In this document: piece by piece, positions 1-64,000 of the stretch
Numbering within the stretch: the stretch's first letter is position 1
Layout of the letters: every line of letters starts with the position of its first letter
Assembly: GCA_017960525.1 (NCBI GenBank)
Contig: JAGCZA010000107.1
Span: 1 to 64,000, forward strand
Reading direction: 5' to 3'
From: Prevotella sp.
GTDB lineage: Bacteria; Bacteroidota; Bacteroidia; Bacteroidales; Bacteroidaceae
Length of the DNA stretch: 64,000 nt
Translations under genes and position numbers: made by a program
Notes under the pieces: model-generated
What the model saw: only the letters and a program-made list of their open reading frames with translations
What the model was told of the DNA's origin: nothing
The model's database searches: none

Positions 1-1128
1 CGTGCTTTAGCTGTTGGCAGCGGCCTGACCTCCGTCACAATTCGCAACAGCGTGACTGGCATAGGAGACGATGCTTTCTGGGGGTGCAGCGGCCTGACCT
101 CCGTCACGATTCCGGGCTGCGTGACGAGCATAGGATACGGGGCTTTCTTGGATTGCAGCGGCCTGACCTCCGTCACGATTCCCAACAGCGTGAGGAGCAT
201 AGGAAACTATGCTTTCCAGAATTGCAGCGGTCTGACTTCCGTCACGATTCCTGGCAGCGTGACGAGCATAGGAGACGGTGTTTTCAATAGTTGCAGCGGC
301 CTGACCTCCGTCACGATTCCAGGCAGCGTGACGAGCATAGGAGAGTGGGCTTTCTCTGGTTGCAGCGGCCTGACCTCCGTCACGATTCCCAACAGCGTAA
401 CAACTATCGGCAAGAGTGCCTTTGAAAAATGCAGCAAGGCAGAGAGTGTGAAACTACCAGACAACCTACAAATCATCAAAATGTCTACATTCAAAGGGTG
501 CAACAGCCTAAAGTCGGTCACTATCCCTTCCTCCGTAGAGTACATCTATCAGGAAGCCTTTGCCGACTGCACGGGCTTGGAGAGCGTAAAGGTTCTGCCC
601 GAGACCCCGCCGTTCCTCTATGCCAACTCGTTCTCCAACTACAACATACCGCTGTATGCAAGCAAGACTGCCATTGCGGCCTATCAGGCCCATGATACAT
701 GGAGCAAGTTCGCGCAGTTCCTGACCCTCGACGGGCAGGAGGTGGAGGTGCCTCAGTGCGCCACGCCAACCATCGACTACGCGAACTGGAAGCTGACATT
801 CAGCTGTGCCACAGAAGGGGCAGAGATTGTGAGCGAAGTGACTTGCAGCGACAACAAGAAGGGTACTGAAAAGGCGGTGAGCCTCACGCCCACCTATACC
901 ATCACCGCTTATGCCAAGGCCGAAGGATACCGCGACAGCGAAGTAGTCACCGCCACTATCAGCTGGAAGGACGGTCGACCCGTCATTATCCGTGGCTTCG
1001 GCAACGTGAGTTTAGAGGAAAGTGAAGCTATCTGTGATGTCAATGGCGACGGTAAAGTAAACGTGGGTGACATCATCACCATCATCTCTACGATAGTTGA
1101 CAAGAGCAAGAGCGAAAGAACAGAATAG
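1..1128 (+). CDS. BspA-like leucine-rich repeat surface protein (5' end outside window)
   Basis: The reading frame is open from base 1, so the N-terminus and any signal peptide lie upstream of the window. Residues up to about 145 are tandem 23-aa LRR_5 (BspA/Treponema pallidum type) repeats of the form SGLTSVTIP.SVTSIG..AF..C. The last two or three repeats diverge (KAESVKLPDNL, LKSVTIPSSV). A region resembling a chitobiase-like C-terminal Ig fold follows. The protein ends with a single EF-hand of dockerin type (DVNGDGKVNVGDI), where a full dockerin has two. BspA-like proteins are secreted or cell-surface adhesins in Bacteroidales and oral pathogens; the ligand here cannot be told. The protein is probably longer than the 375 residues visible. 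Confidence 0.85.
   Translation, partial: RALAVGSGLTSVTIRNSVTGIGDDAFWGCSGLTSVTIPGCVTSIGYGAFLDCSGLTSVTIPNSVRSIGNYAFQNCSGLTSVTIPGSVTSIGDGVFNSCSGLTSVTIPGSVTSIGEWAFSGCSGLTSVTIPNSVTTIGKSAFEKCSKAESVKLPDNLQIIKMSTFKGCNSLKSVTIPSSVEYIYQEAFADCTGLESVKVLPETPPFLYANSFSNYNIPLYASKTAIAAYQAHDTWSKFAQFLTLDGQEVEVPQCATPTIDYANWKLTFSCATEGAEIVSEVTCSDNKKGTEKAVSLTPTYTITAYAKAEGYRDSEVVTATISWKDGRPVIIRGFGNVSLEESEAICDVNGDGKVNVGDIITIISTIVDKSKSERTE
21..434 (+). repeat. 69-bp tandem repeat encoding LRR units
   Basis: The motif cggcctgacctccgtcac recurs at 21, 90, 159, 228, 297 and 366, an exact 69-bp period of six near-identical copies. Each copy encodes one 23-aa leucine-rich repeat. Near identity at the DNA level suggests recent expansion and potential copy-number variation between strains. 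Confidence 0.9.
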
Positions 1129-1167
1129 GAAAACTTTAAAAGAATCTGCTACTACAAATTTATCACA

Positions 1168-1945
1168 ATGCAACAAAGCCAAATCACGTCAGACTATCTA
1201 CAAGCAGTAAAAAGCATTAAGGATGCCATCTTGCAAAGCCGCTACAGGGCTGCAAGGTTGGTGAACAAGGAGATGCTGGCACTTTACTATTGGGTGGGAA
1301 ACTACGTATCCGTTCATAGCAGGATTGATGCATGGAACACGAATGCCATAAGCGTCATATCGAAATTGCTACAGCAGGAACTTCCTGGACTGTCAGGTTT
1401 TTCGGAGACAAACATCAAGAATATGCGTGCGTTCTATGAGGCATGGTGCCCCTATCTAAATCGGCAGCCATTGGCTGCCGATTTAATAAAGAATCTGAAT
1501 TTCAGCTATTTATTAAATCGGCAGCTAACATCTGCCGATTTGGAAGAATCGGATATGGAGTACTTCCTAAATGTAGGATTTACAAATCATAGAGAAATAA
1601 TCAGGGGAACTCAAACGCTGGAAGAACGGCTTTTTTATATTAGAAGATGCGCAAAAGAATTTTGGAGCAAAGATACACTTATGTATCACCTCAGAGAAGG
1701 ACTCTATCAGAAGGAGGGAACCATCCAGCAAACCAATTTCAGCAAGACAATAGTCAATAATGATTTCAAGCAACGTGCATTGCAATCGTTCAAGGACGAA
1801 TATATGCTCGACTTCATCAACATTGAAGACCCTGAACTTGCTGACGAGAGGGTCATAGAGCAGCAGATTGTCCAGAACATCAAGAACTTCATTATGGCTG
1901 CGTAAAGCACTACCCGATATGGAACAACTAAAGAAACTATTATAA
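1168..1945 (+). pseudogene. DUF1016/YhcG family protein, nuclease domain deleted
   Basis: The ORF from ATG 1168 to the stop at 1905 encodes 245 aa. The first 90 or so residues match the DUF1016 N-terminal helical domain (LQSRYRAARLVNKEMLALYYWVG). The central part (LEERLFYIRRCAKEFWSK) is also typical of the family. Full-length family members run to roughly 340-370 aa and carry a PDDEXK nuclease domain after the point where this ORF stops. Directly past the stop, in the +2 shifted frame at 1901-1945, KALPDMEQLKKLL and a stop can be read. That looks like the usual C-terminal tail of the family, so the nuclease domain appears to have been removed by an internal deletion that also shifted the frame. 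The remaining fragment may still be translated. Family members are linked to phage defence or restriction loci. Confidence 0.65.
1457..1541 (+). repeat. Nested inverted repeats within the DUF1016 gene
   Basis: A perfect 13-bp palindrome (taaatcggcagcc / ggctgccgattta, 3-nt loop) lies at 1457-1485. A second, 10-bp one (aaatcggcag / ctgccgattt, 7-nt loop) lies at 1515-1541. The two are also inverted relative to each other: 1474-1490 is the exact reverse complement of 1508-1524. The core atcggcag therefore occurs four times in alternating orientation within 85 bp of coding sequence. Confidence 0.85.
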
Positions 1946-1952
1946 TACAACT

Positions 1953-3296
1953 ATGTCAAAAATGAAACTGTGGGAGAAAGACTTTGAAATTAACAGTGAG
2001 ATAGAGCGGTTTACCGTGGGGCGCGACCGCGAAATGGACCTCTACCTGGCACCTTACGATGTGCTGGGGTCGATGGCGCATATTACGATGCTGGAAAGTA
2101 TCGGGCTGATCGGGAAGGACGAACTGCCGGTGCTGCTGGCCGAGTTAAGGAACATCTACGAGCAGGCCGTCAGGGGCGAGTTCGTCATTGAAGACGGCAT
2201 CGAGGACGTGCACTCGCAGGTGGAACTGATGCTCACCCGCAAGTTGGGCGATATGGGCAAGAAAATCCACTCCGGACGCTCACGCAACGACCAGGTGCTG
2301 GTCGACCTGAAACTCTTCACCCGCCACCAACTGCAACTCGTGGCCGAAGCGACGAAAGACCTGTTCGACCAACTCATTGCGAAGAGCAACCAGTACAAGG
2401 ACGTGCTGATGCCCGGCTATACCCACCTCCAGGTGGCTATGCCCAGCAGTTTCGGCCTGTGGTTCGGGGCCTACGCCGAGAGTCTGGCCGACGATATGCT
2501 GTTCCTCCAGGCCGCCTACCGCACAGCCAACCGCAACCCGCTGGGCTCCGCCGCCGGTTACGGCTCGTCGTTCCCCCTGAACCGCCAGATGACCACCGAC
2601 CTGCTGGGCTTCGACTCGATGGACTACAACGTGGTCTATGCCCAGATGGGGCGCGGCAAGATGGAACTGGGAGTGGCCTTTGCACTGGCCTCCATCGCCG
2701 GCACGATGGCGAAACTGGCCTTCGACGCCTGCCTGTTCAATTCGCAGAACTTCGGTTTTGTGAAACTGCCAAAGGAGTGCACTACAGGCTCGAGCATTAT
2801 GCCGCACAAGAAAAACCCCGACGTGTTCGAACTTATCCGCGCCAAGAGCAACAAACTGCAGGCCCTGCCGCAGCAAATTATGCTCATCAAGAACAACCTG
2901 CCCGTGGGCTACTTCCGCGACCTGCAAATCATCAAGGAGGTCTTCCTGCCCGCTTTCGACGAACTGCTCGACTGCCTGCGAATGACGGCCTATATTATTA
3001 ATAAGGTGGAGGTGAACGAGCACATCTTGGACGACCCGCGCTACGACCCGATGTTCTCAGTCGAGGAAGTGAACCGCCTGGCCGCCGAGGGTATGCCCTT
3101 CCGCGACGCCTACAAGAAGGTGGGCCTCGACATCGAAGCGGGCCGCTTCAAACCCTGCAAGAACATCCACCACACCCACGAAGGCTCGATTGGCAATCTG
3201 TGCAACGACCGCATCCAGCAGTTGATGGCCGATGCCTACAGCCAGTTCGGTTTTGAGCGTGTTGCCGCCGCCGAAGAGAAACTCCTGAAAGGTTAA
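1953..3296 (+). CDS. argH: Argininosuccinate lyase
   Basis: Cleaves argininosuccinate to arginine and fumarate, the last step of arginine biosynthesis, in the cytosol. The 447-aa protein has the fumarase/aspartase superfamily signature GSSIMPHKKNPD in the middle, with HSGRSRNDQV near residue 105 and the family's usual length. Start ATG 1953 follows the decayed DUF1016 gene by a few bases. No other arg gene is in the window, so the gene stands alone here. Its GC-rich third positions match the flanking core genes. Confidence 0.97.
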   Translation: MSKMKLWEKDFEINSEIERFTVGRDREMDLYLAPYDVLGSMAHITMLESIGLIGKDELPVLLAELRNIYEQAVRGEFVIEDGIEDVHSQVELMLTRKLGDMGKKIHSGRSRNDQVLVDLKLFTRHQLQLVAEATKDLFDQLIAKSNQYKDVLMPGYTHLQVAMPSSFGLWFGAYAESLADDMLFLQAAYRTANRNPLGSAAGYGSSFPLNRQMTTDLLGFDSMDYNVVYAQMGRGKMELGVAFALASIAGTMAKLAFDACLFNSQNFGFVKLPKECTTGSSIMPHKKNPDVFELIRAKSNKLQALPQQIMLIKNNLPVGYFRDLQIIKEVFLPAFDELLDCLRMTAYIINKVEVNEHILDDPRYDPMFSVEEVNRLAAEGMPFRDAYKKVGLDIEAGRFKPCKNIHHTHEGSIGNLCNDRIQQLMADAYSQFGFERVAAAEEKLLKG

Positions 3297-3321
3297 TTCA
3301 TCTGAAAAAAGCCCCCTCAGA

Positions 3322-3427
3322 TTTTGGTTCGTCCAAACTACAGGTTTGGTTCGTCCAAACGGGGAGTTATATACCTTCTAACTGGGAGTTATATACCTTC
3401 TAACTATGGGTTATATACCTTATAACT
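3322..3427 (+). repeat. Five palindromic units in a 22-bp period (two unit types)
   Basis: Units begin at 3322, 3344, 3366, 3388 and 3410, exactly 22 bp apart. The first two are tttggttcgtccaaac, a 5-6 bp inverted repeat around ttcgt. The last three are gttatataccttctaact (the last with ata for cta), whose ends agtta/taact are also inverted. The array lies between argH and the next lipoprotein gene. The first unit type recurs with the same period at 27963-28019. Confidence 0.9.
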
Positions 3428-3437
3428 AAATCCAACG

Positions 3438-4004
3438 ATGAACAGAAAACATTCGTTCCTTGCAGTTCTCATCGGACTGTTGCTCACGGCCTGCCAGGCC
3501 GACAATATGTACTCCACGAGTTACTGCAACTTCGTTTTCCTCTCAAACCTCTACCCGTCGAGCGCCCTCACCCGCGCCGTGGGCAGCACGGGCGGCGACT
3601 TCTGTATTGTGAAGGCCGTGGTGGTGCAAGGCGTCTACCACCTGAAACTGACCCCCAACCGAGGCACCTACGCAGATACCGACCTCGACCTGGTGATGAG
3701 CACCGCCATCACGGGCGAGCGCATCAGTTATGCCGCTATGGGCCAAAAGCAGGGCCTCATCATCGGCCGCTCCGTCTACGGACAACTGAAGGCCTACGAC
3801 CTGCAATGCCCCAACTGCGACTTCAACTACGAACTGCACTGGGGCAGCCAGCCGCTGGAACTGGTGTGCAACAAGTGCAAGCGCGTCTACAACATCGACG
3901 GCGATTACGGCTATGTGAAGAGCGGCGAAAAGGGTGTGTCTTTGGCGCAATACAAGAACGTCGTCTATACCCCGCTGGACGGAAGGCTGGTGGTGAGAAA
4001 TTAA
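3438..4004 (+). CDS. Lipoprotein with two CxxC pairs (zinc-ribbon or Rieske-like)
   Basis: A 188-aa protein with a lipoprotein signal peptide; the lipobox is LLTAC with C19 as the lipidated residue. Residues C124/C127 (CPNC) and C144/C147 (CNKC) form a four-cysteine site likely to bind a metal. The order and spacing resemble a zinc ribbon, or a Rieske-like fold with cysteines in place of the usual histidines. Expected location is the outer or inner membrane, facing the periplasm. No enzyme family could be assigned. It stands alone between the 22-bp repeats and tRNA-Leu. Confidence 0.7.
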   Translation: MNRKHSFLAVLIGLLLTACQADNMYSTSYCNFVFLSNLYPSSALTRAVGSTGGDFCIVKAVVVQGVYHLKLTPNRGTYADTDLDLVMSTAITGERISYAAMGQKQGLIIGRSVYGQLKAYDLQCPNCDFNYELHWGSQPLELVCNKCKRVYNIDGDYGYVKSGEKGVSLAQYKNVVYTPLDGRLVVRN

Positions 4005-4018
4005 AAAAGGCTAAAACT

Positions 4019-4050
4019 TTTGGTCATTACAAGAAATAGCCGTAACTTTG
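4019..4050 (+). promoter_or_regulatory. Promoter of tRNA-Leu and downstream lipoprotein
   Basis: TTTG at 4019-4022 and TAACTTTG at 4043-4050 are separated by 20 nt. This matches the Bacteroidetes -33/-7 consensus exactly and lies 14 nt before the tRNA. Confidence 0.8.
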
Positions 4051-4064
4051 CACACACTTTTGCA

Positions 4065-4149
4065 GCCGCGATGGTGGAATGGTAGACACGAGGGACTTAA
4101 AATCCCTTGACCAGGAATGGTTGTGCGGGTTCGAGTCCCGCTCGCGGCA
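4065..4149 (+). tRNA. tRNA-Leu (anticodon TAA)
   Basis: An 85-nt type II tRNA. Acceptor strands gccgcga and tcgcggc pair perfectly with A as discriminator base. The anticodon stem aggga/tccct encloses the loop ctTAAaa, anticodon at 4098-4100. A long variable arm and ggttcgagtcc T-arm follow. CCA is not encoded. The next gene starts only 31 bp later, so the two may share a transcript. Confidence 0.97.
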
Positions 4150-4180
4150 CTTGCTAACACATCTATTTTATAACAGACAA

Positions 4181-5857
4181 ATGAAAAAGATTCAATTGAT
4201 TTTGCTGTCGGCAACCGCTATGGTGCTGACTTCTTGTTCTGGAAAGTTGGGTGCACTCTCATCCGACTATTTCACCGTCACCCCCAATCCGCTGGAGACA
4301 CAGCAGGGCCAGGTGCCCGCCACCATCAGCGGCGTGTTCCCTGAGAAGTATATGCAGAAGAAGGCTGTGGTGACCGTCACCCCAGAACTGCGTTTCAACG
4401 GGCAGCGCGTGAAGGGCCAGAGCGCCACCTTCCAGGGTGAGAAAGTGATGGGCAACGACCAGAGCATCTCCTACAAGGCCGGTGGCCGCTACGATATGAA
4501 AAGTACGTGGCAGTATGTGCCCGAAATGGCAGAGAGCGAACTCTACCTCACCTTCGACGCCAAGGTGGGCAACAAGAAGGTGGAAGTGCCCGAGGTGAAA
4601 GTCGCCACTGGCGTGCTGGCCACCACCGAGTTATATATGCAGACCGCCACAACGGCTGCTCCCGCCCTGGCCACCGACGCCTACCAGCGCGTGTTCCAGG
4701 AGAAGCAGGAGGCTAACATTCAGTTCCTCATTGGCCAGGCCAATCTGCGCAAGAGCGAGTTGCAGAACAACTCTGTGAAGGAGTTTGTCCGCCTGCTCAA
4801 CGACATCGTGGCCGACCAGGAAGGCCGCCGGCTGGACAACATCGAGATTGCCGGTTTCGCCTCGCCCGACGGTGGCTATGACATCAACGAGAAACTGGCC
4901 GACAAGCGCCAGGGCGCCGCTTCGCAGTACGTGAAGCAGCAGATGAAGAAAGCCGCCCTCGATGCGCCCGTGGACACCAAGTACACCGCCGAGGACTGGG
5001 AAGGCTTCCAGCAATTGGTGGCTGCCTCGAACATCCAGGACAAGGATGTCATCCTGCGCGTCCTCTCTATGTACAAGGATCCTGAAGAGCGCGAGGCCCA
5101 GATTCGCAAGATTTCATCGGCTTTCCGCGAACTGGCCGACGGCATCCTGCCCCAGTTGCGCCGCTCACGCCTGATTGCCAACTACGAAATCATCGGCCGT
5201 AGCGACGAGCAGATCAAGGAGCAACTCAATGCCGACGCCTCAAAACTGAACATTGAGGAAATACTCTATGCCGCCAACCTCTACAGCAACGAACCCGCCA
5301 AGGCCGAGGAGGCATACAAGAAGGCCACACAACTCTTCCCCAACGATGCCCGCGCCTTCAACAACCTGGCTATGCTGGCCTACGAGAAGGGCGACTACGA
5401 CCAGGCCAAGCAGTGGGCACAGAAGGCCCTGAACATCAACAAGAACCTGCCAGAGGCCAACGCCAACCTGGGTATGCTCTCGCTGCTCACCGGCGACACC
5501 AACACGGCTGAGAGCCTCATCAGCAAGGGCACCAACGCCAACGGCGCCAACGAGGTGCTGGGCAACCTGCACCTGGCACAGGGCAAGTATGCCCAGGCCG
5601 AGCAGGACTTCAAGGGCATCCAGAGCAACTCAGCCGCTCTGGCCCAGATCCTGAACAAAAACTACCAGGCCGCTGCCAGCACGCTTAAGAACGTGAAGAA
5701 CCCCGACGGTATGACCGACTACCTGACTGCCATCGTCAACGCACGTATGGGCAACACTTCGGCTGCACAGCAGGCCCTGAAGTCGGCCATCGCCAAGGAT
5801 CCTTCGCTGGCAGAGAAGGCCGCCAAGGACCTGGAGCTGATGAACATCAGCAAGTAA
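4181..5857 (+). CDS. OmpA-like/TPR lipoprotein
   Basis: A 558-aa lipoprotein (lipobox LTSC, C19) starting at ATG 4181; longer readings of this frame run back into the tRNA and are not credible. An N-terminal region of about 150 aa looks beta-rich. It is followed by an OmpA-like segment (IEIAGFASPDGGYDINEKLADKR), then tetratricopeptide-like repeats from about residue 370 (ARAFNNLAMLAYEKGDYDQA and following). OmpA-like domains usually hold peptidoglycan, and TPRs mediate protein contacts, so a role as a cell-envelope scaffold is likely. The gene is followed after 7 bp by another lipoprotein gene and probably forms an operon with it. Confidence 0.8.
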   Translation: MKKIQLILLSATAMVLTSCSGKLGALSSDYFTVTPNPLETQQGQVPATISGVFPEKYMQKKAVVTVTPELRFNGQRVKGQSATFQGEKVMGNDQSISYKAGGRYDMKSTWQYVPEMAESELYLTFDAKVGNKKVEVPEVKVATGVLATTELYMQTATTAAPALATDAYQRVFQEKQEANIQFLIGQANLRKSELQNNSVKEFVRLLNDIVADQEGRRLDNIEIAGFASPDGGYDINEKLADKRQGAASQYVKQQMKKAALDAPVDTKYTAEDWEGFQQLVAASNIQDKDVILRVLSMYKDPEEREAQIRKISSAFRELADGILPQLRRSRLIANYEIIGRSDEQIKEQLNADASKLNIEEILYAANLYSNEPAKAEEAYKKATQLFPNDARAFNNLAMLAYEKGDYDQAKQWAQKALNINKNLPEANANLGMLSLLTGDTNTAESLISKGTNANGANEVLGNLHLAQGKYAQAEQDFKGIQSNSAALAQILNKNYQAAASTLKNVKNPDGMTDYLTAIVNARMGNTSAAQQALKSAIAKDPSLAEKAAKDLELMNISK

Positions 5858-5864
5858 ACTCATA

Positions 5865-6911
5865 ATGAAGATTATAACGACACGCACAGAGGCAGGAAGA
5901 GGGAACACAGCCCCCTTCCTGCCTCTCTGTATGTTTGTCTTAGTCCTTTTCCTCGGCGCGTGCGGCGTCTCCAGCGACCGATTCAGGCTGGAGGGGAAGT
6001 TCAAGAACCTGAACCAGGGAGAGTTCTACATCTACAGCCTGGAGCAGGGGCGCAAGGACACTATTGCCGTGCGCGACGGCCGCTTCGTCTACGATGTTTC
6101 GCTTACCGACACGGTCACCTTCCTGCTTATGTTCCCCAACTTCTCTGAAATGCCCATCTTTGCACGCCCCGGAGCATTGGTGAAGATAGACGGCGACGTG
6201 TCGCACCTGAAAGAGACCAAGGTCACAGGCACCGACGAAAACAAGGAAATGACGGCCTTCCGCATAGAAACCAGCGAACTGATGCCGCCAGAAGTGAAGG
6301 AGCGGGCCAAACTGTTCATCGGCGACCATCCGCAGTCGGTGGTCAGCACTTTCCTGCTGCGGCGCTACTTCGTCCAAGGACAGGAACCCGACTACAAGGA
6401 AGCCCTCGACCTGTGCAATAGCCTGCTCGAAGCACAGCCCACGAATATTGCGCTCATACAGTTGCACAAGCAGTTGGAGACGCTGCAGAATCTGAAGGGC
6501 AAGGGCAAACTGCCACGCTTCAGCGCCACCGACACCAAGGGGCAGAAGGTGGGCAACAGCCAACTGGAGGGCAAAGTGAATGTCATCCTCACCTGGGCAT
6601 CGTGGAGTTTTGAGTCGCAGAACATCCTGAGACAGTTGAAAAAGATTCAGAAGAAGAACCCCAAAGACCTGGCCATTGTCAGTGTGTGCCTCGATGCCTC
6701 CACGGCTGAAGGACGCTCCACGCTGGAGCGCGACAGCATAGACTGGCCCAACGTCTGCGACGGCAAACTCTGGGAATCGGCCATTGTCAAGCAACTGTCA
6801 CTCACCTACGTCCCCGACAACATTGTGGCCGACAAAGACGGCAACATCGTGGCACGCAGCCTGAAGTCTGGAGAACTGAAGGAAAAGGTGGAATCGATGC
6901 TGAATCAATAA
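5865..6911 (+). CDS. DUF4369/thioredoxin-fold lipoprotein lacking the redox cysteines
   Basis: A 348-aa protein with a long N-region before the hydrophobic segment and lipobox LGAC (C33). A later start at ATG 5928 would shorten that segment too much, so the first ATG is kept. Residues 38-140 match DUF4369 (LEGKFKNLNQGEFYIYSL). The C-terminal 140 aa are a TlpA/AhpC-like thioredoxin fold. The active-site position reads WASWSFES, where active members have WCxxC, so no disulfide exchange is expected. Members of this family in Bacteroidales are periplasmic and often of unknown substrate. Confidence 0.8.
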   Translation: MKIITTRTEAGRGNTAPFLPLCMFVLVLFLGACGVSSDRFRLEGKFKNLNQGEFYIYSLEQGRKDTIAVRDGRFVYDVSLTDTVTFLLMFPNFSEMPIFARPGALVKIDGDVSHLKETKVTGTDENKEMTAFRIETSELMPPEVKERAKLFIGDHPQSVVSTFLLRRYFVQGQEPDYKEALDLCNSLLEAQPTNIALIQLHKQLETLQNLKGKGKLPRFSATDTKGQKVGNSQLEGKVNVILTWASWSFESQNILRQLKKIQKKNPKDLAIVSVCLDASTAEGRSTLERDSIDWPNVCDGKLWESAIVKQLSLTYVPDNIVADKDGNIVARSLKSGELKEKVESMLNQ

Positions 6912-6957
6912 CTTTACACTTTTTTTGGCTGATAGCGAAAGAAAAAAGTCACAATTA

Positions 6958-6989
6958 TTTCGCCATTCAGAAATAATTGCGTAATTTTG
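6958..6989 (+). promoter_or_regulatory. Promoter of the aspartate aminotransferase gene
   Basis: TTTC at 6958-6961, 20-nt spacer, TAATTTTG at 6982-6989. Only the last base of the -33 element deviates from the Bacteroidetes consensus. Confidence 0.65.
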
Positions 6990-7022
6990 CACCCCAATAC
7001 AAACAATTTGCAAACAATAGTT

Positions 7023-8234
7023 ATGTCACAACTTTCAAATCGCCTGCAAAGACTGGCACCTTCGGCCACACTGGCCATGTCGCAAAAGAGTTCGGAAATG
7101 AAGGCCCTGGGCATCGATGTCATCAATATGAGCGTCGGCGAACCTGACTTCAACACCCCAGACCATATCAAGGATGCTGCCAAACAGGCTGTTGACGAGA
7201 ACTATTCCCGCTACTCACCAGTACCGGGTTATGCCGAATTGCGCAAGGCCATTTCGGAAAAGTTGAAGCGCGAAAACCAGTTGGACTACCAGCCGTCAGA
7301 GATTCTGGTGAGCAACGGCGCCAAACAGAGCGTGTGCAACACGGTGATGGCCCTGGTGAACCCTGGCGATGAGGTCATCATCCCAGCCCCCTACTGGGTG
7401 AGTTATCCCCAGATGGTGCTCCTGGCCGGCGGCACCCCCGTCTTCGTGGAGGCCACTTTCAGCCAGAACTTCAAAATGACGCCGAAGCAGTTGGAGAAAG
7501 CCATCACGCCCAAGACGCGGATGCTGATACTCTGCTCGCCCAGCAACCCTACCGGCTCGGTCTACAATAAAGAAGAGTTGCGCGCCATTGCCGACATCAT
7601 CCTCAAACACGACGACCTCTTTGTGCTGGCCGACGAAATCTATGAGCACATCAACTACGTGGGCCGCCATCAGAGCATCGCCCAGTTCCCCGGTATGAAG
7701 GAGCGTACCATCGTGGTGAACGGCGTATCAAAGGCCTACGCCATGACCGGTTGGCGCATCGGATATATCGCTGCCCCGGAATGGATAGTGAAAGGCTGCA
7801 ACAAACTGCAGGGCCAGTACACCAGCGGCCCATGCTCAGTAAGCCAGAAAGCCGCCGAATGTGCATACATCGAAAGCCAAGAGTGCGTCGAACAGATGCG
7901 GCAGGCCTTTGAAAAGCGCCGCAACCTCATCGTCAGTCTGGCCAAGCAAATACCTGGGCTGGAAGTGAACGTGCCGGAAGGTGCTTTCTACCTCTTCCCC
8001 AAGTGCAGCAGTTTCTATGGCCGCTCCGTTTGTCGCGATGGCATCGCAACAGACAAGAAGATAGAGAACAGCACCGACTTCGCCCTCTACCTCCTGGAAG
8101 AGGCCCATGTGGCCACCGTGGGAGGCGACGCTTTTGGCGACCCCGACTGTTTCCGAATGAGTTACGCCACCAGCGACGACAACATCAAAGAGGCTATGAG
8201 ACGCATAGCCGAAGCGCTGGCAAAATTGAAATAA
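7023..8234 (+). CDS. aspC: Aspartate aminotransferase (class I PLP enzyme)
   Basis: Interconverts aspartate and 2-oxoglutarate with oxaloacetate and glutamate in the cytosol. The 403-aa protein starts at ATG 7023. It shows the substrate loop NMSVGEPDFNTP, the motif CSPSNPTGSVY with the PLP-ring Asn, VLADEIYEHI with the PLP-nitrogen Asp, and VNGVSKAYAMTGWRIGY with the Schiff-base Lys. Length and motif spacing are those of the Thermus-type subgroup I-gamma enzymes. It is a single-gene unit with its own promoter. Exact amino-donor range is not determined. Confidence 0.93.
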   Translation: MSQLSNRLQRLAPSATLAMSQKSSEMKALGIDVINMSVGEPDFNTPDHIKDAAKQAVDENYSRYSPVPGYAELRKAISEKLKRENQLDYQPSEILVSNGAKQSVCNTVMALVNPGDEVIIPAPYWVSYPQMVLLAGGTPVFVEATFSQNFKMTPKQLEKAITPKTRMLILCSPSNPTGSVYNKEELRAIADIILKHDDLFVLADEIYEHINYVGRHQSIAQFPGMKERTIVVNGVSKAYAMTGWRIGYIAAPEWIVKGCNKLQGQYTSGPCSVSQKAAECAYIESQECVEQMRQAFEKRRNLIVSLAKQIPGLEVNVPEGAFYLFPKCSSFYGRSVCRDGIATDKKIENSTDFALYLLEEAHVATVGGDAFGDPDCFRMSYATSDDNIKEAMRRIAEALAKLK

Positions 8235-8269
8235 CCTGAAAATTTTGGTTAAATTGCGTTAATACGTCC

Positions 8270-8298
8270 TTTGGTAAACTTTATTTTTAGTATCTTTG
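8270..8298 (+). promoter_or_regulatory. Promoter of the exbB-tonB operon
   Basis: TTTG at 8270-8273 and TATCTTTG at 8291-8298, 17-nt spacer. The leader to the exbB start is about 110 nt and A-rich. The short spacer makes the -33 assignment less sure than the -7. Confidence 0.6.
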
Positions 8299-8413
8299 CG
8301 AGGTCAAAGTGTCTTCTGGCACCAACAAGTGACAAACAAACTGAAAACTTCCAATAAGAATTTCTTTTTTTACAAACATTTCTAACAACTTAAATCTTTA
8401 AAAACAAAAATTT

Positions 8414-9247
8414 ATGGCAACACAGAAAGCAGCTGCTCCTGCAAAAGCTAAGGGCACGAGCAGCATCGGTATCAAAGATGCAATTTGGGTAATCGTCGTT
8501 TGCGCCATCATTGCATTCTGCAACTTCTTCCTCAACTTCGGTCAGGCCTCCAACTTCGAGGGTGGCGACACCGCCGGTTCACCTCTGAACATTTGGGGTA
8601 CCATCTACAAGGGCGGTATCATCGTGCCTGTGATCCACACCCTGCTGCTCACCGTCATCTTCATGGCTATCGAGCGCGTCATCGCTCTGAGCAAGTGTAT
8701 CGGTAAGGAGAAACTCGCTGCCTTCCTGGCAAAGATCAAGGCTGACCTGAAGGCCCTCAACTTCGACGCTGCTCTGCAGCACTGCGCAGCCCAGGGTGGC
8801 AGCGTGGCCAATGTGGTTCGCGCTACCGTCATGGCTTACAAAGAGGCCGACGCCGCACAGGGTGTGAAGAAGGAAGTGAAGATTGCTCGCATCCAGGCTG
8901 CCCACGAGGAGGCTATCGCCGTTGAGATGCCCACGCTGACCATGAACCTCCCCATCATCGCAACTATCGTTACGCTGGGTACGCTGACTGGTCTGCTCGG
9001 TACTGTGGTAGGTATGATCAAGTCGTTCCAGGCCCTGGCACAGGGCGGTGGCGGTGACTCCGTCGAACTGTCAGCAGGTATCTCTGAGGCCCTTATCAAC
9101 ACGGCCTTCGGTATCGGTACTTCATGGCTCGCCGTTGTCTCGTACAACTTCTTCACCAACCGTATCGACAAGATTTCGTTCGCACTGGATGAGATTGGTT
9201 ATTCACTCGCACAGACCTACAACACCACACACCCGGACGAGGCTTAA
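8414..9247 (+). CDS. exbB: MotA/TolQ/ExbB proton-channel protein
   Basis: A 277-aa inner-membrane protein. It has an N-terminal TM near residue 25, a second TM near 75 (VIHTLLLTVIFMAIERVIAL), and two C-terminal TMs between 175 and 235. The conserved ExbB segment LGTLTGLLGTVVGMIKSFQAL is intact. With ExbD it forms the proton-driven motor that energises TonB for outer-membrane transport. It is the first gene of an operon with two exbD genes and tonB, the common Bacteroidales arrangement. Confidence 0.92.
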   Translation: MATQKAAAPAKAKGTSSIGIKDAIWVIVVCAIIAFCNFFLNFGQASNFEGGDTAGSPLNIWGTIYKGGIIVPVIHTLLLTVIFMAIERVIALSKCIGKEKLAAFLAKIKADLKALNFDAALQHCAAQGGSVANVVRATVMAYKEADAAQGVKKEVKIARIQAAHEEAIAVEMPTLTMNLPIIATIVTLGTLTGLLGTVVGMIKSFQALAQGGGGDSVELSAGISEALINTAFGIGTSWLAVVSYNFFTNRIDKISFALDEIGYSLAQTYNTTHPDEA

Positions 9248-9281
9248 TTTTGTCTAACCCTTTAAACTAAATGTTACTACT

Positions 9282-9950
9282 ATGGGTAAGATAAAAATTA
9301 AGAAAAACGATGTCTGGATCGACATGACCCCGATGTCAGACGTGATGGTGCTGCTGCTCACGTTCTTCATGCTGAGTGCAAACTTCGTGAAGAATGAAGT
9401 GGTGAAGGTCGTCACGCCCGCATCGCAGACCATGGCGAAGGTCCCGTCGTCTGCCACCCTCGATATCACTATCGACCCGGAGGGCAGAGTGCTCGTGGCC
9501 ACAGACAAGACTGTGACGATGGAGAAAGCCCTGGAGCAGATGCTCAAGGAGCGCGACGTCACACTCAATGCAGAGCAGAAAAAGGCCTTCCTGGCCGAGA
9601 CGCAGATTGGTATTCCCATGAAGAACCTGCCTGAATACCTGGGCAAGACCCACGAGGAGCAGGTGAAGCTGCTGAAGACCAACGGCATCCCGACCGACAG
9701 CCTGCAGAACCGCGAAGACAAAATGAGCGAGTTCCAGCTCTGGGTAAAAGCTATGAAGAACGGCTACAAGGAATGGTACAACGGACTCGAAGATGTGGAC
9801 AAGGGCGGCGTAGCCAACAAGCTCGAAATCTGCATCAAGGCCGACAAGGCCACACCTTACAGCTCGGTGAAGATGGTCATTGCAGAACTGCAGGACATCA
9901 ACGAGAGCCGTTACAAACTTGTTACACAGTACAAAAAGTTGGAGGACTAA
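9282..9950 (+). CDS. exbD: ExbD/TolR biopolymer transport protein, copy 1
   Basis: A 222-aa protein with one N-terminal TM. The segment DMTPMSDVMVLLLTFFMLSA contains the Asp that is essential for proton flow in ExbD/TolR. The periplasmic part is longer than in E. coli ExbD (about 140 aa). The next gene starts 3 bp after its stop, so the two ExbD copies are translationally close and may form a heteromer. Confidence 0.9.
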   Translation: MGKIKIKKNDVWIDMTPMSDVMVLLLTFFMLSANFVKNEVVKVVTPASQTMAKVPSSATLDITIDPEGRVLVATDKTVTMEKALEQMLKERDVTLNAEQKKAFLAETQIGIPMKNLPEYLGKTHEEQVKLLKTNGIPTDSLQNREDKMSEFQLWVKAMKNGYKEWYNGLEDVDKGGVANKLEICIKADKATPYSSVKMVIAELQDINESRYKLVTQYKKLED

Positions 9951-9953
9951 GCA

Positions 9954-10682
9954 ATGGGAAAGAAAAAAGAAAGCAAGCAGAAAAAAATGAATGTCCGCGT
10001 GGACTTCACGCCCATGGTGGATATGATGATGCTTCTCATCACCTTCTTCATGCTGTGTACGTCGCTCGCCAAGCCGCAGGCCATGCACCTTACCATGCCT
10101 GCCAAGGACGAGAACATGACTTCTGAAGACAAGGACAAGTCGAAGACAGAACAGACCATCACAATCTATCTGGCTGAGAACGACAAACTCTTCTACTACA
10201 TTGTCGACAAGAAGGAAGACTTCGGCAACCCCGAATTCCTCAAGGAGACCACTTGGGGCAAGGAGGGCATCCGCGAGGCTCTGCGCAACCACCGTCACGC
10301 TCCAGTCAAGGTCCTTATGGACGCCAAGACACAACTTGACAACTGGTTCAACGCCCTCTCGGCCACCCAGCGCGAAGCCAACGACTCGGTCTACAACCGT
10401 GCGCTCATCATGATCAAGAAAGGCCATGTGGACGTTGTCAACAACAACACACTTGACCAAGCCAAGTACAACAAGATTGACAAGGACATGAAGGAGTACA
10501 CCGAGACCGATATGGTGCCCACGCTGGCTGTGAACATCAAGCCGCTGAACAACTCCAACTACGACAATCTGGTGACCATTCTCGACGAAATGCAGATTTG
10601 CTGTATCGGTAAGTACGTGATTGACCAAATCAACGAAAAAGATATGGCTATTCTGGAAGGTAACGGCATCACTATTGAATAA
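9954..10682 (+). CDS. exbD: ExbD/TolR biopolymer transport protein, copy 2
   Basis: A 242-aa paralogue of the preceding gene. A basic cytosolic start (KKKESKQKKMNVRVD) is followed by DFTPMVDMMMLLITFFML with the functional Asp. The periplasmic region differs substantially from copy 1, fitting distinct partners. Two exbD genes between exbB and tonB are usual in this phylum. Confidence 0.9.
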   Translation: MGKKKESKQKKMNVRVDFTPMVDMMMLLITFFMLCTSLAKPQAMHLTMPAKDENMTSEDKDKSKTEQTITIYLAENDKLFYYIVDKKEDFGNPEFLKETTWGKEGIREALRNHRHAPVKVLMDAKTQLDNWFNALSATQREANDSVYNRALIMIKKGHVDVVNNNTLDQAKYNKIDKDMKEYTETDMVPTLAVNIKPLNNSNYDNLVTILDEMQICCIGKYVIDQINEKDMAILEGNGITIE

Positions 10683-10703
10683 CCCATTAAACTCGAAAGA
10701 ACT

Positions 10704-11543
10704 ATGGCAAAAATAGATCTATTAGACCAGAAATGGATTGACCTCGTCTTTGAAGGAAAGAACGAGGCATACGGTGCCTACGCCATCCGTCAGAACACGA
10801 GCAAGCGCAACCTTTATGCCATGCTGGCACTCATTGCCGGTCTGGTGGCCATCGTGGCCATATTCCTCATTGTCAACGTGGCTCAGGATGCCATCGCAAG
10901 GGCAGCCGCCGAGCACGAGACCGAGGTGACCCTCGAACAGATTGAGGAAGAGGTTGAAGAAGAGCAGGACGACGAGGAAATCATCTACGAGGTGGAAGAG
11001 TTGGAGCAACTCGTCGCCGAAGAGACTGTGATGAACTCTGAGAAATTCACCGCCTACGAAATGGAGGACGATGCTCCCGAGCAGGTCACCAAGACGCAAG
11101 ATGAAGTCGCTACCAGCGATGTGGCCATCGGTGCCATCGACTACGACCAAGGTTCAAACGAGGCCGAGCATGTGCTGAAGGTCAACGAGAAGGTGGTCGA
11201 CGAGGTGCCACCCGCAGTGGAGGAGACCAAGGTCTTCGACGTGGTGGAGCAGATGCCTTCGTTCAAGGGTGGTGACGCTGCCCTGATGGAGTGGCTCTCG
11301 AAGAACATCAAGTACCCCGTCATTGCAGAGGAAAATGGTATTCAGGGACGCGTGGTGGCCACCTTCGTGGTTGAGCGCGACGGTTCAATCACCGACGTGA
11401 AGATTGTTAAGTCGGTTGACCCATCACTCGACAAGGAGGCCATCCGTGTGCTGAAGGCCATGCCGAAGTGGATTCCCGGTAGGCAGAACGGCCAGCCTGT
11501 ACGTGTGAAGTACACCGTACCCGTCACCTTCCGCCTGCAGTAA
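10704..11543 (+). CDS. tonB: TonB energy transducer
   Basis: A 279-aa protein. The cytosolic N-terminus has the phylum-typical FEGKNEAYGAYAIR, one TM lies at about residues 38-60, and an acidic Glu-rich linker replaces the Pro-rich linker of proteobacterial TonB. The C-terminal TonB domain runs over residues 185-279 (QGRVVATFVVERDGSITDVKI, then VKYTVPVTFRLQ). It carries motor force from ExbB/ExbD to TonB-dependent outer-membrane receptors. Confidence 0.93.
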   Translation: MAKIDLLDQKWIDLVFEGKNEAYGAYAIRQNTSKRNLYAMLALIAGLVAIVAIFLIVNVAQDAIARAAAEHETEVTLEQIEEEVEEEQDDEEIIYEVEELEQLVAEETVMNSEKFTAYEMEDDAPEQVTKTQDEVATSDVAIGAIDYDQGSNEAEHVLKVNEKVVDEVPPAVEETKVFDVVEQMPSFKGGDAALMEWLSKNIKYPVIAEENGIQGRVVATFVVERDGSITDVKIVKSVDPSLDKEAIRVLKAMPKWIPGRQNGQPVRVKYTVPVTFRLQ

Positions 11544-11561
11544 CAATTTTGTATTTATGGA

Positions 11562-12512
11562 ATGAAACTGAAAGTTATTTCATTTGCAATTCTAACATTA
11601 GGCTTGTTCCCGTCTTGTGGCGGGAACAAGCCTTCTGACAATGCCTATCAGGAGCAGTGCCGCTACTTCGCCGCCGACGAGAGCCTTTCGCCCGTCATCG
11701 ACGAAGAACTGGACATCTTCCACATGAAGAGCAAGCGCGACTCCATCCACCCGCTCTACATCAGTGAGCAGGAGGCCATTGAGAAACTGATGAACCGCGA
11801 AGTGTTGCTGGTGTTCACCACCCGCACACTGACCCCCAACGAGGAAAATACGCTCAAAGAGCAACAATATAAGCCGCGTAGCATTGCACTGGCCTACGAC
11901 GGGCTGGCACTTATCGTCAACAAGTCCAACCCCGACTCGATGATTACCGTCGACCAGTTCCGAAGCATCATGGCTGGCGAGGCCACCAAGTGGACCGACA
12001 TCTACCCTGGCTCCAAACTGGGCAACATCAAGATGGTGTTCGACAACCCGCGCTCGGCCACCGTGCGCTTCTGCGCCGACAGTATCATGCAGGGCAAGCC
12101 CATCAAGACCGACGGCGGCAACGTGCAGGCTGCCAACACCAGCGCCGAAGTGGTGAGTTATGTGGAAAGCCACGAGAACGCCATCGGAGTGGTTGGAAGC
12201 ATCTGGCTTGACGACCAGCGCGACTCGACAAACCTCATCTACAACCGAACGGTAAAGGTGATGCGCGTCAGTCGGGCACAAGAGGCCACAAAGTCCAACA
12301 GTTACACGCCCGACCAGTACAACATCGCCTACAACTATTATCCATTTATCCGCACTATCTACGCCCTTTGTATAGACCCACGTAGCAATGGTGTGCCACG
12401 CGCCTTGGCCAATTTCTGCTGGCTGCCGAATCCAGGGCAACTCATCTTCTTCCACGCGGGATTGTTCCCCGCCCGCGCCGACTATTCCGTGCGCGATGTG
12501 GAAATAAAGTAA
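11562..12512 (+). CDS. PstS-like substrate-binding lipoprotein
   Basis: A 316-aa lipoprotein (lipobox FPSC, C19) with the fold pattern of PBP-like phosphate-binding proteins: LALIVNKSNPDSMITVDQFR, a domain swap near residue 165 (FDNPRSATVRF), and VVSYVESHENAIGVVG. No Pst permease or ATPase follows, so it is not part of a phosphate ABC transporter here. Its place 18 bp after tonB, conserved in related genomes as far as I recall, suggests a role in the Ton machinery or in sensing. Ligand unknown. Confidence 0.75.
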   Translation: MKLKVISFAILTLGLFPSCGGNKPSDNAYQEQCRYFAADESLSPVIDEELDIFHMKSKRDSIHPLYISEQEAIEKLMNREVLLVFTTRTLTPNEENTLKEQQYKPRSIALAYDGLALIVNKSNPDSMITVDQFRSIMAGEATKWTDIYPGSKLGNIKMVFDNPRSATVRFCADSIMQGKPIKTDGGNVQAANTSAEVVSYVESHENAIGVVGSIWLDDQRDSTNLIYNRTVKVMRVSRAQEATKSNSYTPDQYNIAYNYYPFIRTIYALCIDPRSNGVPRALANFCWLPNPGQLIFFHAGLFPARADYSVRDVEIK

Positions 12513-12601
12513 GGAAGGCGTTAAACCAAACGAATGAATATACGTCAAACGAATAAAGATACATTTGTTTAACCATTTAAATTATAGAAAGGAGAGAAAT
12601 T

Positions 12602-14041
12602 ATGAAAACTATCAAATATTTATTCATCGGTGCCCTGCTGCTGGGTGGCAGTATGGTCGCAATGGCTCAGGACGGCACAAAGGCCGACGTTGAAGCCGTA
12701 AAGAACCTGATTAAGAACAAGCCTGCCGACTTCGACAAGCAAGTAAAAGCCTTCTCAAAGGCAAACAAGAAAAACGTGGACAACCTCGTGGCCATCGGCC
12801 GCGTCTTCTATGAGGCTGACGACACGCTCAACGCAAGAGTATTTGCCGAGCAAGCCATCACCGCCTCGAAACGCAACAGCGCCCCTGCTTACATCTTAAT
12901 GGGCGACATCTGCGCCAAGAGCGACGACGGTGGTGCCGCTGCCCAGAACTATGAGCAGGCCATCCTCACTGACCCGAAAAATCCAGATCCGTATCGTCGC
13001 TACGCCTCTGTCTATCGCAAGATCAGCCCGGAGGGAGCCGTGCAGAAACTGGAGGAACTGCGCCAAGCACGTCCCGACTATCCTGTCGATGCCCTCATCG
13101 GTCACATCAACTACATCTCCTTGCGCTATGGTAAGGCTAACGAGGCATTCTCACGTGTGCCCCTCAATGACCTCAGCCGTATGGACTACATCGAGTATGC
13201 TATGTCCAACTACCACGGCCGTCAGTACGACAAGGCACTGGAGATTGTGCAGGCAGGTCTGGCCAAGGAGCCTCTGAATGGCACCCTGAACCGTATCGCC
13301 ATGATGTGCGCCAACGAGGTGAAGAAGTATCCAGAGGCCCTGAAATACGCTGAAAAACTCTTCAATGAAGTGGACAAGGACAGCATCACGCTCAACGACA
13401 TCGACTACCAGAACTACGGTAAGGCACTCGACGGTTGCGAGCAGTTTGAGGCCGCCATCGCCAAGTACAAGGAGGCTCTGGCACTGCCCGAAGTGGAGGC
13501 TACGATGAAGCCCGCCCTTCACAAGGCCATCTCCGACAGTTACAAGAGTATGAAGGACTTCCCCAACGCCATTGAGTTCTACAACAAATATTTGGCCGAC
13601 AACGCTGAAGCCGATGCTACTGACCATGCTGGACTGGGCATTCTCTACAATAGTTATGCACGCACGCTGGAAGGCGAGGAGAAAGTGGCAGCCCTGATGA
13701 AGGCAGACCAGACTTACGCCGACCTCATCCAGAAGTTTGCTGATGCCGAGGAATACGCATTGTGGCAGCGTGGCCGTGTGAACGCTCAGATTGACACCGA
13801 CCTGACTGGCCAGGCAAAGCCTCACTTTGAGCGCCTTATCGAACTGATTACCGCCCACGAGACACTGGACGATGCCGACAAGACCCGTCTCTTCGACGCC
13901 TATTCCTACCTGATGCGCTTCAACGTGAAGCAGAAGGACAGCAAGGCCGCCTATGAGAACGCTCTCAAGTTGCAGGAGTTGCAGCCCGAGGATGCTGAAA
14001 TCCAGAAGGTCGTCGAGGCCCTGGCAAAGGCTGCCAAGTAA
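12602..14041 (+). CDS. Secreted tetratricopeptide-repeat protein
   Basis: A 479-aa protein with a cleavable signal peptide ending near AMAQ (residue 23). The rest is helical repeats of TPR type (for example APAYILMGDICAKSDDGGAA and AYENALKLQELQPEDAEIQK). The upstream AAAGGAGAGAAATT is an unusually good Shine-Dalgarno for this phylum. It is the last gene of the exbB-tonB operon and ends before a strong hairpin. Expected in the periplasm; partner unknown. Confidence 0.8.
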   Translation: MKTIKYLFIGALLLGGSMVAMAQDGTKADVEAVKNLIKNKPADFDKQVKAFSKANKKNVDNLVAIGRVFYEADDTLNARVFAEQAITASKRNSAPAYILMGDICAKSDDGGAAAQNYEQAILTDPKNPDPYRRYASVYRKISPEGAVQKLEELRQARPDYPVDALIGHINYISLRYGKANEAFSRVPLNDLSRMDYIEYAMSNYHGRQYDKALEIVQAGLAKEPLNGTLNRIAMMCANEVKKYPEALKYAEKLFNEVDKDSITLNDIDYQNYGKALDGCEQFEAAIAKYKEALALPEVEATMKPALHKAISDSYKSMKDFPNAIEFYNKYLADNAEADATDHAGLGILYNSYARTLEGEEKVAALMKADQTYADLIQKFADAEEYALWQRGRVNAQIDTDLTGQAKPHFERLIELITAHETLDDADKTRLFDAYSYLMRFNVKQKDSKAAYENALKLQELQPEDAEIQKVVEALAKAAK

Positions 14042-14065
14042 CACCACGCATTTGGCAATTTACAC

Positions 14066-14105
14066 GAATTCCCTAATGTCTGCTCATTGCGACATTAGGG
14101 AATTC
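14066..14105 (+). terminator. Bidirectional terminator-like hairpin
   Basis: A perfect 15-bp stem (gaattccctaatgtc / gacattagggaattc) with a 10-nt loop lies between two convergent genes. It is followed by ttatttgt on the + strand. It probably ends both the tonB operon and the amylase transcript. Confidence 0.8.
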
Positions 14106-14146
14106 TTATTTGTCCTACACTCGGACTACAGGAACCAAATTCCTGA

Positions 14147-15769
14147 CTAAAACTTCAGGACCAAGGCATTTCGGGGTTCCAACTGGAGACTGACGGATGC
14201 GTCGCACTTCAGTTCCAAGGGGAGTTTATCTCCAGTAAGCAGATTGGTAGCCTTCACTTTCCGCTCCTTGATGCCTAAATAGTCGAAAGCATGGGCGGGA
14301 ATGGTGACCTCCATCGTCAGGGGTTCATCGTCGAAATTGGCCACTACCAGCAACAGTTCCTTCCCCTTTCCGCGCAGAAAGGCATATTGGCGGCTATACT
14401 GCTGGTTCACATACATCAGGTCGAACATCAGGCCCTCGCCAACCGCTTTTTCAGTTTGGGCAATGTTCAGCACCTTCTTATATACCTCTACCAGTTGTTC
14501 GCCCACGCTTGACGGCTTTTCCAGCGCCCAGTAGTCGAAGATGGTGGTGCGACCGTCGTGGCCGCTGAATCCCTCTTGGTCCATGCCCCGCTCGCCCCAC
14601 TCCTGGCCGAAATAGACCATAAACGGATTCTGCTGCATCAGGGCATTCACCACCAAGGCAGGCACACCTTTCTCACCGCTGGCGGCAAAGAAGTCGCTGG
14701 CCAGACGCTGCTCGTCGTGGTTCTCCAGGAAATAAAGCATGTGGGTGCCAATGTCGTCGGTCTGCTGCCAAGCCCAACTGATGGCTTCCGTGTTGCGACG
14801 ATGGCATACGACATCGCGCATCGCGTCGTACATTCCCACTTTGTCGTACAAATAGTCAAAACCAGAGGCCAGATAGCGACGATAAAGGTCGGGATTGTAC
14901 ACCTCGCCGATGAACAGAAGGTCTGGATATTGCTGCCTCACCTGACAGGTAGCCCATGTCCAGAACTCGGCAGGCACCATTTCCGCCATATCACAACGGA
15001 AGCCATCGATGCCCTTACCCGCCCAGAAGAGCAGGATGTGGAGCATCTTGTGCCAGGTGTCTGGAATTGGGTCGAAATGGCCAATGCCACCGGCATAGTA
15101 ATCGACACCATAGTTCAGTTTCACCGTCTCGTACCAGTCGTTGCATCCTGGCGCATTATCGAAATGATCGTTGCCCGTGGCTTTTGCAGGGTACTCAGTA
15201 TAAGGCTCCGTCTCCCCGTGATAGAGGTCGAAGTAGGGTGTGAAGGGTTGGCCGGGGCAATAGTAGAAGTTGTTTGTGGCTGGTGCAAAGCCCATATTGA
15301 TATCGTCGTCCTGCCCCAAATCACGCACGCCATCTGGCTTGCAGATGCTATGATACTGACGGGCGACGTGGTTTGGCACAAAGTCGATAATCACCTTCAA
15401 CCCAGCCCGATGGGTGCGGGCCACCAGTTTCTCAAACTCCTCCATACGCTTCTCCACATTGGTAGCAAGGTCTGGGTCAATGTCATAATAGTCAGTAATA
15501 GCGTATGGCGAACCAGCACGGCCTTTCACCACTGCGGGATGCTGCCGCGGAATGTCGTAGCGCGAATAGTCGGTCATCGTGGCATGACGAATGACACCCG
15601 TGTACCACACGTGTGAGAACCCCATCTCGCGAATCTGCTTCAGCACAGTAGGCGTAAAGGCGTTCAGTTTGCCGCAACCGTTTTCCTCAATGGTTCCTCC
15701 AGGCTTGCGTGTCTGGTTCTTGTTTCCGTAAAGACGGGTAAAAATCTGGTAAATAATAATCTTAGACAT
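14147..15769 (-). CDS. GH13 alpha-amylase family glycoside hydrolase, cytosolic
   Basis: A 540-aa protein with no signal peptide, so it acts on internal or imported alpha-glucans. The four GH13 regions are visible: VIIDFVPNHV (I), GIDGFRCDMAEMV with the nucleophile Asp (II), LFIGEVYNPDLY with the acid/base Glu (III), and FLENHDEQR with the transition-state Asp (IV). The C-terminal 90 aa form a beta-sandwich-like domain. Subfamily and exact bond specificity cannot be assigned by eye. It has its own promoter at 15793-15824. Confidence 0.92.
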   Translation of the reverse strand: MSKIIIYQIFTRLYGNKNQTRKPGGTIEENGCGKLNAFTPTVLKQIREMGFSHVWYTGVIRHATMTDYSRYDIPRQHPAVVKGRAGSPYAITDYYDIDPDLATNVEKRMEEFEKLVARTHRAGLKVIIDFVPNHVARQYHSICKPDGVRDLGQDDDINMGFAPATNNFYYCPGQPFTPYFDLYHGETEPYTEYPAKATGNDHFDNAPGCNDWYETVKLNYGVDYYAGGIGHFDPIPDTWHKMLHILLFWAGKGIDGFRCDMAEMVPAEFWTWATCQVRQQYPDLLFIGEVYNPDLYRRYLASGFDYLYDKVGMYDAMRDVVCHRRNTEAISWAWQQTDDIGTHMLYFLENHDEQRLASDFFAASGEKGVPALVVNALMQQNPFMVYFGQEWGERGMDQEGFSGHDGRTTIFDYWALEKPSSVGEQLVEVYKKVLNIAQTEKAVGEGLMFDLMYVNQQYSRQYAFLRGKGKELLLVVANFDDEPLTMEVTIPAHAFDYLGIKERKVKATNLLTGDKLPLELKCDASVSLQLEPRNALVLKF

Positions 15770-15792
15770 AATTGTTATTGGTAATTACTGTG

Positions 15793-15824
15793 CAAAGTTA
15801 CGAAATAACGAGGGAAAAGCCAAA
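15793..15824 (-). promoter_or_regulatory. Promoter of the GH13 gene
   Basis: Read on the - strand: TTTG (15821-15824), 20-nt spacer, TAACTTTG (15793-15800), 23 bp before the start codon. Exact match to the Bacteroidetes consensus. Confidence 0.8.
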
Positions 15825-15884
15825 TTTATTTGAACTAATCTCGGTTTCGGGTGAAAAAGATGCAAAAGAAGGTGAATTCATTAG

Positions 15885-15918
15885 AAGAGGGTGTGCCAAA
15901 AAAATGACACACCCTCTT
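15885..15918 (-). terminator. Terminator-like hairpin after the pectin operon
   Basis: An 11-bp perfect stem (aagagggtgtg / cacaccctctt) with a 12-nt loop, 23 bp past the stop of the pectinesterase gene. The run of U after the stem on the - strand is weak. Confidence 0.7.
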
Positions 15919-15940
15919 TCATTCGAGCAAAGTTAGTCGC

Positions 15941-18900
15941 TTACTTAACCACGACCTTCTTGCCGTTGATGATGTAGAGACCGCGCTGGGCCTTCTGCAC
16001 ACGCACGCCACCCAGGTTGTAGATGGACTCGGGCACGGTCTGCTCGCCGTTGGCAATCTCGCTGATGCCGGTAGCAATGCTTGCTTCTGCTGCTTCGCCC
16101 AGACCGCCCATCTCGTTGGCGGCACGCACGGCCCATGTGGCCTCGGCGTCGTCAACTTCGTAGGAAGCCTCAAGCGTGAAGTCAACCACCTTGCCGTCCT
16201 TCACGATGGCGTAGAGGAGAGCGTAGTTGCTATTGGTCCAAGTGAGTTTCTTCGAGGTCTTGTTCAGTTCAACATCCGAGGGAGTGGGAGCCTGCTCGGT
16301 AGCGAGCGTGGGATCCCATTCGCCGAACATGTTGTGCAGGTTGCCAGCCTCGAGGGCTTCCTCGGCGGTGAGCACAGGATTGTTCTCGTGGCCGTCGCCG
16401 AAGACCTTCTTACGACCACTGAGGTCGATGACGCTGCCGGTGGAGGTCATTGAGTTGTACTCAGCGAAGCGCTTCGGGAAGCCGCCGCTCATCTCGTTCC
16501 AGCCGATGGCCGAAGGCACAACGTTCATCTTCGTGTCGATGAAGAGGGCGACAGGTGTACCCTGACCCCAAGGACGGCCGAGGGTGTAGTTGCCATCGAC
16601 CTGTGCAGCCGTGCGGGTCTCGCCGGTGGCATAGTTCACTGTGGCAGGCTCGCCGTTGATGACGCAATCCTTGTAGGTGAAACCGTACTTGATGCTCTTC
16701 GAGGGCACTGCAGCATAGCCGCCGGCAATCTGGCGCAGTTCAACGCCATTGAAGAAGGCGTCGCCCTTACCGCACATGTAGTCGGTGCGTCCACGGACAT
16801 AACCGCCCTCAAAGTAGTAGAGACCGTTGTCGTTGTTCGAGGTCCAGGTGTCCTGATAGCCGCGCAGACCGGTGTTCTTGTAGATGGTGCGCGTAGCCTT
16901 GTCCTGAACGGCGAGGTCACGACCGGTAGCGTCGGCCATACCGCTTTCGATGGTCAAATCCTGGAAATAGTAGTCGCTACCGCTGATCTGGAACACATCG
17001 CTGTTGCCAATGCCGTCGTACTTGCTGGTCTTGCCGTACTGTCCGTTAAACAGGTTCTCGGGGTCGATGCCGTTGGTGATGACGACACCGTCGCGGCTCT
17101 CACCGATGAGCGAGAGGTTCTGGGTGTTGATGAATGTGATACATTCGGGCACCTCATAGCCCTCGGCCTTGGCCACCATATTGTTCTCCTTGAGAGGAAT
17201 GGTGTAGTTGCCGTCCTTCACGAAGATACGGTAGCGGGTGTTCTTGTCGCTGCGTGCCTGTGCGGCAGAGATGGCTGCCAGGAGGTCTTCGACATTCTCA
17301 ACCACGTAGTCGTAAAGTTTCTTTTCGATGCTCGGGCGCTCCATAGTGGTGAAGTTCAGGGTGATATCGGCCTCCACGAAGTTGTTCGTCAGGTCGGCGA
17401 TAGAGTTGCCGGGCAGAGTGAAGGTGTACTCTGTGCCGTATTCCAGGCCCTTGTACTCAAAGGTGACGGTCTTGCCGCTGACGGCTGGTGTGAGTGTCTG
17501 GTTGCCCAGCGTTGCCGTAGGCACAAATTCGTCGGCGGTCTTCACGCGCTCGTCAAAGGTGAGCACAATCTTGCCCGATGCCGATACGCCGGTGGCGCCG
17601 TCGGCAGGAACGGTCGAAACGAGTTCAGGAGCCTTGCCGTCATCCACGAGTTTCGGCGTGCCGGTGATGAAGAACATGGCCAGCGTGTTACCGTCGTTGG
17701 CCGATGCGGCACCGTCCACGTTGGAGGTCTTGTCAGCCAGCATACGGATGTAGAGTTCAGCCTGGTTGTTGGCCTCGGCGGGCATCTGCTCGTTGAACTG
17801 GACAACCTGCTTGGTGCCGGTCATAGTGATGCTGCCGAACTTCGTCCAGTTCTCGCCGTCGAGCGAATACTCGGCGTTGTAGGTTTGGTAGGCGTTGTAG
17901 TTATACAGCATTTGGAACTGCACGTTGATGTCGGTGAAGGCCTCGGCGTTGATCTTGGTCTGCCAGTGCCAGTGACCCACATCGCCGTTGCCGGAGCCAG
18001 TGCGCCAGTTCACGGCAGCACCCTTGAAACTCTCGTAGCCGCCGGCGCCGAGCCAACTCTTGTCGAGCCAGCCGCTGGTCTCGCCTGTCTCGGTGTTCAC
18101 CAGGTTCAGGGCGTCGCCGTCGTTGTCCTGTGCATAGAAGTCGGCCTTACGACCGTTGCCGCCTGCGGTGTAGAAGTCCCAACCGGCGATGATGTCGGCC
18201 TGGGCATACATAGCGGTCAGTTGGATGTCTTCGGTCATACTGACGATTTTCGAACTGTTGGTCTCGCCGTCGCTCCAGTTGGTGAAGGTCACCAGACCCT
18301 CGTACTGGTTGGCGTTGAGTTGCACAGCCGTGCCATCCTCGTACATCATCTTGCCATCAACCATCGTGGGTTCAGGCGAGATGGTCACCATATAGTCGTT
18401 GGTACCATCGATGGTCAGAGCCAGTTCGTAGGTCTCGACGGCCACGAAGTTGGCGGTGAGCGTCTCGTCGCTGTTCACGGTGTACTTGAACTTGGCCTCG
18501 GTCGAGACTTCCTCGCCTGCGGCGTTGGTCCAGTTCACGAAGTCATAGCCGAAGTTGTCGGTGGCGGTGAGGGTCACCTCGCTGCCCTCCTCGTACTGGT
18601 CGCTGACGGGATAGACGTTGATGCTACCAGCACCCTCAGGAGCAACGACGGTAGCCAACTCGTACATATTGACGCTGACGGCCTCGCCATTGACAATACC
18701 AGAAATGGTGACGTTACCGATACAGATGTTCTTGTTGTTGGCGCAAGCCGAAATGTAGAAGCGGAAGGTGAACTCCTCGCACGGGCTTACGCCGGCGAAG
18801 GTCTCGGTGTGCATCAACTTGGCCGTACCGCCGTTTTCAACGCTGTTCGAGCCGTTGTTGCGCAGCAGATTGGGCTTCGGGTCAATCTGGGTGATGGTAC

Positions 18901-21900
18901 TCTCCACGCCATCGACGGTGTAACTCCATGAGTAGGTGGCATTGTCGGTGCCAACCTTCACGGCAGCATAGTCAATCTGCGTAGGCTGGAAGGTAACGCC
19001 CTTGGCGGCCTTCACACGATACTCAATCATCACGCCCTCAACGTTTCCAGCATTGCTGTTCTTAGGCGTGTAGTGTACCATCTCGGTATCAAAGTATGTG
19101 GCAGAAGAGATGGTCAGGTCGCCGCCAGCGCTGACAGAAGCACTGCTGATGGCACCGGCAATATCTTCGCTGATGACAGGCTGCTGCTCGTCGCCAACAG
19201 GCCAGTTGATGGTTCCAGCCACGTTGTCGAAACTGCCACCTTGCTGCTGTTGCTCCACCTTGGGCAGCACGACCTGGATGTAACGATAGTAACTGCCGTC
19301 GCCAATCACCACGTCGACGCTCTCGGCAGCACCGCCAATGGTGTAACTGATGGTCTTGCCCTGCGTGTAGTCGCTCTGGCCGTCGATGGTGGTGGTGGTA
19401 ATATCACCGTAAGCCTCCATTGAGATGACAGCACCCTTGGATGAAGGCACGTGGAAGGTGGTGCCCTGGTTCAACTGTGCCCAGTCGGTCCAGTTGCCGT
19501 TGGCGAACTTGCCAGGAGCGGTGCTGAAGGGCAGTGCCACGTCGATGGTCTTGTCTGCCACGGTAGCCTGAGCCACCCATACGAGGTTGTCCTTATTCTC
19601 CCAAGCCACAGCGGGAGCACCGGCATCGCGGCGGAAGTTCCACTTCACGGTGACGGCCTCAGTACGGTCGGCCAGCGTAACCTCGTTCTGAGTGAAGACG
19701 GGGAAGAAGGTGACGCTCTCTGCGTCGGGAGCGGTGATGGTCTCACCAGGAGCATACACAGCACCCTCGGCAGCCCAGCCCGTCAGGGTGAAGCCTTCCT
19801 TGTAGAGGGTGAAGTTCTTCGGCAGGGTGTACTGCTTGCCAATGGCGACAATCTCAGCCTCGGGGCCAATGCCCTCGGCACCGCTGTTGGCAACGTCGAA
19901 GATGAACTTCACGTCGTTAGGAATCTGCTCGGGGCTTACGGCCTCGACAGCGAAGTACGGAACGTATGCACCACCGCTGATGGTGAGCGTGGTGGCCACG
20001 TCCTGCTTGTAGAAGCAAGAGATTATGTTGTCTTTCTTGTTCTGGTGATAGCAGGCACCTGTGTTGGTGTTCATCGTAGCCACAGTCTCGCCCTCGGCAT
20101 TCTTCACGGTGACGTCGCCGCCCCATGCGCAGGTGCCGAAGGTAATCTTCACAGTACCCTCGACCTTGACGGTAGCCGAGAAGTTAGAGATACCGTGCTC
20201 GTTGCTGTGGTACTTTCCGCTGATGATGGCGTTAGCGGTCTCGTCGTCGGCAGCCACGCGGGTGAACGTGCCGTCCTCGTTCATCTTCAGGCCAGCAGTA
20301 GCACCATTAGCGTCAGCCTCGGTGAAGAAGCTCTGGTCGGTGAAGTCGGCCTTGATGTCGACGAAGCCAGCCTCTTCCTGTGTAGGCACGGGATAGACGG
20401 CCTTCACGTAGCGGAAGTATGAGCCGTCGCCAATGACGATGTCGATGGTCTCGCCGCTACCCTCGTAGGTGTATGTCACTACATTGCCCTCGGTGGTATA
20501 GTCGGTAGAGCCAGCGATGGTGGTGGTCGTCGTTGCACTGTAACTCTCTATCGATACGGTCATGCCCTTGTAGGCTGGAATGGTGAGCTTGGTACCGCCA
20601 TTCATCTGACACCAGTCTTGCCAGTTGCCGTTGGCAATCTTGCCACCGTTGTTGGTGTCGAAGCTCATCTTGTTGTCATAGGCAATGCCGTTGATGATGC
20701 CCTGAGCGACATAGATGCCGGTCTTGTTCTGATAGTTCAGCACGGGTGCGCCGTTCTTCTGCTGGAAGTCCCAGATGACAACAGTAGGCTCTGTAATCTC
20801 TCCAGTCAGAGTATTCTCGGTGAACACCGGGGTGAGGGTCATATCTTCGTTTACTGTCACTTCGTCGCCAGCCTTGTACAGGTTGCTCTGAGCGTCGGTC
20901 CAGGCTGTCAGAGTCCATCCATCCTTGTAGAGTGTACGGTTGGCGGGGATGGTAATCTTTGAGCCAATCTCTGCGGTAATCTCTGCGGGAGCCACACCCT
21001 CGCACTCCACATTGGCAATGTCGAAGGTCACCTTTGCATCGTTGGGGATGTCAGCGGGATCGACAGCTTCCACTGCAAAGTAAGGCACGTAACTACCACC
21101 GGCGATGGTCAGCATGGTGGCCTCGCCCTTGTAGTAGGCCGATACGATGTTGTCCTTCTTGTTCTGGTGGTAGCAGGCACCGGTGTTGGTGGTAAAGGTC
21201 GGAACAACCTCTGCACCCGTCTCATCCTTCACGGTGACGTTGCCACCCCATGCGCAGGTGCCGAAGGAAATCTTCACGGAACCTTCCACCTTGACGGTAG
21301 CCGAGAAGTTCGAGATGCCGTGCTCGTTGCTGTGATACTTTCCGCTGATGACAGCGTTGGCAGTCACGTCGTCGGCAGCCACACGGGTGAACGTGCCGTC
21401 GGCATTCATCTTCAGACCAGCGGTGGCACCGTTAGCATCGTTCTCGGTGAAGAAGCTCTGGTCGGTGAAGTCGGCCTTGATGTCGGCCCATGCCCAGACG
21501 GGTTCGGGAGTCTCTGCCTCCTTCACGGTCAGCGTGTAGCTGGCCTCGGCTTCCTTATAGGTTTGGGAGGCAATGGCCTCGGCGGTGATGGTTACGGTGC
21601 CGGGGGCTACCAGAGTCACATCGCCCTCGTATGACACTGTTGCCACGCTGGCGTCAGAACTCCTGTAGGAAATCATTCCGTCGTAACCGTCAGGCTTGCC
21701 GCTCAGCTCGGGTTCCTCGAAGTCCTCTCCCATGGTGGCCTCGTAGTTCTCCTGCGGGAACGAGAGGGTGAGGTCAAGACGATTGTCGACTGGCTGTTCA
21801 CCAGTAGCCTCGAAGCTGGCAAGATAGAGTTGGTAGGTCGTGGTCTCGCCCTTGACATAGACAGAGCCTACGCCAGTAAGGGTATAAGCCTTGCCGTCGG

Positions 21901-23242
21901 TAAGTCCCTCAGTACTGATGTTCCAGTTGTTGTAAACAGCGAATTCCTTGTCATCCACCTTGAAAACCAGGTTCTTTCCGTTTCCAAAACCTACGAACAC
22001 AGCGTTCTCAATAGTGACGGGAACGTTGATGTTGTCTGCAAGAGCGTCTGGAACGATGGTAGTCCAAGCCACTTCATTGCCTGTTGAGGTGACTTGTGTG
22101 CTGATGTTGTCAGCAGAGAGTGCCATTTCCGGCAGTCCGTTGTAAGTGTAGAGCTGTCCGGTAACAGAGCCTGTAATCTTCTCGCCTGCGTTCAAGCCGA
22201 GGTTAGCACCGTAGAACAGGAAGCCGTCCTGGCCGTCGCTGACGTAGGTGTTGTTGCCCTGGACGTAGGTCACGAGCAGGTCGGTGAACTGATAGGTGAC
22301 AGTTGTCTTGGTAGCTGTGATGTCCTGCAGCATAGCTGCAATCGTGGTGTAGGGAGCCGGTGTTACGGTCAGCGTGAAGCTGGCACTGCTGCCCTTGAAA
22401 TTGTTGTCGCCGGCAAACTCGGCCTTGATGGTCGTGGTGCCGACCGTCAGCAAGTTGATAATGTCGGCACCATCGGCGATGGTGGCCACCTCCTCGTTGC
22501 TGCTGGTCCATGTCACTGTGGCGTTCTCCACAGGAGCACCGTCAACGCCTGCGACAGTTGCTGTAGGCAGATTGATTGTTCCGCCTACTACACCGGTTGA
22601 GGGATGTTCGCCCAGCGTAACGACCGATGCTGCACGGGTGTCGACCTCGCCGCCTTTGCTGGTGAGTTTCACCTCACGGATAAAGAGACGGTGACCAGAT
22701 ATGGTGATGGTCACGTTGCCAGTAGCATCCTTCAGGTCGAAGTAGTAGGCATTGTAGCCACTGCTGGCCTGGCCATCGGTGCCATTGGTCACTTTGATAG
22801 CAGTAGCGTCAAGGGACGTCAAGTTACTGTCGTAGGCCTTGTCAAGGGTTGCACCATCGACAGACACGGCCATCATATTGGTGCCAGTGCCCCAGCCTGC
22901 GGCGATAACCATCAGTTCGCCGTCGCCAGTCATGCTAAGGGCGTTGGTAACCATCTTACCGTCGGCTTTGCCGGTGCCGAGTTTCACACAGACCATGCCC
23001 TGATAGACTTTTTCCAGCGTCTGCCAGCCCTCACGCTCAGAGAGAGCCTTGCCGGCAGCACTGCCTGTGTACAGTGTGTAGCCTCCTTGATTCTCGTCCG
23101 CCATATCGCTGAACGTGTCATCGAAGACTACATTCTCTTCATTGACTTGCATCACCGTATGGACAGCAGCCCAGGAGAAGCCTCCAAAGAGCACAGCCAA
23201 CAGCATAGCGAAGCCAAGTTTCGAAAGTTTGTTGTACTTCAT
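15941..23242 (-). CDS. Giant secreted pectin methylesterase with Ig-like and repeated modules
   Basis: A 2433-aa protein with a signal peptide (to about residue 27). The N-terminal two-thirds hold bacterial Ig-like domains (Big_2 type, SVATVSYEGDVTLVAPGTVTI), two copies of a roughly 365-aa composite module (about 585-951 and 961-1326), and InlB-like repeats near 1530-1620. A Big_5-type domain sits at about 1870-1970. The catalytic CE8 domain spans about 1977-2310, with GYQDTW, GRTDYMCGKGDAFF (the GxVDFIFG region) and LGRPWG. The last 45 residues (YNLGGVRV...GLYIINGKKVVVK) resemble the C-terminal sorting tail common in Prevotella surface proteins. It would de-esterify homogalacturonan outside the cell. 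It follows the PL11 gene by 34 bp in one operon. Confidence 0.85.
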   Translation of the reverse strand: MKYNKLSKLGFAMLLAVLFGGFSWAAVHTVMQVNEENVVFDDTFSDMADENQGGYTLYTGSAAGKALSEREGWQTLEKVYQGMVCVKLGTGKADGKMVTNALSMTGDGELMVIAAGWGTGTNMMAVSVDGATLDKAYDSNLTSLDATAIKVTNGTDGQASSGYNAYYFDLKDATGNVTITISGHRLFIREVKLTSKGGEVDTRAASVVTLGEHPSTGVVGGTINLPTATVAGVDGAPVENATVTWTSSNEEVATIADGADIINLLTVGTTTIKAEFAGDNNFKGSSASFTLTVTPAPYTTIAAMLQDITATKTTVTYQFTDLLVTYVQGNNTYVSDGQDGFLFYGANLGLNAGEKITGSVTGQLYTYNGLPEMALSADNISTQVTSTGNEVAWTTIVPDALADNINVPVTIENAVFVGFGNGKNLVFKVDDKEFAVYNNWNISTEGLTDGKAYTLTGVGSVYVKGETTTYQLYLASFEATGEQPVDNRLDLTLSFPQENYEATMGEDFEEPELSGKPDGYDGMISYRSSDASVATVSYEGDVTLVAPGTVTITAEAIASQTYKEAEASYTLTVKEAETPEPVWAWADIKADFTDQSFFTENDANGATAGLKMNADGTFTRVAADDVTANAVISGKYHSNEHGISNFSATVKVEGSVKISFGTCAWGGNVTVKDETGAEVVPTFTTNTGACYHQNKKDNIVSAYYKGEATMLTIAGGSYVPYFAVEAVDPADIPNDAKVTFDIANVECEGVAPAEITAEIGSKITIPANRTLYKDGWTLTAWTDAQSNLYKAGDEVTVNEDMTLTPVFTENTLTGEITEPTVVIWDFQQKNGAPVLNYQNKTGIYVAQGIINGIAYDNKMSFDTNNGGKIANGNWQDWCQMNGGTKLTIPAYKGMTVSIESYSATTTTTIAGSTDYTTEGNVVTYTYEGSGETIDIVIGDGSYFRYVKAVYPVPTQEEAGFVDIKADFTDQSFFTEADANGATAGLKMNEDGTFTRVAADDETANAIISGKYHSNEHGISNFSATVKVEGTVKITFGTCAWGGDVTVKNAEGETVATMNTNTGACYHQNKKDNIISCFYKQDVATTLTISGGAYVPYFAVEAVSPEQIPNDVKFIFDVANSGAEGIGPEAEIVAIGKQYTLPKNFTLYKEGFTLTGWAAEGAVYAPGETITAPDAESVTFFPVFTQNEVTLADRTEAVTVKWNFRRDAGAPAVAWENKDNLVWVAQATVADKTIDVALPFSTAPGKFANGNWTDWAQLNQGTTFHVPSSKGAVISMEAYGDITTTTIDGQSDYTQGKTISYTIGGAAESVDVVIGDGSYYRYIQVVLPKVEQQQQGGSFDNVAGTINWPVGDEQQPVISEDIAGAISSASVSAGGDLTISSATYFDTEMVHYTPKNSNAGNVEGVMIEYRVKAAKGVTFQPTQIDYAAVKVGTDNATYSWSYTVDGVESTITQIDPKPNLLRNNGSNSVENGGTAKLMHTETFAGVSPCEEFTFRFYISACANNKNICIGNVTISGIVNGEAVSVNMYELATVVAPEGAGSINVYPVSDQYEEGSEVTLTATDNFGYDFVNWTNAAGEEVSTEAKFKYTVNSDETLTANFVAVETYELALTIDGTNDYMVTISPEPTMVDGKMMYEDGTAVQLNANQYEGLVTFTNWSDGETNSSKIVSMTEDIQLTAMYAQADIIAGWDFYTAGGNGRKADFYAQDNDGDALNLVNTETGETSGWLDKSWLGAGGYESFKGAAVNWRTGSGNGDVGHWHWQTKINAEAFTDINVQFQMLYNYNAYQTYNAEYSLDGENWTKFGSITMTGTKQVVQFNEQMPAEANNQAELYIRMLADKTSNVDGAASANDGNTLAMFFITGTPKLVDDGKAPELVSTVPADGATGVSASGKIVLTFDERVKTADEFVPTATLGNQTLTPAVSGKTVTFEYKGLEYGTEYTFTLPGNSIADLTNNFVEADITLNFTTMERPSIEKKLYDYVVENVEDLLAAISAAQARSDKNTRYRIFVKDGNYTIPLKENNMVAKAEGYEVPECITFINTQNLSLIGESRDGVVITNGIDPENLFNGQYGKTSKYDGIGNSDVFQISGSDYYFQDLTIESGMADATGRDLAVQDKATRTIYKNTGLRGYQDTWTSNNDNGLYYFEGGYVRGRTDYMCGKGDAFFNGVELRQIAGGYAAVPSKSIKYGFTYKDCVINGEPATVNYATGETRTAAQVDGNYTLGRPWGQGTPVALFIDTKMNVVPSAIGWNEMSGGFPKRFAEYNSMTSTGSVIDLSGRKKVFGDGHENNPVLTAEEALEAGNLHNMFGEWDPTLATEQAPTPSDVELNKTSKKLTWTNSNYALLYAIVKDGKVVDFTLEASYEVDDAEATWAVRAANEMGGLGEAAEASIATGISEIANGEQTVPESIYNLGGVRVQKAQRGLYIINGKKVVVK
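19265..21486 (-). repeat. Tandem duplication of a 1.1-kb composite module in the pectinesterase gene
   Basis: Copy 1 (about 20390-21486) and copy 2 (about 19265-20359) each encode an IKADFTDQSFFTE... module, an InlB-like segment and a W-[DN]-F-...-VIGDGSY module. The first halves are nearly identical in protein; the second halves have diverged. Boundaries are by eye. Confidence 0.75.
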
Positions 23243-23276
23243 ACTGTTTTGTTTTTAGTTAATAATAAGAGTAGTT

Positions 23277-26200
23277 TTAATGGATAGTTTCTGCTAATTT
23301 TCTGCTGTTCGCCGCCATAATGGAGAGGACGGTGGCGATGTCGGCCACATCGACTTGGCCGTCTTTGTTCACATCGGCGACAGCGAGGGAGATGGTCGAA
23401 GTTCCGGCCATAAAGGAGATAATGGCAGCAATGTCGGCCACGTCAACAGCATTGTCATTGTTAACGTCGCCCTCTATGCCAACGCTCTTGACGAAGAGCA
23501 GGCCCTCACTGAGTCGGCTGGTATCCCAGTCGACGCCTCCTTGGAAGTCGAAGGTGGGCGTGCCTGTGAATTTGTTGGCCTTGAAGATGCGGATGCTGTC
23601 GCCCACTTGCAGCTTGCTGCTCTTGCTGATGAGTATGCGCAGCGTGCCGTTCATGGTGAACGTTGAGATGCCGTCCAGGCTGGTGCATCCGTTGGCAGTA
23701 GCAGTGGCGCAACCGGCGGCATTGATTTGCAGCGTGCCTTTATTGCTGATGGTCACGGTTTTATTGTTGAACACGATGGAGCCGGTGGTGCTCGTCTCTA
23801 AAAGTCCGGGCCTCAGGGTTCCGTCGATGGTGACGCTCTGGTTGTTCAGTGGATTAGAGGCGCTGCTTGTGCCCGACAGCGTTGTACCCTCGTTCACGAT
23901 GAGCCGACCAGTACCCAGTAACGATGTGGAGTTCACGGCCAGCTCACCTTCGCTGACGGTGGTGGTGCCGGTATTGGTGTTTTTCCCGCTCCACGTCACT
24001 TTTCCTTCGCCCACTTTCACCAAGTTGGCGTTTGAGGTGACTCTTGCGGTAGTGACCCAGCTGTCGTCGTTGCCCACCTGCCATGTGTTGGCTCCCACGC
24101 TGGCACCATTGCTGAAGGTGCAACTGCCTCCCAAAGCGCCAGAACCAGTGACCTTGCCCACGTGGAAGGTCCTGCCCGAGTTCTGCACCTCCACATTGTC
24201 GGCCAGGTTCATCGTGCCCTTGGGCATACCGGTCGAGGTGTTGAGCGTGAAGCGCAGCACGGCGGGGTCGTCGAGGCTCGACGAGGGCTTGAGTGTGCCT
24301 TCAAAGTCGCTGAAGTCGCACTCCACCGGCGTGCGTGTGGCGTAGTAGTTGGTGCCTTTCTCGGTGACGCAGAGGGCATTGAGCGTGCCCTGGCCTGTCA
24401 CCTTGTTCTTATAGGTGGAGCGGTTGGCCATATACCAGGTGCCGGTCTTACCCTTCGCCACGTAGATGGCGTAGCTGGTGCTGGTGTTCTCGCGCAGGGT
24501 GCCGCCCTGGAACTCCACAGTCTTGGCGGGTACGTTGGCATTGATGCACTGGACGGTGCCGGCAGAGACAATCATTCGTGTGAGCGAACCATTGCTCACG
24601 TTGAGTTTCATCCATCCGTTGCCCTTTTTGGTCATCACGGTGCCGCTCATGGCACGGGCAGAGATAAAGTCGGCAGTGTTGTTGATGACGCCGCCCTCTT
24701 CACCGTCGAAGCGGATGGCCGAGCCGTTGGTCACAGCCGCAGTGGTCTGCAGCACGCCGCCATTCTCGATGACGAACTTGCTGGCCGTTGTGGTCACACC
24801 TCCCAGATTACCCTTGGCCTGATTGGCGTTGGCCAGCGACGAGACCTTGACGGTGCCGCCGCTGATGCGATTGCCGCCGGTGTAGGTGTTGTCGTTGCTG
24901 ACGGTCAGGGTGCCCTTGCCGCGCTTCACCAACTTGGTGTTGCCGATCAGCGAGCCATTGCCCTTGAAGGTATATGCCTTGGTGTTATCCACGATGACGC
25001 TGTCAGCCTCTATCTCGCCATTGATGTCGACGGTGAACTGACTGGCCGCGTCGGTGAAGATAGCGTTGTCGCCGGTGACGAAAGCAGTCTCCGCGCTGTC
25101 ACTGTCGGTGAAGTTGAGGCTGCCGCCCAAATCCCAGGTGTTGCCGTTGGTTCCGCTCCACAGGATATTTGTCGACTCGCGCATTGCCTCGACGATGAGA
25201 TACAGTTTACCCTCATCAATGTCGATAGAGCACTTCATCTTCGTGCCCAGGCCTTCCAGGCGTATCTTGCCCAGGTCGCCCTCGGTGGATTGTACCGTTC
25301 CGATCAGATAGCGTCCTTCTGTCGGGTCGCTGCTGCCGTGGTTCACAAACTCGAAGACTGGTGTCAGGTATTGCGGGCCGTACTCCCAGTTCTTGGTCTC
25401 AATGGTAATCAACTTTGTCTTGATTTGGTCAGCAGAAAGGTCGCTGGAGATGTCGAAGACGACACGCGAGCCGAAGCCCAGGTTGAGCGTGTCGATGGTC
25501 ACCGTGCAGGGTTTGCTCTGCTCGTCGCCGCCAATCTTCAGTTGTGCGGCATAGTCCATCTTGATGGAGCGGAACTGTCCGCCTTCGCTTTCCAGCGTGG
25601 CGAAACGATTGAGCCAGAGCGACGTGTTGAGCATCGTGCCATTGAAACTGACGGTGCCGGCCCAAATGTCGGTGTTGCCCGTATGTTTGAAGGCTGTGGT
25701 GGGCAGGTTGAGCCTGCCGTCGCCCTGCTTCACCAAGCGTGCCGAGCCGGCAAGACCGCCGCCACTGACATTACAGGTGTAATAAGTGTAGTTGATTTTC
25801 GGATTGCCGGTGGTAATGGTGCTATTGGTACCCTGCACCCACGACGGCACATTGAACGTTGCCACCCAGGGCTGTGCGCCGTCGGTAATGGAGATTTGCG
25901 TGTCGGCATAGTCGCAGACGATGACGTGCTTGCCGTTATGCTGAGTGCCAATGGTTCCGCCGTTGGCTATCTCCGTGCGGCCAGTCATCGTGAATGGCGG
26001 CGGAGCCACGGTGATGCCTTCCAGTTCGCCCAGGAAGTAACTGCAATGGGGCGGCTGGTTGTAGCCCATCGACTCCCACACCATACCCTGACGATACTGG
26101 TGGTCGTGCCAGAGGGTGTAGTTGCGGTAGTTGGTCTTTATATTAGTAGTGTACACACGCACATATTTATTATCCGTGGTGCGGACAATGATTTCCTCGC

Positions 26201-27851
26201 GCCAGTCGCCCAGCACGTCGCCCACAGCCGAAGGCGTGTTCTTCGTCCAGTTGCAGTTGGCCGTGCCGTCGGCGGTGAAGATGGCGCTGCCGTCGGCCTT
26301 GAACACGCGGGCGGCACCCTCACGCGAACTGGCCCCGTCGAGGCCCTCTTCCAAGAGGTCGCCGTCCCAGTAGATGCGCCAGTTGTTGGTGAAACCGCCA
26401 GGACCGCCAGCGATAATCTTGTCGGCTACGCACGATACGGTGCCCGACTGGCTTGAGTGGCCGATGGCACCAGGATAATCATTGGAGAAGTTGCCGCAGA
26501 GGGCGCGGCCGTCATCGCCCGTGGACTGCAGACGATAGTAGATTTTCGATGTGGTGGCGTCGCGGTAGTTCATAGCCGGCTCGTCCTCGTTGCAGGCAAA
26601 GATTTCCTGTCCGTGGCGGTAGGGGTCGAAGTCGCTGCAATGTTGTGCGTCGCCGTGACCCAGGCCTGTGGTGGAGAGGCCCTTGCCGTTGTCGTCGATG
26701 ACCATCGAGCCGAAGCAGATTTCATCGCGACCATCCCAGTCCACGTCGGCAATGCCGTAGTTATGATAGCCGTTGCCATACCAGGGGCTGCCCCATCCCT
26801 CATTGTTGCTCCACTCCCAATAGAGTGTCAGTTGGTGGGTCTGCGGATTCACCGAGAAGGCTTTCATGTGGTGCTTTGTATAGCAGCCTCGGCCTAAGAA
26901 GATATAGGCATTGCGCCCGTCCAGGAAAGGCGCACCGAAGTAGTGCTTCGTCGAGCGGTGGCCATAGCCGTCGCCCCAGTCGTCGGCTGTGCCACGAGGC
27001 AGGGGATAGGTCATCCACAAGGCACCGTTACTGCCGATGGCGTAAGGCTTGCCTGTGGAACCTTCCATATAGAGCAGATATTCGGCACCAGTATTGGTAT
27101 AAGTCATATTAGCCGTCTGGAGCACGGTATTACGGGTGTTCACGTTCATCTTGCCGATGTTGGTCACTGTACCGTCAGCGTGGTGGATAATCATATTGTC
27201 GGCACCGCGCATCAGCACCTCGGCCTTGCCGTCTCCATCCCAGTCGTAGCCCACGGCATCATACTGTTCGTCGGGGCCGCTGACCATATTCGGACCCAGG
27301 TCGATGTACCACAGGCGCTCGCCGTTCAGTTTGTAGCAGTCGAGCACGTTGTAGGCCGAGTCGTTGGCCACCGATGAACCGTCGGGCGTGTAGTTGCGCT
27401 TCAGTATGAACTCACTGACACCGTCACCGTCGAGGTCGGCCAGGGCGATGTCATTAATATCATAACTGTTGGTGATGTCGGTGCCACGGCGCGAGTAGAG
27501 TTTGCCAACAGCAAACTGGATGTACTGGTTGCCCAGCCGCGCCACCTCGGCACATTTCGCCTGCTCCACGCCGCGCACCACGGCTGCCACCTGGTATTTG
27601 GCGCCAGAACGGCCGGCCGAGTCGTAGTAGTTCGACACCTTCAGCGGCTCCTGGTTCACCTTGGTACCGTTGCGGTAAAGGTTATACTCCGTGTCGTAGT
27701 ATTCCTCACCAAAGATGCGCCAACTGACGAAGGTGCCTGAGCCGGAAGGCACGGCCACCAGTCCGCGGTCCAAAATGTCGGTTGTACGCTGGGCAAAGCC
27801 GATGGCTACGCATGCCGTAAGAAACAGTGCGAGTAATGATAGTCGTTTCAT
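23277..27851 (-). CDS. PL11 rhamnogalacturonan lyase with autotransporter-like repeats and dockerin-like tail
   Basis: A 1524-aa protein with signal peptide (cleavage near GFAQ, residue 20). Residues 21-620 match polysaccharide lyase family 11: DRGLVAVPSGSGTFVSWR, DIALADLDGDGVSEFILKR, YDAVGYDWDGDGKAEVLMRG and other calcium-binding DxDGDG loops of the eight-bladed propeller. It cleaves the rhamnogalacturonan I backbone. A lectin-like region follows, then autotransporter-type passenger repeats (TYTGGNRISGGTVKV) at about 950-1350. The end carries two EF-hand loops (GDVNNDNAVDVADI, ADVNKDGQVDVADI), a complete type I dockerin-like pair. First gene of the pectin operon. Confidence 0.9.
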   Translation of the reverse strand: MKRLSLLALFLTACVAIGFAQRTTDILDRGLVAVPSGSGTFVSWRIFGEEYYDTEYNLYRNGTKVNQEPLKVSNYYDSAGRSGAKYQVAAVVRGVEQAKCAEVARLGNQYIQFAVGKLYSRRGTDITNSYDINDIALADLDGDGVSEFILKRNYTPDGSSVANDSAYNVLDCYKLNGERLWYIDLGPNMVSGPDEQYDAVGYDWDGDGKAEVLMRGADNMIIHHADGTVTNIGKMNVNTRNTVLQTANMTYTNTGAEYLLYMEGSTGKPYAIGSNGALWMTYPLPRGTADDWGDGYGHRSTKHYFGAPFLDGRNAYIFLGRGCYTKHHMKAFSVNPQTHQLTLYWEWSNNEGWGSPWYGNGYHNYGIADVDWDGRDEICFGSMVIDDNGKGLSTTGLGHGDAQHCSDFDPYRHGQEIFACNEDEPAMNYRDATTSKIYYRLQSTGDDGRALCGNFSNDYPGAIGHSSQSGTVSCVADKIIAGGPGGFTNNWRIYWDGDLLEEGLDGASSREGAARVFKADGSAIFTADGTANCNWTKNTPSAVGDVLGDWREEIIVRTTDNKYVRVYTTNIKTNYRNYTLWHDHQYRQGMVWESMGYNQPPHCSYFLGELEGITVAPPPFTMTGRTEIANGGTIGTQHNGKHVIVCDYADTQISITDGAQPWVATFNVPSWVQGTNSTITTGNPKINYTYYTCNVSGGGLAGSARLVKQGDGRLNLPTTAFKHTGNTDIWAGTVSFNGTMLNTSLWLNRFATLESEGGQFRSIKMDYAAQLKIGGDEQSKPCTVTIDTLNLGFGSRVVFDISSDLSADQIKTKLITIETKNWEYGPQYLTPVFEFVNHGSSDPTEGRYLIGTVQSTEGDLGKIRLEGLGTKMKCSIDIDEGKLYLIVEAMRESTNILWSGTNGNTWDLGGSLNFTDSDSAETAFVTGDNAIFTDAASQFTVDINGEIEADSVIVDNTKAYTFKGNGSLIGNTKLVKRGKGTLTVSNDNTYTGGNRISGGTVKVSSLANANQAKGNLGGVTTTASKFVIENGGVLQTTAAVTNGSAIRFDGEEGGVINNTADFISARAMSGTVMTKKGNGWMKLNVSNGSLTRMIVSAGTVQCINANVPAKTVEFQGGTLRENTSTSYAIYVAKGKTGTWYMANRSTYKNKVTGQGTLNALCVTEKGTNYYATRTPVECDFSDFEGTLKPSSSLDDPAVLRFTLNTSTGMPKGTMNLADNVEVQNSGRTFHVGKVTGSGALGGSCTFSNGASVGANTWQVGNDDSWVTTARVTSNANLVKVGEGKVTWSGKNTNTGTTTVSEGELAVNSTSLLGTGRLIVNEGTTLSGTSSASNPLNNQSVTIDGTLRPGLLETSTTGSIVFNNKTVTISNKGTLQINAAGCATATANGCTSLDGISTFTMNGTLRILISKSSKLQVGDSIRIFKANKFTGTPTFDFQGGVDWDTSRLSEGLLFVKSVGIEGDVNNDNAVDVADIAAIISFMAGTSTISLAVADVNKDGQVDVADIATVLSIMAANSRKLAETIH

Positions 27852-27901
27852 TGTGTCTTAGTTTTGTTTTTTAGTTAGAATATGGTTTTCAAAATCGACG
27901 G

Positions 27902-27933
27902 CAAAGTTACGGATTTTATTTCAAACCAGCAAA
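27902..27933 (-). promoter_or_regulatory. Promoter of the pectin operon
   Basis: On the - strand: TTTG (27930-27933), 20-nt spacer, TAACTTTG (27902-27909), about 50 bp before the PL11 start. No binding site for a hybrid two-component or ECF regulator could be recognised. Confidence 0.75.
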
Positions 27934-27962
27934 AAAAAAACACTTTTTTCTTACACGTCTGA

Positions 27963-28019
27963 GTTTGGTTCGTCCAAAGTGGGAGTTTGGTTCGTCCAAA
28001 CTTTTGGTTTGGTTCGTCC
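27963..28019 (+). repeat. Three tttggttcgtcc units in a 22-bp period
   Basis: Units begin at 27963, 27985 and 28007, again exactly 22 bp apart; the third is incomplete (ends ggttcgtcct). The unit is the same as the first type in the array at 3322. The array separates the pectin operon promoter from the T6SS leader. Confidence 0.88.
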
Positions 28020-28212
28020 TGATTTATGGGTGCAGGGGGGATTCTCCGCGAAGTATGGCATCATCTTGGATAGGGCATGTGTAGTGCTGGGTAAAACGAG
28101 CGATAGGATTCCTTCTAATAATAACATAACACAACATTTTTGCCGTCAAATTGACCATTTCTCTGCTATTTTGACCCCAAAATAAAGAATTTTCGTCTCT
28201 TTTAGCAACTTT

Positions 28213-28256
28213 TTTGATTTTAAGTGATTCCGTTTCATAAATTTTTTGTAACTTTA
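28213..28256 (+). promoter_or_regulatory. Candidate T6SS operon promoter
   Basis: Two overlapping readings: TTTG at 28213-28216 with TAAATTTT at 28238-28245 (21-nt spacer), or a -7 element TAACTTTA at 28249-28256 with no good -33. Each misses the final G of TAnnTTTG. Confidence 0.4.
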
Positions 28257-28510
28257 CGGCCGATTCTCGAAGTTATGAGATAATGGGCATTGACGGACGT
28301 GTCCGTTCGCGCCCACAATTCGATTGACAGCCTACGCCGGGCTGAGGAGGGCGTCTTCAGCAATGGAGGACCTGACGAAGCGGGCTTTGGGTGGGAAAGA
28401 GAATCTTTACATAGAAAGGCGTTTACAAAGCGCTCTGTTCTTGGACCTATCGGAAATCTAGCAAATCTACGATACATGTTGTCCAGAACAATGCAGCGGT
28501 AGATGTCCCT

Positions 28511-28532
28511 GGGATGTGTTTATACGCATCCC
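28511..28532 (+). promoter_or_regulatory. Leader hairpin
   Basis: gggatgtg and cgcatccc pair over 8 bp (one G-T) around the loop tttata. There is no U-tract, so it is more likely a pause, processing or antitermination element than a terminator. Confidence 0.5.
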
Positions 28533-28654
28533 CTTTGGAGATATAGATGCAATGGTGTGTCTATACGTTCTCAATAAAGGGGTACTATATTCATATCGGC
28601 GTGGGCTCTGACGTTGTCTGTTCAACAACATAGGTGATGCTAGAGCCTCGATAG

Positions 28655-28687
28655 GTGGAACGGACAGCAGTGCGATTCCACGCTTTT
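28655..28687 (+). terminator. Terminator-like hairpin before the NusG-family gene
   Basis: gtggaa (28655-28660) pairs with ttccac (28676-28681), extended by cg/cg past a bulged A, and is followed by gcttttttg. It sits about 45 bp before the start codon. It could stop leader transcripts unless antitermination occurs. Confidence 0.5.
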
Positions 28688-28732
28688 TTGTGTACCGTGT
28701 CGAACCGACCAGATATACAAAAAAGGTCCGAT

Positions 28733-29410
28733 ATGAGCACATTGTCTAATGTGAAAACTCGTCGAGGCGAGGCAAATCCTCCGAGCGTCAGGTTTACCCC
28801 TGATGCCTTCCCCGAAGCAAAAAGCTCAAAAACAGGGGTGTCGGTAAGATATGCAGTAACACCTGAAAAGAAATGGTTCGTATTCCGGGCATCATACGGA
28901 AGGGAAGATAAAGCATCCGATTATTTGGTTGAAGACGGGACTTACACCTACATTGCCAAAAAGTATGTTGAGAGGTATATTCGTGGAAAGCGAAAGAGAT
29001 ACCTCCAGACACTCATCCCGAATTTGTTGTTTGCATACACAACCGAGGACAAGGCAGAAAAATATGTTAATAGCACGCCGGCTTTATCCTATCTTTCCTA
29101 TTATTATAACCATTTTGAGCTTGATGATGAGCAGAAGAATCCCCCATTGATAGTTTCTTGTGACGAAATGGGGAGATTTGTAAAAGCAACATGCAATAAG
29201 AACAAGCATCTGTTATTTGTTGACCTATCTCAATGCCATTATAAAAGTGGTGAGATGGTAAGAGTAATGGAAGGCCCATTCAAAGGAACAGAAGGAAAGG
29301 TCGCGAGAATATCTGGCCAGCAAAGAGTTGTTATCTCATTGTCAAACATCGGCTTGATTTCTACTGCATATATCCCGACCGCATTCCTTCAGAAGTTGGA
29401 TTCTGAATAA
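28733..29410 (+). CDS. NusG-family specialised antiterminator (UpxY/LoaP-like)
   Basis: A 225-aa protein from ATG 28733; a GTG at 28655 would lie inside the leader hairpin. The NGN domain starts at about residue 45 (KKWFVFRASYGREDKASDYL) and runs to about 150. The C-terminal KOW domain (GEMVRVMEGPFKGTEGKVARI) is intact. Specialised NusG paralogues bind RNA polymerase early in a long operon and suppress termination. As the first gene of a 29-kb T6SS block, it most likely acts on that operon in cis. It ends 28 bp before clpV. Confidence 0.85.
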   Translation: MSTLSNVKTRRGEANPPSVRFTPDAFPEAKSSKTGVSVRYAVTPEKKWFVFRASYGREDKASDYLVEDGTYTYIAKKYVERYIRGKRKRYLQTLIPNLLFAYTTEDKAEKYVNSTPALSYLSYYYNHFELDDEQKNPPLIVSCDEMGRFVKATCNKNKHLLFVDLSQCHYKSGEMVRVMEGPFKGTEGKVARISGQQRVVISLSNIGLISTAYIPTAFLQKLDSE

Positions 29411-29438
29411 GAAAGTAAAACAACTCATTATTAAAAAT

Positions 29439-31703
29439 ATGGACAAGTACATCCAATTGCTACAAGGGTTCTCATTTGACTTGTTGCATATAGCGCAATC
29501 TTTCGCTACTGACAACAAGTCGCCAAAGATAGAGCCTGCCCATCTGCTTCGTGCACTTCTTCACAAGAGTGCGGGTTTGGTAAACTTCATAGAGGACACT
29601 CTTGATGAAGACTACTATTATCTTGTTGACTGGGCTGATATGCGGATAAAGCAATGCGACAAGTCACCATACGGGATGAAAGGGCCAGAGTTGTCGCATG
29701 ACGCTCAAATGGTTGTGAAGGAGGCTTTGGAAATAAGTGAGAAATGCGGACTTCAGGAAATCACTCCCGTCACTCTTCTTGCCTCTTTAGTCACCCCTGG
29801 AATTGGTTTCTCGTATGAACAACTGAAAACATTGCCTGTTCAAGCTGACAAGATAATAAAGACTATTCCGTCAGGAGCGACTACTAAGACCCGAGCGGGT
29901 TCGTCCATCACTAATCATCAGGCTTCGCAAGGTGAAATATCCCAAGATTACTGCATTCTCATGTTGTCGAGCGTTCCAGAGTCACCAGTTATTGGCTTCA
30001 GTGATAAAATCCTGTCAATGGGTGAAGTGCTGGCTCGTAAAGATAGGGCTAATATTTTGATTGTAGGAGAAACCGGAGTTGGAAAAACTAGCCTGATTAA
30101 TGGAATCATACAGAAAGTCCGTGACAAGAAAGTCCCTGCATCCTTAGAAAATTTGCAGCCATACGAGTTAGACCTAATAGCTTTGAGCCAAGGAGTAACA
30201 TATAAAGGCGAGATTGAAGATAGATTCAAGACAGTGGTAGACAGTCTGTTAAATCAATCACAGCCCCTTTTAGTCATTGAAAACTTCCATCGAGTTGAGG
30301 ACAAGCAATCAACTCTTAATAGTATCTTGCCAGGGCTTAAAAAGCTTTTGTCAAAGAATCAGTTGCAAATTATTTGTACCGCTACGATTGACGGATATAC
30401 TAAAGATATAGAGAAAGATAAGGAATTCATAAGTTTCTTTGAAAAGGTTACTGTTGATGAACCGACTGAAGAACAAGCTGTTGAGATTTTGAAGAGCAAG
30501 CGGGAAAGTTATGAGCAATTCCATCACTTACCAATTGAGGATGAAGTGCCAGCAGAGATTGTTCGTCTTGCAAAACGTTATCTGCCAGACCGCCATCTGC
30601 CTTCTTCAGCCATTGACTTACTTGACCGTGCCTTGGCATCTGTAAAGATTGCCAACGAAATGGCAGATTTATCAGAAGAGAAGGCTAAGAAGCAAGAAAA
30701 ACTACAAAAAGATGCTGTCCGTGATGTTGTTTCAAAGATGACAGGAATACCGATGGGTAGCATTCAGTCAGAAGAACGTGAGAAACTGTCAAATGCAGAG
30801 GAAATACTTCATAAGCGAGTGGTAGGCCAAAACCATGCGATAAAGAGTATTCTAGAGGCCATCTATGAATCGCGTTCCGGTCTGAACAAGAAAGGCCAGC
30901 CGATGGGTTCGTTCTTCTTCCTTGGCCCGACAGGTACGGGTAAGACAGAATTAGCCAAGTCGTTGGCCGAATTTCTGTTCAATGATGAGACAAGTATTTT
31001 ACGCTTCGACATGTCAGAATATAAGGAAGAACATTCTGTGGCATTGTTGTATGGTGCGCCTCCGGGATATGTGGGATATGAAGAGGGCGGCCTGTTGGTA
31101 AATCAGATTCGTCAGCACCCTTATTCTGTAGTTTTGTTCGACGAGATTGAAAAAGCTCACAAATCTGTATTTGACTTGTTCCTCCAAATTTTGGATGAAG
31201 GTAAATTGCATGACCGCTTAGGGCGCGTGGGCGATTTCTCAAATTCGCTGATAATCTTTACTTCAAATATCGGAAGTGATTTTATTTTCAAATCTTTTGG
31301 CGAGAACAAAGTTCCAACTCACGACCAGATGTTAGAAGTGATGCAGGGCCTGTTCAGGCCAGAGTTCCTGGCTCGACTTACGGAGATAGTACCTTTCTCG
31401 CCGATTACAGCAGAGATGATTGACCGTATCTTCGACATTCATATCAAGAACCTCTTGAAGACGCTTAACGAGCAGAACATCGAGTTGGAAATTGACGAGA
31501 GTGCAAGGAACTATGTCACTAAGGTTGGGTTCAACGCACATTATGGAGCAAGACCAATTCTTGGAATTATCCGCAAAGAAATACGTCGTCCTCTATCGAA
31601 GTTTATTATTTCTGGTGACATAAACTCTGGGGATAAGGTAACAATGAAGTATGATGAAGAGAAAAAACAAATAAGTTGGGACATAGACACTCCTGATGAA
31701 TAA
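29439..31703 (+). CDS. tssH: T6SS disaggregase ClpV (TssH)
   Basis: A 754-aa double AAA+ ATPase. It has an N-terminal Clp_N-like repeat region (1-150), Walker A1 GETGVGKTSL near residue 210, a short middle coiled coil near 410, Walker A2 GPTGTGKTELAKS near 495, and the pore-loop region YGAPPGYVGYEEGG near 530. A Clp D2-small domain closes the protein. ClpV binds contracted TssB/TssC sheath and recycles it with ATP. It is somewhat shorter than proteobacterial ClpV (about 850-900 aa), as is common in Bacteroidales T6SS. Housekeeping ClpB is less likely because tssB and tssC follow directly. Confidence 0.93.
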   Translation: MDKYIQLLQGFSFDLLHIAQSFATDNKSPKIEPAHLLRALLHKSAGLVNFIEDTLDEDYYYLVDWADMRIKQCDKSPYGMKGPELSHDAQMVVKEALEISEKCGLQEITPVTLLASLVTPGIGFSYEQLKTLPVQADKIIKTIPSGATTKTRAGSSITNHQASQGEISQDYCILMLSSVPESPVIGFSDKILSMGEVLARKDRANILIVGETGVGKTSLINGIIQKVRDKKVPASLENLQPYELDLIALSQGVTYKGEIEDRFKTVVDSLLNQSQPLLVIENFHRVEDKQSTLNSILPGLKKLLSKNQLQIICTATIDGYTKDIEKDKEFISFFEKVTVDEPTEEQAVEILKSKRESYEQFHHLPIEDEVPAEIVRLAKRYLPDRHLPSSAIDLLDRALASVKIANEMADLSEEKAKKQEKLQKDAVRDVVSKMTGIPMGSIQSEEREKLSNAEEILHKRVVGQNHAIKSILEAIYESRSGLNKKGQPMGSFFFLGPTGTGKTELAKSLAEFLFNDETSILRFDMSEYKEEHSVALLYGAPPGYVGYEEGGLLVNQIRQHPYSVVLFDEIEKAHKSVFDLFLQILDEGKLHDRLGRVGDFSNSLIIFTSNIGSDFIFKSFGENKVPTHDQMLEVMQGLFRPEFLARLTEIVPFSPITAEMIDRIFDIHIKNLLKTLNEQNIELEIDESARNYVTKVGFNAHYGARPILGIIRKEIRRPLSKFIISGDINSGDKVTMKYDEEKKQISWDIDTPDE

Positions 31704-31730
31704 TTTTTAATAACTAAAAATATATTAATT

Positions 31731-32186
31731 ATGGCAAGAAAAACTGTTATCTCGAAGGTTCTGGATGCTGACGCACAAGATGGCATCATCGAGTTCCCGC
31801 AAAACAGGACTCTGTATGCTGACCAGTTTACTGATGAAGCGCCAAACACCGACGAAGACCGAGAAGGCTTTAAGCCAAAAAACATGAAGGAAGTGTTTGA
31901 ACACTACCAGCCAAGCAAAAACGATGTCGCTTTAGAGACAGAAGAAGGCGGTGCAGTTTATGAGAGCTTCGGTTTCAAGTCAATTAAAGATTTTGAAGAT
32001 GAAGCCCTAATTGAGCAGAGTGAACTTCTTGGAGCCGAGAAGGGTAAAATTGATGCCTACAATTCGGTTATCCGCCAGTTGGAGAAGAACAAGACTCTGC
32101 GAAACACTCTCAAGGATGAAGCAGCAAAAAGCAATCTGAAGAATGCCCTCAAAGCATTGCTGGCGGAAATTGAAGATGCAGAATAA
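31731..32186 (+). CDS. tssB: T6SS sheath small subunit
   Basis: A 151-aa protein 27 bp after clpV. The segment MKEVFEHYQPSKNDVAL and the following FGFKSIKDFEDEALIEQS match the TssB family. Next to it is a TssC. TssB and TssC form the contractile sheath around the Hcp tube in the cytosol. The C-terminal helix (NALKALLAEIEDAE) is acidic, as in the family. Confidence 0.88.
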   Translation: MARKTVISKVLDADAQDGIIEFPQNRTLYADQFTDEAPNTDEDREGFKPKNMKEVFEHYQPSKNDVALETEEGGAVYESFGFKSIKDFEDEALIEQSELLGAEKGKIDAYNSVIRQLEKNKTLRNTLKDEAAKSNLKNALKALLAEIEDAE

Positions 32187-32224
32187 TCCTTTTGTTATAT
32201 TTTAAGGTATAAACACTATTATAT

Positions 32225-33607
32225 ATGGCAGCAGAAGAATTGAATAAAGAAGTTCAGGCTGAAGGCTTGGAACTGAAAGAGAGAGAAAAAATAGAGAATC
32301 CTGCAGGACTACTGCAAGATAGTCTTGGAGGCTTGGATAAGTTTGGTGGTTTCCAGTTGCTCAAAGGCCTTATTAAAGGTGTCGAGAATATGGACCCTCG
32401 TCGTAAAGCAGTAAAGAACATCTTCTTGTCCGACTCTGCTTACACAGATGCCCGTAAGAAATTGAAGAACGAGCTTGCCCTGTGGGTTTCTATTCTTGAA
32501 GGTGAAGGAGCAGACCCTATGGAAATCATCGAGGGTTGCAAGGCAAAATGTGAGAAAGCCGAACAGAACTTGAAGAATAATCTGTTTAACATCCATGAGG
32601 AAATCAAGAAATTGGAGGTTACGTATCGCTCTCTTGATTCCTTCTTCGCCAATGCAGGACAGGGAAAGATTGACTGCATCACCTTGATGAATGTGAACAA
32701 GGATGAGTTGGAGTCTCACGATTCTGAAGATACCGTCGCCATTCGTGAGGAACTGGAGAAGTATTATGACCGTCTTAGCTTGAAGAACAATTACAGTCTG
32801 CTCGTTGTTCCCGGCTATCTCGGCGATGCAAATACAATTAGAATGTGGGCCGACACAGCATATCGCAACAAGGTTATTATGTTGACGGACTTCAAGGACA
32901 GCCTTAATTTCGAAATGCTTAAGGAGGAACTTGACGATGCCAGCCTGCAGGGGCAGGATGCTCATTTGGCAAACGTCGTCATGACTTGTAACTATATTCT
33001 TGGCAGAAAGAAGTCGGAATTGGCAAATGAGGACGATGACGTTTATTTGCCAGGCTCTGCAGCTCTCGCTGGCCGCATGACCAATACTGACGAGATTGTC
33101 ATTGCGCAGGGAGCTGCTGGCAAGAAGTATGGCACCCTCAGCAATGTAAAAGGTGCCCGTCTTGACCTGCGTAAGTCAGAAATAGCCGCTTTAATAGATC
33201 AGGGTGTCATCCCAATGGTTGAAGAAGACGGGCGCACAATGGCGTTCTCCAACCGTTCTCTTTATAACGGAGCGACGATTGGCTTACAGGAATATCCCAT
33301 TGTCCGCACATTCGACTGGATTGGTAAGGTGTTCCAGAATTTCTTCAATGATGAAGCATTCATAAACTGGAACTCCCAGGTCAAGGCTGAATTGCAGCAA
33401 GCCGTTCATGATTTCCTGAGTGACTATAAAGGGCCTGGGAAACTTATTGAGAACTACAATCTCAAAGGTATCAACCAAGACCCCAAGACAAAGGATATCT
33501 CTATACAGGTAGAGCTGAAGCCTTTCTTCGCTGCTAAGAATTTCTTCATTGAACTGACAGGACACAATGGTCAAGCAGGCGTTGAATGGGATCAGAGCGT
33601 TAAGTAA
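32225..33607 (+). CDS. tssC: T6SS sheath large subunit
   Basis: A 460-aa protein matching TssC: an N-terminal region ending in RRKAVKNIFLSDSAYTDARK, a long helical middle segment, and the C-terminal sheath domain with DFLSDYKGPGKLIENYNL and DISIQVELKPFFAAKNFFI. The last is the conserved C-terminal beta-strand region that interlocks with TssB. Stop at 33607; 58 bp later the first hcp begins. Confidence 0.9.
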   Translation: MAAEELNKEVQAEGLELKEREKIENPAGLLQDSLGGLDKFGGFQLLKGLIKGVENMDPRRKAVKNIFLSDSAYTDARKKLKNELALWVSILEGEGADPMEIIEGCKAKCEKAEQNLKNNLFNIHEEIKKLEVTYRSLDSFFANAGQGKIDCITLMNVNKDELESHDSEDTVAIREELEKYYDRLSLKNNYSLLVVPGYLGDANTIRMWADTAYRNKVIMLTDFKDSLNFEMLKEELDDASLQGQDAHLANVVMTCNYILGRKKSELANEDDDVYLPGSAALAGRMTNTDEIVIAQGAAGKKYGTLSNVKGARLDLRKSEIAALIDQGVIPMVEEDGRTMAFSNRSLYNGATIGLQEYPIVRTFDWIGKVFQNFFNDEAFINWNSQVKAELQQAVHDFLSDYKGPGKLIENYNLKGINQDPKTKDISIQVELKPFFAAKNFFIELTGHNGQAGVEWDQSVK

Positions 33608-33665
33608 AAGGTGTTTATCACTAATTTATATTTTTATTTCTTTAATAACTAAAAAGCAAAAAATT

Positions 33666-34073
33666 ATGGCAGCACAAAGAGTTGTTACACTCAATGCCGA
33701 TGGCATTGCTGAGCGTGAGATTATGTACGTTCGTTATGAACTGAATCAGCAGACCGACGTTGAAGGTCAGCCGACTGGTACCACCCGTGGTGGTAAAATC
33801 TATTTCAAGGTGAAGTCGAATGATGACGGCAACACCGACCTCTTGGAGTGGATGTGCGACACTTATATGAGTAAGAGTGGCACAATTTCTTGGCCCAACC
33901 GTCAGGGTGGTGAGATGAAACATCTGGATTTCAAGGAAGGCTACATGGTTGAATATGCTGAGACATACGACAACAAGAATGAGGTTCAGCAGTATGAGGA
34001 GTTCACCATTTCTGCCAAGGAGATTCAGATTGGTAATGCTCATCACAACAACCGTTGGACGATCGACAACTAA
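33666..34073 (+). CDS. tssD: T6SS tube protein Hcp (TssD), copy 1
   Basis: A 135-aa protein from ATG 33666 (the longer frame back to 33567 overlaps tssC and is not the gene). It has the Bacteroidales TssD pattern: RYELNQQTDVEGQPTG, GGKIYFKVKS, LLEWMCDTYMSKSGTI, and a terminal YEEFTISAKEIQIG. Hcp hexamers stack into the inner tube and carry small effectors. The 3' flank carries a perfect hairpin separating it from copy 2. Confidence 0.92.
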   Translation: MAAQRVVTLNADGIAEREIMYVRYELNQQTDVEGQPTGTTRGGKIYFKVKSNDDGNTDLLEWMCDTYMSKSGTISWPNRQGGEMKHLDFKEGYMVEYAETYDNKNEVQQYEEFTISAKEIQIGNAHHNNRWTIDN

Positions 34074-34083
34074 TCCTGACCGC

Positions 34084-34118
34084 AATCTGGTGCTTGGCGG
34101 TTTGCCAAGCACCAGATT
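34084..34118 (+). promoter_or_regulatory. Perfect 15-bp hairpin between the two hcp genes
   Basis: aatctggtgcttggc (34084-34098) and gccaagcaccagatt (34104-34118) pair without mismatch around ggttt. No U-tract follows. It likely stabilises or processes the hcp1 transcript, or attenuates downstream expression. Confidence 0.8.
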
Positions 34119-34133
34119 CCAATAAGAAAGATT

Positions 34134-34541
34134 ATGGCTCTACAAGGTGAATTAAAAATTGGCGGACGTACCTATGGCGTTGTAGAATGCGCATACGAGT
34201 TCAATCAGTCCATTGATGACACGGGAAAACCCACCACTCGTCCTAAAGGAGGACAAATCACATTTGTGATGCCATCCACCAGTGACGATGATATGTTTTT
34301 CTACAAGTGGATGTTCAATAAGACTGAGGTAAAAGCAGGTATTTTCCGTTTCGTAGTTTTTTCAAAGAGTAATAAGCGGAGTTTTAAAACCGTTGAGTTT
34401 GCCAATGCTTATTGTATCAGCCTGAAAGACTATTTTAATGATAACGACAGCAAACTGATGTACACAACAGTAACAATAAGTGCTGAAGTTATTCGTATAG
34501 GTACTTTCGATAGTGCCATGTTTACTAACGAGTGGACTTAA
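34134..34541 (+). CDS. tssD: T6SS tube protein Hcp (TssD), copy 2
   Basis: A 135-aa protein with the typical TssD start LKIGGRTYGVVECAYEFNQSIDDTG, then KGGQITFVMPSTSDDDMFFYKWM and YTTVTISAEVIRIG. It shares length and pattern with copy 1 but the sequences differ over most positions. It might be a specialised tube subunit, a cargo-binding variant, or the tip hexamer under VgrG. The vgrG gene starts 6 bp after it. Confidence 0.88.
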   Translation: MALQGELKIGGRTYGVVECAYEFNQSIDDTGKPTTRPKGGQITFVMPSTSDDDMFFYKWMFNKTEVKAGIFRFVVFSKSNKRSFKTVEFANAYCISLKDYFNDNDSKLMYTTVTISAEVIRIGTFDSAMFTNEWT

Positions 34542-34547
34542 AATAGT

Positions 34548-36572
34548 ATGTCTATATCAGTCAAAAACATATCAATTGCCATTGGTGGAACAACTTCATC
34601 AGGTTTTGACATTGACCTTGATGGGGCAAAGTACCGTCTTGACAACTTTACATTGTACCAAAGTCTGTTAACCCATAACACTTTGTCTTTCTCTATGCAT
34701 AAAGGACCTGACGAAGAAATCAATGAGGCGATGTTCTCGGTATGTGGGCAAATAATTGGTAAAGACATAACTGTTACGTTACAGACTGATAATATTGAAA
34801 ATATTTCTTTGAATACGGAAAATGATAGTATCGCAGATATAGAATTCAAAGGGTTTATCATAGCTGCATCCGGTAGCAGAAGCGGCAGTGAATATAATAT
34901 TAATGTAGAAGCACGTAGTTGGGACGCACTGCTTGAAGATAATCCAAGTTGCAAATCATTTGAGGAAAAATCGCTTAACGACATCGTCAATGATGTTGTT
35001 GATGACTATAGTGACCATCTTGATACAGAGGTCGATTCTCGATTCACAGATACTATTCCTTATTGTGTTCAATATAATGAAACCAACTTCCAATTCCTAC
35101 AGCGTCTTGCACGCAGATATGGAGAATGGCTATACAACGACGGAACTCAGCTTGTTTTCGGAAATCTCAAGAAGCTGGATTCTGTTCGTCTCTCCTATCC
35201 CAGCAAGGATATCCCTTCTTATAATGTAGACTTAAAAATGCAACATGTAGCATTCAGTCATGTTGCTTCCTCATATAATGCATACGATGCCAATCAGAAA
35301 GAAGGTATCGGTGAAATGCAGAAAGAATATAACTCTCTTAGCGAACAGGTGTTCCAGGCTTCGCAAGAGTGTTATACAAAACCGACTTTACAGAATCTCC
35401 ATTCTGGTGGTTTTGCCAATAATGACGGTCGTGAGACCATACTAAATGTATCTACCAAAACACAAGCACGTGGCGAGAAAGCGGGTATGCTAACCTACTC
35501 TGGCAATACCTATTGCTCAAAATTAAAGATTGGTGCCACGCTTGTCATCATCGACAACTATATTACCAATAGTGCTTCCAATACGAAGAGCGATGTTGAC
35601 CAAGACGAAATTCTCATTACGGAGCTGATACATTATTTCTCTTCAGACGAAACTTATAGTAACCACTTTATGGGTATTCCATCTGAATGCGACTATCCTC
35701 CTTATTCAAATAGTGATGTCTATCCTGTCGCCACTTCCTGTCGCGCCAAGGTCACAGAAAATGAAGACCCCAACAATCTGGGACGTGTTCGTGTGCAGTT
35801 TGACTGGCAGGCGCAATTGGATAGTGAAATGATGACCCCGTGGCTACGTATGGCCCAGCCGTATGCAGGTGGTGGCAAGGGCTTCAGCTTCATCCCGGAA
35901 ATTGGCGAAGAAGTTATGATTGACTTTGAAGGCGGCAATGCTGAGCGTCCATATGTAAAAGGTACATTATATAATGGTGTAGATGATGTGGATGGTGCCT
36001 GGGTAGCCAGCAACAATAGCCATAATCAGGTAAAGGCCATCCGTACACGTAACGGTCACACCATTGAGATACATGATGAAGGCAACGACGGCTATATCCG
36101 CATTTATGACAATGAGAAAGAGAACTATATCCTTACATTCTCTACCGACCAGAAACTCATTAAGTTGGAATCTACTGGCAACATAGAACTGTATGCCAAG
36201 AATGACATTATCATGCATGCTGGTCACGATATTAACGCCAGTGCCGATAATGACATCTTCATTGCCGCTTCTCACGACATGCAACGGACAGCCGATAACG
36301 ACATCCGCGAACATGCGGGCAATGATCGCAGCACCAACATCGACCGCAACGACTCTCTTTCTGTCAGCGAAAACCAGTTTGTTAAGATTGGCGACAACAA
36401 AGACGAACAGATTGAACACAAACTGCAAGTTACAGCAGAGAACATCCGTGAAGAGGCGAAAGATCAGTTGCTTGAATATTCAACGACGCATCACATGAAA
36501 GCCGAAAATTCTGCGGCTATCAATGCTGGGAGCAAGATTGATATAAAGGCAGGTATCGTTAAAGTTCAATGA
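34548..36572 (+). CDS. tssI: T6SS spike protein VgrG (TssI)
   Basis: A 674-aa protein. Residues 1-380 are the gp27-like hub (NFQFLQRLARRYGEWLYND is diagnostic). Residues 396-470 are the gp5 OB-fold (NNLGRVRVQFDWQ, then PEIGEEVMIDFEGGNAERPY). The last 170 residues form a spike with repeated acidic [DN]-[DN]-I segments (ADNDIFIAASHDMQ, ADNDIREHAGNDR). No toxin domain is appended. It punctures target membranes and docks the PAAR tip encoded two genes on. Confidence 0.93.
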   Translation: MSISVKNISIAIGGTTSSGFDIDLDGAKYRLDNFTLYQSLLTHNTLSFSMHKGPDEEINEAMFSVCGQIIGKDITVTLQTDNIENISLNTENDSIADIEFKGFIIAASGSRSGSEYNINVEARSWDALLEDNPSCKSFEEKSLNDIVNDVVDDYSDHLDTEVDSRFTDTIPYCVQYNETNFQFLQRLARRYGEWLYNDGTQLVFGNLKKLDSVRLSYPSKDIPSYNVDLKMQHVAFSHVASSYNAYDANQKEGIGEMQKEYNSLSEQVFQASQECYTKPTLQNLHSGGFANNDGRETILNVSTKTQARGEKAGMLTYSGNTYCSKLKIGATLVIIDNYITNSASNTKSDVDQDEILITELIHYFSSDETYSNHFMGIPSECDYPPYSNSDVYPVATSCRAKVTENEDPNNLGRVRVQFDWQAQLDSEMMTPWLRMAQPYAGGGKGFSFIPEIGEEVMIDFEGGNAERPYVKGTLYNGVDDVDGAWVASNNSHNQVKAIRTRNGHTIEIHDEGNDGYIRIYDNEKENYILTFSTDQKLIKLESTGNIELYAKNDIIMHAGHDINASADNDIFIAASHDMQRTADNDIREHAGNDRSTNIDRNDSLSVSENQFVKIGDNKDEQIEHKLQVTAENIREEAKDQLLEYSTTHHMKAENSAAINAGSKIDIKAGIVKVQ

Positions 36573-36601
36573 TTTCATGACTGTAAACAGCTTAATTATT
36601 T

Positions 36602-37399
36602 ATGGATTACTTAATTCAACAATTATCAAGTGATGTTCATGCATTTAAAACAGGGGGTAATGCAAAGTTCCTATCTGACCGTATAAAGGACACTGTTTAT
36701 AAAATCTCAGAAGGATGTCGCATGACACATAATCAGGCGAGGAAGCTGGAATTTATTCTTCATGAAATATCTTCAGATCAAGCATTGAAATGGGTAGTCT
36801 ATGATGACTTGAAAAGAAAACTTAGGGACTCTATTTATAGAGCTCGAGAGGAAGTTGCATCATCATTCTATGCGTATTGGGGGAAAGATCCTTCGCAAAT
36901 GAATGGTATTAATTTTAAACACGATGTTTATATAGGGATGATCACCAAAGGGACAACACTTTATCAATGGTGTAAGGCTATAATTGTTAATGGAAAAGCG
37001 TCTCTATATGATGAGAAAACAAACATTTCAACTGTAGGTGAGTATTTTTGTTTTAGTAAAGTCCCTCAGGAACAGTTAGGCCTTAGTCCATATTATGATT
37101 TAACGGATGTTTCCGGCAAATTTTTGGGAACGGCAAAACGAGAGTGTTACAAATTCTGTTTCCCCTTTGATGCAGAATGCATGTTAAGTGCAGCAAGAGG
37201 TACATACGACAACTGGAACAATATGCAAAGATATGCATCAGGGAAACTTAAAAGGAATTCTTTAGGTCGACCCCAAGGAATGCCTTTGTGGACTGTTGGA
37301 GGTCAACAACAAGTTTATATACCACTTGGATTTGGTGATGATATAAAAAATAAAAAAAGATTAGCTATAGAACTGGCTAAAATTGCTCAACCTGCTTAA
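36602..37399 (+). CDS. Unrecognised protein in the VgrG-PAAR interval
   Basis: A 265-aa soluble protein with no signal peptide or TM. The N-terminal 100 aa look alpha-helical. The C-terminal half is aromatic and Cys-containing (ECYKFCFPFDAECML), with a final GQQQVYIPLGFGDD. Position between vgrG and the PAAR-like gene, 29 and 18 bp away, suggests a spike adaptor/chaperone or an effector. It is clearly AT-rich, like the effector genes after it. No family recognised. Confidence 0.6.
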   Translation: MDYLIQQLSSDVHAFKTGGNAKFLSDRIKDTVYKISEGCRMTHNQARKLEFILHEISSDQALKWVVYDDLKRKLRDSIYRAREEVASSFYAYWGKDPSQMNGINFKHDVYIGMITKGTTLYQWCKAIIVNGKASLYDEKTNISTVGEYFCFSKVPQEQLGLSPYYDLTDVSGKFLGTAKRECYKFCFPFDAECMLSAARGTYDNWNNMQRYASGKLKRNSLGRPQGMPLWTVGGQQQVYIPLGFGDDIKNKKRLAIELAKIAQPA

Positions 37400-37417
37400 A
37401 TAACATTCTTAATACAA

Positions 37418-38578
37418 ATGGCAGATTCCTACGTTTGCTCTGGAGCGACAATGAAATGCTCAATGGGAACGAGTCAAGCAAAATTGACAGTTCTTCCATC
37501 GCGTACCGTTTTTTTGACGGGGCAACCAATGGCAAATATAAGCGACCACCTCACAATGGTTAATTTAGCTCCTTTTGGTCGTTGTCGCTCATTAGGTTTT
37601 CCTGCCACTGCTTCTGCAACTGCCGCAGCTCATGGAAAATTGACACCAATGCCTTGTATGCATAATACGCCCTTCCCTTGGATGGGAGGTAAGAATGACT
37701 ATCTTGTAAAAGGGCAACCCGCATTACTCAAATCAAGTACCTGCTCATGTATGTGGGGGGGGACAATAAGTATAACGGACAATGGGCAACATGGAGAAGG
37801 AACGCAATGGGTACAAAAGCAACCCGAAGAGAAATACAATGTAGTTGATTCTACAAAAGATCTGACTATTGATAATTCTGAGGCATTAGTCGATTTGAGA
37901 CCCAAAAGTGAAAGGAAAAGCTTGGGCCAAATCATAAATGAATCAAAAACTACAGTTAATAGGCAATCGAAGGAATCTATTGAAGCTTTTTTAACCACAA
38001 CCGCTAATGGAGGTATTATTTGGAACAATTCCAGATTTTCCAAGTTAGAGGAAGAGAATGCGGCATTCTTAAATTCAAAAGGCGGTAAGGCTTATTATAA
38101 AAAGGCGAAAGATGCATTTGAGAGTGTCAGACCGAATCTCTATTCTATTTCTAAGAATCAACTTTATCAAATTGTTGGTCAAACGATGGGATTAAAAAAC
38201 AACGAAATCTTATACGGGAAGGAGGAAAAAGCACAAACTGGCATTTTAGGTTGGCACCCGCGAAAGAGTAACAAGGCCATATTAAACAAAAATGAGGAAA
38301 CCAACATGTCAATGTGCCAGAAAATTGCAGTATATGCTCATGAAAGTCGTCATGTCTTTCAAGACGTTGTTATTGCAGGCTCGATAAATCTTGATTCAGG
38401 GAATCGGTATGAATATGCAAATAAATTAATTGAGGCAGATAAAAAATATGAGTCAGACCAGAAAGAAAGTTATCAAGATTATTACAATAATTACAAGGAG
38501 GAGGATGCGCGGAAATTTGAGATAATATTTGGAAAAGCTTGTGTTGATTATTTTAATGAAACAAATAATGTTAAATGA
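37418..38578 (+). CDS. PAAR-like (DUF4280) protein with HExxH metallopeptidase tail; candidate T6SS effector
   Basis: A 386-aa protein. Residues 1-125 match DUF4280, the PAAR-like tip domain: VCSGATMKCSMGTSQAKL, LTGQPMANISDH, PMPCMHNTP and SSTCSCMWGGTI with conserved cysteines. The C-terminal 250 aa contain H308-E309-S310-R311-H312 (AHESRHVFQD), the zincin HExxH motif, followed by a helix-rich acidic end with possible third ligands. An evolved PAAR carrying a metallopeptidase toxin is likely. No gene following it is an obvious dedicated immunity protein; the 146-bp gap after it (38579-38724) holds nothing recognisable. Confidence 0.75.
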   Translation: MADSYVCSGATMKCSMGTSQAKLTVLPSRTVFLTGQPMANISDHLTMVNLAPFGRCRSLGFPATASATAAAHGKLTPMPCMHNTPFPWMGGKNDYLVKGQPALLKSSTCSCMWGGTISITDNGQHGEGTQWVQKQPEEKYNVVDSTKDLTIDNSEALVDLRPKSERKSLGQIINESKTTVNRQSKESIEAFLTTTANGGIIWNNSRFSKLEEENAAFLNSKGGKAYYKKAKDAFESVRPNLYSISKNQLYQIVGQTMGLKNNEILYGKEEKAQTGILGWHPRKSNKAILNKNEETNMSMCQKIAVYAHESRHVFQDVVIAGSINLDSGNRYEYANKLIEADKKYESDQKESYQDYYNNYKEEDARKFEIIFGKACVDYFNETNNVK

Positions 38579-38724
38579 TAATTCAACTACAAATATAATA
38601 TTTTAGTTGTGACATGATTAAGCTTTTTACCAATCTTTCGTTTTCCTTTTGGTATAAAACTAATGAACAGGCAATCTATACCTTTAAGTTTAGAGAATGA
38701 CTCGTTAACAATGGTGACTATACT

Positions 38725-40353
38725 ATGAATGAAGTTGGTGCAAGAGAAAAGGACAAGGAAAATAAAAATGAAACTTCTGTGGTACATATAGAAGTTCATG
38801 TTGGTGTTTTTTTCGATGGAACAAATAATAATGCCAATAATAACAAATGGTACGATTGGTTTAGGTTTACGAATTCTGTAGAAAAAGATCATGCTTTAAA
38901 CAATACTATTATTCCCGATAAAAACAAGAAAATATCAAATCCTGCTATTCTTTCTGCTCTCTTTGTTTCAAAAGATAACAATCACACAAAGGAAGATATT
39001 CATGAAAAATATCTTCATGTTTATATTGAGGGATCGGGTGCAAATGGTTTTCAAGCTCAAAATCAACTTTTAGATATTGTTGTGAATGGTAAACCTGTAA
39101 ATGGTTTAGGGTTTGGATTAGGACCTACGGGCGTTGTGGCTAAAGTAAGTAAAGCAATAAAATATATTGGAGAGAGAATTGAAGCAGAGGAATATAATCC
39201 CAATACAATTATTGACTATATACATTTTTATGTGTTTGGATTTAGTCGTGGCAGTGCTTGTTCTCGTCTTTTCTCATTCCTGATTGCGAGAAGTGCTGGT
39301 GATTCCGAAGGGACATTAGATAAAGAAAAGGAATTTGATAAGTATCTGACAAAACGATATTTCAAGAACGGGAAAGTAAGCTTTTTAGAAGCATACAATG
39401 GAAAAATGAGTGTGGACTTTTTAGGTATATATGACACTGTATCTGCTATAGGTTTCCTTAAAGAAGAGGATGATAGTGTTAACAAGTTACGCACGGCTTT
39501 TCTGTATAATCCAGATTTTTGGGGGAACTTCCATCGTGAAAATGCTAAAGCTTATGGTCTATATTCTCCAAAAATGTCAAAGGTGTTAAGTACGTGTCAT
39601 ATTTGTGCTATGGATGAGTTTAGAGCAAATTTTGCTTTAACAGATATAGGGTCTGCCGCGTCTGGTAATAATATTGAGCTATTTATTCCTGGTTGTCATT
39701 CTGACGTTGGGGGAGGATATACCGAAGACTCTAAAGCAGAAAAGAAGACTTTGTTGAAATCTGTAGATAATAGACTTACACGAATGTGCGTAAATAATCC
39801 TACAAAATCAGGAGCAGAATGGAAACCTTTATCAACAGAATTATTGAAGGAATTAGGTTGGACTGATGATGGTGGAATAGAAGTAACGAAGGTAACAGAT
39901 GATGGCATTGATATTGTACATAACCCTACACCTCAGTACCAATATAGTAATATCCCGCTTAAATTTATGTTTGAAAGAGCTATCTTAAAAGCACCTAAAC
40001 TGAAAGAACTATTCTCAGATTATCCTAAAGATATTTATCCAATTCCTGGGCCTAGTTTTGGGATATTAAACGGGATGTGGAACAAGATTAATGGCGTCAT
40101 TAGTTCAAGTGGCAGGTATTGTTATTTGTTTGGTGGAAAGTATTCTTCTCTTTATTACAAATATATAAGGCAGTCTTATTTACATTTTACATCAACCGAC
40201 ACCTTACATGGCTTTGGTGATCCTGGCAATCCTCCTGGTCGAAAGGCGGCAGGGCAATACAGTAACATTTGTAGATTAGTATATCGTGGAGAAGAGAACG
40301 ACACAAATGTTCACTATATGCAAGATTATAATGAGAATATGGTAATGATATGA
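38725..40353 (+). CDS. DUF2235 alpha/beta hydrolase, Tle1-like candidate effector
   Basis: A 542-aa protein. N-terminal VGVFFDGTNNN is typical of DUF2235. The nucleophile elbow GFSRGSACSR gives S174, FLGIYDTVSAIG carries a likely Asp, and PGCHSDVGGGY gives H325. DUF2235 proteins include the Tle1 phospholipase effectors delivered by T6SS, which attack membranes of rival bacteria. There is no signal peptide, fitting T6SS delivery. It overlaps the next gene by 4 bp, the usual effector-immunity coupling. Confidence 0.8.
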   Translation: MNEVGAREKDKENKNETSVVHIEVHVGVFFDGTNNNANNNKWYDWFRFTNSVEKDHALNNTIIPDKNKKISNPAILSALFVSKDNNHTKEDIHEKYLHVYIEGSGANGFQAQNQLLDIVVNGKPVNGLGFGLGPTGVVAKVSKAIKYIGERIEAEEYNPNTIIDYIHFYVFGFSRGSACSRLFSFLIARSAGDSEGTLDKEKEFDKYLTKRYFKNGKVSFLEAYNGKMSVDFLGIYDTVSAIGFLKEEDDSVNKLRTAFLYNPDFWGNFHRENAKAYGLYSPKMSKVLSTCHICAMDEFRANFALTDIGSAASGNNIELFIPGCHSDVGGGYTEDSKAEKKTLLKSVDNRLTRMCVNNPTKSGAEWKPLSTELLKELGWTDDGGIEVTKVTDDGIDIVHNPTPQYQYSNIPLKFMFERAILKAPKLKELFSDYPKDIYPIPGPSFGILNGMWNKINGVISSSGRYCYLFGGKYSSLYYKYIRQSYLHFTSTDTLHGFGDPGNPPGRKAAGQYSNICRLVYRGEENDTNVHYMQDYNENMVMI

Positions 40354-41387
40354 CAATGAAAGAGTATGAATATTGTGTTGTAGGTTGTGCATTTGACATT
40401 GCACCAATACTTACTCATGTTGCCTTGGTTTCATGTTCGGATACAGAGGTTTTGTCCATTCCAGAATGTTTGCCATTCCAAGGAGAATGGGGGAAAAATG
40501 AAACCATTTCATTGTTGGAAGAGTCTACTCATCTATTACCTAAAGGCGTTCATATCATCTATTTATCGACAATTGAACACAAATTCTATATGGTCAATGA
40601 TTCCCTTCCGATAGAAGAGTTAGATAGTTTATGGAATAATGGGGATTATAATAAAGTTGTAGTAGGAATGGCTCCCTATGGAGGCATAGCCGTTTGGCTT
40701 AATGGAACTAAGAATAGTACTTTGGTTAAATGGTTGCATGGAAGTGAAATAAATGTGGACATGAAATCATTCATTCCAGACAACCCTGATGTAAGTCTTG
40801 AACAATTAAGTTTGTTCTATATAAATTCTGTAAAAGAAGCCAAATCATATTTTGAAGAGTTTGGTATTCCTCCACGCAGCCTATTTGAGAAATATATGCA
40901 ACAATTCTGTTACCGGTACCACATACTTTTTAGACATTGGGATGCAGACAAACAGAACTGGCAGGATTATGATGAAGATGGAAGTGATCCCCAATTAAAC
41001 TATATAGAAGAAGCGTTATATGATGGTACGTATGATAAGTTACACGATGACAGATTGACAAACTATCATAATGCAGGGAAGCCGAAGAAATTGGCACTTA
41101 AGTGGAACGTTAAGAAATCAGAATATGAAGCATACATTTGGTTTAAGAATGAGGGCATCCAAGCAATATTTGATCGTTTCTTTGGTGCACACTCTGAAAC
41201 TAAGACTGACTTTATGATTAGGATAGACTCAGAGAAGAACAAGTATGAACTGGCACTTTATCGCTATGGACTGAAAGAGCCACAAGTGATAAGTGAATAT
41301 GCCTATCAGCTTCTTGTATTTAAAAACAAATTTGAGTATTATCGGAGTGAAAACTATAACCAGCCCAAAGGTGCATGGATATGGTAA
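40350..41387 (+). CDS. DUF2931-like protein, candidate immunity to the DUF2235 effector
   Basis: A 345-aa protein whose start overlaps the effector stop (ATGA). The segment KVVVGMAPYGGIAVWLNG and the later KPKKLALKWNVKKSEYEA / IQAIFDRFFG look like DUF2931, a family often found beside T6SS lipases in Bacteroidales. The N-terminus has only a weak hydrophobic stretch, so export to the periplasm is not evident; a lipoprotein signal typical of lipase immunity proteins is missing. Confidence 0.65.
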   Translation: MTMKEYEYCVVGCAFDIAPILTHVALVSCSDTEVLSIPECLPFQGEWGKNETISLLEESTHLLPKGVHIIYLSTIEHKFYMVNDSLPIEELDSLWNNGDYNKVVVGMAPYGGIAVWLNGTKNSTLVKWLHGSEINVDMKSFIPDNPDVSLEQLSLFYINSVKEAKSYFEEFGIPPRSLFEKYMQQFCYRYHILFRHWDADKQNWQDYDEDGSDPQLNYIEEALYDGTYDKLHDDRLTNYHNAGKPKKLALKWNVKKSEYEAYIWFKNEGIQAIFDRFFGAHSETKTDFMIRIDSEKNKYELALYRYGLKEPQVISEYAYQLLVFKNKFEYYRSENYNQPKGAWIW

Positions 41388-41413
41388 ATAATAACAATAA
41401 TAACAATAATAAC
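41387..41413 (+). repeat. Three 9-bp units upstream of the Ubl gene
   Basis: aataataac occurs three times in tandem, starting within the stop codon of the preceding gene. It forms most of the 49-bp gap before the Ubl start and may act as a weak spacer or a copy-number-variable leader. Confidence 0.8.
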
Positions 41414-41436
41414 AACAAAACAAAATCTTAAATATT

Positions 41437-41763
41437 ATGGCAAACGAAGAATTTTACGATGATGAGTTTATCATCAATTTGACAATCGACGGAACTACCT
41501 ACGAAGAAGTCGAGGTAAAAGTGACTGACCCGAACAAGACTATTCGCGATCAGATTAACAGCATTGTCCAAGTCTTTGAACTTCCCAAGATGGATAATGG
41601 AGGTAATCCCATCCAATATCTTCTTGGACAAATACTCGATGACGGCGAGGAACCTGAAATCCTCGACTTTGAAGATGAGGATGGCCGCGAGCAGTGCCTG
41701 ATGGACTATAACATACAGCCTGGCGACAATCTGCATCTTATCTCTGTTCCTATTGCGGGTTAA
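41437..41763 (+). CDS. Ubiquitin-like beta-grasp protein with C-terminal glycine
   Basis: A 108-aa acidic protein, about the size of ubiquitin plus a 15-residue N-terminal and an internal extension. The pattern is a beta-grasp: two N-terminal strands (FIINLTIDG, EEVEVKVTDP), a helix (IRDQINSIVQVFEL), and the end MDYNIQPGDNLHLISVPIAG, which resembles the last turn and strand of YukD/ubiquitin-like proteins. The chain ends exactly in Gly108, ready for E1 adenylation without processing. An E2 gene follows after 23 bp. Inferred role: the modifier of this locus. A noncovalent YukD-like structural role is the main alternative. Confidence 0.8.
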   Translation: MANEEFYDDEFIINLTIDGTTYEEVEVKVTDPNKTIRDQINSIVQVFELPKMDNGGNPIQYLLGQILDDGEEPEILDFEDEDGREQCLMDYNIQPGDNLHLISVPIAG

Positions 41764-41786
41764 ACTGATAAAGACATTGGCTGAGT

Positions 41787-42458
41787 ATGAATGACTTAAT
41801 CAATAATTTCAACCAAAAAGAACTGTCTGGACGTGACGCCCGTCTTTTACAGGAATGGAGGGAGTTGGATAACTTATGTAGTAAGCGTAAGGCTGCAAGT
41901 CCTAATCCTCGCAAGCCATCGCTTTCATACGTTATCCGCAAGAAGAACATTATGGGTCTTCCAACTGAATATGAAATATGGTATCGATGCAAGTCCATTA
42001 TTGGCGTTAAGGATACTGGCATCCCTCGCGAACCGATATTTGGCTATCTCCACAAGATGAGCATTGTCCTACCAAACAACTACCCTTCTGCCGACGGCAA
42101 TCCAATCTTTACATTCAGGACGAATGTCTGGCACCCAAACATCCGACATTCGGGTAGTTTCAAAGGACATGTCTGTCTAACGATTAAAGAAATGGGAGTG
42201 TTGGCGGCATTGAAAGACCTGGTGCTCCGAGTTGAACGCTATTTGAAATATCAGCTCTATCACGCCCAGAACACCTATCCCTATCCTGAAGACCAGAATG
42301 TAGCCGAATGGGTGCGCGAAGAAGGTGAGCCAAACGGATGGACACGTTTCGGACAGGATGGTCCAGATAAGAACCTGCCTCCTGTTCGGCCTAAAGAAGA
42401 TAGGGCAGGGACAGAAGCAAAAGATGATAAAACAATAAAAAAATCGCTGACAATATGA
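41787..42458 (+). CDS. E2 ubiquitin-conjugating enzyme-like protein
   Basis: A 223-aa cytosolic protein with the UBC fold at about residues 15-165. Key features: N-terminal helix ARLLQEWRELDNL, the strand and turn MSIVLPNNYPSADGNP (PxxYP), W115-H116-P117-N118 (HPN motif with the oxyanion Asn), and GHVCL with the catalytic-type Cys130. Spacing HPN to Cys is as in eukaryotic E2s. The last 45 residues are charged and probably disordered. Its stop overlaps the next start (ATGA). Confidence 0.9.
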   Translation: MNDLINNFNQKELSGRDARLLQEWRELDNLCSKRKAASPNPRKPSLSYVIRKKNIMGLPTEYEIWYRCKSIIGVKDTGIPREPIFGYLHKMSIVLPNNYPSADGNPIFTFRTNVWHPNIRHSGSFKGHVCLTIKEMGVLAALKDLVLRVERYLKYQLYHAQNTYPYPEDQNVAEWVREEGEPNGWTRFGQDGPDKNLPPVRPKEDRAGTEAKDDKTIKKSLTI

Positions 42459-43516
42459 AAAAGGTATTATTGTTTGTCATATTTCTCTCCTTGACAGCCT
42501 TCTCGGTTTTAGCAGACGAACAGAAAAGAGTCAAGTTGGACGATAATCATACTAAAGAGCAAGTGCGTCTTGCATTTTGCAATATCTTTGTTACAAGAAC
42601 AGAAGTTGATGATGACGAGAATGTGAAGGTCATTGTCGAGATAGAGAATCTTGACGAGTCAAACGTCATTATACTCTTCGGGCACGCTTATCCGGAAAAG
42701 GAGCTGAAGAAACTCTCGCCTTCTATCAGATTTGACAAAGGATACCCCGGCACTAAAGGACAACGTAATATTGATACATACAGCAAGGCCGGCAATGCCA
42801 TTTTTGTTGAGCCGTCAGAGAAGTCCGTGTTACCCCAGATACAAGTCAAGGGTAATGTTGCCCAGTTGTGTCGTTTCCCTCTGTATATTGCTAAGTACAA
42901 TAACAGAACTAGAAGCAAAATGTTACTTCTCGAAAAACAAGTCATCGAAGTGGAAATAGAGGTTCAAGTCAAACCAGACGAAGACTTCATTAGATTGGAG
43001 CAGATGTGTAATGACTTGATTGAGGATATTTCGAAACAGACATTCTGCACAAATAGCAGACATCTCCCATCCTTAGAAAGACAAGAGGAACCTTATAAGG
43101 TAAGAGTGGGTCAAATAAAAAAAGAAATAGACGAAATCATAGGTCATCATAATTGGTACACCAGAGACAAATCCTATCAGAGGTACGATCATCTCAAACA
43201 AAAACTCGACTCCATACAGTTTGCCGATTATGAGCGAGATTGTGGCATAGCCAATAAACACCGCAGCGCACGCCGGCATAGCTGCAAATATTGCAATCTC
43301 TCCCTACAGCAGATTTTTCACAAGTTGGATGATTATTACAAGAAAATATACAATAGCACAAACCGGAAAGCCACAAAAGAGACTGTCATCCAAGATGTCA
43401 ATATCCTCTATCGTTGCTGCACCGATGCGAATTGTCCAAAGCATTCCTCTTTATGGAATAAGAGCCAGTATAAGTCAAAAATAACAGACCGCTACACAAG
43501 GATCAGCAATTTCTGA
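42455..43516 (+). CDS. Exported Cys/His-rich protein of the T6SS-Ubl locus
   Basis: A 353-aa protein with a signal peptide cleaved near LADEQ (residue 21). The N-terminal domain (to about 175) ends in PLYIAKYNNRTRSKML, which resembles PIFIAHYEGKHRYKVF in the next gene. The C-terminal part has CKYC and CC-x4-C-x2-H groups, so a metal site or disulfides are likely. No TM beyond the signal. Expected periplasmic. It is translationally coupled to the E2 gene. It may replace one of the TssO/P/Q/R envelope components; family not recognised. Confidence 0.65.
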   Translation: MKKVLLFVIFLSLTAFSVLADEQKRVKLDDNHTKEQVRLAFCNIFVTRTEVDDDENVKVIVEIENLDESNVIILFGHAYPEKELKKLSPSIRFDKGYPGTKGQRNIDTYSKAGNAIFVEPSEKSVLPQIQVKGNVAQLCRFPLYIAKYNNRTRSKMLLLEKQVIEVEIEVQVKPDEDFIRLEQMCNDLIEDISKQTFCTNSRHLPSLERQEEPYKVRVGQIKKEIDEIIGHHNWYTRDKSYQRYDHLKQKLDSIQFADYERDCGIANKHRSARRHSCKYCNLSLQQIFHKLDDYYKKIYNSTNRKATKETVIQDVNILYRCCTDANCPKHSSLWNKSQYKSKITDRYTRISNF

Positions 43517-43518
43517 CT

Positions 43519-44184
43519 ATGGGAAATAGAAAATTCCTCTTCTCATTGTTTCTTTTTCTATCCTCTGCTATGTCGGCAAAGGTGGTAACAGACACCTTGG
43601 AATCCACAAGGGGGGACCGTGTAATAATTATATACGATATATCTCAGAACAATGGGCAAGTCATCATAAAATTCATAGACACAAAGAAAAGGCTGGGACG
43701 GATCTTCAAGGACAAGTACAAGAAACTTGACGAAGTGGCCGTTCTCTTTTTTGACAGGATGGGTAATTATGGAGACGAAACAGAGTTTTCTGGTATATCA
43801 CCAGAGCCTTTCATGATTCCCTCAAATGTAAATTATAAAATATCAAAAGACGGTTTCTTTTTGCTGAATGAAAATCAGAAACTGTCATTGGAGCTGAAAT
43901 CGGCAGAATCTGAAGAATTGAAGATGCCGATATTTATAGCTCATTATGAGGGGAAGCATAGGTACAAGGTTTTTAGCCGTTGTGAGGATTTGGTTGTCAA
44001 ACTCTCTAAAAGCAAGCAGGATGTAAAGCCTGATAATCAGGGTACACAATTAACGACGCAAACAATAATTTCGCAGGAAGAAACAGACGGCACAGAAGCA
44101 GACGTCGTTGTTGCTAATTCTTTAATTAACAGGATTACTGGACTTATAGAAGAGCAAGAGGATTATCCTTTTCCGACGAATTAA
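43519..44184 (+). CDS. Exported protein, 5' part of a likely frameshifted gene
   Basis: A 221-aa reading frame with a signal peptide (cleavage near AMSAK, residue 20). Its N-terminal domain is a paralogue by eye of the preceding gene. The frame ends in EDYPFPTN and a stop. One base earlier in phase, the sequence continues as SDELKQAISSL into the next reading frame, which has no ATG of its own. An intact protein of about 400 aa with signal peptide, periplasmic domain, coiled coil, one TM and a cytosolic tail can be built with one extra T in the run at 44169-44172. That matches the layout of the following JAMM protein up to its TM. Confidence 0.6.
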   Translation: MGNRKFLFSLFLFLSSAMSAKVVTDTLESTRGDRVIIIYDISQNNGQVIIKFIDTKKRLGRIFKDKYKKLDEVAVLFFDRMGNYGDETEFSGISPEPFMIPSNVNYKISKDGFFLLNENQKLSLELKSAESEELKMPIFIAHYEGKHRYKVFSRCEDLVVKLSKSKQDVKPDNQGTQLTTQTIISQEETDGTEADVVVANSLINRITGLIEEQEDYPFPTN

Positions 44185-44201
44185 AACAGGCCATTTCCAG
44201 T

Positions 44202-44723
44202 TTGCGAGAAATAAGCTATCGTACCATTGACAGCAATCTTTCATCAAGAATCGGTGAGGTTCTCGCAGTCTGTAATTTAAAAGAAAGAGAACTGAAAGCG
44301 AGTGCCGCTGCTGCGGCTGACGCTGCTGCTAAAGAAGCAGAACTCCTGGCAAAAAGGGCTGAAGAACAAGCACTGGCGAGGCAGGATTCTATTGCGGCTG
44401 CAACCCAACAAAAAGCAGAAGAGGACAGAAAACAAAATCTGTGGCTGATAATAGGTGGAGTTGTCCTTGCTTTTTTGGGGTTTGTAGGCAACCAAGTGTT
44501 CCAGCATTTCCGTAATGTAAAGAATCAGAAAAATATTATGGATATGCAGCAAAATGTTGTTAAACGAGCGGAGGACGAGGCAAAGCGTCGAGCAAGGAAT
44601 GTGGCACAGAGCCAAATCAACCGTGTTCAAGGTGAAGCAAGACGTAAAACCCGGAGCGCAATTAATGACGGGATAGTTAAAATAGGCAAGAAGGGAAAAG
44701 GAAACAGAGACATTACAATATAA
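44202..44723 (+). CDS. Coiled-coil/TM protein, 3' part of a likely frameshifted gene
   Basis: The frame is open from 44130; the only usable start is TTG 44202, and no ATG precedes the TM segment. It has an Ala-rich coiled coil (residues 25-75), one TM (LWLIIGGVVLAFLGFVG, about 80-100) and a basic cytosolic tail rich in Arg/Lys (KTRSAINDGIVKIGKKGKG). Taken with the preceding frame it completes a single-pass membrane protein. Whether the break is real, programmed (-1) or a base-call error cannot be told here. Confidence 0.55.
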   Translation: MREISYRTIDSNLSSRIGEVLAVCNLKERELKASAAAAADAAAKEAELLAKRAEEQALARQDSIAAATQQKAEEDRKQNLWLIIGGVVLAFLGFVGNQVFQHFRNVKNQKNIMDMQQNVVKRAEDEAKRRARNVAQSQINRVQGEARRKTRSAINDGIVKIGKKGKGNRDITI

Positions 44724-44732
44724 ATTACGATT

Positions 44733-46886
44733 ATGGCATCATCAAATAAGTTTTTACTTACATTTTTACTCGCATTACTGTGTCTTTCTCTGAATGCACA
44801 GGGATTGTCGAAAGGCGACATTGAAATCAAGTTAAGTAACAGCCCACACCAAGGACGAGTTGTAGTTAGTTATATTAAGAACAATTTTAACGATGGCATC
44901 ATCGTTCGTTTCACAAATGAATATGATACAGGTGGGCCAATATCAATAAGTTTAAAGATGGGAGAACAGAGAACTATTGATATTACATGCAATATTGTAG
45001 AAGCTAAGCCACAAGGTGGCGGGAAGTTTATTGATATAATAAAAAAGCCCAAGCCAAAAGAAGAGAAAGAAAAAGCCGGGACAAAAGAAGAAACTAAAGA
45101 AGAAACTAAAGAAGAAACTAAAGAAGAAACTAAAAAACAAACGCCCGTTCAACCAGTAGCAAATAAGTCCGAGCAGACAAAAAACAAGGATGCAACGGGG
45201 GTTAAGCCAAAATCGAAGATAAAGAAAGACCTTCTTACTATTGAAGATATTGCTCCTGATTTCATTAACCACCTTGAGTCAATTCCTTTTTTATCTTCTT
45301 CAGCAATAGATGAAGAGACGACAATAATAGAGGAACATATCAATAGCCTGAAGAACTGGAAGGACAAGGATGCTTATATAAGAGAGCGCCATCTGAATTC
45401 TTATATAAATACAACACGTGACTCTCTTACTCAGTATTCCAAGAATGCAAACTCTTTGATTACAGGTTATTTAGAGAAATATGGGAAAAGAGAAATTGCC
45501 AATAAGGCAGAATGTATTGACAGCATTCAGACAATCTTAATGAGCAGACTTGGACATCGGGAAGAAAACATCAGCCGATTGTCAGATGAAATAAGCAACC
45601 CATCGGTTACAGAGGCTTTCGATTGGAAAAAGCTGGATTGGAGAAACATAGGAATTGGTGCTGGCCTGTTTCTTTTGCTGATAATTCTGTTTGTGTGGTT
45701 CAGAAAAGCAAGTAAGAAGAATCGTAGTGCCACCACGTCAAGCAACAAGTCCAATGGAACGACGGACGCTTCATCCGCAATAGTCGTCAGGAGAAAGACA
45801 ACTTCGATATTAAGAAAGCAAAGTCTTGAAGATGTTATAGACAACGGTGCATATCTTAAGATTGACTGCGATGATTTCTGTTACGATTCTGCTGTCAGAA
45901 GAATGTACATTAAGAACACCTGCATCAAGGACATCTACAACATGTATGCAGAAGATTTGCGTAATCCCAACACCCCGAAAGAGGACGGATGTATGGTGTT
46001 GGGGCGATGGGTTCAGGATGCGGAGAGCAACGAATATTATGTTTCGTTAGAGCATATAGTCCTTCCTGGCGATGATGCCGTCTTTGCAGAATACGAGTTG
46101 AACTTTGGCGGTAAAATCAAGCTGAAAGTAACAGAGATGTTAAGAAAACTAAGAAGGGAGACGGATTTGCAATATGACCTGACATGTTGGGTTCACTCAC
46201 ATCCTGGACTTGGGGTGTTCTTCAGCAATTCCGACAGTAATGTTCATATGCAGTTAAAGCACCCTACCCGCCCCAACTTCCTGACAGCTATTGTGGTTGA
46301 CATTCTTACTCCTCAACAAGAAATGGGTATCTTCACGTTCAAGCGTGATTCTTCCATCAACTCAAAAGCTGACTTAAAGAAGATGTACTCGCTCGAAGAA
46401 CTCTACAAATGGGCTTTGGAGAGTGACAGAAATTCCTTTAAGCCAGAGGATTATTATAATACTCTTGCGAATGCAAGAAAGCATAACTATAGCTGCTATG
46501 GCATAGAATTGAGTAATGGGGCAATTATTGACATGGGAAAACTTGCAGCAGAGGAATCTAGTGGATTTGTAGGGATGGTTCATGGTTTTGCCAATCAGCA
46601 AGGAATGAAAACTGAGCATGTTGCTGTAACCGTTACTAAGAACGAGGCTGTTCCCGACAACGAATTAGTGGGTTGCTTTATTATGGCTACGCATTGTAGT
46701 ATCCCGTCCATAAGGAAAGCAATAGCAAGTTATATCAATAGAATTAAGTTTGTACTGGTTTACACTTCTGCTGATGGCCTGTTGACATCCATTCCCATTA
46801 TCAACCAGGACATTTGCACTGATGAAAACTGTTATGGAGAACAGATATTAGAGGAACTCAAAATATGGACAAGAAGGAAAAGATAA
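44733..46886 (+). CDS. Membrane-anchored JAMM/MPN+ isopeptidase
   Basis: A 717-aa protein. It has a signal peptide (cleavage near LNAQG, residue 23), a periplasmic part with a 4x EETK repeat, a helical region, and a TM at about 306-325 (IGIGAGLFLLLIILFVWF). The cytosolic part carries a complete JAMM motif: E417 in EDGCMVLG, H488 and H490 in VHSHPG, S498 and D501. Spacing H-x-H-x7-S-x2-D is canonical. In the ubiquitin system such zinc enzymes remove Ubl from targets. About 200 further residues (CYGIELSNGAIIDMG and later) are of unknown fold. Since the Ubl already ends in Gly, deconjugation rather than maturation is the likely role. Confidence 0.88.
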   Translation: MASSNKFLLTFLLALLCLSLNAQGLSKGDIEIKLSNSPHQGRVVVSYIKNNFNDGIIVRFTNEYDTGGPISISLKMGEQRTIDITCNIVEAKPQGGGKFIDIIKKPKPKEEKEKAGTKEETKEETKEETKEETKKQTPVQPVANKSEQTKNKDATGVKPKSKIKKDLLTIEDIAPDFINHLESIPFLSSSAIDEETTIIEEHINSLKNWKDKDAYIRERHLNSYINTTRDSLTQYSKNANSLITGYLEKYGKREIANKAECIDSIQTILMSRLGHREENISRLSDEISNPSVTEAFDWKKLDWRNIGIGAGLFLLLIILFVWFRKASKKNRSATTSSNKSNGTTDASSAIVVRRKTTSILRKQSLEDVIDNGAYLKIDCDDFCYDSAVRRMYIKNTCIKDIYNMYAEDLRNPNTPKEDGCMVLGRWVQDAESNEYYVSLEHIVLPGDDAVFAEYELNFGGKIKLKVTEMLRKLRRETDLQYDLTCWVHSHPGLGVFFSNSDSNVHMQLKHPTRPNFLTAIVVDILTPQQEMGIFTFKRDSSINSKADLKKMYSLEELYKWALESDRNSFKPEDYYNTLANARKHNYSCYGIELSNGAIIDMGKLAAEESSGFVGMVHGFANQQGMKTEHVAVTVTKNEAVPDNELVGCFIMATHCSIPSIRKAIASYINRIKFVLVYTSADGLLTSIPIINQDICTDENCYGEQILEELKIWTRRKR
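45087..45134 (+). repeat. 12-bp tandem repeat (4 copies) in the JAMM gene
   Basis: gaagaaactaaa occurs four times at 45087, 45099, 45111 and 45123, encoding EETK repeats in the periplasmic linker. In-frame copy changes would alter the reach of the linker without breaking the gene. Confidence 0.9.
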
Positions 46887-46888
46887 TC

Positions 46889-49279
46889 ATGAAAAGATTT
46901 GTTACTGTTTTGGCACTTATTGCTGTGGCATTTAACATAAATGCCCAGGACGTAAAACAGATTCAGTTCTGTGACAAAAAATATGAGTATGGAATAGGGA
47001 AAGACAGTATCACTCTTTTCCTTAGGGTGTTGGATAGCGATAACAATCGCTCTACCGAAGTGACGACTGCCGATTTGGAGAAATATTTGGTTGTTTATGA
47101 AAATGACAATAATATCATCTCCAACGACAGAAGGACTTTTTTGTCTTTGAGTTCAGGGCAGAGAATACCTGCAGATTATACTTTTTCGGTGTTGGTTGAT
47201 TTAAGTATACCAAAAGAAGGAAAAGCTCAGATTTTTGATATAATAGGAACCCTCGTGAATAGTGCTTCTGATAGTTGTGTATATTTATCATTCTTTGGTG
47301 ATAATATAACGTCAAGTAAGCTCGTAACGAAGCAGAATTACAAAAAATTGGAGCCTCAATTTCATAAAGGAGCAACTAACAAATTCTTTTATGGTGCCCT
47401 CTATTCAAAACTTGTTGAATTCGGAGGCGGAAATTCGGAATTAGAATCTTCTGTCAGGGTCTTGGAAGATGGCTATTCAAAGAATGGTTCTATTAGAAAA
47501 CGCGCAGGAGAAAATAAGGACAAGAATCTTCTATTTGTATTTACAGAGGGAAGCAAAAGACCTGAGGACGAGGCTATAACTTTTGTTGAGGTGACCGATT
47601 ATCAAAAAGACAGGTCGCACATTGTTCCCAAGGTGTATGCTTTTTATTATACAGGAAATGGATTTGATGATAATGTAAAGCTAACATTTGAAGGTGTAAC
47701 TAACCCACGTGATGATGCGGGACAAATTCTTTCTGACCGGCGTGGAGCATATAAACTGTCAGATGACCTGAATAGTGTTTTGGAAGACTTCCTGCAAGTT
47801 GTTCAAGATGCGATGTATGATTTCGCCTTCATTTATAAGGCAACTGACGGCAAAATATATTCTGGTAAGACAACATACATTGCGGAATGGAAAGGGTCTC
47901 AGATGGGGAGTGGAGTCTATTCCATTGGAACAGCAGAAAATCCTTGGCCCACTCATGAAGAAAGTACGGTAGACACTCTCGTCAAGTATTTGATAGCAAT
48001 TCTTGCAACTTTGCTTTCGATAGTGTTCTTCTTCTGCGTAATGAAGATTCTGATTCCCTATATCAAGTCTAAATCCTTTGCTTTAAAGTATTATAAGAAG
48101 TATGAACCAGAAGCAAATATTCAAAGGCGTATTTGTCACTATTGTAAGCAAGATATACAGCCAGGTCAAATGGTTGTCGTGAAGTGTAAACACATTATGC
48201 ATGTTCATTGTTGGCATCAGAATGGTTATAAATGTGCGGAATATGGCCAGAATTGCAAAATAGGTATTCAAGATCACATAGAATGGAAAGAATTGCTTAC
48301 TATGAGTTCTTTGAGAGACTGCTATCAAACTATTGCGGGTATATGTGCAGGACTTGTAAGTTGGGTTCTTTATGAACTTATGGGAAGAGGTGGTTTCACC
48401 TCATTAGCTACCGGTATCGTAAATGTTTTCTTTACTAACGAAGAACAGCAATTAAACTTGTATGACACCTGTGTCACAAAGGTTTCTGCTTTCTTGACGA
48501 TTGGTTTTCTCTTAGGATTCTTCCTGTCACTCATTTTCAGATATAACGACGAGTATCGGAAAAAGGATTGGAGAATTTATCTCAAAATTGTTGCTCTTTC
48601 ACTACTCTCTGGCATTATTGGTATGCTTTCGTTTGCTATTGGGGCCATCTTGTTCTGTGTGCTGTTGTCGGCAATCAATACGACCTACATTCCTTGGTAC
48701 TGTTCGTTTCCGGCCTATCTCTTGTTCTCTGTTTGTACATCGCTAAGTCTAACTATTAAGTCTTCGATTCCTGCCAAGAGTGCAATGATTGGCGGAGTAT
48801 GTTCTGCAATCATAGGATTCTTTGTGTTATATTTCTCCAGCATAACGAGTTCTCGATATGGATGGATGAATATGTTACTTGACTTTGTTATTTATGGTGG
48901 TGGTCTTGGGGCTTCTCTTGTAACAGTTCGTATGCTTGCAGAAAAATACTTCCTTGTCATACAAAATGGTGTGAAGGCTGGGCAAAGGATTCCTATTCAC
49001 AAATGGATGAACGCTACTGGCGGAGGGAACAAAGTTTCTTTAGGTATGACCGGTGAATGTGAAATTCAAATGAACTGGGAAAAGAGCAATAAAGTGGCGA
49101 AGGAACATGCCCAACTCTTTATAGATCAAGCGAAATCACTTCCGATGATTAAACCTTTGGCTACAGGAGTTATATTCAATACACGTGCAGAACTTCCTGT
49201 CGGGAAACCTTCTGTATTGTCTAATGGCGACACCTTTAAGATAGGCGACACTATATTCCAATATGTAGAAAACGATTAA
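46889..49279 (+). CDS. Polytopic membrane protein with vWA-like, RING-H2-like and FHA domains
   Basis: A 796-aa protein; ATG 46889 is chosen because it lies 2 bp after the JAMM stop and opens a clean signal peptide (cleavage near NAQ). Residues 40-340 resemble a degenerate von Willebrand A fold (YTFSVLVDLS, LLFVFTEG). TM1 is at about 367-392. C416, C419, C433, H435, H438, C441, C449 and C456 follow a RING-H2 order; only the last pair has a longer gap. About six more TMs span 480-690. The C-terminus (about 705-796) looks like an FHA domain (VSLGMTGECEIQM, EHAQLFI, LSNGDTFKIGDTIFQY). RING and FHA should face the cytosol. It could be the E3-like or membrane-hub component; it may also stand in for TssR/TssN. 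Confidence 0.75.
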   Translation: MKRFVTVLALIAVAFNINAQDVKQIQFCDKKYEYGIGKDSITLFLRVLDSDNNRSTEVTTADLEKYLVVYENDNNIISNDRRTFLSLSSGQRIPADYTFSVLVDLSIPKEGKAQIFDIIGTLVNSASDSCVYLSFFGDNITSSKLVTKQNYKKLEPQFHKGATNKFFYGALYSKLVEFGGGNSELESSVRVLEDGYSKNGSIRKRAGENKDKNLLFVFTEGSKRPEDEAITFVEVTDYQKDRSHIVPKVYAFYYTGNGFDDNVKLTFEGVTNPRDDAGQILSDRRGAYKLSDDLNSVLEDFLQVVQDAMYDFAFIYKATDGKIYSGKTTYIAEWKGSQMGSGVYSIGTAENPWPTHEESTVDTLVKYLIAILATLLSIVFFFCVMKILIPYIKSKSFALKYYKKYEPEANIQRRICHYCKQDIQPGQMVVVKCKHIMHVHCWHQNGYKCAEYGQNCKIGIQDHIEWKELLTMSSLRDCYQTIAGICAGLVSWVLYELMGRGGFTSLATGIVNVFFTNEEQQLNLYDTCVTKVSAFLTIGFLLGFFLSLIFRYNDEYRKKDWRIYLKIVALSLLSGIIGMLSFAIGAILFCVLLSAINTTYIPWYCSFPAYLLFSVCTSLSLTIKSSIPAKSAMIGGVCSAIIGFFVLYFSSITSSRYGWMNMLLDFVIYGGGLGASLVTVRMLAEKYFLVIQNGVKAGQRIPIHKWMNATGGGNKVSLGMTGECEIQMNWEKSNKVAKEHAQLFIDQAKSLPMIKPLATGVIFNTRAELPVGKPSVLSNGDTFKIGDTIFQYVEND

Positions 49280-49300
49280 TAAATAAAAATTAATAATATT

Positions 49301-50041
49301 ATGAAGAAATTTTTTTCTTTAGTTGCATTCCTTACTATTTCCGTAACAGGATTTGCACAGGACGTGGACAACTTTGAAGTTGGCCCATATGAAGTAGATT
49401 ACAAAGGTTCTGGTGATTACAAGTTTCGGCTGCGCAAGGGCGTTGACTTGTATGAATACTTTGGCTTAAAAAAGGATACGACCATTCAGGTTGTTGATGC
49501 ACCCACATCACCGATAAAAGGAGCATTTCAATTGAATGTTTTTATGAGCATTCCCCGTTTTGTGGTTAATGGTGTGTCTAACGTTTGGGGAATTGATGGT
49601 GCCTGGAAACAAAAGATAGGACAACAATTATACTTTAATGCAGGGCTTTCCGTTGCTCTTTCAATAGGAAAATATGGAGAAGCATATCAAAACTATAATG
49701 ATTGGGAAGACGGAGACTTTTCAGAAACTATGCTTGAAATAGGTGTTCCTCTTTCTGTTGAGCTTTGCAATTTAGACCACAAAAAGGCCACCATATATGG
49801 TGGAGTCGGAGTCGTTCCAACAGTCTATACTGGTGGAAAAGACGAAGCTGGTGATAGCAAATCTGGCTTGTTTATTGCACCAAGAATAGATATAGGAGGT
49901 TATTTGCCTATTGGCAAGCAGTTAGTTCGTTTAGGTGGATTCGCTCAATACGACATCAATTGCTCAGGGGGTGATTACGATATATTTAAGGAACGAATTG
50001 GTCGGTTCTTTATTGGCGCAAACATCGGTTTGGTTTTTTAG
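49301..50041 (+). CDS. Outer-membrane beta-barrel protein
   Basis: A 246-aa protein with a signal peptide (cleavage near GFAQD, residue 20). From about residue 75 it shows alternating amphipathic strands (LYFNAGLSVALSIG, LFIAPRIDIGGYLPIG) and ends in FFIGANIGLVF. A terminal Phe is typical of BAM substrates. It probably forms a small 8-stranded barrel, and is the only clear outer-membrane protein in the island, so it may anchor the apparatus there. Confidence 0.7.
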   Translation: MKKFFSLVAFLTISVTGFAQDVDNFEVGPYEVDYKGSGDYKFRLRKGVDLYEYFGLKKDTTIQVVDAPTSPIKGAFQLNVFMSIPRFVVNGVSNVWGIDGAWKQKIGQQLYFNAGLSVALSIGKYGEAYQNYNDWEDGDFSETMLEIGVPLSVELCNLDHKKATIYGGVGVVPTVYTGGKDEAGDSKSGLFIAPRIDIGGYLPIGKQLVRLGGFAQYDINCSGGDYDIFKERIGRFFIGANIGLVF

Positions 50042-50059
50042 TAATTGAAAAACGACATC

Positions 50060-51259
50060 ATGCAGCAAGAAAAGAAATATGAATGGGGAGAGGGGGTTTT
50101 CACTCTCCTTTCTTGGTTCAAAAAAGACAAAGTCAAGAATGCTCGTGTCCTGGTTGCAGGAGCAGGCGCTTTGGGGAATGAGGTTGTAAAAGATTTGGCT
50201 CTATTTGGAGTCGGACACATATACGTAGTCGATTTTGACCAAATAGAGATTTCCAATCTTACTCGTTCAGTATTATTCAGAGAAGAAGATGCTTACAATC
50301 ATTCCTACAAAGCAGAAATTGTAGCAAAACGGGCGATGGAAATAAATCCTCAAATCAAAGTAACTCCAATTGTTGGTAACCTTTTCTCTGAAGTTGGCTT
50401 TGGATTATATCGCGCTGTTGATGTAATTATAGGATGTCTTGATAGCCGAATGGCTCGCTATCTTCTAAATAGATTATGTATGCGAGCTGGAAAGACGTGG
50501 ATTGATGGTAGCATTGAAAATCTAACTGGAGCTGTAAAGGTCTATACACCAGGAATAAATTGTTATGAGTGCGGACTATCAAGAGAAGAGTTTAATATCA
50601 TCATGCTGAGAACAGGCTGTGCAGATGTCGTTCGTGCACAGACTTCTGCTGGCAGAGTAGCAACTACACCTATTAGTGCGTCAATAATTGGAGCCATGCA
50701 AGTCCAAGAGGCTATGAAAATTATACACCTTGACTCAGAAAACAGTGCACAATTCAAAACGCTTCAAGGGAAGATGCTGCGTTATGAGGGAATGACAAAC
50801 AGCATGAATATATACAAATTTTCATCTTGGAAAAAGAAATGTCCAGCTCACGAGCAATGGCAAGACATAATGGACGGGAAAGAATTGTCCGCAATAATGA
50901 CTATTAAGGATGTTTTAAAATACTTGAAGTCATTACTTGATGTCAAAACGCTGGAAATCAATATGTTGAACAATAAGTTTATAGACAAAATTGTCTCTGA
51001 TAAGCCTGAGAAAGAGTTTAATGTGATGATTCCAGAATCGAAACTTGATGAATATATTAACAGCAATGCGGAGTTGCGGAAGTTGAGTTACCGCACTATA
51101 TTCCACAAATCTTTCTTTGAAAATATTGATTCCAATTTCCCTTATAAAGATCTTACCTTACAACAAATCGGCATACCTCTATTTGACGTGATTCAGGTTT
51201 CTACCGAAAAAGGACTGTATTACGTTGAACTAACAGGTGATGCCAAACTTTTCCTCTGA
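50060..51259 (+). CDS. E1-like Ubl-activating enzyme (ThiF/MoeB/Uba superfamily)
   Basis: A 399-aa protein from ATG 50060 (the upstream TTG 50045 is less likely). The adenylation domain is complete: G34-A-G36-A-L-G39 (GxGxxG), D58-F-D60, N66, R69, K84 and the CLDSR segment with D128. C168/C171 with C261/H264 form a likely zinc site. C187 (RTGCAD) precedes the crossover TTP and is the best candidate for the thioester Cys. The last 125 residues end in LQQIGIPLFDVIQVS, reminiscent of the ubiquitin-fold domain by which eukaryotic E1s recruit E2. It should adenylate Gly108 of the Ubl. Gene lies 5 bp before tssG. Confidence 0.9.
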   Translation: MQQEKKYEWGEGVFTLLSWFKKDKVKNARVLVAGAGALGNEVVKDLALFGVGHIYVVDFDQIEISNLTRSVLFREEDAYNHSYKAEIVAKRAMEINPQIKVTPIVGNLFSEVGFGLYRAVDVIIGCLDSRMARYLLNRLCMRAGKTWIDGSIENLTGAVKVYTPGINCYECGLSREEFNIIMLRTGCADVVRAQTSAGRVATTPISASIIGAMQVQEAMKIIHLDSENSAQFKTLQGKMLRYEGMTNSMNIYKFSSWKKKCPAHEQWQDIMDGKELSAIMTIKDVLKYLKSLLDVKTLEINMLNNKFIDKIVSDKPEKEFNVMIPESKLDEYINSNAELRKLSYRTIFHKSFFENIDSNFPYKDLTLQQIGIPLFDVIQVSTEKGLYYVELTGDAKLFL

Positions 51260-51264
51260 TACGG

Positions 51265-52146
51265 ATGCTACCTAAGAATATTCCTGGAGATATTAATATA
51301 GAGCTGTTGCTTTCGTACTTTACTGAGGGGACTTGTAAAGTTGCATTTAAGGGATTGCATAAACGCAATTCCTATAATGACATTATAGAAGTCGAAGAGA
51401 GAAGAGACGGTTCACTGCTGTTTGGCATTGGTAGGAATAGCTTGTATAATTCTCTGCCAGAATTTATGTTCCATTCAGTTGATCGATTTGACAATATACC
51501 AAAGACGGAGGAGAAAGAACGTTTCGCTGAGGAATATCAAAAGCAGGAACAAGAAAAAGAAAACGCATATAGATTTTTTGAGCCGTTAGATTTGCTGTTG
51601 TTGAAGTTACGCGTGTCGATAAGAGAGAAACTACATGAATATGTTGAGCATAACAAGGTCTTGACAGTTATTATCGGCGACACTCTTACAGAAGAACAAA
51701 AGTCTAACCGTTTTATAAAGCATTCCCTTATATTTATCCCCGCATGTAAAAATATCAGAGGTGATAAAACACTGTTAACGTTAATGCTTCGCAAGATTTT
51801 CATGGAAGAAGGATTGAAAACCGAGAAACGACGTGAAACTATTCTATATACGGATTCTGAACCAAGATATGCAGATGGAGTGGGAGCTTTACTTGGCGAC
51901 AGCTATGTAGGGAACACTTTCGATGAGGATACGACAATATACGATATACATTATTGGTCTGAAGATGATTGTGATGAATATTTTCTTAAGTTTATAGATG
52001 ATATTGAGTTGTTCAGGCGTTTCATTCAAGACTACTTTATAGCCATTGAAGAAACCTTGCACTTTAACATTTGTAAGGATGATGTACCTCTTCGGCTTTC
52101 AGACGATGCCGTATTCAATTATCTAAACTTTAATACAAACATATAG
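51265..52146 (+). CDS. tssG: T6SS baseplate protein, TssG-like
   Basis: A 293-aa soluble protein. The segment FGIGRNSLYNSLPEFMFHSVDRFDN resembles the conserved N-terminal region of Bacteroidales TssG, and a long charged helix follows at 90-110. The rest is divergent. Assignment rests on that motif, on length near 300 aa, and on its place directly before tssK, tssE and tssF. TssG and TssF form the wedge of the baseplate. A different baseplate-associated role is possible. Confidence 0.6.
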   Translation: MLPKNIPGDINIELLLSYFTEGTCKVAFKGLHKRNSYNDIIEVEERRDGSLLFGIGRNSLYNSLPEFMFHSVDRFDNIPKTEEKERFAEEYQKQEQEKENAYRFFEPLDLLLLKLRVSIREKLHEYVEHNKVLTVIIGDTLTEEQKSNRFIKHSLIFIPACKNIRGDKTLLTLMLRKIFMEEGLKTEKRRETILYTDSEPRYADGVGALLGDSYVGNTFDEDTTIYDIHYWSEDDCDEYFLKFIDDIELFRRFIQDYFIAIEETLHFNICKDDVPLRLSDDAVFNYLNFNTNI

Positions 52147-52148
52147 TT

Positions 52149-53363
52149 ATGACTAAAAGAATATGCTGGAAAAAGGGTATGAGGCTGACAGATGAGATTT
52201 TAAGAGCCTCTGGTGACTGCACGTTAGAGCTTGTGGGCAACTCGTTAGCATTGGCTGCAGCAGGAAGATTCGGTCTTTTGCCGTCAACGCCATTTGATTT
52301 GTCTGTCAATATTTCAAAAGGACTTGTCGATGTTGAGTCGCTAAATTGTACGGCTGTTACTAAAGGTGGCAATGTTATCGATGCTCACTATGACACAAAA
52401 TTCTCGAATTCGTTTGATACCCGAATCCAAATACCAGAAGGGAGTGGCGAAAAAGAATTCGTATTGACAATTAACCATACTGGTCAATGGAAAGATTCAA
52501 ATGATGGCTATGAAGAGCCTGTTTATTCTTTCTCTTTGATGGCTTTAAGCAGTGCTATACCATCCAACTCTCTTCCCATTGCAAGAATCGTTGATGAATA
52601 CGGTTGGCGCTTAGATGATTTAGATTTTGTACCTCCATGCCTCTTTGTTTCTTCCCATCAAAAGTATAACGATTTGTTGAAAAGATTCTCCGAAGTACTT
52701 TCTGAAATTGACAACAAAGCAAAGAAACTCCTTCATTCCAACGGTAAGGATGTTATTCGTACATTCTGGCCCATCGTTCAACAGTTGATGATTACCGTCA
52801 ACAAAGAACAAGATATGATGACGCCGATGGGATTGTTAGCAAATGTTCAGAAGTGTGTCAGTGCTTTTACTTGTGCCTGTGAATTAGACGATTATATTGA
52901 CTTGGCTGATGCCGATAATTATTGGAGCTACATATATGCACCATATAACTACAAAGATTCTTACCAAAGAATAAGGGAAGGCATAGATTTGTGCTTTTCT
53001 ATAAACGATAAGGTTAGTAAGTTCAACGAAGGCCCTCAAGTCCCGTCAACTATAGAGGCTCCGACTATTGAAAACTCGCAATTAATCAAAAGATGTACAA
53101 ATAGTACGGCAAGGGTTCAAGTCACAAACAGCGTCTCTGGCGCAACCATCTATTATTCTATTGATGGAAGCGAGCCGTCTCAAATCCTAAAGGGTCAAAC
53201 TATACAACTTGAAAGCGGTTTCAATAATTCCAGAAAGAGAGAGCCAGATAAGGTTGTTATGGTAAAGGTAAAAGCCGTTCTGAATGGGATAAGTAGTCAT
53301 ACAAACTCTTATGCAATTACCATGCAGAAAGACATTGATCGTTGGTCGGGCTGGATAGTATAA
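52149..53363 (+). CDS. tssK: T6SS baseplate-membrane connector TssK with extra C-terminal domain
   Basis: A 404-aa protein. N-terminal CWKKGMRLTDEILRASGD, then LALAAAGRFGLLPSTPFDLSVNI and SLPIARIVDEYGWRLDDLDFVPPCL, are hallmark TssK segments. A four-helix region follows (residues 175-290). After about residue 300 there is an added beta-rich domain (VSGATIYYSIDGSEPSQ) like chitobiase C-terminal Ig-like domains; this takes the place of the small receptor-binding domain that in proteobacteria contacts TssL/TssM. TssK links baseplate to membrane complex, so this swap fits the absence of TssJLM. Confidence 0.82.
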   Translation: MTKRICWKKGMRLTDEILRASGDCTLELVGNSLALAAAGRFGLLPSTPFDLSVNISKGLVDVESLNCTAVTKGGNVIDAHYDTKFSNSFDTRIQIPEGSGEKEFVLTINHTGQWKDSNDGYEEPVYSFSLMALSSAIPSNSLPIARIVDEYGWRLDDLDFVPPCLFVSSHQKYNDLLKRFSEVLSEIDNKAKKLLHSNGKDVIRTFWPIVQQLMITVNKEQDMMTPMGLLANVQKCVSAFTCACELDDYIDLADADNYWSYIYAPYNYKDSYQRIREGIDLCFSINDKVSKFNEGPQVPSTIEAPTIENSQLIKRCTNSTARVQVTNSVSGATIYYSIDGSEPSQILKGQTIQLESGFNNSRKREPDKVVMVKVKAVLNGISSHTNSYAITMQKDIDRWSGWIV

Positions 53364-53370
53364 AGACGCT

Positions 53371-53874
53371 ATGGTTTTCTCCAGTACACCTCTTGCATTC
53401 AATAATACAGAAACGGGCATTCGCATAGTTCGTGATATTGATGAACGTATATCAATGCTTGACAATCTCGTGGAGTTAATTGTTTTCACACCACGGGGAG
53501 GTTTCGTTGGCGACCCTGATTTTGGATTTGAATATTGGAATCACGAGTATTCAAATGTACATCACCGTGAGTTTAATAACGAACAGACAGGAATGTCGTC
53601 CGCAGGACTTTATAACGAAATAACAAAGAAAGAATGTCAGGAAAGTATTCGACAGAGTTTATCCACATACGCCCCTCTGCTGAAAAATGTCACCGTTTCA
53701 ATGGAATTAAATTCGGCCGAAGCAGAAAAACAGCGCAAAAAGAAAGTGCCGTCAAAATATGTTGTAACGTTAAAAGTGGATGGTACAATTGATGACGGAT
53801 TGGGAACAACATGTCAATACGAGAAAAAAGTAATGTTCTTAATGGAACCTACAGCCAAAAAGTACAGAATATAA
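53371..53874 (+). CDS. tssE: T6SS baseplate protein TssE (gp25-like)
   Basis: A 167-aa protein of the GPW/gp25 family: an N-terminal helix (DIDERISMLDNLVELIVFTPRGGFVGDPDFGFEYW) and a beta-strand ending IRQSLSTYAPLLKNVTVSMEL. gp25 starts sheath polymerisation at the baseplate. The conserved EPR motif is not evident; DPDFG sits where a family-typical motif is expected. It starts 7 bp after tssK. Confidence 0.8.
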   Translation: MVFSSTPLAFNNTETGIRIVRDIDERISMLDNLVELIVFTPRGGFVGDPDFGFEYWNHEYSNVHHREFNNEQTGMSSAGLYNEITKKECQESIRQSLSTYAPLLKNVTVSMELNSAEAEKQRKKKVPSKYVVTLKVDGTIDDGLGTTCQYEKKVMFLMEPTAKKYRI

Positions 53875-53883
53875 GATTGCCTC

Positions 53884-55674
53884 ATGGATATTGACGTAGA
53901 AAAAAGAGTTAACGAAGCAATAAGTCAATTGCGAACATTATCAATACAGGACATTGACTTCAACCAAATGGATCCTGTGGCAAAAATGATGCTTATTGCT
54001 CTCGTCAATGAATGTCAAAAGATTCAAGACTATATTGACGGGACAACGCAAAGAATTATAGATCGCTTTTGTACTGATTTTATTCCTTTTGAGAAGATTG
54101 AAGCGATTCCGGCGATCGCATTAGTGAATCCGACTTTTAAGCCTAAAAAGGATACAGGAATTGTCTCAGTAGGTACAGGGGCTTCATTTGCATATAAGAC
54201 AGGCAATAGCAAACAGCCTTTAAATTATATTCCTCTTTTTAACACGTCGTTAATTCCACATACCGATTTATATGTTCTTACCCCCAATAGAATGACGTAC
54301 AGTCAAGGGGAACGTCCAATCAGCATGGAGAGAAACAATTGTGTGTGGGTAGGGATAACTACAAAAGCCGAAATAGAATGTATTAAAGGGTTATCGTTTC
54401 TTGTTACTGGTACAAATGGTATGCTGCCAGAACATATTTATGCAGGAATTGACAATCAAGAGATTGATTTCTCGACTATGTGTGAAATGGAGAACATTGA
54501 GATGGCAGAGCCATTTGATGCACAGCAGTCATCAAGCCAGTTCTTTTCATTCCTAAATGTTTGGAAAGAACATTTGTTGAACATGGAAGATGCGGCTCTT
54601 TTCTACTTAACTGATGAAACACATGACCGGGATTTATTTAAGCAACGCGCCTATCCGCGAGTGTTCCAGCAATGGCTTGAAGTTGAAGCATTAGATCGTT
54701 TTCAAGCTAACACATTGTGGTTGCAGTTAGTGTTCCCTGAGGGTTATGAAGTTCCAAATTCGTGCGGCATTACTGTGAATGTTTTACCTGTTGTAAATGT
54801 TGATGTCAATTGCCTGACCTTGACCCAGGCTTCACCTATAGCGAAGTTGCAGAAGCAAGAAGATTCATATTTCTTGAAGATAATAGAGACTAGCTCTTCT
54901 TCTCACAAACAGGGTTTTAATATGTCCTCAGAAGATATTATCATTCGTGATTTTGACGCATCTTGCTACCATAATGGAGACCTTTATAGGGATGTAAGGA
55001 ACTTGTATAACAAGTTTATAGATGATTATTATGCCTTTATAGATTATAATGGCATCAAGGATGGCGAAGTCTTAAAACAACTTCGAGAAACGATTAATCG
55101 ACTTGGAAAAAGTGTTGGCGATAAAAATTCAAAATTCAGATTCGACAGTGGCACATACGTCATGAAGAATATGAATCAATATCCACCAACGACCTCTACG
55201 AAGGTTAGTTATATGACAACACAAGGGAAAGTAGGTAATTCTCCGCAAATTGGAGAGACAATGGAAAATAAGAAACTGCCAGCAATAGAACAGAAAACAG
55301 CCGTTGTTGTATCTGCAATAGGAGGTGCCGATAAAGCTTCTGCTGATGAGAGATATGAACAATTACGCTATTATTCCTTGACACGTGATCGTCTTTATAC
55401 CAAGATGGACATTGAAGCATTCTTAAGAAAGGAAATTATGGCCGAGTTTGGAAAAGAGGAGTTTAAGCGTATCTTCATCAAAATAAATATAGAAGGAACT
55501 AGTGGCGCATCATCACTACGGCGAGGACTATACATTGACATTGAGTTCAAAGACAAAAAGAACTATGAAAAGGCTGTTACTGGGTGTTTTGACAAACTAA
55601 TGAAACAAAAAATAGACGGAAAGGCATGTATTTCGATGCCGATAAATGTCGGGTTAAAGAGTATGGAAATTTAG
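53884..55674 (+). CDS. tssF: T6SS baseplate protein TssF
   Basis: A 596-aa protein with the TssF layout: an N-terminal helical part (QDYIDGTTQRIIDRFCTDFIP), then PAIALVNPTFKPKKDTGIVSV, and a long mixed alpha/beta body. YYSLTRDRLYTKMDIEAFLRKEI near residue 495 fits the C-terminal portion. Length is that of TssF (580-620 aa). With TssE, TssG and TssK it forms the baseplate wedge. Confidence 0.82.
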   Translation: MDIDVEKRVNEAISQLRTLSIQDIDFNQMDPVAKMMLIALVNECQKIQDYIDGTTQRIIDRFCTDFIPFEKIEAIPAIALVNPTFKPKKDTGIVSVGTGASFAYKTGNSKQPLNYIPLFNTSLIPHTDLYVLTPNRMTYSQGERPISMERNNCVWVGITTKAEIECIKGLSFLVTGTNGMLPEHIYAGIDNQEIDFSTMCEMENIEMAEPFDAQQSSSQFFSFLNVWKEHLLNMEDAALFYLTDETHDRDLFKQRAYPRVFQQWLEVEALDRFQANTLWLQLVFPEGYEVPNSCGITVNVLPVVNVDVNCLTLTQASPIAKLQKQEDSYFLKIIETSSSSHKQGFNMSSEDIIIRDFDASCYHNGDLYRDVRNLYNKFIDDYYAFIDYNGIKDGEVLKQLRETINRLGKSVGDKNSKFRFDSGTYVMKNMNQYPPTTSTKVSYMTTQGKVGNSPQIGETMENKKLPAIEQKTAVVVSAIGGADKASADERYEQLRYYSLTRDRLYTKMDIEAFLRKEIMAEFGKEEFKRIFIKINIEGTSGASSLRRGLYIDIEFKDKKNYEKAVTGCFDKLMKQKIDGKACISMPINVGLKSMEI

Positions 55675-55677
55675 CGT

Positions 55678-56805
55678 ATGTATTTACAACGTAGCAATGT
55701 ATATAACAAAGATGTAGAAGCTGTTCAAACCATGCTTAATGCGGCTTTATCACTAGAACGGTATAGAGGGAAATGGCAAAGAATCAAAGCAGATGGTTAT
55801 TATGGCCCTGAAACAGAAAAAGCAGTACGCGCATTCCAAGGTAGTCATAATCCCCGAATAGACCAAACAGGCATTGTAGGAGATACTACCTATAATGCAC
55901 TGAAACAGACTGGTCCTTTTTTAAGTGCGGCATCTCCTCGATGCTACATATCTGCCGCACCTTCATCGATTATAAAAGCGGCTCCCACAAGCCCTTATAA
56001 ACCATTGCCAGTGAAAGATACTTTAAAGTCGGCCTACGGAGTAGGTTCTAAAGCAATAAATGGAGCATATACGGTCGAGAAAATGGTAACATCCTCGAAA
56101 GGAGAAGCAAGACTTGCCTATATTCTTAGCAAATGGGAAGAGGTGCTTACCGAACAGCACCAAGGACTGTTGCGAAGATTGAACAAGTTCCCTGCCAAGA
56201 AAGCAATGAGAACACGTAATATTATGCGACAGATGGCTAGTTGTCAGAAATTTCTGCAAAAAGCAAATCGGTTTGGGATAGTAAGTGCTACAAAAGAGTT
56301 CGGAGACAAACTGACGAAAAAAGAGGCAATCGAATGTATCAAGGAATTTAGTGAGATGATAAAGAACAGTCCGGTTACTAAAGGACTTTCAGCCATGAAT
56401 AAGATACTATCGAAAGTAAAAGCCATAATTAAGCCCGTGATAGACATTCTTAATAAGATTCCAGGGCTGAAGTATCTTTCAGTTATAGAAAAAATCATCA
56501 AAGCAACAAAAACAATGATACAAGGAGATTTCGAATACGCATTTGCTCTATACATGGATGGTATTCGTGAACTTGTGGAACAAATTGTAATTGATGCAAT
56601 TGTTGCAGCTCTCGTGGCTCTTGGTGGATGGGTGGCATTGGTAGTAGCTATTATTGTTATTATTATCGCTCTTATTGTGGATTACTTCTGGTTTTCAGAT
56701 AATCCAGGAGAAGCACTGACGGATAAGTATCTTGGATTATCTACACATAACTATATGGTTGAAAATGCTCGCGCAACCCATAGAATAATAAACGGAACTC
56801 ATTGA
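55678..56805 (+). CDS. Peptidoglycan-binding-domain protein with C-terminal TM segment
   Basis: A 375-aa protein. Residues 10-75 are a PG_binding_1 domain (VEAVQTMLNAALSLERYRG, ADGYYGPETEKAVRAFQGS). The middle is basic and helical. Residues 308-340 are a strong hydrophobic segment (ALVALGGWVALVVAIIVIIIALIV), followed by a short polar tail. There is no signal peptide. It could be an effector with a pore-forming end that is delivered to the periplasm, or an apparatus part that meets the cell wall. Three bases from tssF and from the next gene. Confidence 0.65.
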   Translation: MYLQRSNVYNKDVEAVQTMLNAALSLERYRGKWQRIKADGYYGPETEKAVRAFQGSHNPRIDQTGIVGDTTYNALKQTGPFLSAASPRCYISAAPSSIIKAAPTSPYKPLPVKDTLKSAYGVGSKAINGAYTVEKMVTSSKGEARLAYILSKWEEVLTEQHQGLLRRLNKFPAKKAMRTRNIMRQMASCQKFLQKANRFGIVSATKEFGDKLTKKEAIECIKEFSEMIKNSPVTKGLSAMNKILSKVKAIIKPVIDILNKIPGLKYLSVIEKIIKATKTMIQGDFEYAFALYMDGIRELVEQIVIDAIVAALVALGGWVALVVAIIVIIIALIVDYFWFSDNPGEALTDKYLGLSTHNYMVENARATHRIINGTH

Positions 56806-56808
56806 TAT

Positions 56809-57810
56809 ATGCTAAAGAATCCCTCTATAGTCGTTTCAGGGGGCATCATAGCCTGCATATTATGCTTGCTGCCATTGAACTTTTCTGCACAAACATCTTC
56901 CGACATACAATCTTATGTTGCCCAATTTAAACAAATTGCATTAGAACAAGAAAAAACATATGGTGTTCCTGCACCAATAACGTTAGCACAAGGAATATTG
57001 GAGTCTGGAGCGGGAAGAAGTGGACTAACACGAAATGCTAACAACCATTTTGGCATTAAAGCATATGGAGGGTGGACTGGTAGAATTTACCTTGCTTGGG
57101 ATGATGAAGCAACAAAAAGTAAATTCAGGTGGTACAATTCTGCATCTGAGTCATTTAGAGATCATTCCTTGTTTTTGAAAAACAATAGCAGATATAGGTC
57201 TCTATTTTCAAAAAGTATATATGACTATCGAGGATGGGCAAATGGACTTCAAAGAGCTGGATATGCAACATCTCCTACTTACGCAAAGGCGTTGATTGGT
57301 TATATTGACACTTACAAGTTATATGCAATTAATGGAGGCGTAAAACTACGGCCAGGAAAGACAATAACCATAACAAAGACTATTACAAAAGAAGAACTTG
57401 TTGGACGTAAGGATTTGCAATTAGAAGAAACTGAAGAATCGGAAGAACAAGAGTCTTTTGAGAAAACTATTCTGAAGTTTGTTGTTGAAATAAATGGTGT
57501 CAGATGTACAATACTTTATCCAGGTGAAACTCTATCGTCAATTGCCATGAAGTATGACATTTCAAAAAGAGATTTGTTGCTTTTCAATGAAACTACAAGT
57601 GAGAACGATTTCCAAGAAGGTGATATAGTTTTCTTGGGTAAGAAAAAGAAAAAGTACGAGGGTGCACAAGATTTTTATCGTGCAAAAGAAGGGGAGTCAT
57701 TGTACACCATATCCCAACGATTTGGAATAAAACTAGCCAATCTGAGCAAAATGAATCTTAAAGATTCATTCTCACTTCTGTCTGAGGGTGAAAAATTGAG
57801 ATTGAAATAG
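56809..57810 (+). CDS. GH73-type glucosaminidase with two LysM domains
   Basis: A 333-aa exported protein (signal peptide to about residue 28). Residues 33-180 match the glucosaminidase/GH73 domain: PITLAQGILESGAGRSGL with E65 as likely acid, NNHFGIKAYGGWTG, and YDYRGWANGLQRAGYATSP. Two LysM repeats lie at about 225-270 (PGETLSSIAMKYDISKRDLL) and 285-333 (EGESLYTISQRFGIK). It would open the cell wall, either locally for apparatus assembly or, as an effector, in targets; the signal peptide favours assembly. Last gene of the island. Confidence 0.85.
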   Translation: MLKNPSIVVSGGIIACILCLLPLNFSAQTSSDIQSYVAQFKQIALEQEKTYGVPAPITLAQGILESGAGRSGLTRNANNHFGIKAYGGWTGRIYLAWDDEATKSKFRWYNSASESFRDHSLFLKNNSRYRSLFSKSIYDYRGWANGLQRAGYATSPTYAKALIGYIDTYKLYAINGGVKLRPGKTITITKTITKEELVGRKDLQLEETEESEEQESFEKTILKFVVEINGVRCTILYPGETLSSIAMKYDISKRDLLLFNETTSENDFQEGDIVFLGKKKKKYEGAQDFYRAKEGESLYTISQRFGIKLANLSKMNLKDSFSLLSEGEKLRLK

Positions 57811-57815
57811 CACTA

Positions 57816-58400
57816 TTATGCAAACGATAGTTGCTCCAACCGCTGGCGCAGCCTTGAAGCCTCGCTCTGGCGTATAGACAGGCAGATGTGGCAGGTATTG
57901 TCGAAGGTTTGGCTGACGATGCGCGGCTGCATTTCCTTGACCACGCGCATCACGTCGTTCATCATCGTGTAGGGGAAACTGTAGTCCACCCGCTCCTCCA
58001 CCTGGCGCTGCTCTGTCTTGGCGTGGGCGAGCGCGTCGGCAGCCGCCTGGCGGTAGGCCACAATCAGGCCGCCAGTACCCAGGTTCACACCGCCGTAGTA
58101 GCGCACCACCACGATGAGTATGTCGGTGAGTCCCTGACTGTTAATCTGGCCCAGGATGGGCTTGCCCGCCGTCGACGAGGGTTCCCCGTCGTCGTTGGCG
58201 CGGAAGATGTTGCGCTCCGCCCCAAGCATATAGGCGTAGCACACGTGGCGTGCGTCGTAGTAGCGCTTGCGGTAGCCGTCAACGATGGCTTTCACCTCGT
58301 CGGCGGTCTCCACGTGGTGGGCGAAGGCCAGGAAGCGGCTCCGCTTCTCAGAGTAGAATCCCTCGGCCACAGTGCTGATAGTCGTATATTCGTCTGGCAT
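57816..58400 (-). CDS. yigZ: YigZ/IMPACT family protein
   Basis: A 194-aa protein with the UPF0029/IMPACT N-terminal domain: KRSRFLAFAHHVETADEVKA, HVCYAYMLG, NDDGEPSSTAGKPIL and VVRYYGGVNLGTGGLI. Family members are cytosolic and may bind ribosomes or RNA; function is not settled. Its end is 5 bp from the last island gene, convergently, so the island meets core sequence here. Confidence 0.92.
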   Translation of the reverse strand: MPDEYTTISTVAEGFYSEKRSRFLAFAHHVETADEVKAIVDGYRKRYYDARHVCYAYMLGAERNIFRANDDGEPSSTAGKPILGQINSQGLTDILIVVVRYYGGVNLGTGGLIVAYRQAAADALAHAKTEQRQVEERVDYSFPYTMMNDVMRVVKEMQPRIVSQTFDNTCHICLSIRQSEASRLRQRLEQLSFA

Positions 58401-58422
58401 AATGTTTTTCGGATGTGCGCTG

Positions 58423-58453
58423 CAAAGTTACACTTTTTTCCCAAAATGACAAA
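58423..58453 (-). promoter_or_regulatory. Promoter of yigZ
   Basis: On the - strand: TTTG (58450-58453), 19-nt spacer, TAACTTTG (58423-58430). Confidence 0.75.
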
Positions 58454-58480
58454 AGGAAAAGCCACTTTCTTATGGACTGA

Positions 58481-58512
58481 TTTGGCCAATTCACATAAAA
58501 GTCGTAACTTTG
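58481..58512 (+). promoter_or_regulatory. Promoter of prfC
   Basis: TTTG (58481-58484), 20-nt spacer, TAACTTTG (58505-58512), 19 bp before the start codon. The leader is therefore very short. Confidence 0.8.
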
Positions 58513-58531
58513 CGGCCAAATTGCTTAAAGT

Positions 58532-60103
58532 ATGAACCAAGAGATAGAACGCAGGCGGACATTCGCCATCATTTCGCACCCCGATGCCGGCAAGACCACG
58601 CTGACGGAGAAATTCCTGCTCTTCGGCGGACAGATTCAGGTGGCCGGCGCAGTAAAGAGCAACAAAATCAAGAAGACGGCCACCTCCGACTGGATGGACA
58701 TCGAGAAGCAGCGCGGCATCTCCGTGTCTACGTCGGTGATGGAGTTTGACTATTTGGACTATAAGGTGAACATCCTCGATACGCCTGGCCACCAGGACTT
58801 TGCGGAGGACACCTTCCGCACACTGACCGCCGTCGACTCGGCCATCATCGTGGTGGACGGGGCAAAGGGTGTGGAGACGCAGACGCGCAAACTGATAACT
58901 GTCTGCCGGATGAGGAAGACGCCCGTCATCATCTTCATCAACAAGATGGACCGCGAGGGCCGCGACCCCTTCGACCTGCTCGACGAACTGGAACAGGAAC
59001 TGGAAATCAAGGTGCGCCCACTCAGCTGGCCCATCAACCAAGGGGCGAAATTCAAAGGTGTCTATAACATCTACGAAGAGAAACTCGACCTCTTCACCCC
59101 CGACAAACAGCGCGTCACGGAGAAAGTTTCCGTGGACATCAGTTCCCCCGACCTCGATGCCCGCGTCGGCGAAAGCGATGCCGAGAAGCTGCGCGAGGAC
59201 TTGGAACTGGTGGAGGGCGTCTACCCGGAGTTCGACGTCGAGACCTATCGTTCTGCCGAAGTGGCTCCCGTTTTCTTCGGATCGGCCCTAAACAACTTCG
59301 GCGTGCAGGAACTGCTCAACTGCTTCGTCGAGATTGCCCCGTCGCCCCGCCCCACAAAGGCCGAGGAGCGCGACGTGCAGCCTGAGGAACCGAAGTTCAC
59401 AGGCTTTATCTTCAAGATAACGGCCAATATCGACCCCAACCACCGCTCGTGCATCGCCTTCTGCAAGGTGTGCAGCGGCAAGTTCCAGCGCAACCAGCCC
59501 TATCTGCACGTGCGCCAAGGGAAGACGCTGCGCTTCACTTCACCAACGCAGTTTATGGCCCAGCGCAAAAGCACCATCGACGAGGCGTGGCCAGGCGACA
59601 TCGTGGGTCTGCCCGACACCGGCGGCATGTTCAAGATTGGCGACACGCTGACCGAGGGTGAACAGCTGCACTTCCGGGGCTTGCCCAGCTTCTCACCGGA
59701 AATGTTCAAGTACATCGAGAACGATGACCCGATGAAGACCAAGCAGTTGCAGAAGGGCATCGACCAGCTGATGGACGAGGGCGTGGCCCAGCTGTTCGTC
59801 AACCAGTTCAACAACCGCAAGATCATCGGCACCGTCGGCCAGCTCCAGTTCGAGGTCATCCAGTACCGATTGGAGAACGAGTACAATGCCAAGTGCCGCT
59901 GGGAGCCGGTCCACCTCTACAAGGCCTGCTGGATCTCCTCCGACGACGAGGACGAACTGGAGGCCTTCAAGAAGCGCAAGTACCAGTATATGGCCAAGGA
60001 CAAGGAGGGCCGCGACGTCTTCCTCGCCGACTCCGGCTACATGCTCCAGATGGCCCAGCAGGACTTCAAGCACATCCAGTTCCACTTCACCTCAGAATTT
60101 TGA
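58532..60103 (+). CDS. prfC: Peptide chain release factor 3
   Basis: A 523-aa translational GTPase that frees RF1/RF2 from the ribosome after termination. G1 is HPDAGKTT, G3 DTPGHQDF, G4 NKMD. Length and the C-terminal region ([20 protein letters not shown]) distinguish it from EF-G and TetM-type proteins. Single-gene unit with its own promoter. Confidence 0.95.
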
Positions 60104-60146
60104 CTGCACAGCCCCAAGAGTGACGAACTGTTTTGCCGTAGAAATC

Positions 60147-61238
60147 ATGAAAAGTAAACCATTCTTTAGGCTTTCCGCATTCCTCCTTTGCCTCTTCTTG
60201 GTAGCAATGCCAAACGGCGTTGGTGCATATCACTATTCTATGTACCCGCCGTTTATAAGAGAAATCGCCCACGACCAAAACAATCTTTATTTGGCTACGA
60301 CAAAAGGGCTGGTGGTGATGGACAAAAATGACTTTAGCCAGACCCTCCACACTCCTGGATATGTTTATAGCGTGGCTCTGCACGATGGGGTTCTTTGGTT
60401 TGGGCAGGAGAATGGATGGATGACTGCAATTAGTGAAGGCAACACGTATAGTTTCCAGATAGATGTTTGGCCTAAAGGTTATATGCCCGACAACCTTCAA
60501 AAGATTGCTTTTAGCAATACTGGCAAAATGTTCTTGGCAAAAATGGACTTCCTTTTTGTTGTTGAAGACGAGAAAGTTGTGGATTATTACCAGATTCCTT
60601 TTGCAGTAGCAGAGGAAATGATTTCCGATATGGAATTTGACTCTACCGGGGCCCTTTGGATTTCCAGCCAAGGCGGCGTGCATGACTCGGCGCTTTGCTG
60701 CTATACCGACGACTACGGCCTATGGTTCGTGCTGAAAAGTTTCCCTTGCTCAGAATTTAGTGGAGGTACAAATTCATTGGCTGTGGACAAAGACGACAAT
60801 GTGTGGTTCGAGGCACAGGGAAGGTTGATGAAGTTTGATGGCAGGACTTTTACTACAGTTTGTGGGGGCAATGCTGCCGTTTTGGACTTCGACGACAACG
60901 GTGTGTTGTGGGGGCTGGCGTCTAAAGGCTATTTGCGAGCATACGAGGGAGACTCGTGGACAGACTATTACTTCACTCTGGGCGAGAAAGAAGAAGCCCA
61001 TTGCATGGACATTGACGGCGACACCATATACGTTGGCACCAACAAACGCCTGCTGGTGTTCCACGATGGCCAGTTCGCCAGCGTGGAGATTGCCCCTGAA
61101 GCAACAGGCATCCAAGACGTGGACACGGACAAGAAAAGCGAAAACGGCAAACAGACATTCAACCTTGCGGGGCAGCAGACGAGCCGTTCTCACAAGGGAC
61201 TGAAAATCACAAAAGGAACAAGACATATTGAAAAATAA
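60147..61238 (+). CDS. Secreted beta-propeller protein
   Basis: A 363-aa protein from ATG 60147 (earlier readings overlap prfC). Signal peptide to about residue 26. The body has repeated propeller blades (NNLYLATTKGLVVMDK, GALWISSQGGV, DNVWFEAQGRLMKF, DTIYVGTNKRLLVF) like the two-component regulator propeller domain, but with no histidine kinase attached. The C-terminus FNLAGQQ...GLKITKGTRHIEK resembles the surface-sorting tail of the pectinesterase. Function unknown; less GC-rich than its neighbours. Confidence 0.75.
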   Translation: MKSKPFFRLSAFLLCLFLVAMPNGVGAYHYSMYPPFIREIAHDQNNLYLATTKGLVVMDKNDFSQTLHTPGYVYSVALHDGVLWFGQENGWMTAISEGNTYSFQIDVWPKGYMPDNLQKIAFSNTGKMFLAKMDFLFVVEDEKVVDYYQIPFAVAEEMISDMEFDSTGALWISSQGGVHDSALCCYTDDYGLWFVLKSFPCSEFSGGTNSLAVDKDDNVWFEAQGRLMKFDGRTFTTVCGGNAAVLDFDDNGVLWGLASKGYLRAYEGDSWTDYYFTLGEKEEAHCMDIDGDTIYVGTNKRLLVFHDGQFASVEIAPEATGIQDVDTDKKSENGKQTFNLAGQQTSRSHKGLKITKGTRHIEK

Positions 61239-61255
61239 AAACAACAAAGAGACTT

Positions 61256-62443
61256 ATGAAACAGATTACAGAGAACATTTACTATGTCGGCGTGAACGAC
61301 CGCAACAAGACGCTCTTCGAGGGACTGTGGCCCCTGCCGCAGGGCGTGAGCTACAATGCCTACTTGGTGGTGGGCGAGAAGGTGGCACTCATCGACACCG
61401 TCGAGGTCGATTTCTTTATGCCCTTCCTGGAGAACATCCGCGAGGTGCTGGGCGACCGCCCCATCGACTACGTGGTGGTGAACCACATGGAGCCTGACCA
61501 CAGCGGCTCGCTGGCCTTGCTCCGACAGTTCTACCCCGCCATCGAAATCATCGGCAACAAGAAAACCTTCGACATGCTCGGCGGGTTCTACCACCTGACC
61601 ACAGGCCTGAAAGAGGTGAAAAACGGCGATTCCATCGAACTTGGAGGCCTCACCCTGAACTTCGTCCTCACCCCGATGGTCCACTGGCCAGAGACGATGA
61701 TGACCCTCTGCGGCAATGTCCTCTTCAGCGGCGATGCTTTCGGCTGCTTTGGCGCCCTCAACGGTGCTATCATCGACGAGCGGATGAACTGCGACGTGTT
61801 CTGGGGCGAAATGGAGCGCTACTACTCCAACATCGTGGGCAAATACGGCACACCCGTGCAGATGGCCCTGAAGAAGCTGGCCGGCTTCACCCCCGACTAC
61901 ATCTGCTCCACCCACGGCCCCGTCTGGCACGAGCACGTGGCTCGCGTCATCGCCCTCTACGACCGCCTGTCGCGCTACGAAGCCGCTCCTGGCCTGGTCA
62001 TTTGCTACGGCACCATGTACGGCAATACCGAGCGGGCCGCCGAGGTCATCGCACGCGCAGCCAGCGAGGCCGGCGTGAAGGACATCGTGATGCACAACGT
62101 GTCGAAGAGCCACCACTCCTACATCATCCGCGACGTGTTCCGCTACCGTGGCCTCATCGTGGGCGCACCGACCTACAACACCGGCCTTTACCACGAGATG
62201 AACGTGCTGCTCGACGAACTGTCGCAGAAGGACATCAAGGGCCGTCTCTTCGGCTGGTTCGGCAGCTACGGCTGGGCCTCAAAAGCCGTCAGCGAGATTG
62301 CCCGCTGGAACGACGAGCGCCTGAAGTACGAACCCGTAGGCACCCCCGTGGAAATCCGCCAGTCGCTCACCCCAGAGACCACCGCCCAGTGCGAAGCCCT
62401 CGGCCACGCTATGGCCGAGCGACTGCTGGAGGCCGCCAAATAA
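61256..62443 (+). CDS. Flavodiiron protein (A-type flavoprotein)
   Basis: A 395-aa cytosolic enzyme. The metallo-beta-lactamase-like half has HMEPDHSGSL, with His/Glu/Asp/His diiron ligands, and later PMVHWPETMM, SGDAFG and STHGPVWH. The flavodoxin half begins near residue 250 (CYGTMYGNTERAAE) and binds FMN. Such enzymes reduce O2 to water or NO to N2O and protect anaerobes. No rubredoxin domain is fused. Confidence 0.95.
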   Translation: MKQITENIYYVGVNDRNKTLFEGLWPLPQGVSYNAYLVVGEKVALIDTVEVDFFMPFLENIREVLGDRPIDYVVVNHMEPDHSGSLALLRQFYPAIEIIGNKKTFDMLGGFYHLTTGLKEVKNGDSIELGGLTLNFVLTPMVHWPETMMTLCGNVLFSGDAFGCFGALNGAIIDERMNCDVFWGEMERYYSNIVGKYGTPVQMALKKLAGFTPDYICSTHGPVWHEHVARVIALYDRLSRYEAAPGLVICYGTMYGNTERAAEVIARAASEAGVKDIVMHNVSKSHHSYIIRDVFRYRGLIVGAPTYNTGLYHEMNVLLDELSQKDIKGRLFGWFGSYGWASKAVSEIARWNDERLKYEPVGTPVEIRQSLTPETTAQCEALGHAMAERLLEAAK

Positions 62444-62488
62444 TCGAATAAAGCTTTTTGAATAAGACGAAAAATGTGACAAGTAGTT

Positions 62489-63166
62489 ATGAAGAAACTA
62501 TTCAGTGTTTTATTATTTGCAGCACTCTGCCTGGCATCCGCTATGGCGCAGGTGAAGAGTGTGTCGGTGCTGGGCGACAGTTACTCCACCTTCGAGGGCT
62601 ACATCACGCCTGCCACCAACGAAATGTGGTATTTCACCAACACAATGGGAGGACGCACCGACGTGACCGACGTGCGCCAAACCTGGTGGCACCAACTCAT
62701 CACCCAGAAAGGGTGGAAACTCTGCGTGAACAACTCGTACAGCGGCTCCACCATCTGCTTTACAGGCTACAACGGCGACGACTACTCGGCCCGCTCGTTC
62801 ATCACCCGCGCCGACAACTTGGGCTGCCCCGACATCATTTTCATCTTCGGGGCCACTAACGACAGTTGGGCCAACTCGCCCATCGGCGACTTCAAGTACA
62901 AGGACTTCAAAGGCATCGACCTGTGGAGTTTCCGTCCGGCTTTGGCACGCCTGCTCGACTATATGACCGCCCGCTACATAGGCACCAAAATTTACTTCAT
63001 CCTCAACGACGGTCTGAAGCCCGAAATCAACGAGTCAGTGAAAACCATCTGCCAGCACTATGATGTGGATGTCATCACCCTGGAGGGCATCGACAAGAAG
63101 TCGGGCCACCCCTCCATCAGGGGTATGCAGCAGATTGCCAAACAGATAGAAAACTACGTAAAGTGA
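62489..63166 (+). CDS. Secreted SGNH/GDSL-family hydrolase
   Basis: A 225-aa protein with signal peptide (cleavage near AMAQ, residue 21). Block I is VSVLGDSYSTFEGY with the catalytic-type Ser, block III FGATNDSW has Asn, and the terminal block has GHPSIRGMQQIA with His. SGNH esterases act on acyl or acetyl esters, often on polysaccharides; the substrate is unknown. Confidence 0.85.
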   Translation: MKKLFSVLLFAALCLASAMAQVKSVSVLGDSYSTFEGYITPATNEMWYFTNTMGGRTDVTDVRQTWWHQLITQKGWKLCVNNSYSGSTICFTGYNGDDYSARSFITRADNLGCPDIIFIFGATNDSWANSPIGDFKYKDFKGIDLWSFRPALARLLDYMTARYIGTKIYFILNDGLKPEINESVKTICQHYDVDVITLEGIDKKSGHPSIRGMQQIAKQIENYVK

Positions 63167-63170
63167 GCCG

Positions 63171-63767
63171 ATGACACACCAAGAGCCCAAAGTGGCCATT
63201 ATCGACCCCAACACGCTGGCAACACTGGGGCTGCGGCAGTTGCTACAGGGAGTGATGCCTATGCTCACCATAGACACCTTCGGCAGTATGGCGGAGTTAA
63301 CAGCCAACCACCCGGAACAGTACATCCATTACTTCGTGGCGATGAACATCGTGCTCGAAAACCGCGCCTTCTTCCTGCAAAACAGGCGGAAGACCATCGT
63401 GCTTACGCTCTCGCTCGACAGTAGCAAACAACTATCAGAATTCCATTGCGTCTGCATCAACGTGCCTGAAAAGGAACTGGTACGCTCGATGCTGGCCCTG
63501 CTGCAAATGGGGCATCACGGCGGGAACGCTATGCAGCCAGTGGCTGGCAGACAGCAGCAGAAGGTACTCTCCGACCGTGAGGCCGAGGTGATGACGCTCA
63601 TCGTGCAGGGTCTCATCAACAAGGAGATTGCCGACCGCCTGTGCATCAGCCTCTCCACCGTGGTCACCCACCGCAAGAATATTATGGAGAAACTGGGCAT
63701 CAGGAGTGTTTCGGCACTCACCATCTACGCCGTGATGAACGGCTATGTGGACATCAACAAGATATAA
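63171..63767 (+). CDS. LuxR-type regulator with degenerate receiver domain
   Basis: A 198-aa protein. The C-terminal HTH (LSDREAEVMTLIVQGLINKEIADRL and VVTHRKNIMEKLGI) is canonical NarL/LuxR. The first 115 residues have a receiver-like layout (VAIIDPNTLATLGLRQLL), but at the expected phospho-acceptor strand there is HYFVAMNIVLE with no Asp, so phosphorylation is unlikely. Its start is 5 bp after the SGNH gene. Confidence 0.85.
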   Translation: MTHQEPKVAIIDPNTLATLGLRQLLQGVMPMLTIDTFGSMAELTANHPEQYIHYFVAMNIVLENRAFFLQNRRKTIVLTLSLDSSKQLSEFHCVCINVPEKELVRSMLALLQMGHHGGNAMQPVAGRQQQKVLSDREAEVMTLIVQGLINKEIADRLCISLSTVVTHRKNIMEKLGIRSVSALTIYAVMNGYVDINKI

Positions 63768-63776
63768 CCAAGGAAT

Positions 63777-64000
63777 ATGGAACAGACCATCCGCGAAGAA
63801 CAGATACTGGTACGCATCACCGGGCAGGACCGCCCGGGACTGACGGCATCGATGATGGGCATTCTCGCCAAGTACGACGCACAAATACTGGACATCGGCC
63901 AGGCCGACATCCACAGCACCCTCTCGTTAGGCATCCTCATCCGTATGGACGAGACCCACTCGGGCCAGGTGATGAAGGAACTGCTGTTCAAGGCCACCGA
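63777..64000 (+). CDS. serB: Phosphoserine phosphatase, N-terminal ACT domain (3' end outside window)
   Basis: The first 74 codons are visible: EEQILVRITGQDRPGLTASMMGIL and DAQILDIGQADIHSTLSLGIL are the ACT domain found at the start of the long SerB form. The HAD phosphatase part lies beyond the window. Identity with another ACT-domain protein cannot be wholly excluded. Confidence 0.75.
   Translation, partial: MEQTIREEQILVRITGQDRPGLTASMMGILAKYDAQILDIGQADIHSTLSLGILIRMDETHSGQVMKELLFKAT

Follow-up and report, generated by a model that had tools for sequence, protein, structure and literature searches.

A putative ubiquitin-like cascade in a T6SS locus

Comparisons of gene neighbourhoods and trees support the view that a putative ubiquitin-like cascade, encoded together with the type VI secretion system (T6SS), belongs integrally to one group of T6SS loci, in which it recurs and has co-evolved with the T6SS. 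In the window, i.e. the whole stretch of 64,000 nucleotides that was analysed, from a gut-type Bacteroidales bacterium, the cascade genes occupy positions 41437-51259 on the + strand, with vgrG and effector genes (34548-41387) on the 5' side and tssG-K-E-F (51265-55674) on the 3' side. From the Ubl gene to the glucosaminidase gene the intergenic gaps range from -4 to 23 bases. The initial annotation had placed Ubl, E2, JAMM, RING-like and E1 genes on one strand inside a T6SS operon with tiny gaps, and each of these points is borne out. The locus comprises the following features.

28655..29410, +, NusG/UpxY-like antitermination protein, first gene ahead of tssH (Pfam NusG 3.5e-7, KOW 2e-6)
29439..31703, +, tssH, ClpV-like ATPase (Pfam AAA_2/ClpB)
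31731..32186, +, tssB, sheath (weak T6SS_VipA 0.039, below cut-off; sits before tssC; homologues in relatives)
32225..33607, +, tssC, sheath (Pfam TssC 2e-130; 436 bits in a separate search)
33567..34541, +, two genes for Hcp/TssD, at 33567-34073 and 34134-34541 (Pfam TssD 2e-31 and 3e-33)
34548..36572, +, vgrG (Pfam Phage_base_V 7e-23, Phage_GPD 3e-20)
36602..41387, +, effector region: Ntox46-like (36602; below cut-off), DUF4280/PAAR (37418), Tle1-like phospholipase (38725) and DUF2931 protein (40350), by Pfam
41437..41763, +, Ubl, 108 aa, C-terminus ...IAG (A4 profile against ubiquitin; AlphaFold2 beta-grasp order)
41787..42458, +, E2, HPN 116-118, Cys130 (UQ_con just below cut-off; UBE2K by profile; alignments A1 and A3)
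42455..43516, +, orfA, signal peptide, predicted periplasmic (hydropathy; profile matches in 43 of 79 loci)
43519..44723, +, orfB/orfC, two ORFs (hydrophobic stretch near the N-terminus in 43519-44184, one TM in 44202-44723)
44733..46886, +, JAMM protease with signal peptide, periplasmic part, TM 305-323 and a JAB domain predicted to be cytosolic (Prok-JAB below cut-off; RPN11 profile; hydropathy)
46889..49279, +, candidate E3: signal peptide, vWA, TM 371-389, RING-H2 416-456, several TMs, FHA (Pfam, profile against PDB, hydropathy, AlphaFold2)
49301..50041, +, secreted protein, barrel-like by eye, without Pfam match (profile matches in 28 of 79 loci)
50060..51259, +, E1 with ThiF adenylation domain, CxxC..CxxH, Cys187 as candidate catalytic residue and a C-terminal part that looks UFD-like (ThiF; alignment A6; UBA7)
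51265..55674, +, tssG, tssK, tssE, tssF, baseplate (likeness and gene order in relatives)
55678..57810, +, peptidoglycan-binding protein with C-terminal TM, and glucosaminidase with LysM (Pfam PG_binding_1 8e-13, Glucosaminidase 4e-36; hydropathy)

The T6SSiii core is represented by a TssC of the Bacteroidota type, Hcp, VgrG and TssH, all recognized by Pfam, and by TssB with its weak match. The true start of the first Hcp/TssD ORF (33567-34073) is probably later than annotated. In the Pfam scan of the window proteins tssG and tssF gave no T6SS match, and tssK (T6SS_VasE 5e-4) and tssE (GPW_gp25 0.0017) stayed below the cut-off; the tssG/K/E/F order is matched in the T6SS loci of relatives, and counterparts occur in TssN-type loci, too. 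orfB and orfC lie in different frames and correspond to a single ORF in relatives, a split that the initial annotation had not remarked on; either the gene is broken in the window or the assembly is at fault. A NusG/UpxY-like gene precedes tssH also in another genome (G388).

The putative conjugation core

To judge from the sequences, the residues that conjugation requires are present in Ubl, E2 and E1. The window Ubl as a single sequence has no Ubl-type Pfam match. A profile of its relatives (A4), compared with PDB sequences, matched poly-ubiquitin at 2e-18 and, among the matches listed, single ubiquitin chains at E-values of 8e-4 to 0.02. The AlphaFold2 model shows the element order of a beta-grasp (pLDDT 84), and 72 of the 73 Ubl relatives found by profile end in Gly. 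The single E2 sequence matched UQ_con at 6e-6 (26.3 bits; curated cut-off 27), and the profile of its relatives retrieved UBE2K at 1.7e-10. HPN and Cys are present in the E2 of all 79 loci described below (75 by pattern, four read by eye). The residues claimed for a Gly-ending Ubl and an HPN/Cys130 E2 are there, and both assignments gain from the profile matches. Pfam Prok-E2_B (PF14461) gave zero matches in the genome of the window, and none in the control either.

E1, a protein of 399 aa with one ThiF stretch, is recognized clearly from its single sequence (ThiF 4e-51). Among PDB sequences its profile matched eukaryotic E1 best (UBA7 1e-36), with Citrobacter BubCD far behind, in agreement with the original call. 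Cys187 is invariant in all 22 sequences of alignment A6, and the UFD was judged by eye only.

The protease and the candidate E3

By hydropathy, both the JAMM protease and the RING protein are membrane proteins. The single protease sequence matched Prok-JAB at 0.007, below the curated cut-off, and the profile of relatives matched RPN11 in the PDB at 3e-10; the predicted E/HxH/S/D signature holds throughout, since E417, H488, H490, S498 and D501 do not vary among the 17 sequences aligned. The gene is absent from 18 of 19 arrangement-B loci (the 19th ends before the region) and from L084. Because these loci lack it, reversal of a Ubl tag would not be general. Ubl precursors with C-terminal extensions were found in six of 55 JAMM-bearing cases (L063, L075, L095, L097, L099, G597) versus none of 19 without JAMM, a difference that is not significant (p 0.33, two-sided).

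The RING protein alone matched zf-RING_16 at 0.0058, again below the curated cut-off. Its profile matched a PDB 'GGDEF domain protein' (1.4e-5), which we take to bear an FHA domain, an integrin vWA (3e-4) and the RNF165 RING (0.026), and the AlphaFold2 model is confident (pLDDT 84). Eight RING-H2 ligands, the last pair spaced C-x6-C, occur in 24 of 27 rows. The description as a RING-like membrane protein agrees with the hydropathy and with these 24 rows, but not with the three Saprospiraceae-type proteins (L095, L098, L099), which lack most ligands.

Recurrence and joint evolution with the T6SS

A search of public genome contigs with an E2 alignment gave 83 confirmed relatives, the best 80 of which correspond to 79 distinct loci. 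Since five of the six rows in that alignment were T6SS-linked, this sample favours T6SS-linked loci. T6SS backbone genes lie in the fetched flanks of 72 of the 79 loci and, in one more (L098), further along the contig; the proposed gene-neighbourhood search with E2 as query thus returned the expected recurrence. Among 393 genomes of the order, not picked by linkage, the E2 profile was found in six; TssC is present in five of the six, and in all five at the same locus. A single-sequence E2 search of these 393 genomes had given nine with a match, three of them near the threshold, and the profile search left six. Within 20 kb around each of the three near-threshold matches no T6SS gene match was found, and an E2-like ORF was seen in G337 only. 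The module occurs in several gene arrangements, e.g. with Ubl-E2-RING after tssF in arrangement B. E1 lies on the same strand within 150 bases of tssG in 58 of the 64 loci having both.

The Mantel correlation with TssC is 0.73 for E1 (n=39) and 0.76 for E2 (n=42), with 0 of 5000 permutations as high in either case. Within arrangement A alone, TssC-E2 correlates weakly (r 0.36, 132 of 5000 as high), as against 0.79 for TssC-E1. Matching groups appear in the trees of TssC (53 rows, either of sufficient length within the flanks or retrieved specially), TssK (43 of 70 rows, 27 short rows dropped) and E1 (51 of 70 rows after thinning of near-copies and short rows); in the tree and Mantel sets L098 was replaced by G399 from the same genome. 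Prevotellaceae, Muribaculaceae, Rikenellaceae and Bacteroidaceae are each found in both groups A and B.

Module and T6SS also occur apart. The module stands without a T6SS in L036 (beside kinase/PP2C/FHA-like genes), L075 (before SrfB) and L096, and likewise in G503 and G597, where an eCIS sheath gene lies at a distance of 20-45 kb. Conversely, the sister T6SS of G258 has no module, and the module is therefore dispensable in that line; around this T6SS, Pfam recognizes Ser/Thr kinases, and some proteins look FHA-like by eye. The T6SS of G247, too, lacks the module; its kinase, PP2C and FHA genes were identified by Pfam, and G331 seems alike by eye. The five-part T6SS module described at the outset recurs and has co-evolved with the T6SS, with the corrections that its JAMM protease is not universal and that the module is not exclusive to the T6SS. 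The initial annotation would have called the link accidental if related T6SS loci lacked the genes and the genes occurred together elsewhere; each was found in part, in G258 and in the loci without T6SS, but accidental co-insertion misfits the shared phylogeny.

The membrane complex

TssN, TssO and TssR gave no Pfam match on the window proteins scanned, whereas all three match on the control locus (G019). For TssP and TssQ this is a poor test, as the presumed G019 copies matched PKD and TssO models. A TssN profile found none in the genome of the window and none among the window ORFs, which leaves room for a very divergent complex, and tssG directly adjoins tssK without tssN between them. Across the 79 loci the TssN profile matched three, all from Lewinellaceae. 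Whole-genome checks for TssC and TssN covered 47 of the 79 loci (seven without flank tss genes, 10 A2, 19 B, three C, L100 and seven further type-A). TssN is missing from 42 of these 47 E2 genomes and TssC from five (L036, L044, L074, L075, L096); the L074 locus itself contains tssG, K, E and F. Among 18 genomes with TssC, the mutual exclusion of TssN and E2 does not reach significance by itself (Fisher p 0.10).

Four type-C genomes carry TssN in the same locus as the module, and hence the module does not replace TssN in type C. Homology of the RING protein to TssN was considered and rejected (profile comparison probability 1.3 percent), and its comparison with one TssR revealed no likeness. 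Since components of the known membrane complex went undetected in this T6SS, a structural role besides a regulatory one is suggested.

Proposed role of the cascade

Recurrence and joint evolution suggest that protein tagging serves to control or anchor injection machines of the T6SS type. We lean, by a narrow preference, towards the cascade being an inner-membrane Ubl-conjugation machine, integral to deep branches of Bacteroidota T6SS, that would license or anchor the contractile apparatus; we infer conjugation, substrates and an effect on secretion, and the view of the initial annotation that tagging governs assembly, firing or turnover is kept as a hypothesis. E1 and E2 would charge Ubl. The vWA/RING/FHA protein would act as a membrane-anchored E3, with the vWA domain reading an envelope signal and FHA reading phospho-proteins; its RING domain, like the JAMM domain of the protease, would lie on the cytosolic side, and the remaining domains in the periplasm. 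Ubl would be joined to a protein of the baseplate or of the membrane, first candidates being TssK, TssG and the RING protein itself, and this attachment may anchor or license the baseplate at the membrane. Where present, the JAMM protease would mature Ubl precursors and remove the tag. Proteobacterial T6SS possess a Thr-phosphorylation switch, PpkA/PppA/Fha; the module would be its ubiquitin counterpart, and probably also an alternative membrane anchor.

A more general version is put forward tentatively, as we give it somewhat less than an even chance: Bacteroidota contractile injection systems, namely several T6SS lineages and perhaps eCIS in at least one genus, might be governed by a dedicated ubiquitin-like cascade, at the centre of which a transmembrane RING E3 would use its vWA domain as a periplasmic sensor. 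In the main T6SS lineages this cascade would replace the membrane complex that is held obligate, and a ubiquitin pathway would then be at work within a bacterial secretion machine.

The strongest competitor, unlikely but to be taken seriously, is a mainly structural role, in which an alternative envelope complex consists of the barrel-like protein, orfA, orfB/C, JAMM and the vWA/RING/TM/FHA protein, and is locked or built covalently by Ubl conjugation, without a switch. The lack of detected TssN, TssO and TssR in the window and of TssN in most E2 genomes fits this idea, as do the signal peptides or TMs of several module proteins and the adjoining peptidoglycan-active genes. However, TssN and the module coexist in type-C loci, the RING protein is not TssN-homologous, and orfA and the barrel-like gene are confined to 43 and 28 of the 79 loci, respectively.

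It is improbable that Ubl marks effectors or spike proteins for loading, or is itself delivered into target cells. The Ubl and E2 genes do lie directly 3' of effector genes in the window, an order shared by window-like loci, but in arrangement B Ubl-E2-RING are away from vgrG and PAAR, E1 stays by tssG, and hydropathy places both the candidate E3 and the protease in the membrane. Even less can be said for an anti-phage module of the Bil/Bub/CBASS kind hitch-hiking in T6SS loci. E1-E2-JAB-Ubl sets are known from bacterial defence according to PMC11354881 and PMC13373217, and E1 weakly matches PADLOC E1-E2 models (4e-15); yet Ubl, E2, JAMM and RING proteins have no PADLOC match, E2 has HPN instead of the CEHH motif of BilB, and co-phylogeny with the T6SS and the usual place by tssG oppose this origin. 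Accidental co-insertion in a few genomes, to which the module without T6SS and the sister T6SS without module might point, is hardly credible given 72 of 79 linked loci, several arrangements and matching trees, and is disfavoured because module and T6SS share their phylogeny.

If the preferred reading of a membrane-bound conjugation machine is true, a bacterial ubiquitin-like pathway would gain a clear machine to act on. A second post-translational T6SS control beside phosphorylation would follow, and the rule that T6SSiii needs TssNQOPR would be contradicted. It would also bear on how RING, E2 and RPN11-type parts combined before or outside eukaryotes. Hosts with strain names, not marked as metagenome assemblies, are at hand for direct tests: Xylanibacter muris, Palleniella intestinalis, Barnesiella sp. 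An22, Bacteroides mediterraneensis, Mediterranea massiliensis and Lewinella.

Comparison with known systems

The statement that no described T6SS combines E1, E2, Ubl, JAMM and RING-like parts is in line with the literature searched (few subscription papers, preprints outside its scope), where we found no T6SS with a ubiquitin-like cascade. E1-E2-RING-JAB sets in prokaryotes were reportedly treated by Burroughs, Iyer and Aravind in 2011 in a study of prokaryotic RING fingers; these may include relatives of the module, in which case that study would have priority for the module itself.

According to PMC10781749, the TssNQOPR complex is present, whole or in part, in all 443 systems identified there and is held obligate. 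The window shares with the T6SSiii described there the Pfam TssC sheath family, Hcp, VgrG, PAAR and baseplate genes, but has no detected TssN, TssO or TssR and adds E1, E2, Ubl, RING and JAMM. The GA1-GA3 loci are, like the window, T6SS loci of Bacteroidales, and PMC4714493 says that each encodes TssN to TssR as five additional proteins; its main text nowhere mentions ubiquitin, ThiF or JAB. The Caldiarchaeum subterraneum operon (PMC5654768) likewise has a full set of E1, E2, RING, RPN11-like protease and ubiquitin-like protein, whereas in the window the candidate E3 and the protease are membrane proteins with periplasmic parts, set in a secretion operon. A bacterial E1, E2, JAB and Ubl set is common to the window, Bil/Bub (PMC11354881, PMC13373217) and operons of PMC1779556. 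Bil is described in PMC11354881 by a tandem-Ubl BilA, a BilB with CEHH and a two-domain BilD; the window has a single 108-aa Ubl, an HPN-type E2, a 399-aa E1 with one adenylation domain and an extra RING protein, and so differs from Bil. The row 'Bacteroides: Bthe' in PMC1779556 gives a Ub-like/JAB/E1/E2 operon whose E2 lacks the classical His. A ubiquitin gene of Bacteroides fragilis is reported in PMC3352274. With regard to CBASS type II, no CD-NTase was found among the Pfam-scanned window proteins of 28655-57810.

With the PpkA/PppA/Fha switch the window would share membrane-anchored post-translational control and FHA, with Ubl transfer instead of or besides phosphorylation. YukD/EsaB brings a ubiquitin-like fold into type VII secretion. 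No E1 or E2 is known to accompany YukD, EsaB or EccD. The ubiquitin-like fold is ascribed to EccD of type VII secretion, too, in PMC10781749. A ubiquitin-like fold in a secretion system is thus common to these proteins and the window Ubl, but the latter has a C-terminal Gly and comes with enzymes of its own.

Gene content and layout of the locus

The initial annotation had placed genes for a ubiquitin-like protein (Ubl), an E2, a JAMM protease, a RING-like membrane protein and an E1 between the effector genes and tssG-tssK-tssE-tssF of a type VI secretion system (T6SS). All five are present between the effector and baseplate genes, on one strand and with tiny gaps (-4 to 23 bases from the Ubl gene through the glucosaminidase gene). 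The first half of the surrounding T6SS genes comprises tssH, tssB, tssC, two hcp genes, vgrG and genes for a PAAR-type protein and a Tle1-like phospholipase; the second half comprises tssG, tssK, tssE and tssF plus two peptidoglycan-active genes, with tssG and tssF named by likeness to the genes of relatives. The E2 and TssC profiles each have a single match in the whole genome of the window.

Features of the locus and its surroundings
23277-27851, minus strand: rhamnogalacturonan lyase that also carries a dockerin and PATR repeats, an unusual combination of domains
28655-29410: NusG/UpxY-like antiterminator gene, first gene of the T6SS operon, likewise in genome G388, which belongs to the window's genus
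41437-51259, plus strand: ubiquitin-like (Ub) module, with the proteins
Ubl, 108 aa
E2, 223 aa, with three further ORFs before the JAMM gene
JAMM protein, 717 aa
RING membrane protein, 796 aa
protein between the RING protein and E1, 246 aa
E1, 399 aa
55678-57810: peptidoglycan-binding and glucosaminidase genes, downstream of tssF

The antiterminator possibly controls a very long transcript. Between orfA, the gene of a predicted periplasmic protein, and the JAMM gene lie two ORFs in different frames, orfB and orfC (43519-44723). Their counterpart is a single ORF of 383-536 aa in 36 of 40 loci (L023-L062), with no match in the remaining four; the split is a fault either of the assembly or of this gene copy. 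Elsewhere, M23 peptidase genes were seen upstream of tssG (G258) and downstream of tssK (L095).

Identity of the module proteins

When single sequences were compared with Pfam, E1 alone scored above its cut-off; E2, JAMM and RING matches fell below theirs, the RING membrane protein gave an FHA match at 0.087, and the Ubl had no Ubl-type match. Profiles built from relatives were run against the complete set of PDB sequences. The 60 matches listed for the Ubl include single ubiquitin chains (E 8e-4 to 0.02) and poly-ubiquitin (2e-18, a value boosted by repeats). E2 matched UBE2K (1.7e-10) and JAMM matched RPN11 (3e-10), while E1 matched UBA7 (1e-36 over positions 24-168), followed by other eukaryotic E1s and MoeB (3e-30), with Citrobacter BubCD far down the ranking (7e-13). 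The RING membrane protein matched an integrin vWA domain (3e-4) and the RNF165 RING (0.026), and its C-terminal end a 'GGDEF domain protein' chain (1.4e-5), which we take to be an FHA domain. AlphaFold2 gave the Ubl the beta-grasp order of elements (pLDDT 84, pTM 0.73) and yielded a confident model of the RING protein (pLDDT 84, pTM 0.66).

Catalytic and motif residues are widely kept: the E2 HPN and Cys in 79/79 loci (75 matched by pattern, four with a differing residue after the Cys read by eye), JAMM E417, H488, H490, S498 and D501 in 17/17, and E1 D58, D60, R69, K84, D128, C168, C171, C187, C261 and H264 in 22/22. All eight RING-H2 ligands occur in 24/27, the exceptions being three loci of the Saprospiraceae type (L095, L098, L099). 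These three lack most RING ligands at that position, and, read by eye, a U-box-like domain might replace the RING. Among the profile-found relatives, 72 of 73 have a Ubl whose last residue is the Gly, that of L063 being two residues longer. Reading the E1-E2 gaps yielded four more Ubl genes that the profile had not picked up; three of these extend a little past the Gly and one stops there. The Ubl of L075 likewise carries an extension.

By hydropathy, the RING protein consists of a signal peptide, a vWA region, a transmembrane segment (371-389), the RING, further transmembrane segments (four over the threshold; the AlphaFold2 model has more helices) and the C-terminal FHA domain. In the JAMM protein, a signal peptide and a long stretch precede a transmembrane segment (305-323), after which comes the JAMM domain. 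Provided that the signal peptides are functional, the vWA region and the first part of the JAMM protein would be periplasmic, and the RING and JAMM domains cytosolic. Thus, both the candidate E3 and the protease appear to be inner-membrane proteins.

Recurrence beside T6SS genes

An E2 alignment, searched against 84,980 species, gave 79 distinct loci from the best 80 of 83 relatives, many of them metagenome-assembled genomes. T6SS backbone genes, detected with profiles of window genes, lie in the fetched flanks of 72/79 loci, all derived from an alignment that is itself T6SS-rich (5/6 rows T6SS-linked). Seven loci remain: L098, whose T6SS genes lie farther along the same contig, outside the fetched flank; L044 and L065, on contigs below 7 kb with no tss gene in the flank; L061, located where its contig ends, in a TssC-bearing genome; and L036, L075 and L096, whose contigs show no tss gene over the stretches read and whose genomes yielded no TssC. 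In 58 of the 64 loci that hold both genes, E1 and tssG share a strand and are no more than 150 bases apart. A survey of the order, unselected for linkage (393 genomes), gave E2 in 6, TssC in 18 and TssN above cut-off in 8. TssC accompanies E2 in five of those six genomes, and the two share a locus there; in G242 the contig stops before the remainder of the module. E2 was found in three of 306 genomes drawn phylum-wide, the window's own among them.

Gene arrangements of Ub-module T6SS loci
A/A2 (window-like): Ubl-E2-...-JAMM-RING-...-E1-tssG-tssK
B: E1-tssG-K-E-F-Ubl-E2-x-x-RING
C (Saprospiraceae), in Lewinella: tssE-F-G-[tssN]-K-x-E1-Ubl-E2-x-JAMM-RING

The JAMM motif is absent from all 18 type-B loci (of 19) whose region is covered, and from L084 (A2).

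Shared history and exceptions

The TssC tree has the groups B with A2 and L063/L064; A with G258; and TssN-type loci with Lewinella C, L100 and G247/G331, the placement of G399 (the genome of L098) on a long branch being unsure. The E1 tree has B with A2 and L060/L063; A; and C with L100, L075 and L096. The TssK tree shows the same three groups among the rows included. Mantel correlations were 0.73 for TssC-E1 (n=39) and 0.76 for TssC-E2 (n=42), with 0/5000 permutations as high in either case. Within B both reach 0.80 (n=15); within A, TssC-E1 gives 0.79 (n=13) and TssC-E2 only 0.36 (n=15; 132/5000 as high). Since Prevotellaceae, Muribaculaceae, Rikenellaceae and Bacteroidaceae each occur in both A and B, the match is not explained by host descent alone. 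Ub-bearing loci do not form one clade; mapping the label onto the TssC tree takes 2-3 changes, which implies losses or multiple gains of the module.

Accidental co-insertion, the reading that the initial annotation had tied to related T6SS loci without the module and modules without T6SS, draws on cases of both kinds: G258, which TssC and TssK place as the sister to arrangement A, lacks the module, and L036, L075 and L096 have it without a T6SS. Against it stand the linked majority of loci and the matching trees. Around the G258 T6SS (L102-L103), Pfam identifies Ser/Thr kinases and WG-repeat proteins, and FHA-like proteins were recognised by eye. In G247, where the module is absent, kinase, PP2C and FHA genes named by Pfam adjoin the T6SS, and look-alikes do so in G331 (by eye); no TssN was detected in the T6SS loci of these two (L104-L107). 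The module of L036 (G393, L125-L127) adjoins kinase, PP2C and FHA-like genes (by eye).

Two genomes of one genus, G503 and G597 (L151-L158), hold a complete module in the region where an extracellular contractile injection system (eCIS) is encoded; their assemblies are 100 percent complete and no TssC was found. In both, a PAAR gene is 2 kb away from the module, and the sheath gene, across long opposite-strand ORFs, about 20 kb (G503) or 43 kb (G597). Sheath, gp19 tube, CIS tube, gp25, spike and PAAR genes were identified by Pfam in G597 and by likeness in G503, and an nSTAND1-type gene lies upstream of E1 (Pfam for G597). The eCIS link rests on this one genus. In G016 (L075), without TssC, a SrfB gene (L016 11382-14426) follows the module two ORFs past the RING gene. 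Taken together, the neighbourhoods of G258, G247, G331, L036, G503 and G597 point to contractile injection systems and phospho-signalling genes as recurring neighbours.

The TssNQOPR membrane complex

According to PMC10781749, all 443 T6SSiii identified in 1253 genomes have TssNQOPR or part of it, and tssN is consistently placed between tssK and tssG. The Pfam models of TssN, TssO and TssR detect the control locus (G019) and had no match among the window proteins scanned; our own TssN profile had none among the window ORFs. TssN was not found in the window's own genome, by a search that detects it in other genomes of the order. Our TssN profile matched 3/79 loci, all Lewinellaceae. The 47 E2 genomes were searched for TssN alone, which occurs in five: four of type C, at the same locus as the module, and G406, which has it on a contig separate from the Ub locus and which carries a further TssC. 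In the order survey, the 18 genomes with TssC comprise 5 with E2, 7 with TssN, 6 with neither and none with both, an exclusion that is not significant by itself (Fisher p 0.10). Profile comparison ruled out that the RING protein is a TssN.

Proposed working and comparison with known systems

Parts, motifs, linkage, shared history and the lack of profile-detectable TssN, TssO or TssR in the window are established at the sequence level. Most likely, a membrane-anchored Ubl cascade would tag a baseplate or anchor protein, and the tag would license or build docking of the contractile tail. The vWA domain may read an envelope signal and the FHA domain a phospho-signal; the JAMM protease, where present, would reverse the tag. 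Because E1 adjoins tssG-tssK, the products of these two genes are the first candidate targets. By proposed role, the nearest system is presumably the PpkA/PppA/Fha switch.

In the literature searched, which included few subscription papers and preprints, we found no description of E1-E2-Ubl paired with a T6SS or eCIS; the main text of PMC4714493 leaves ubiquitin, ThiF and JAB unmentioned. By the features tested, the window module is of neither the Bil nor the CBASS kind. Nearest by parts is the archaeal cascade of Caldiarchaeum (PMC5654768).
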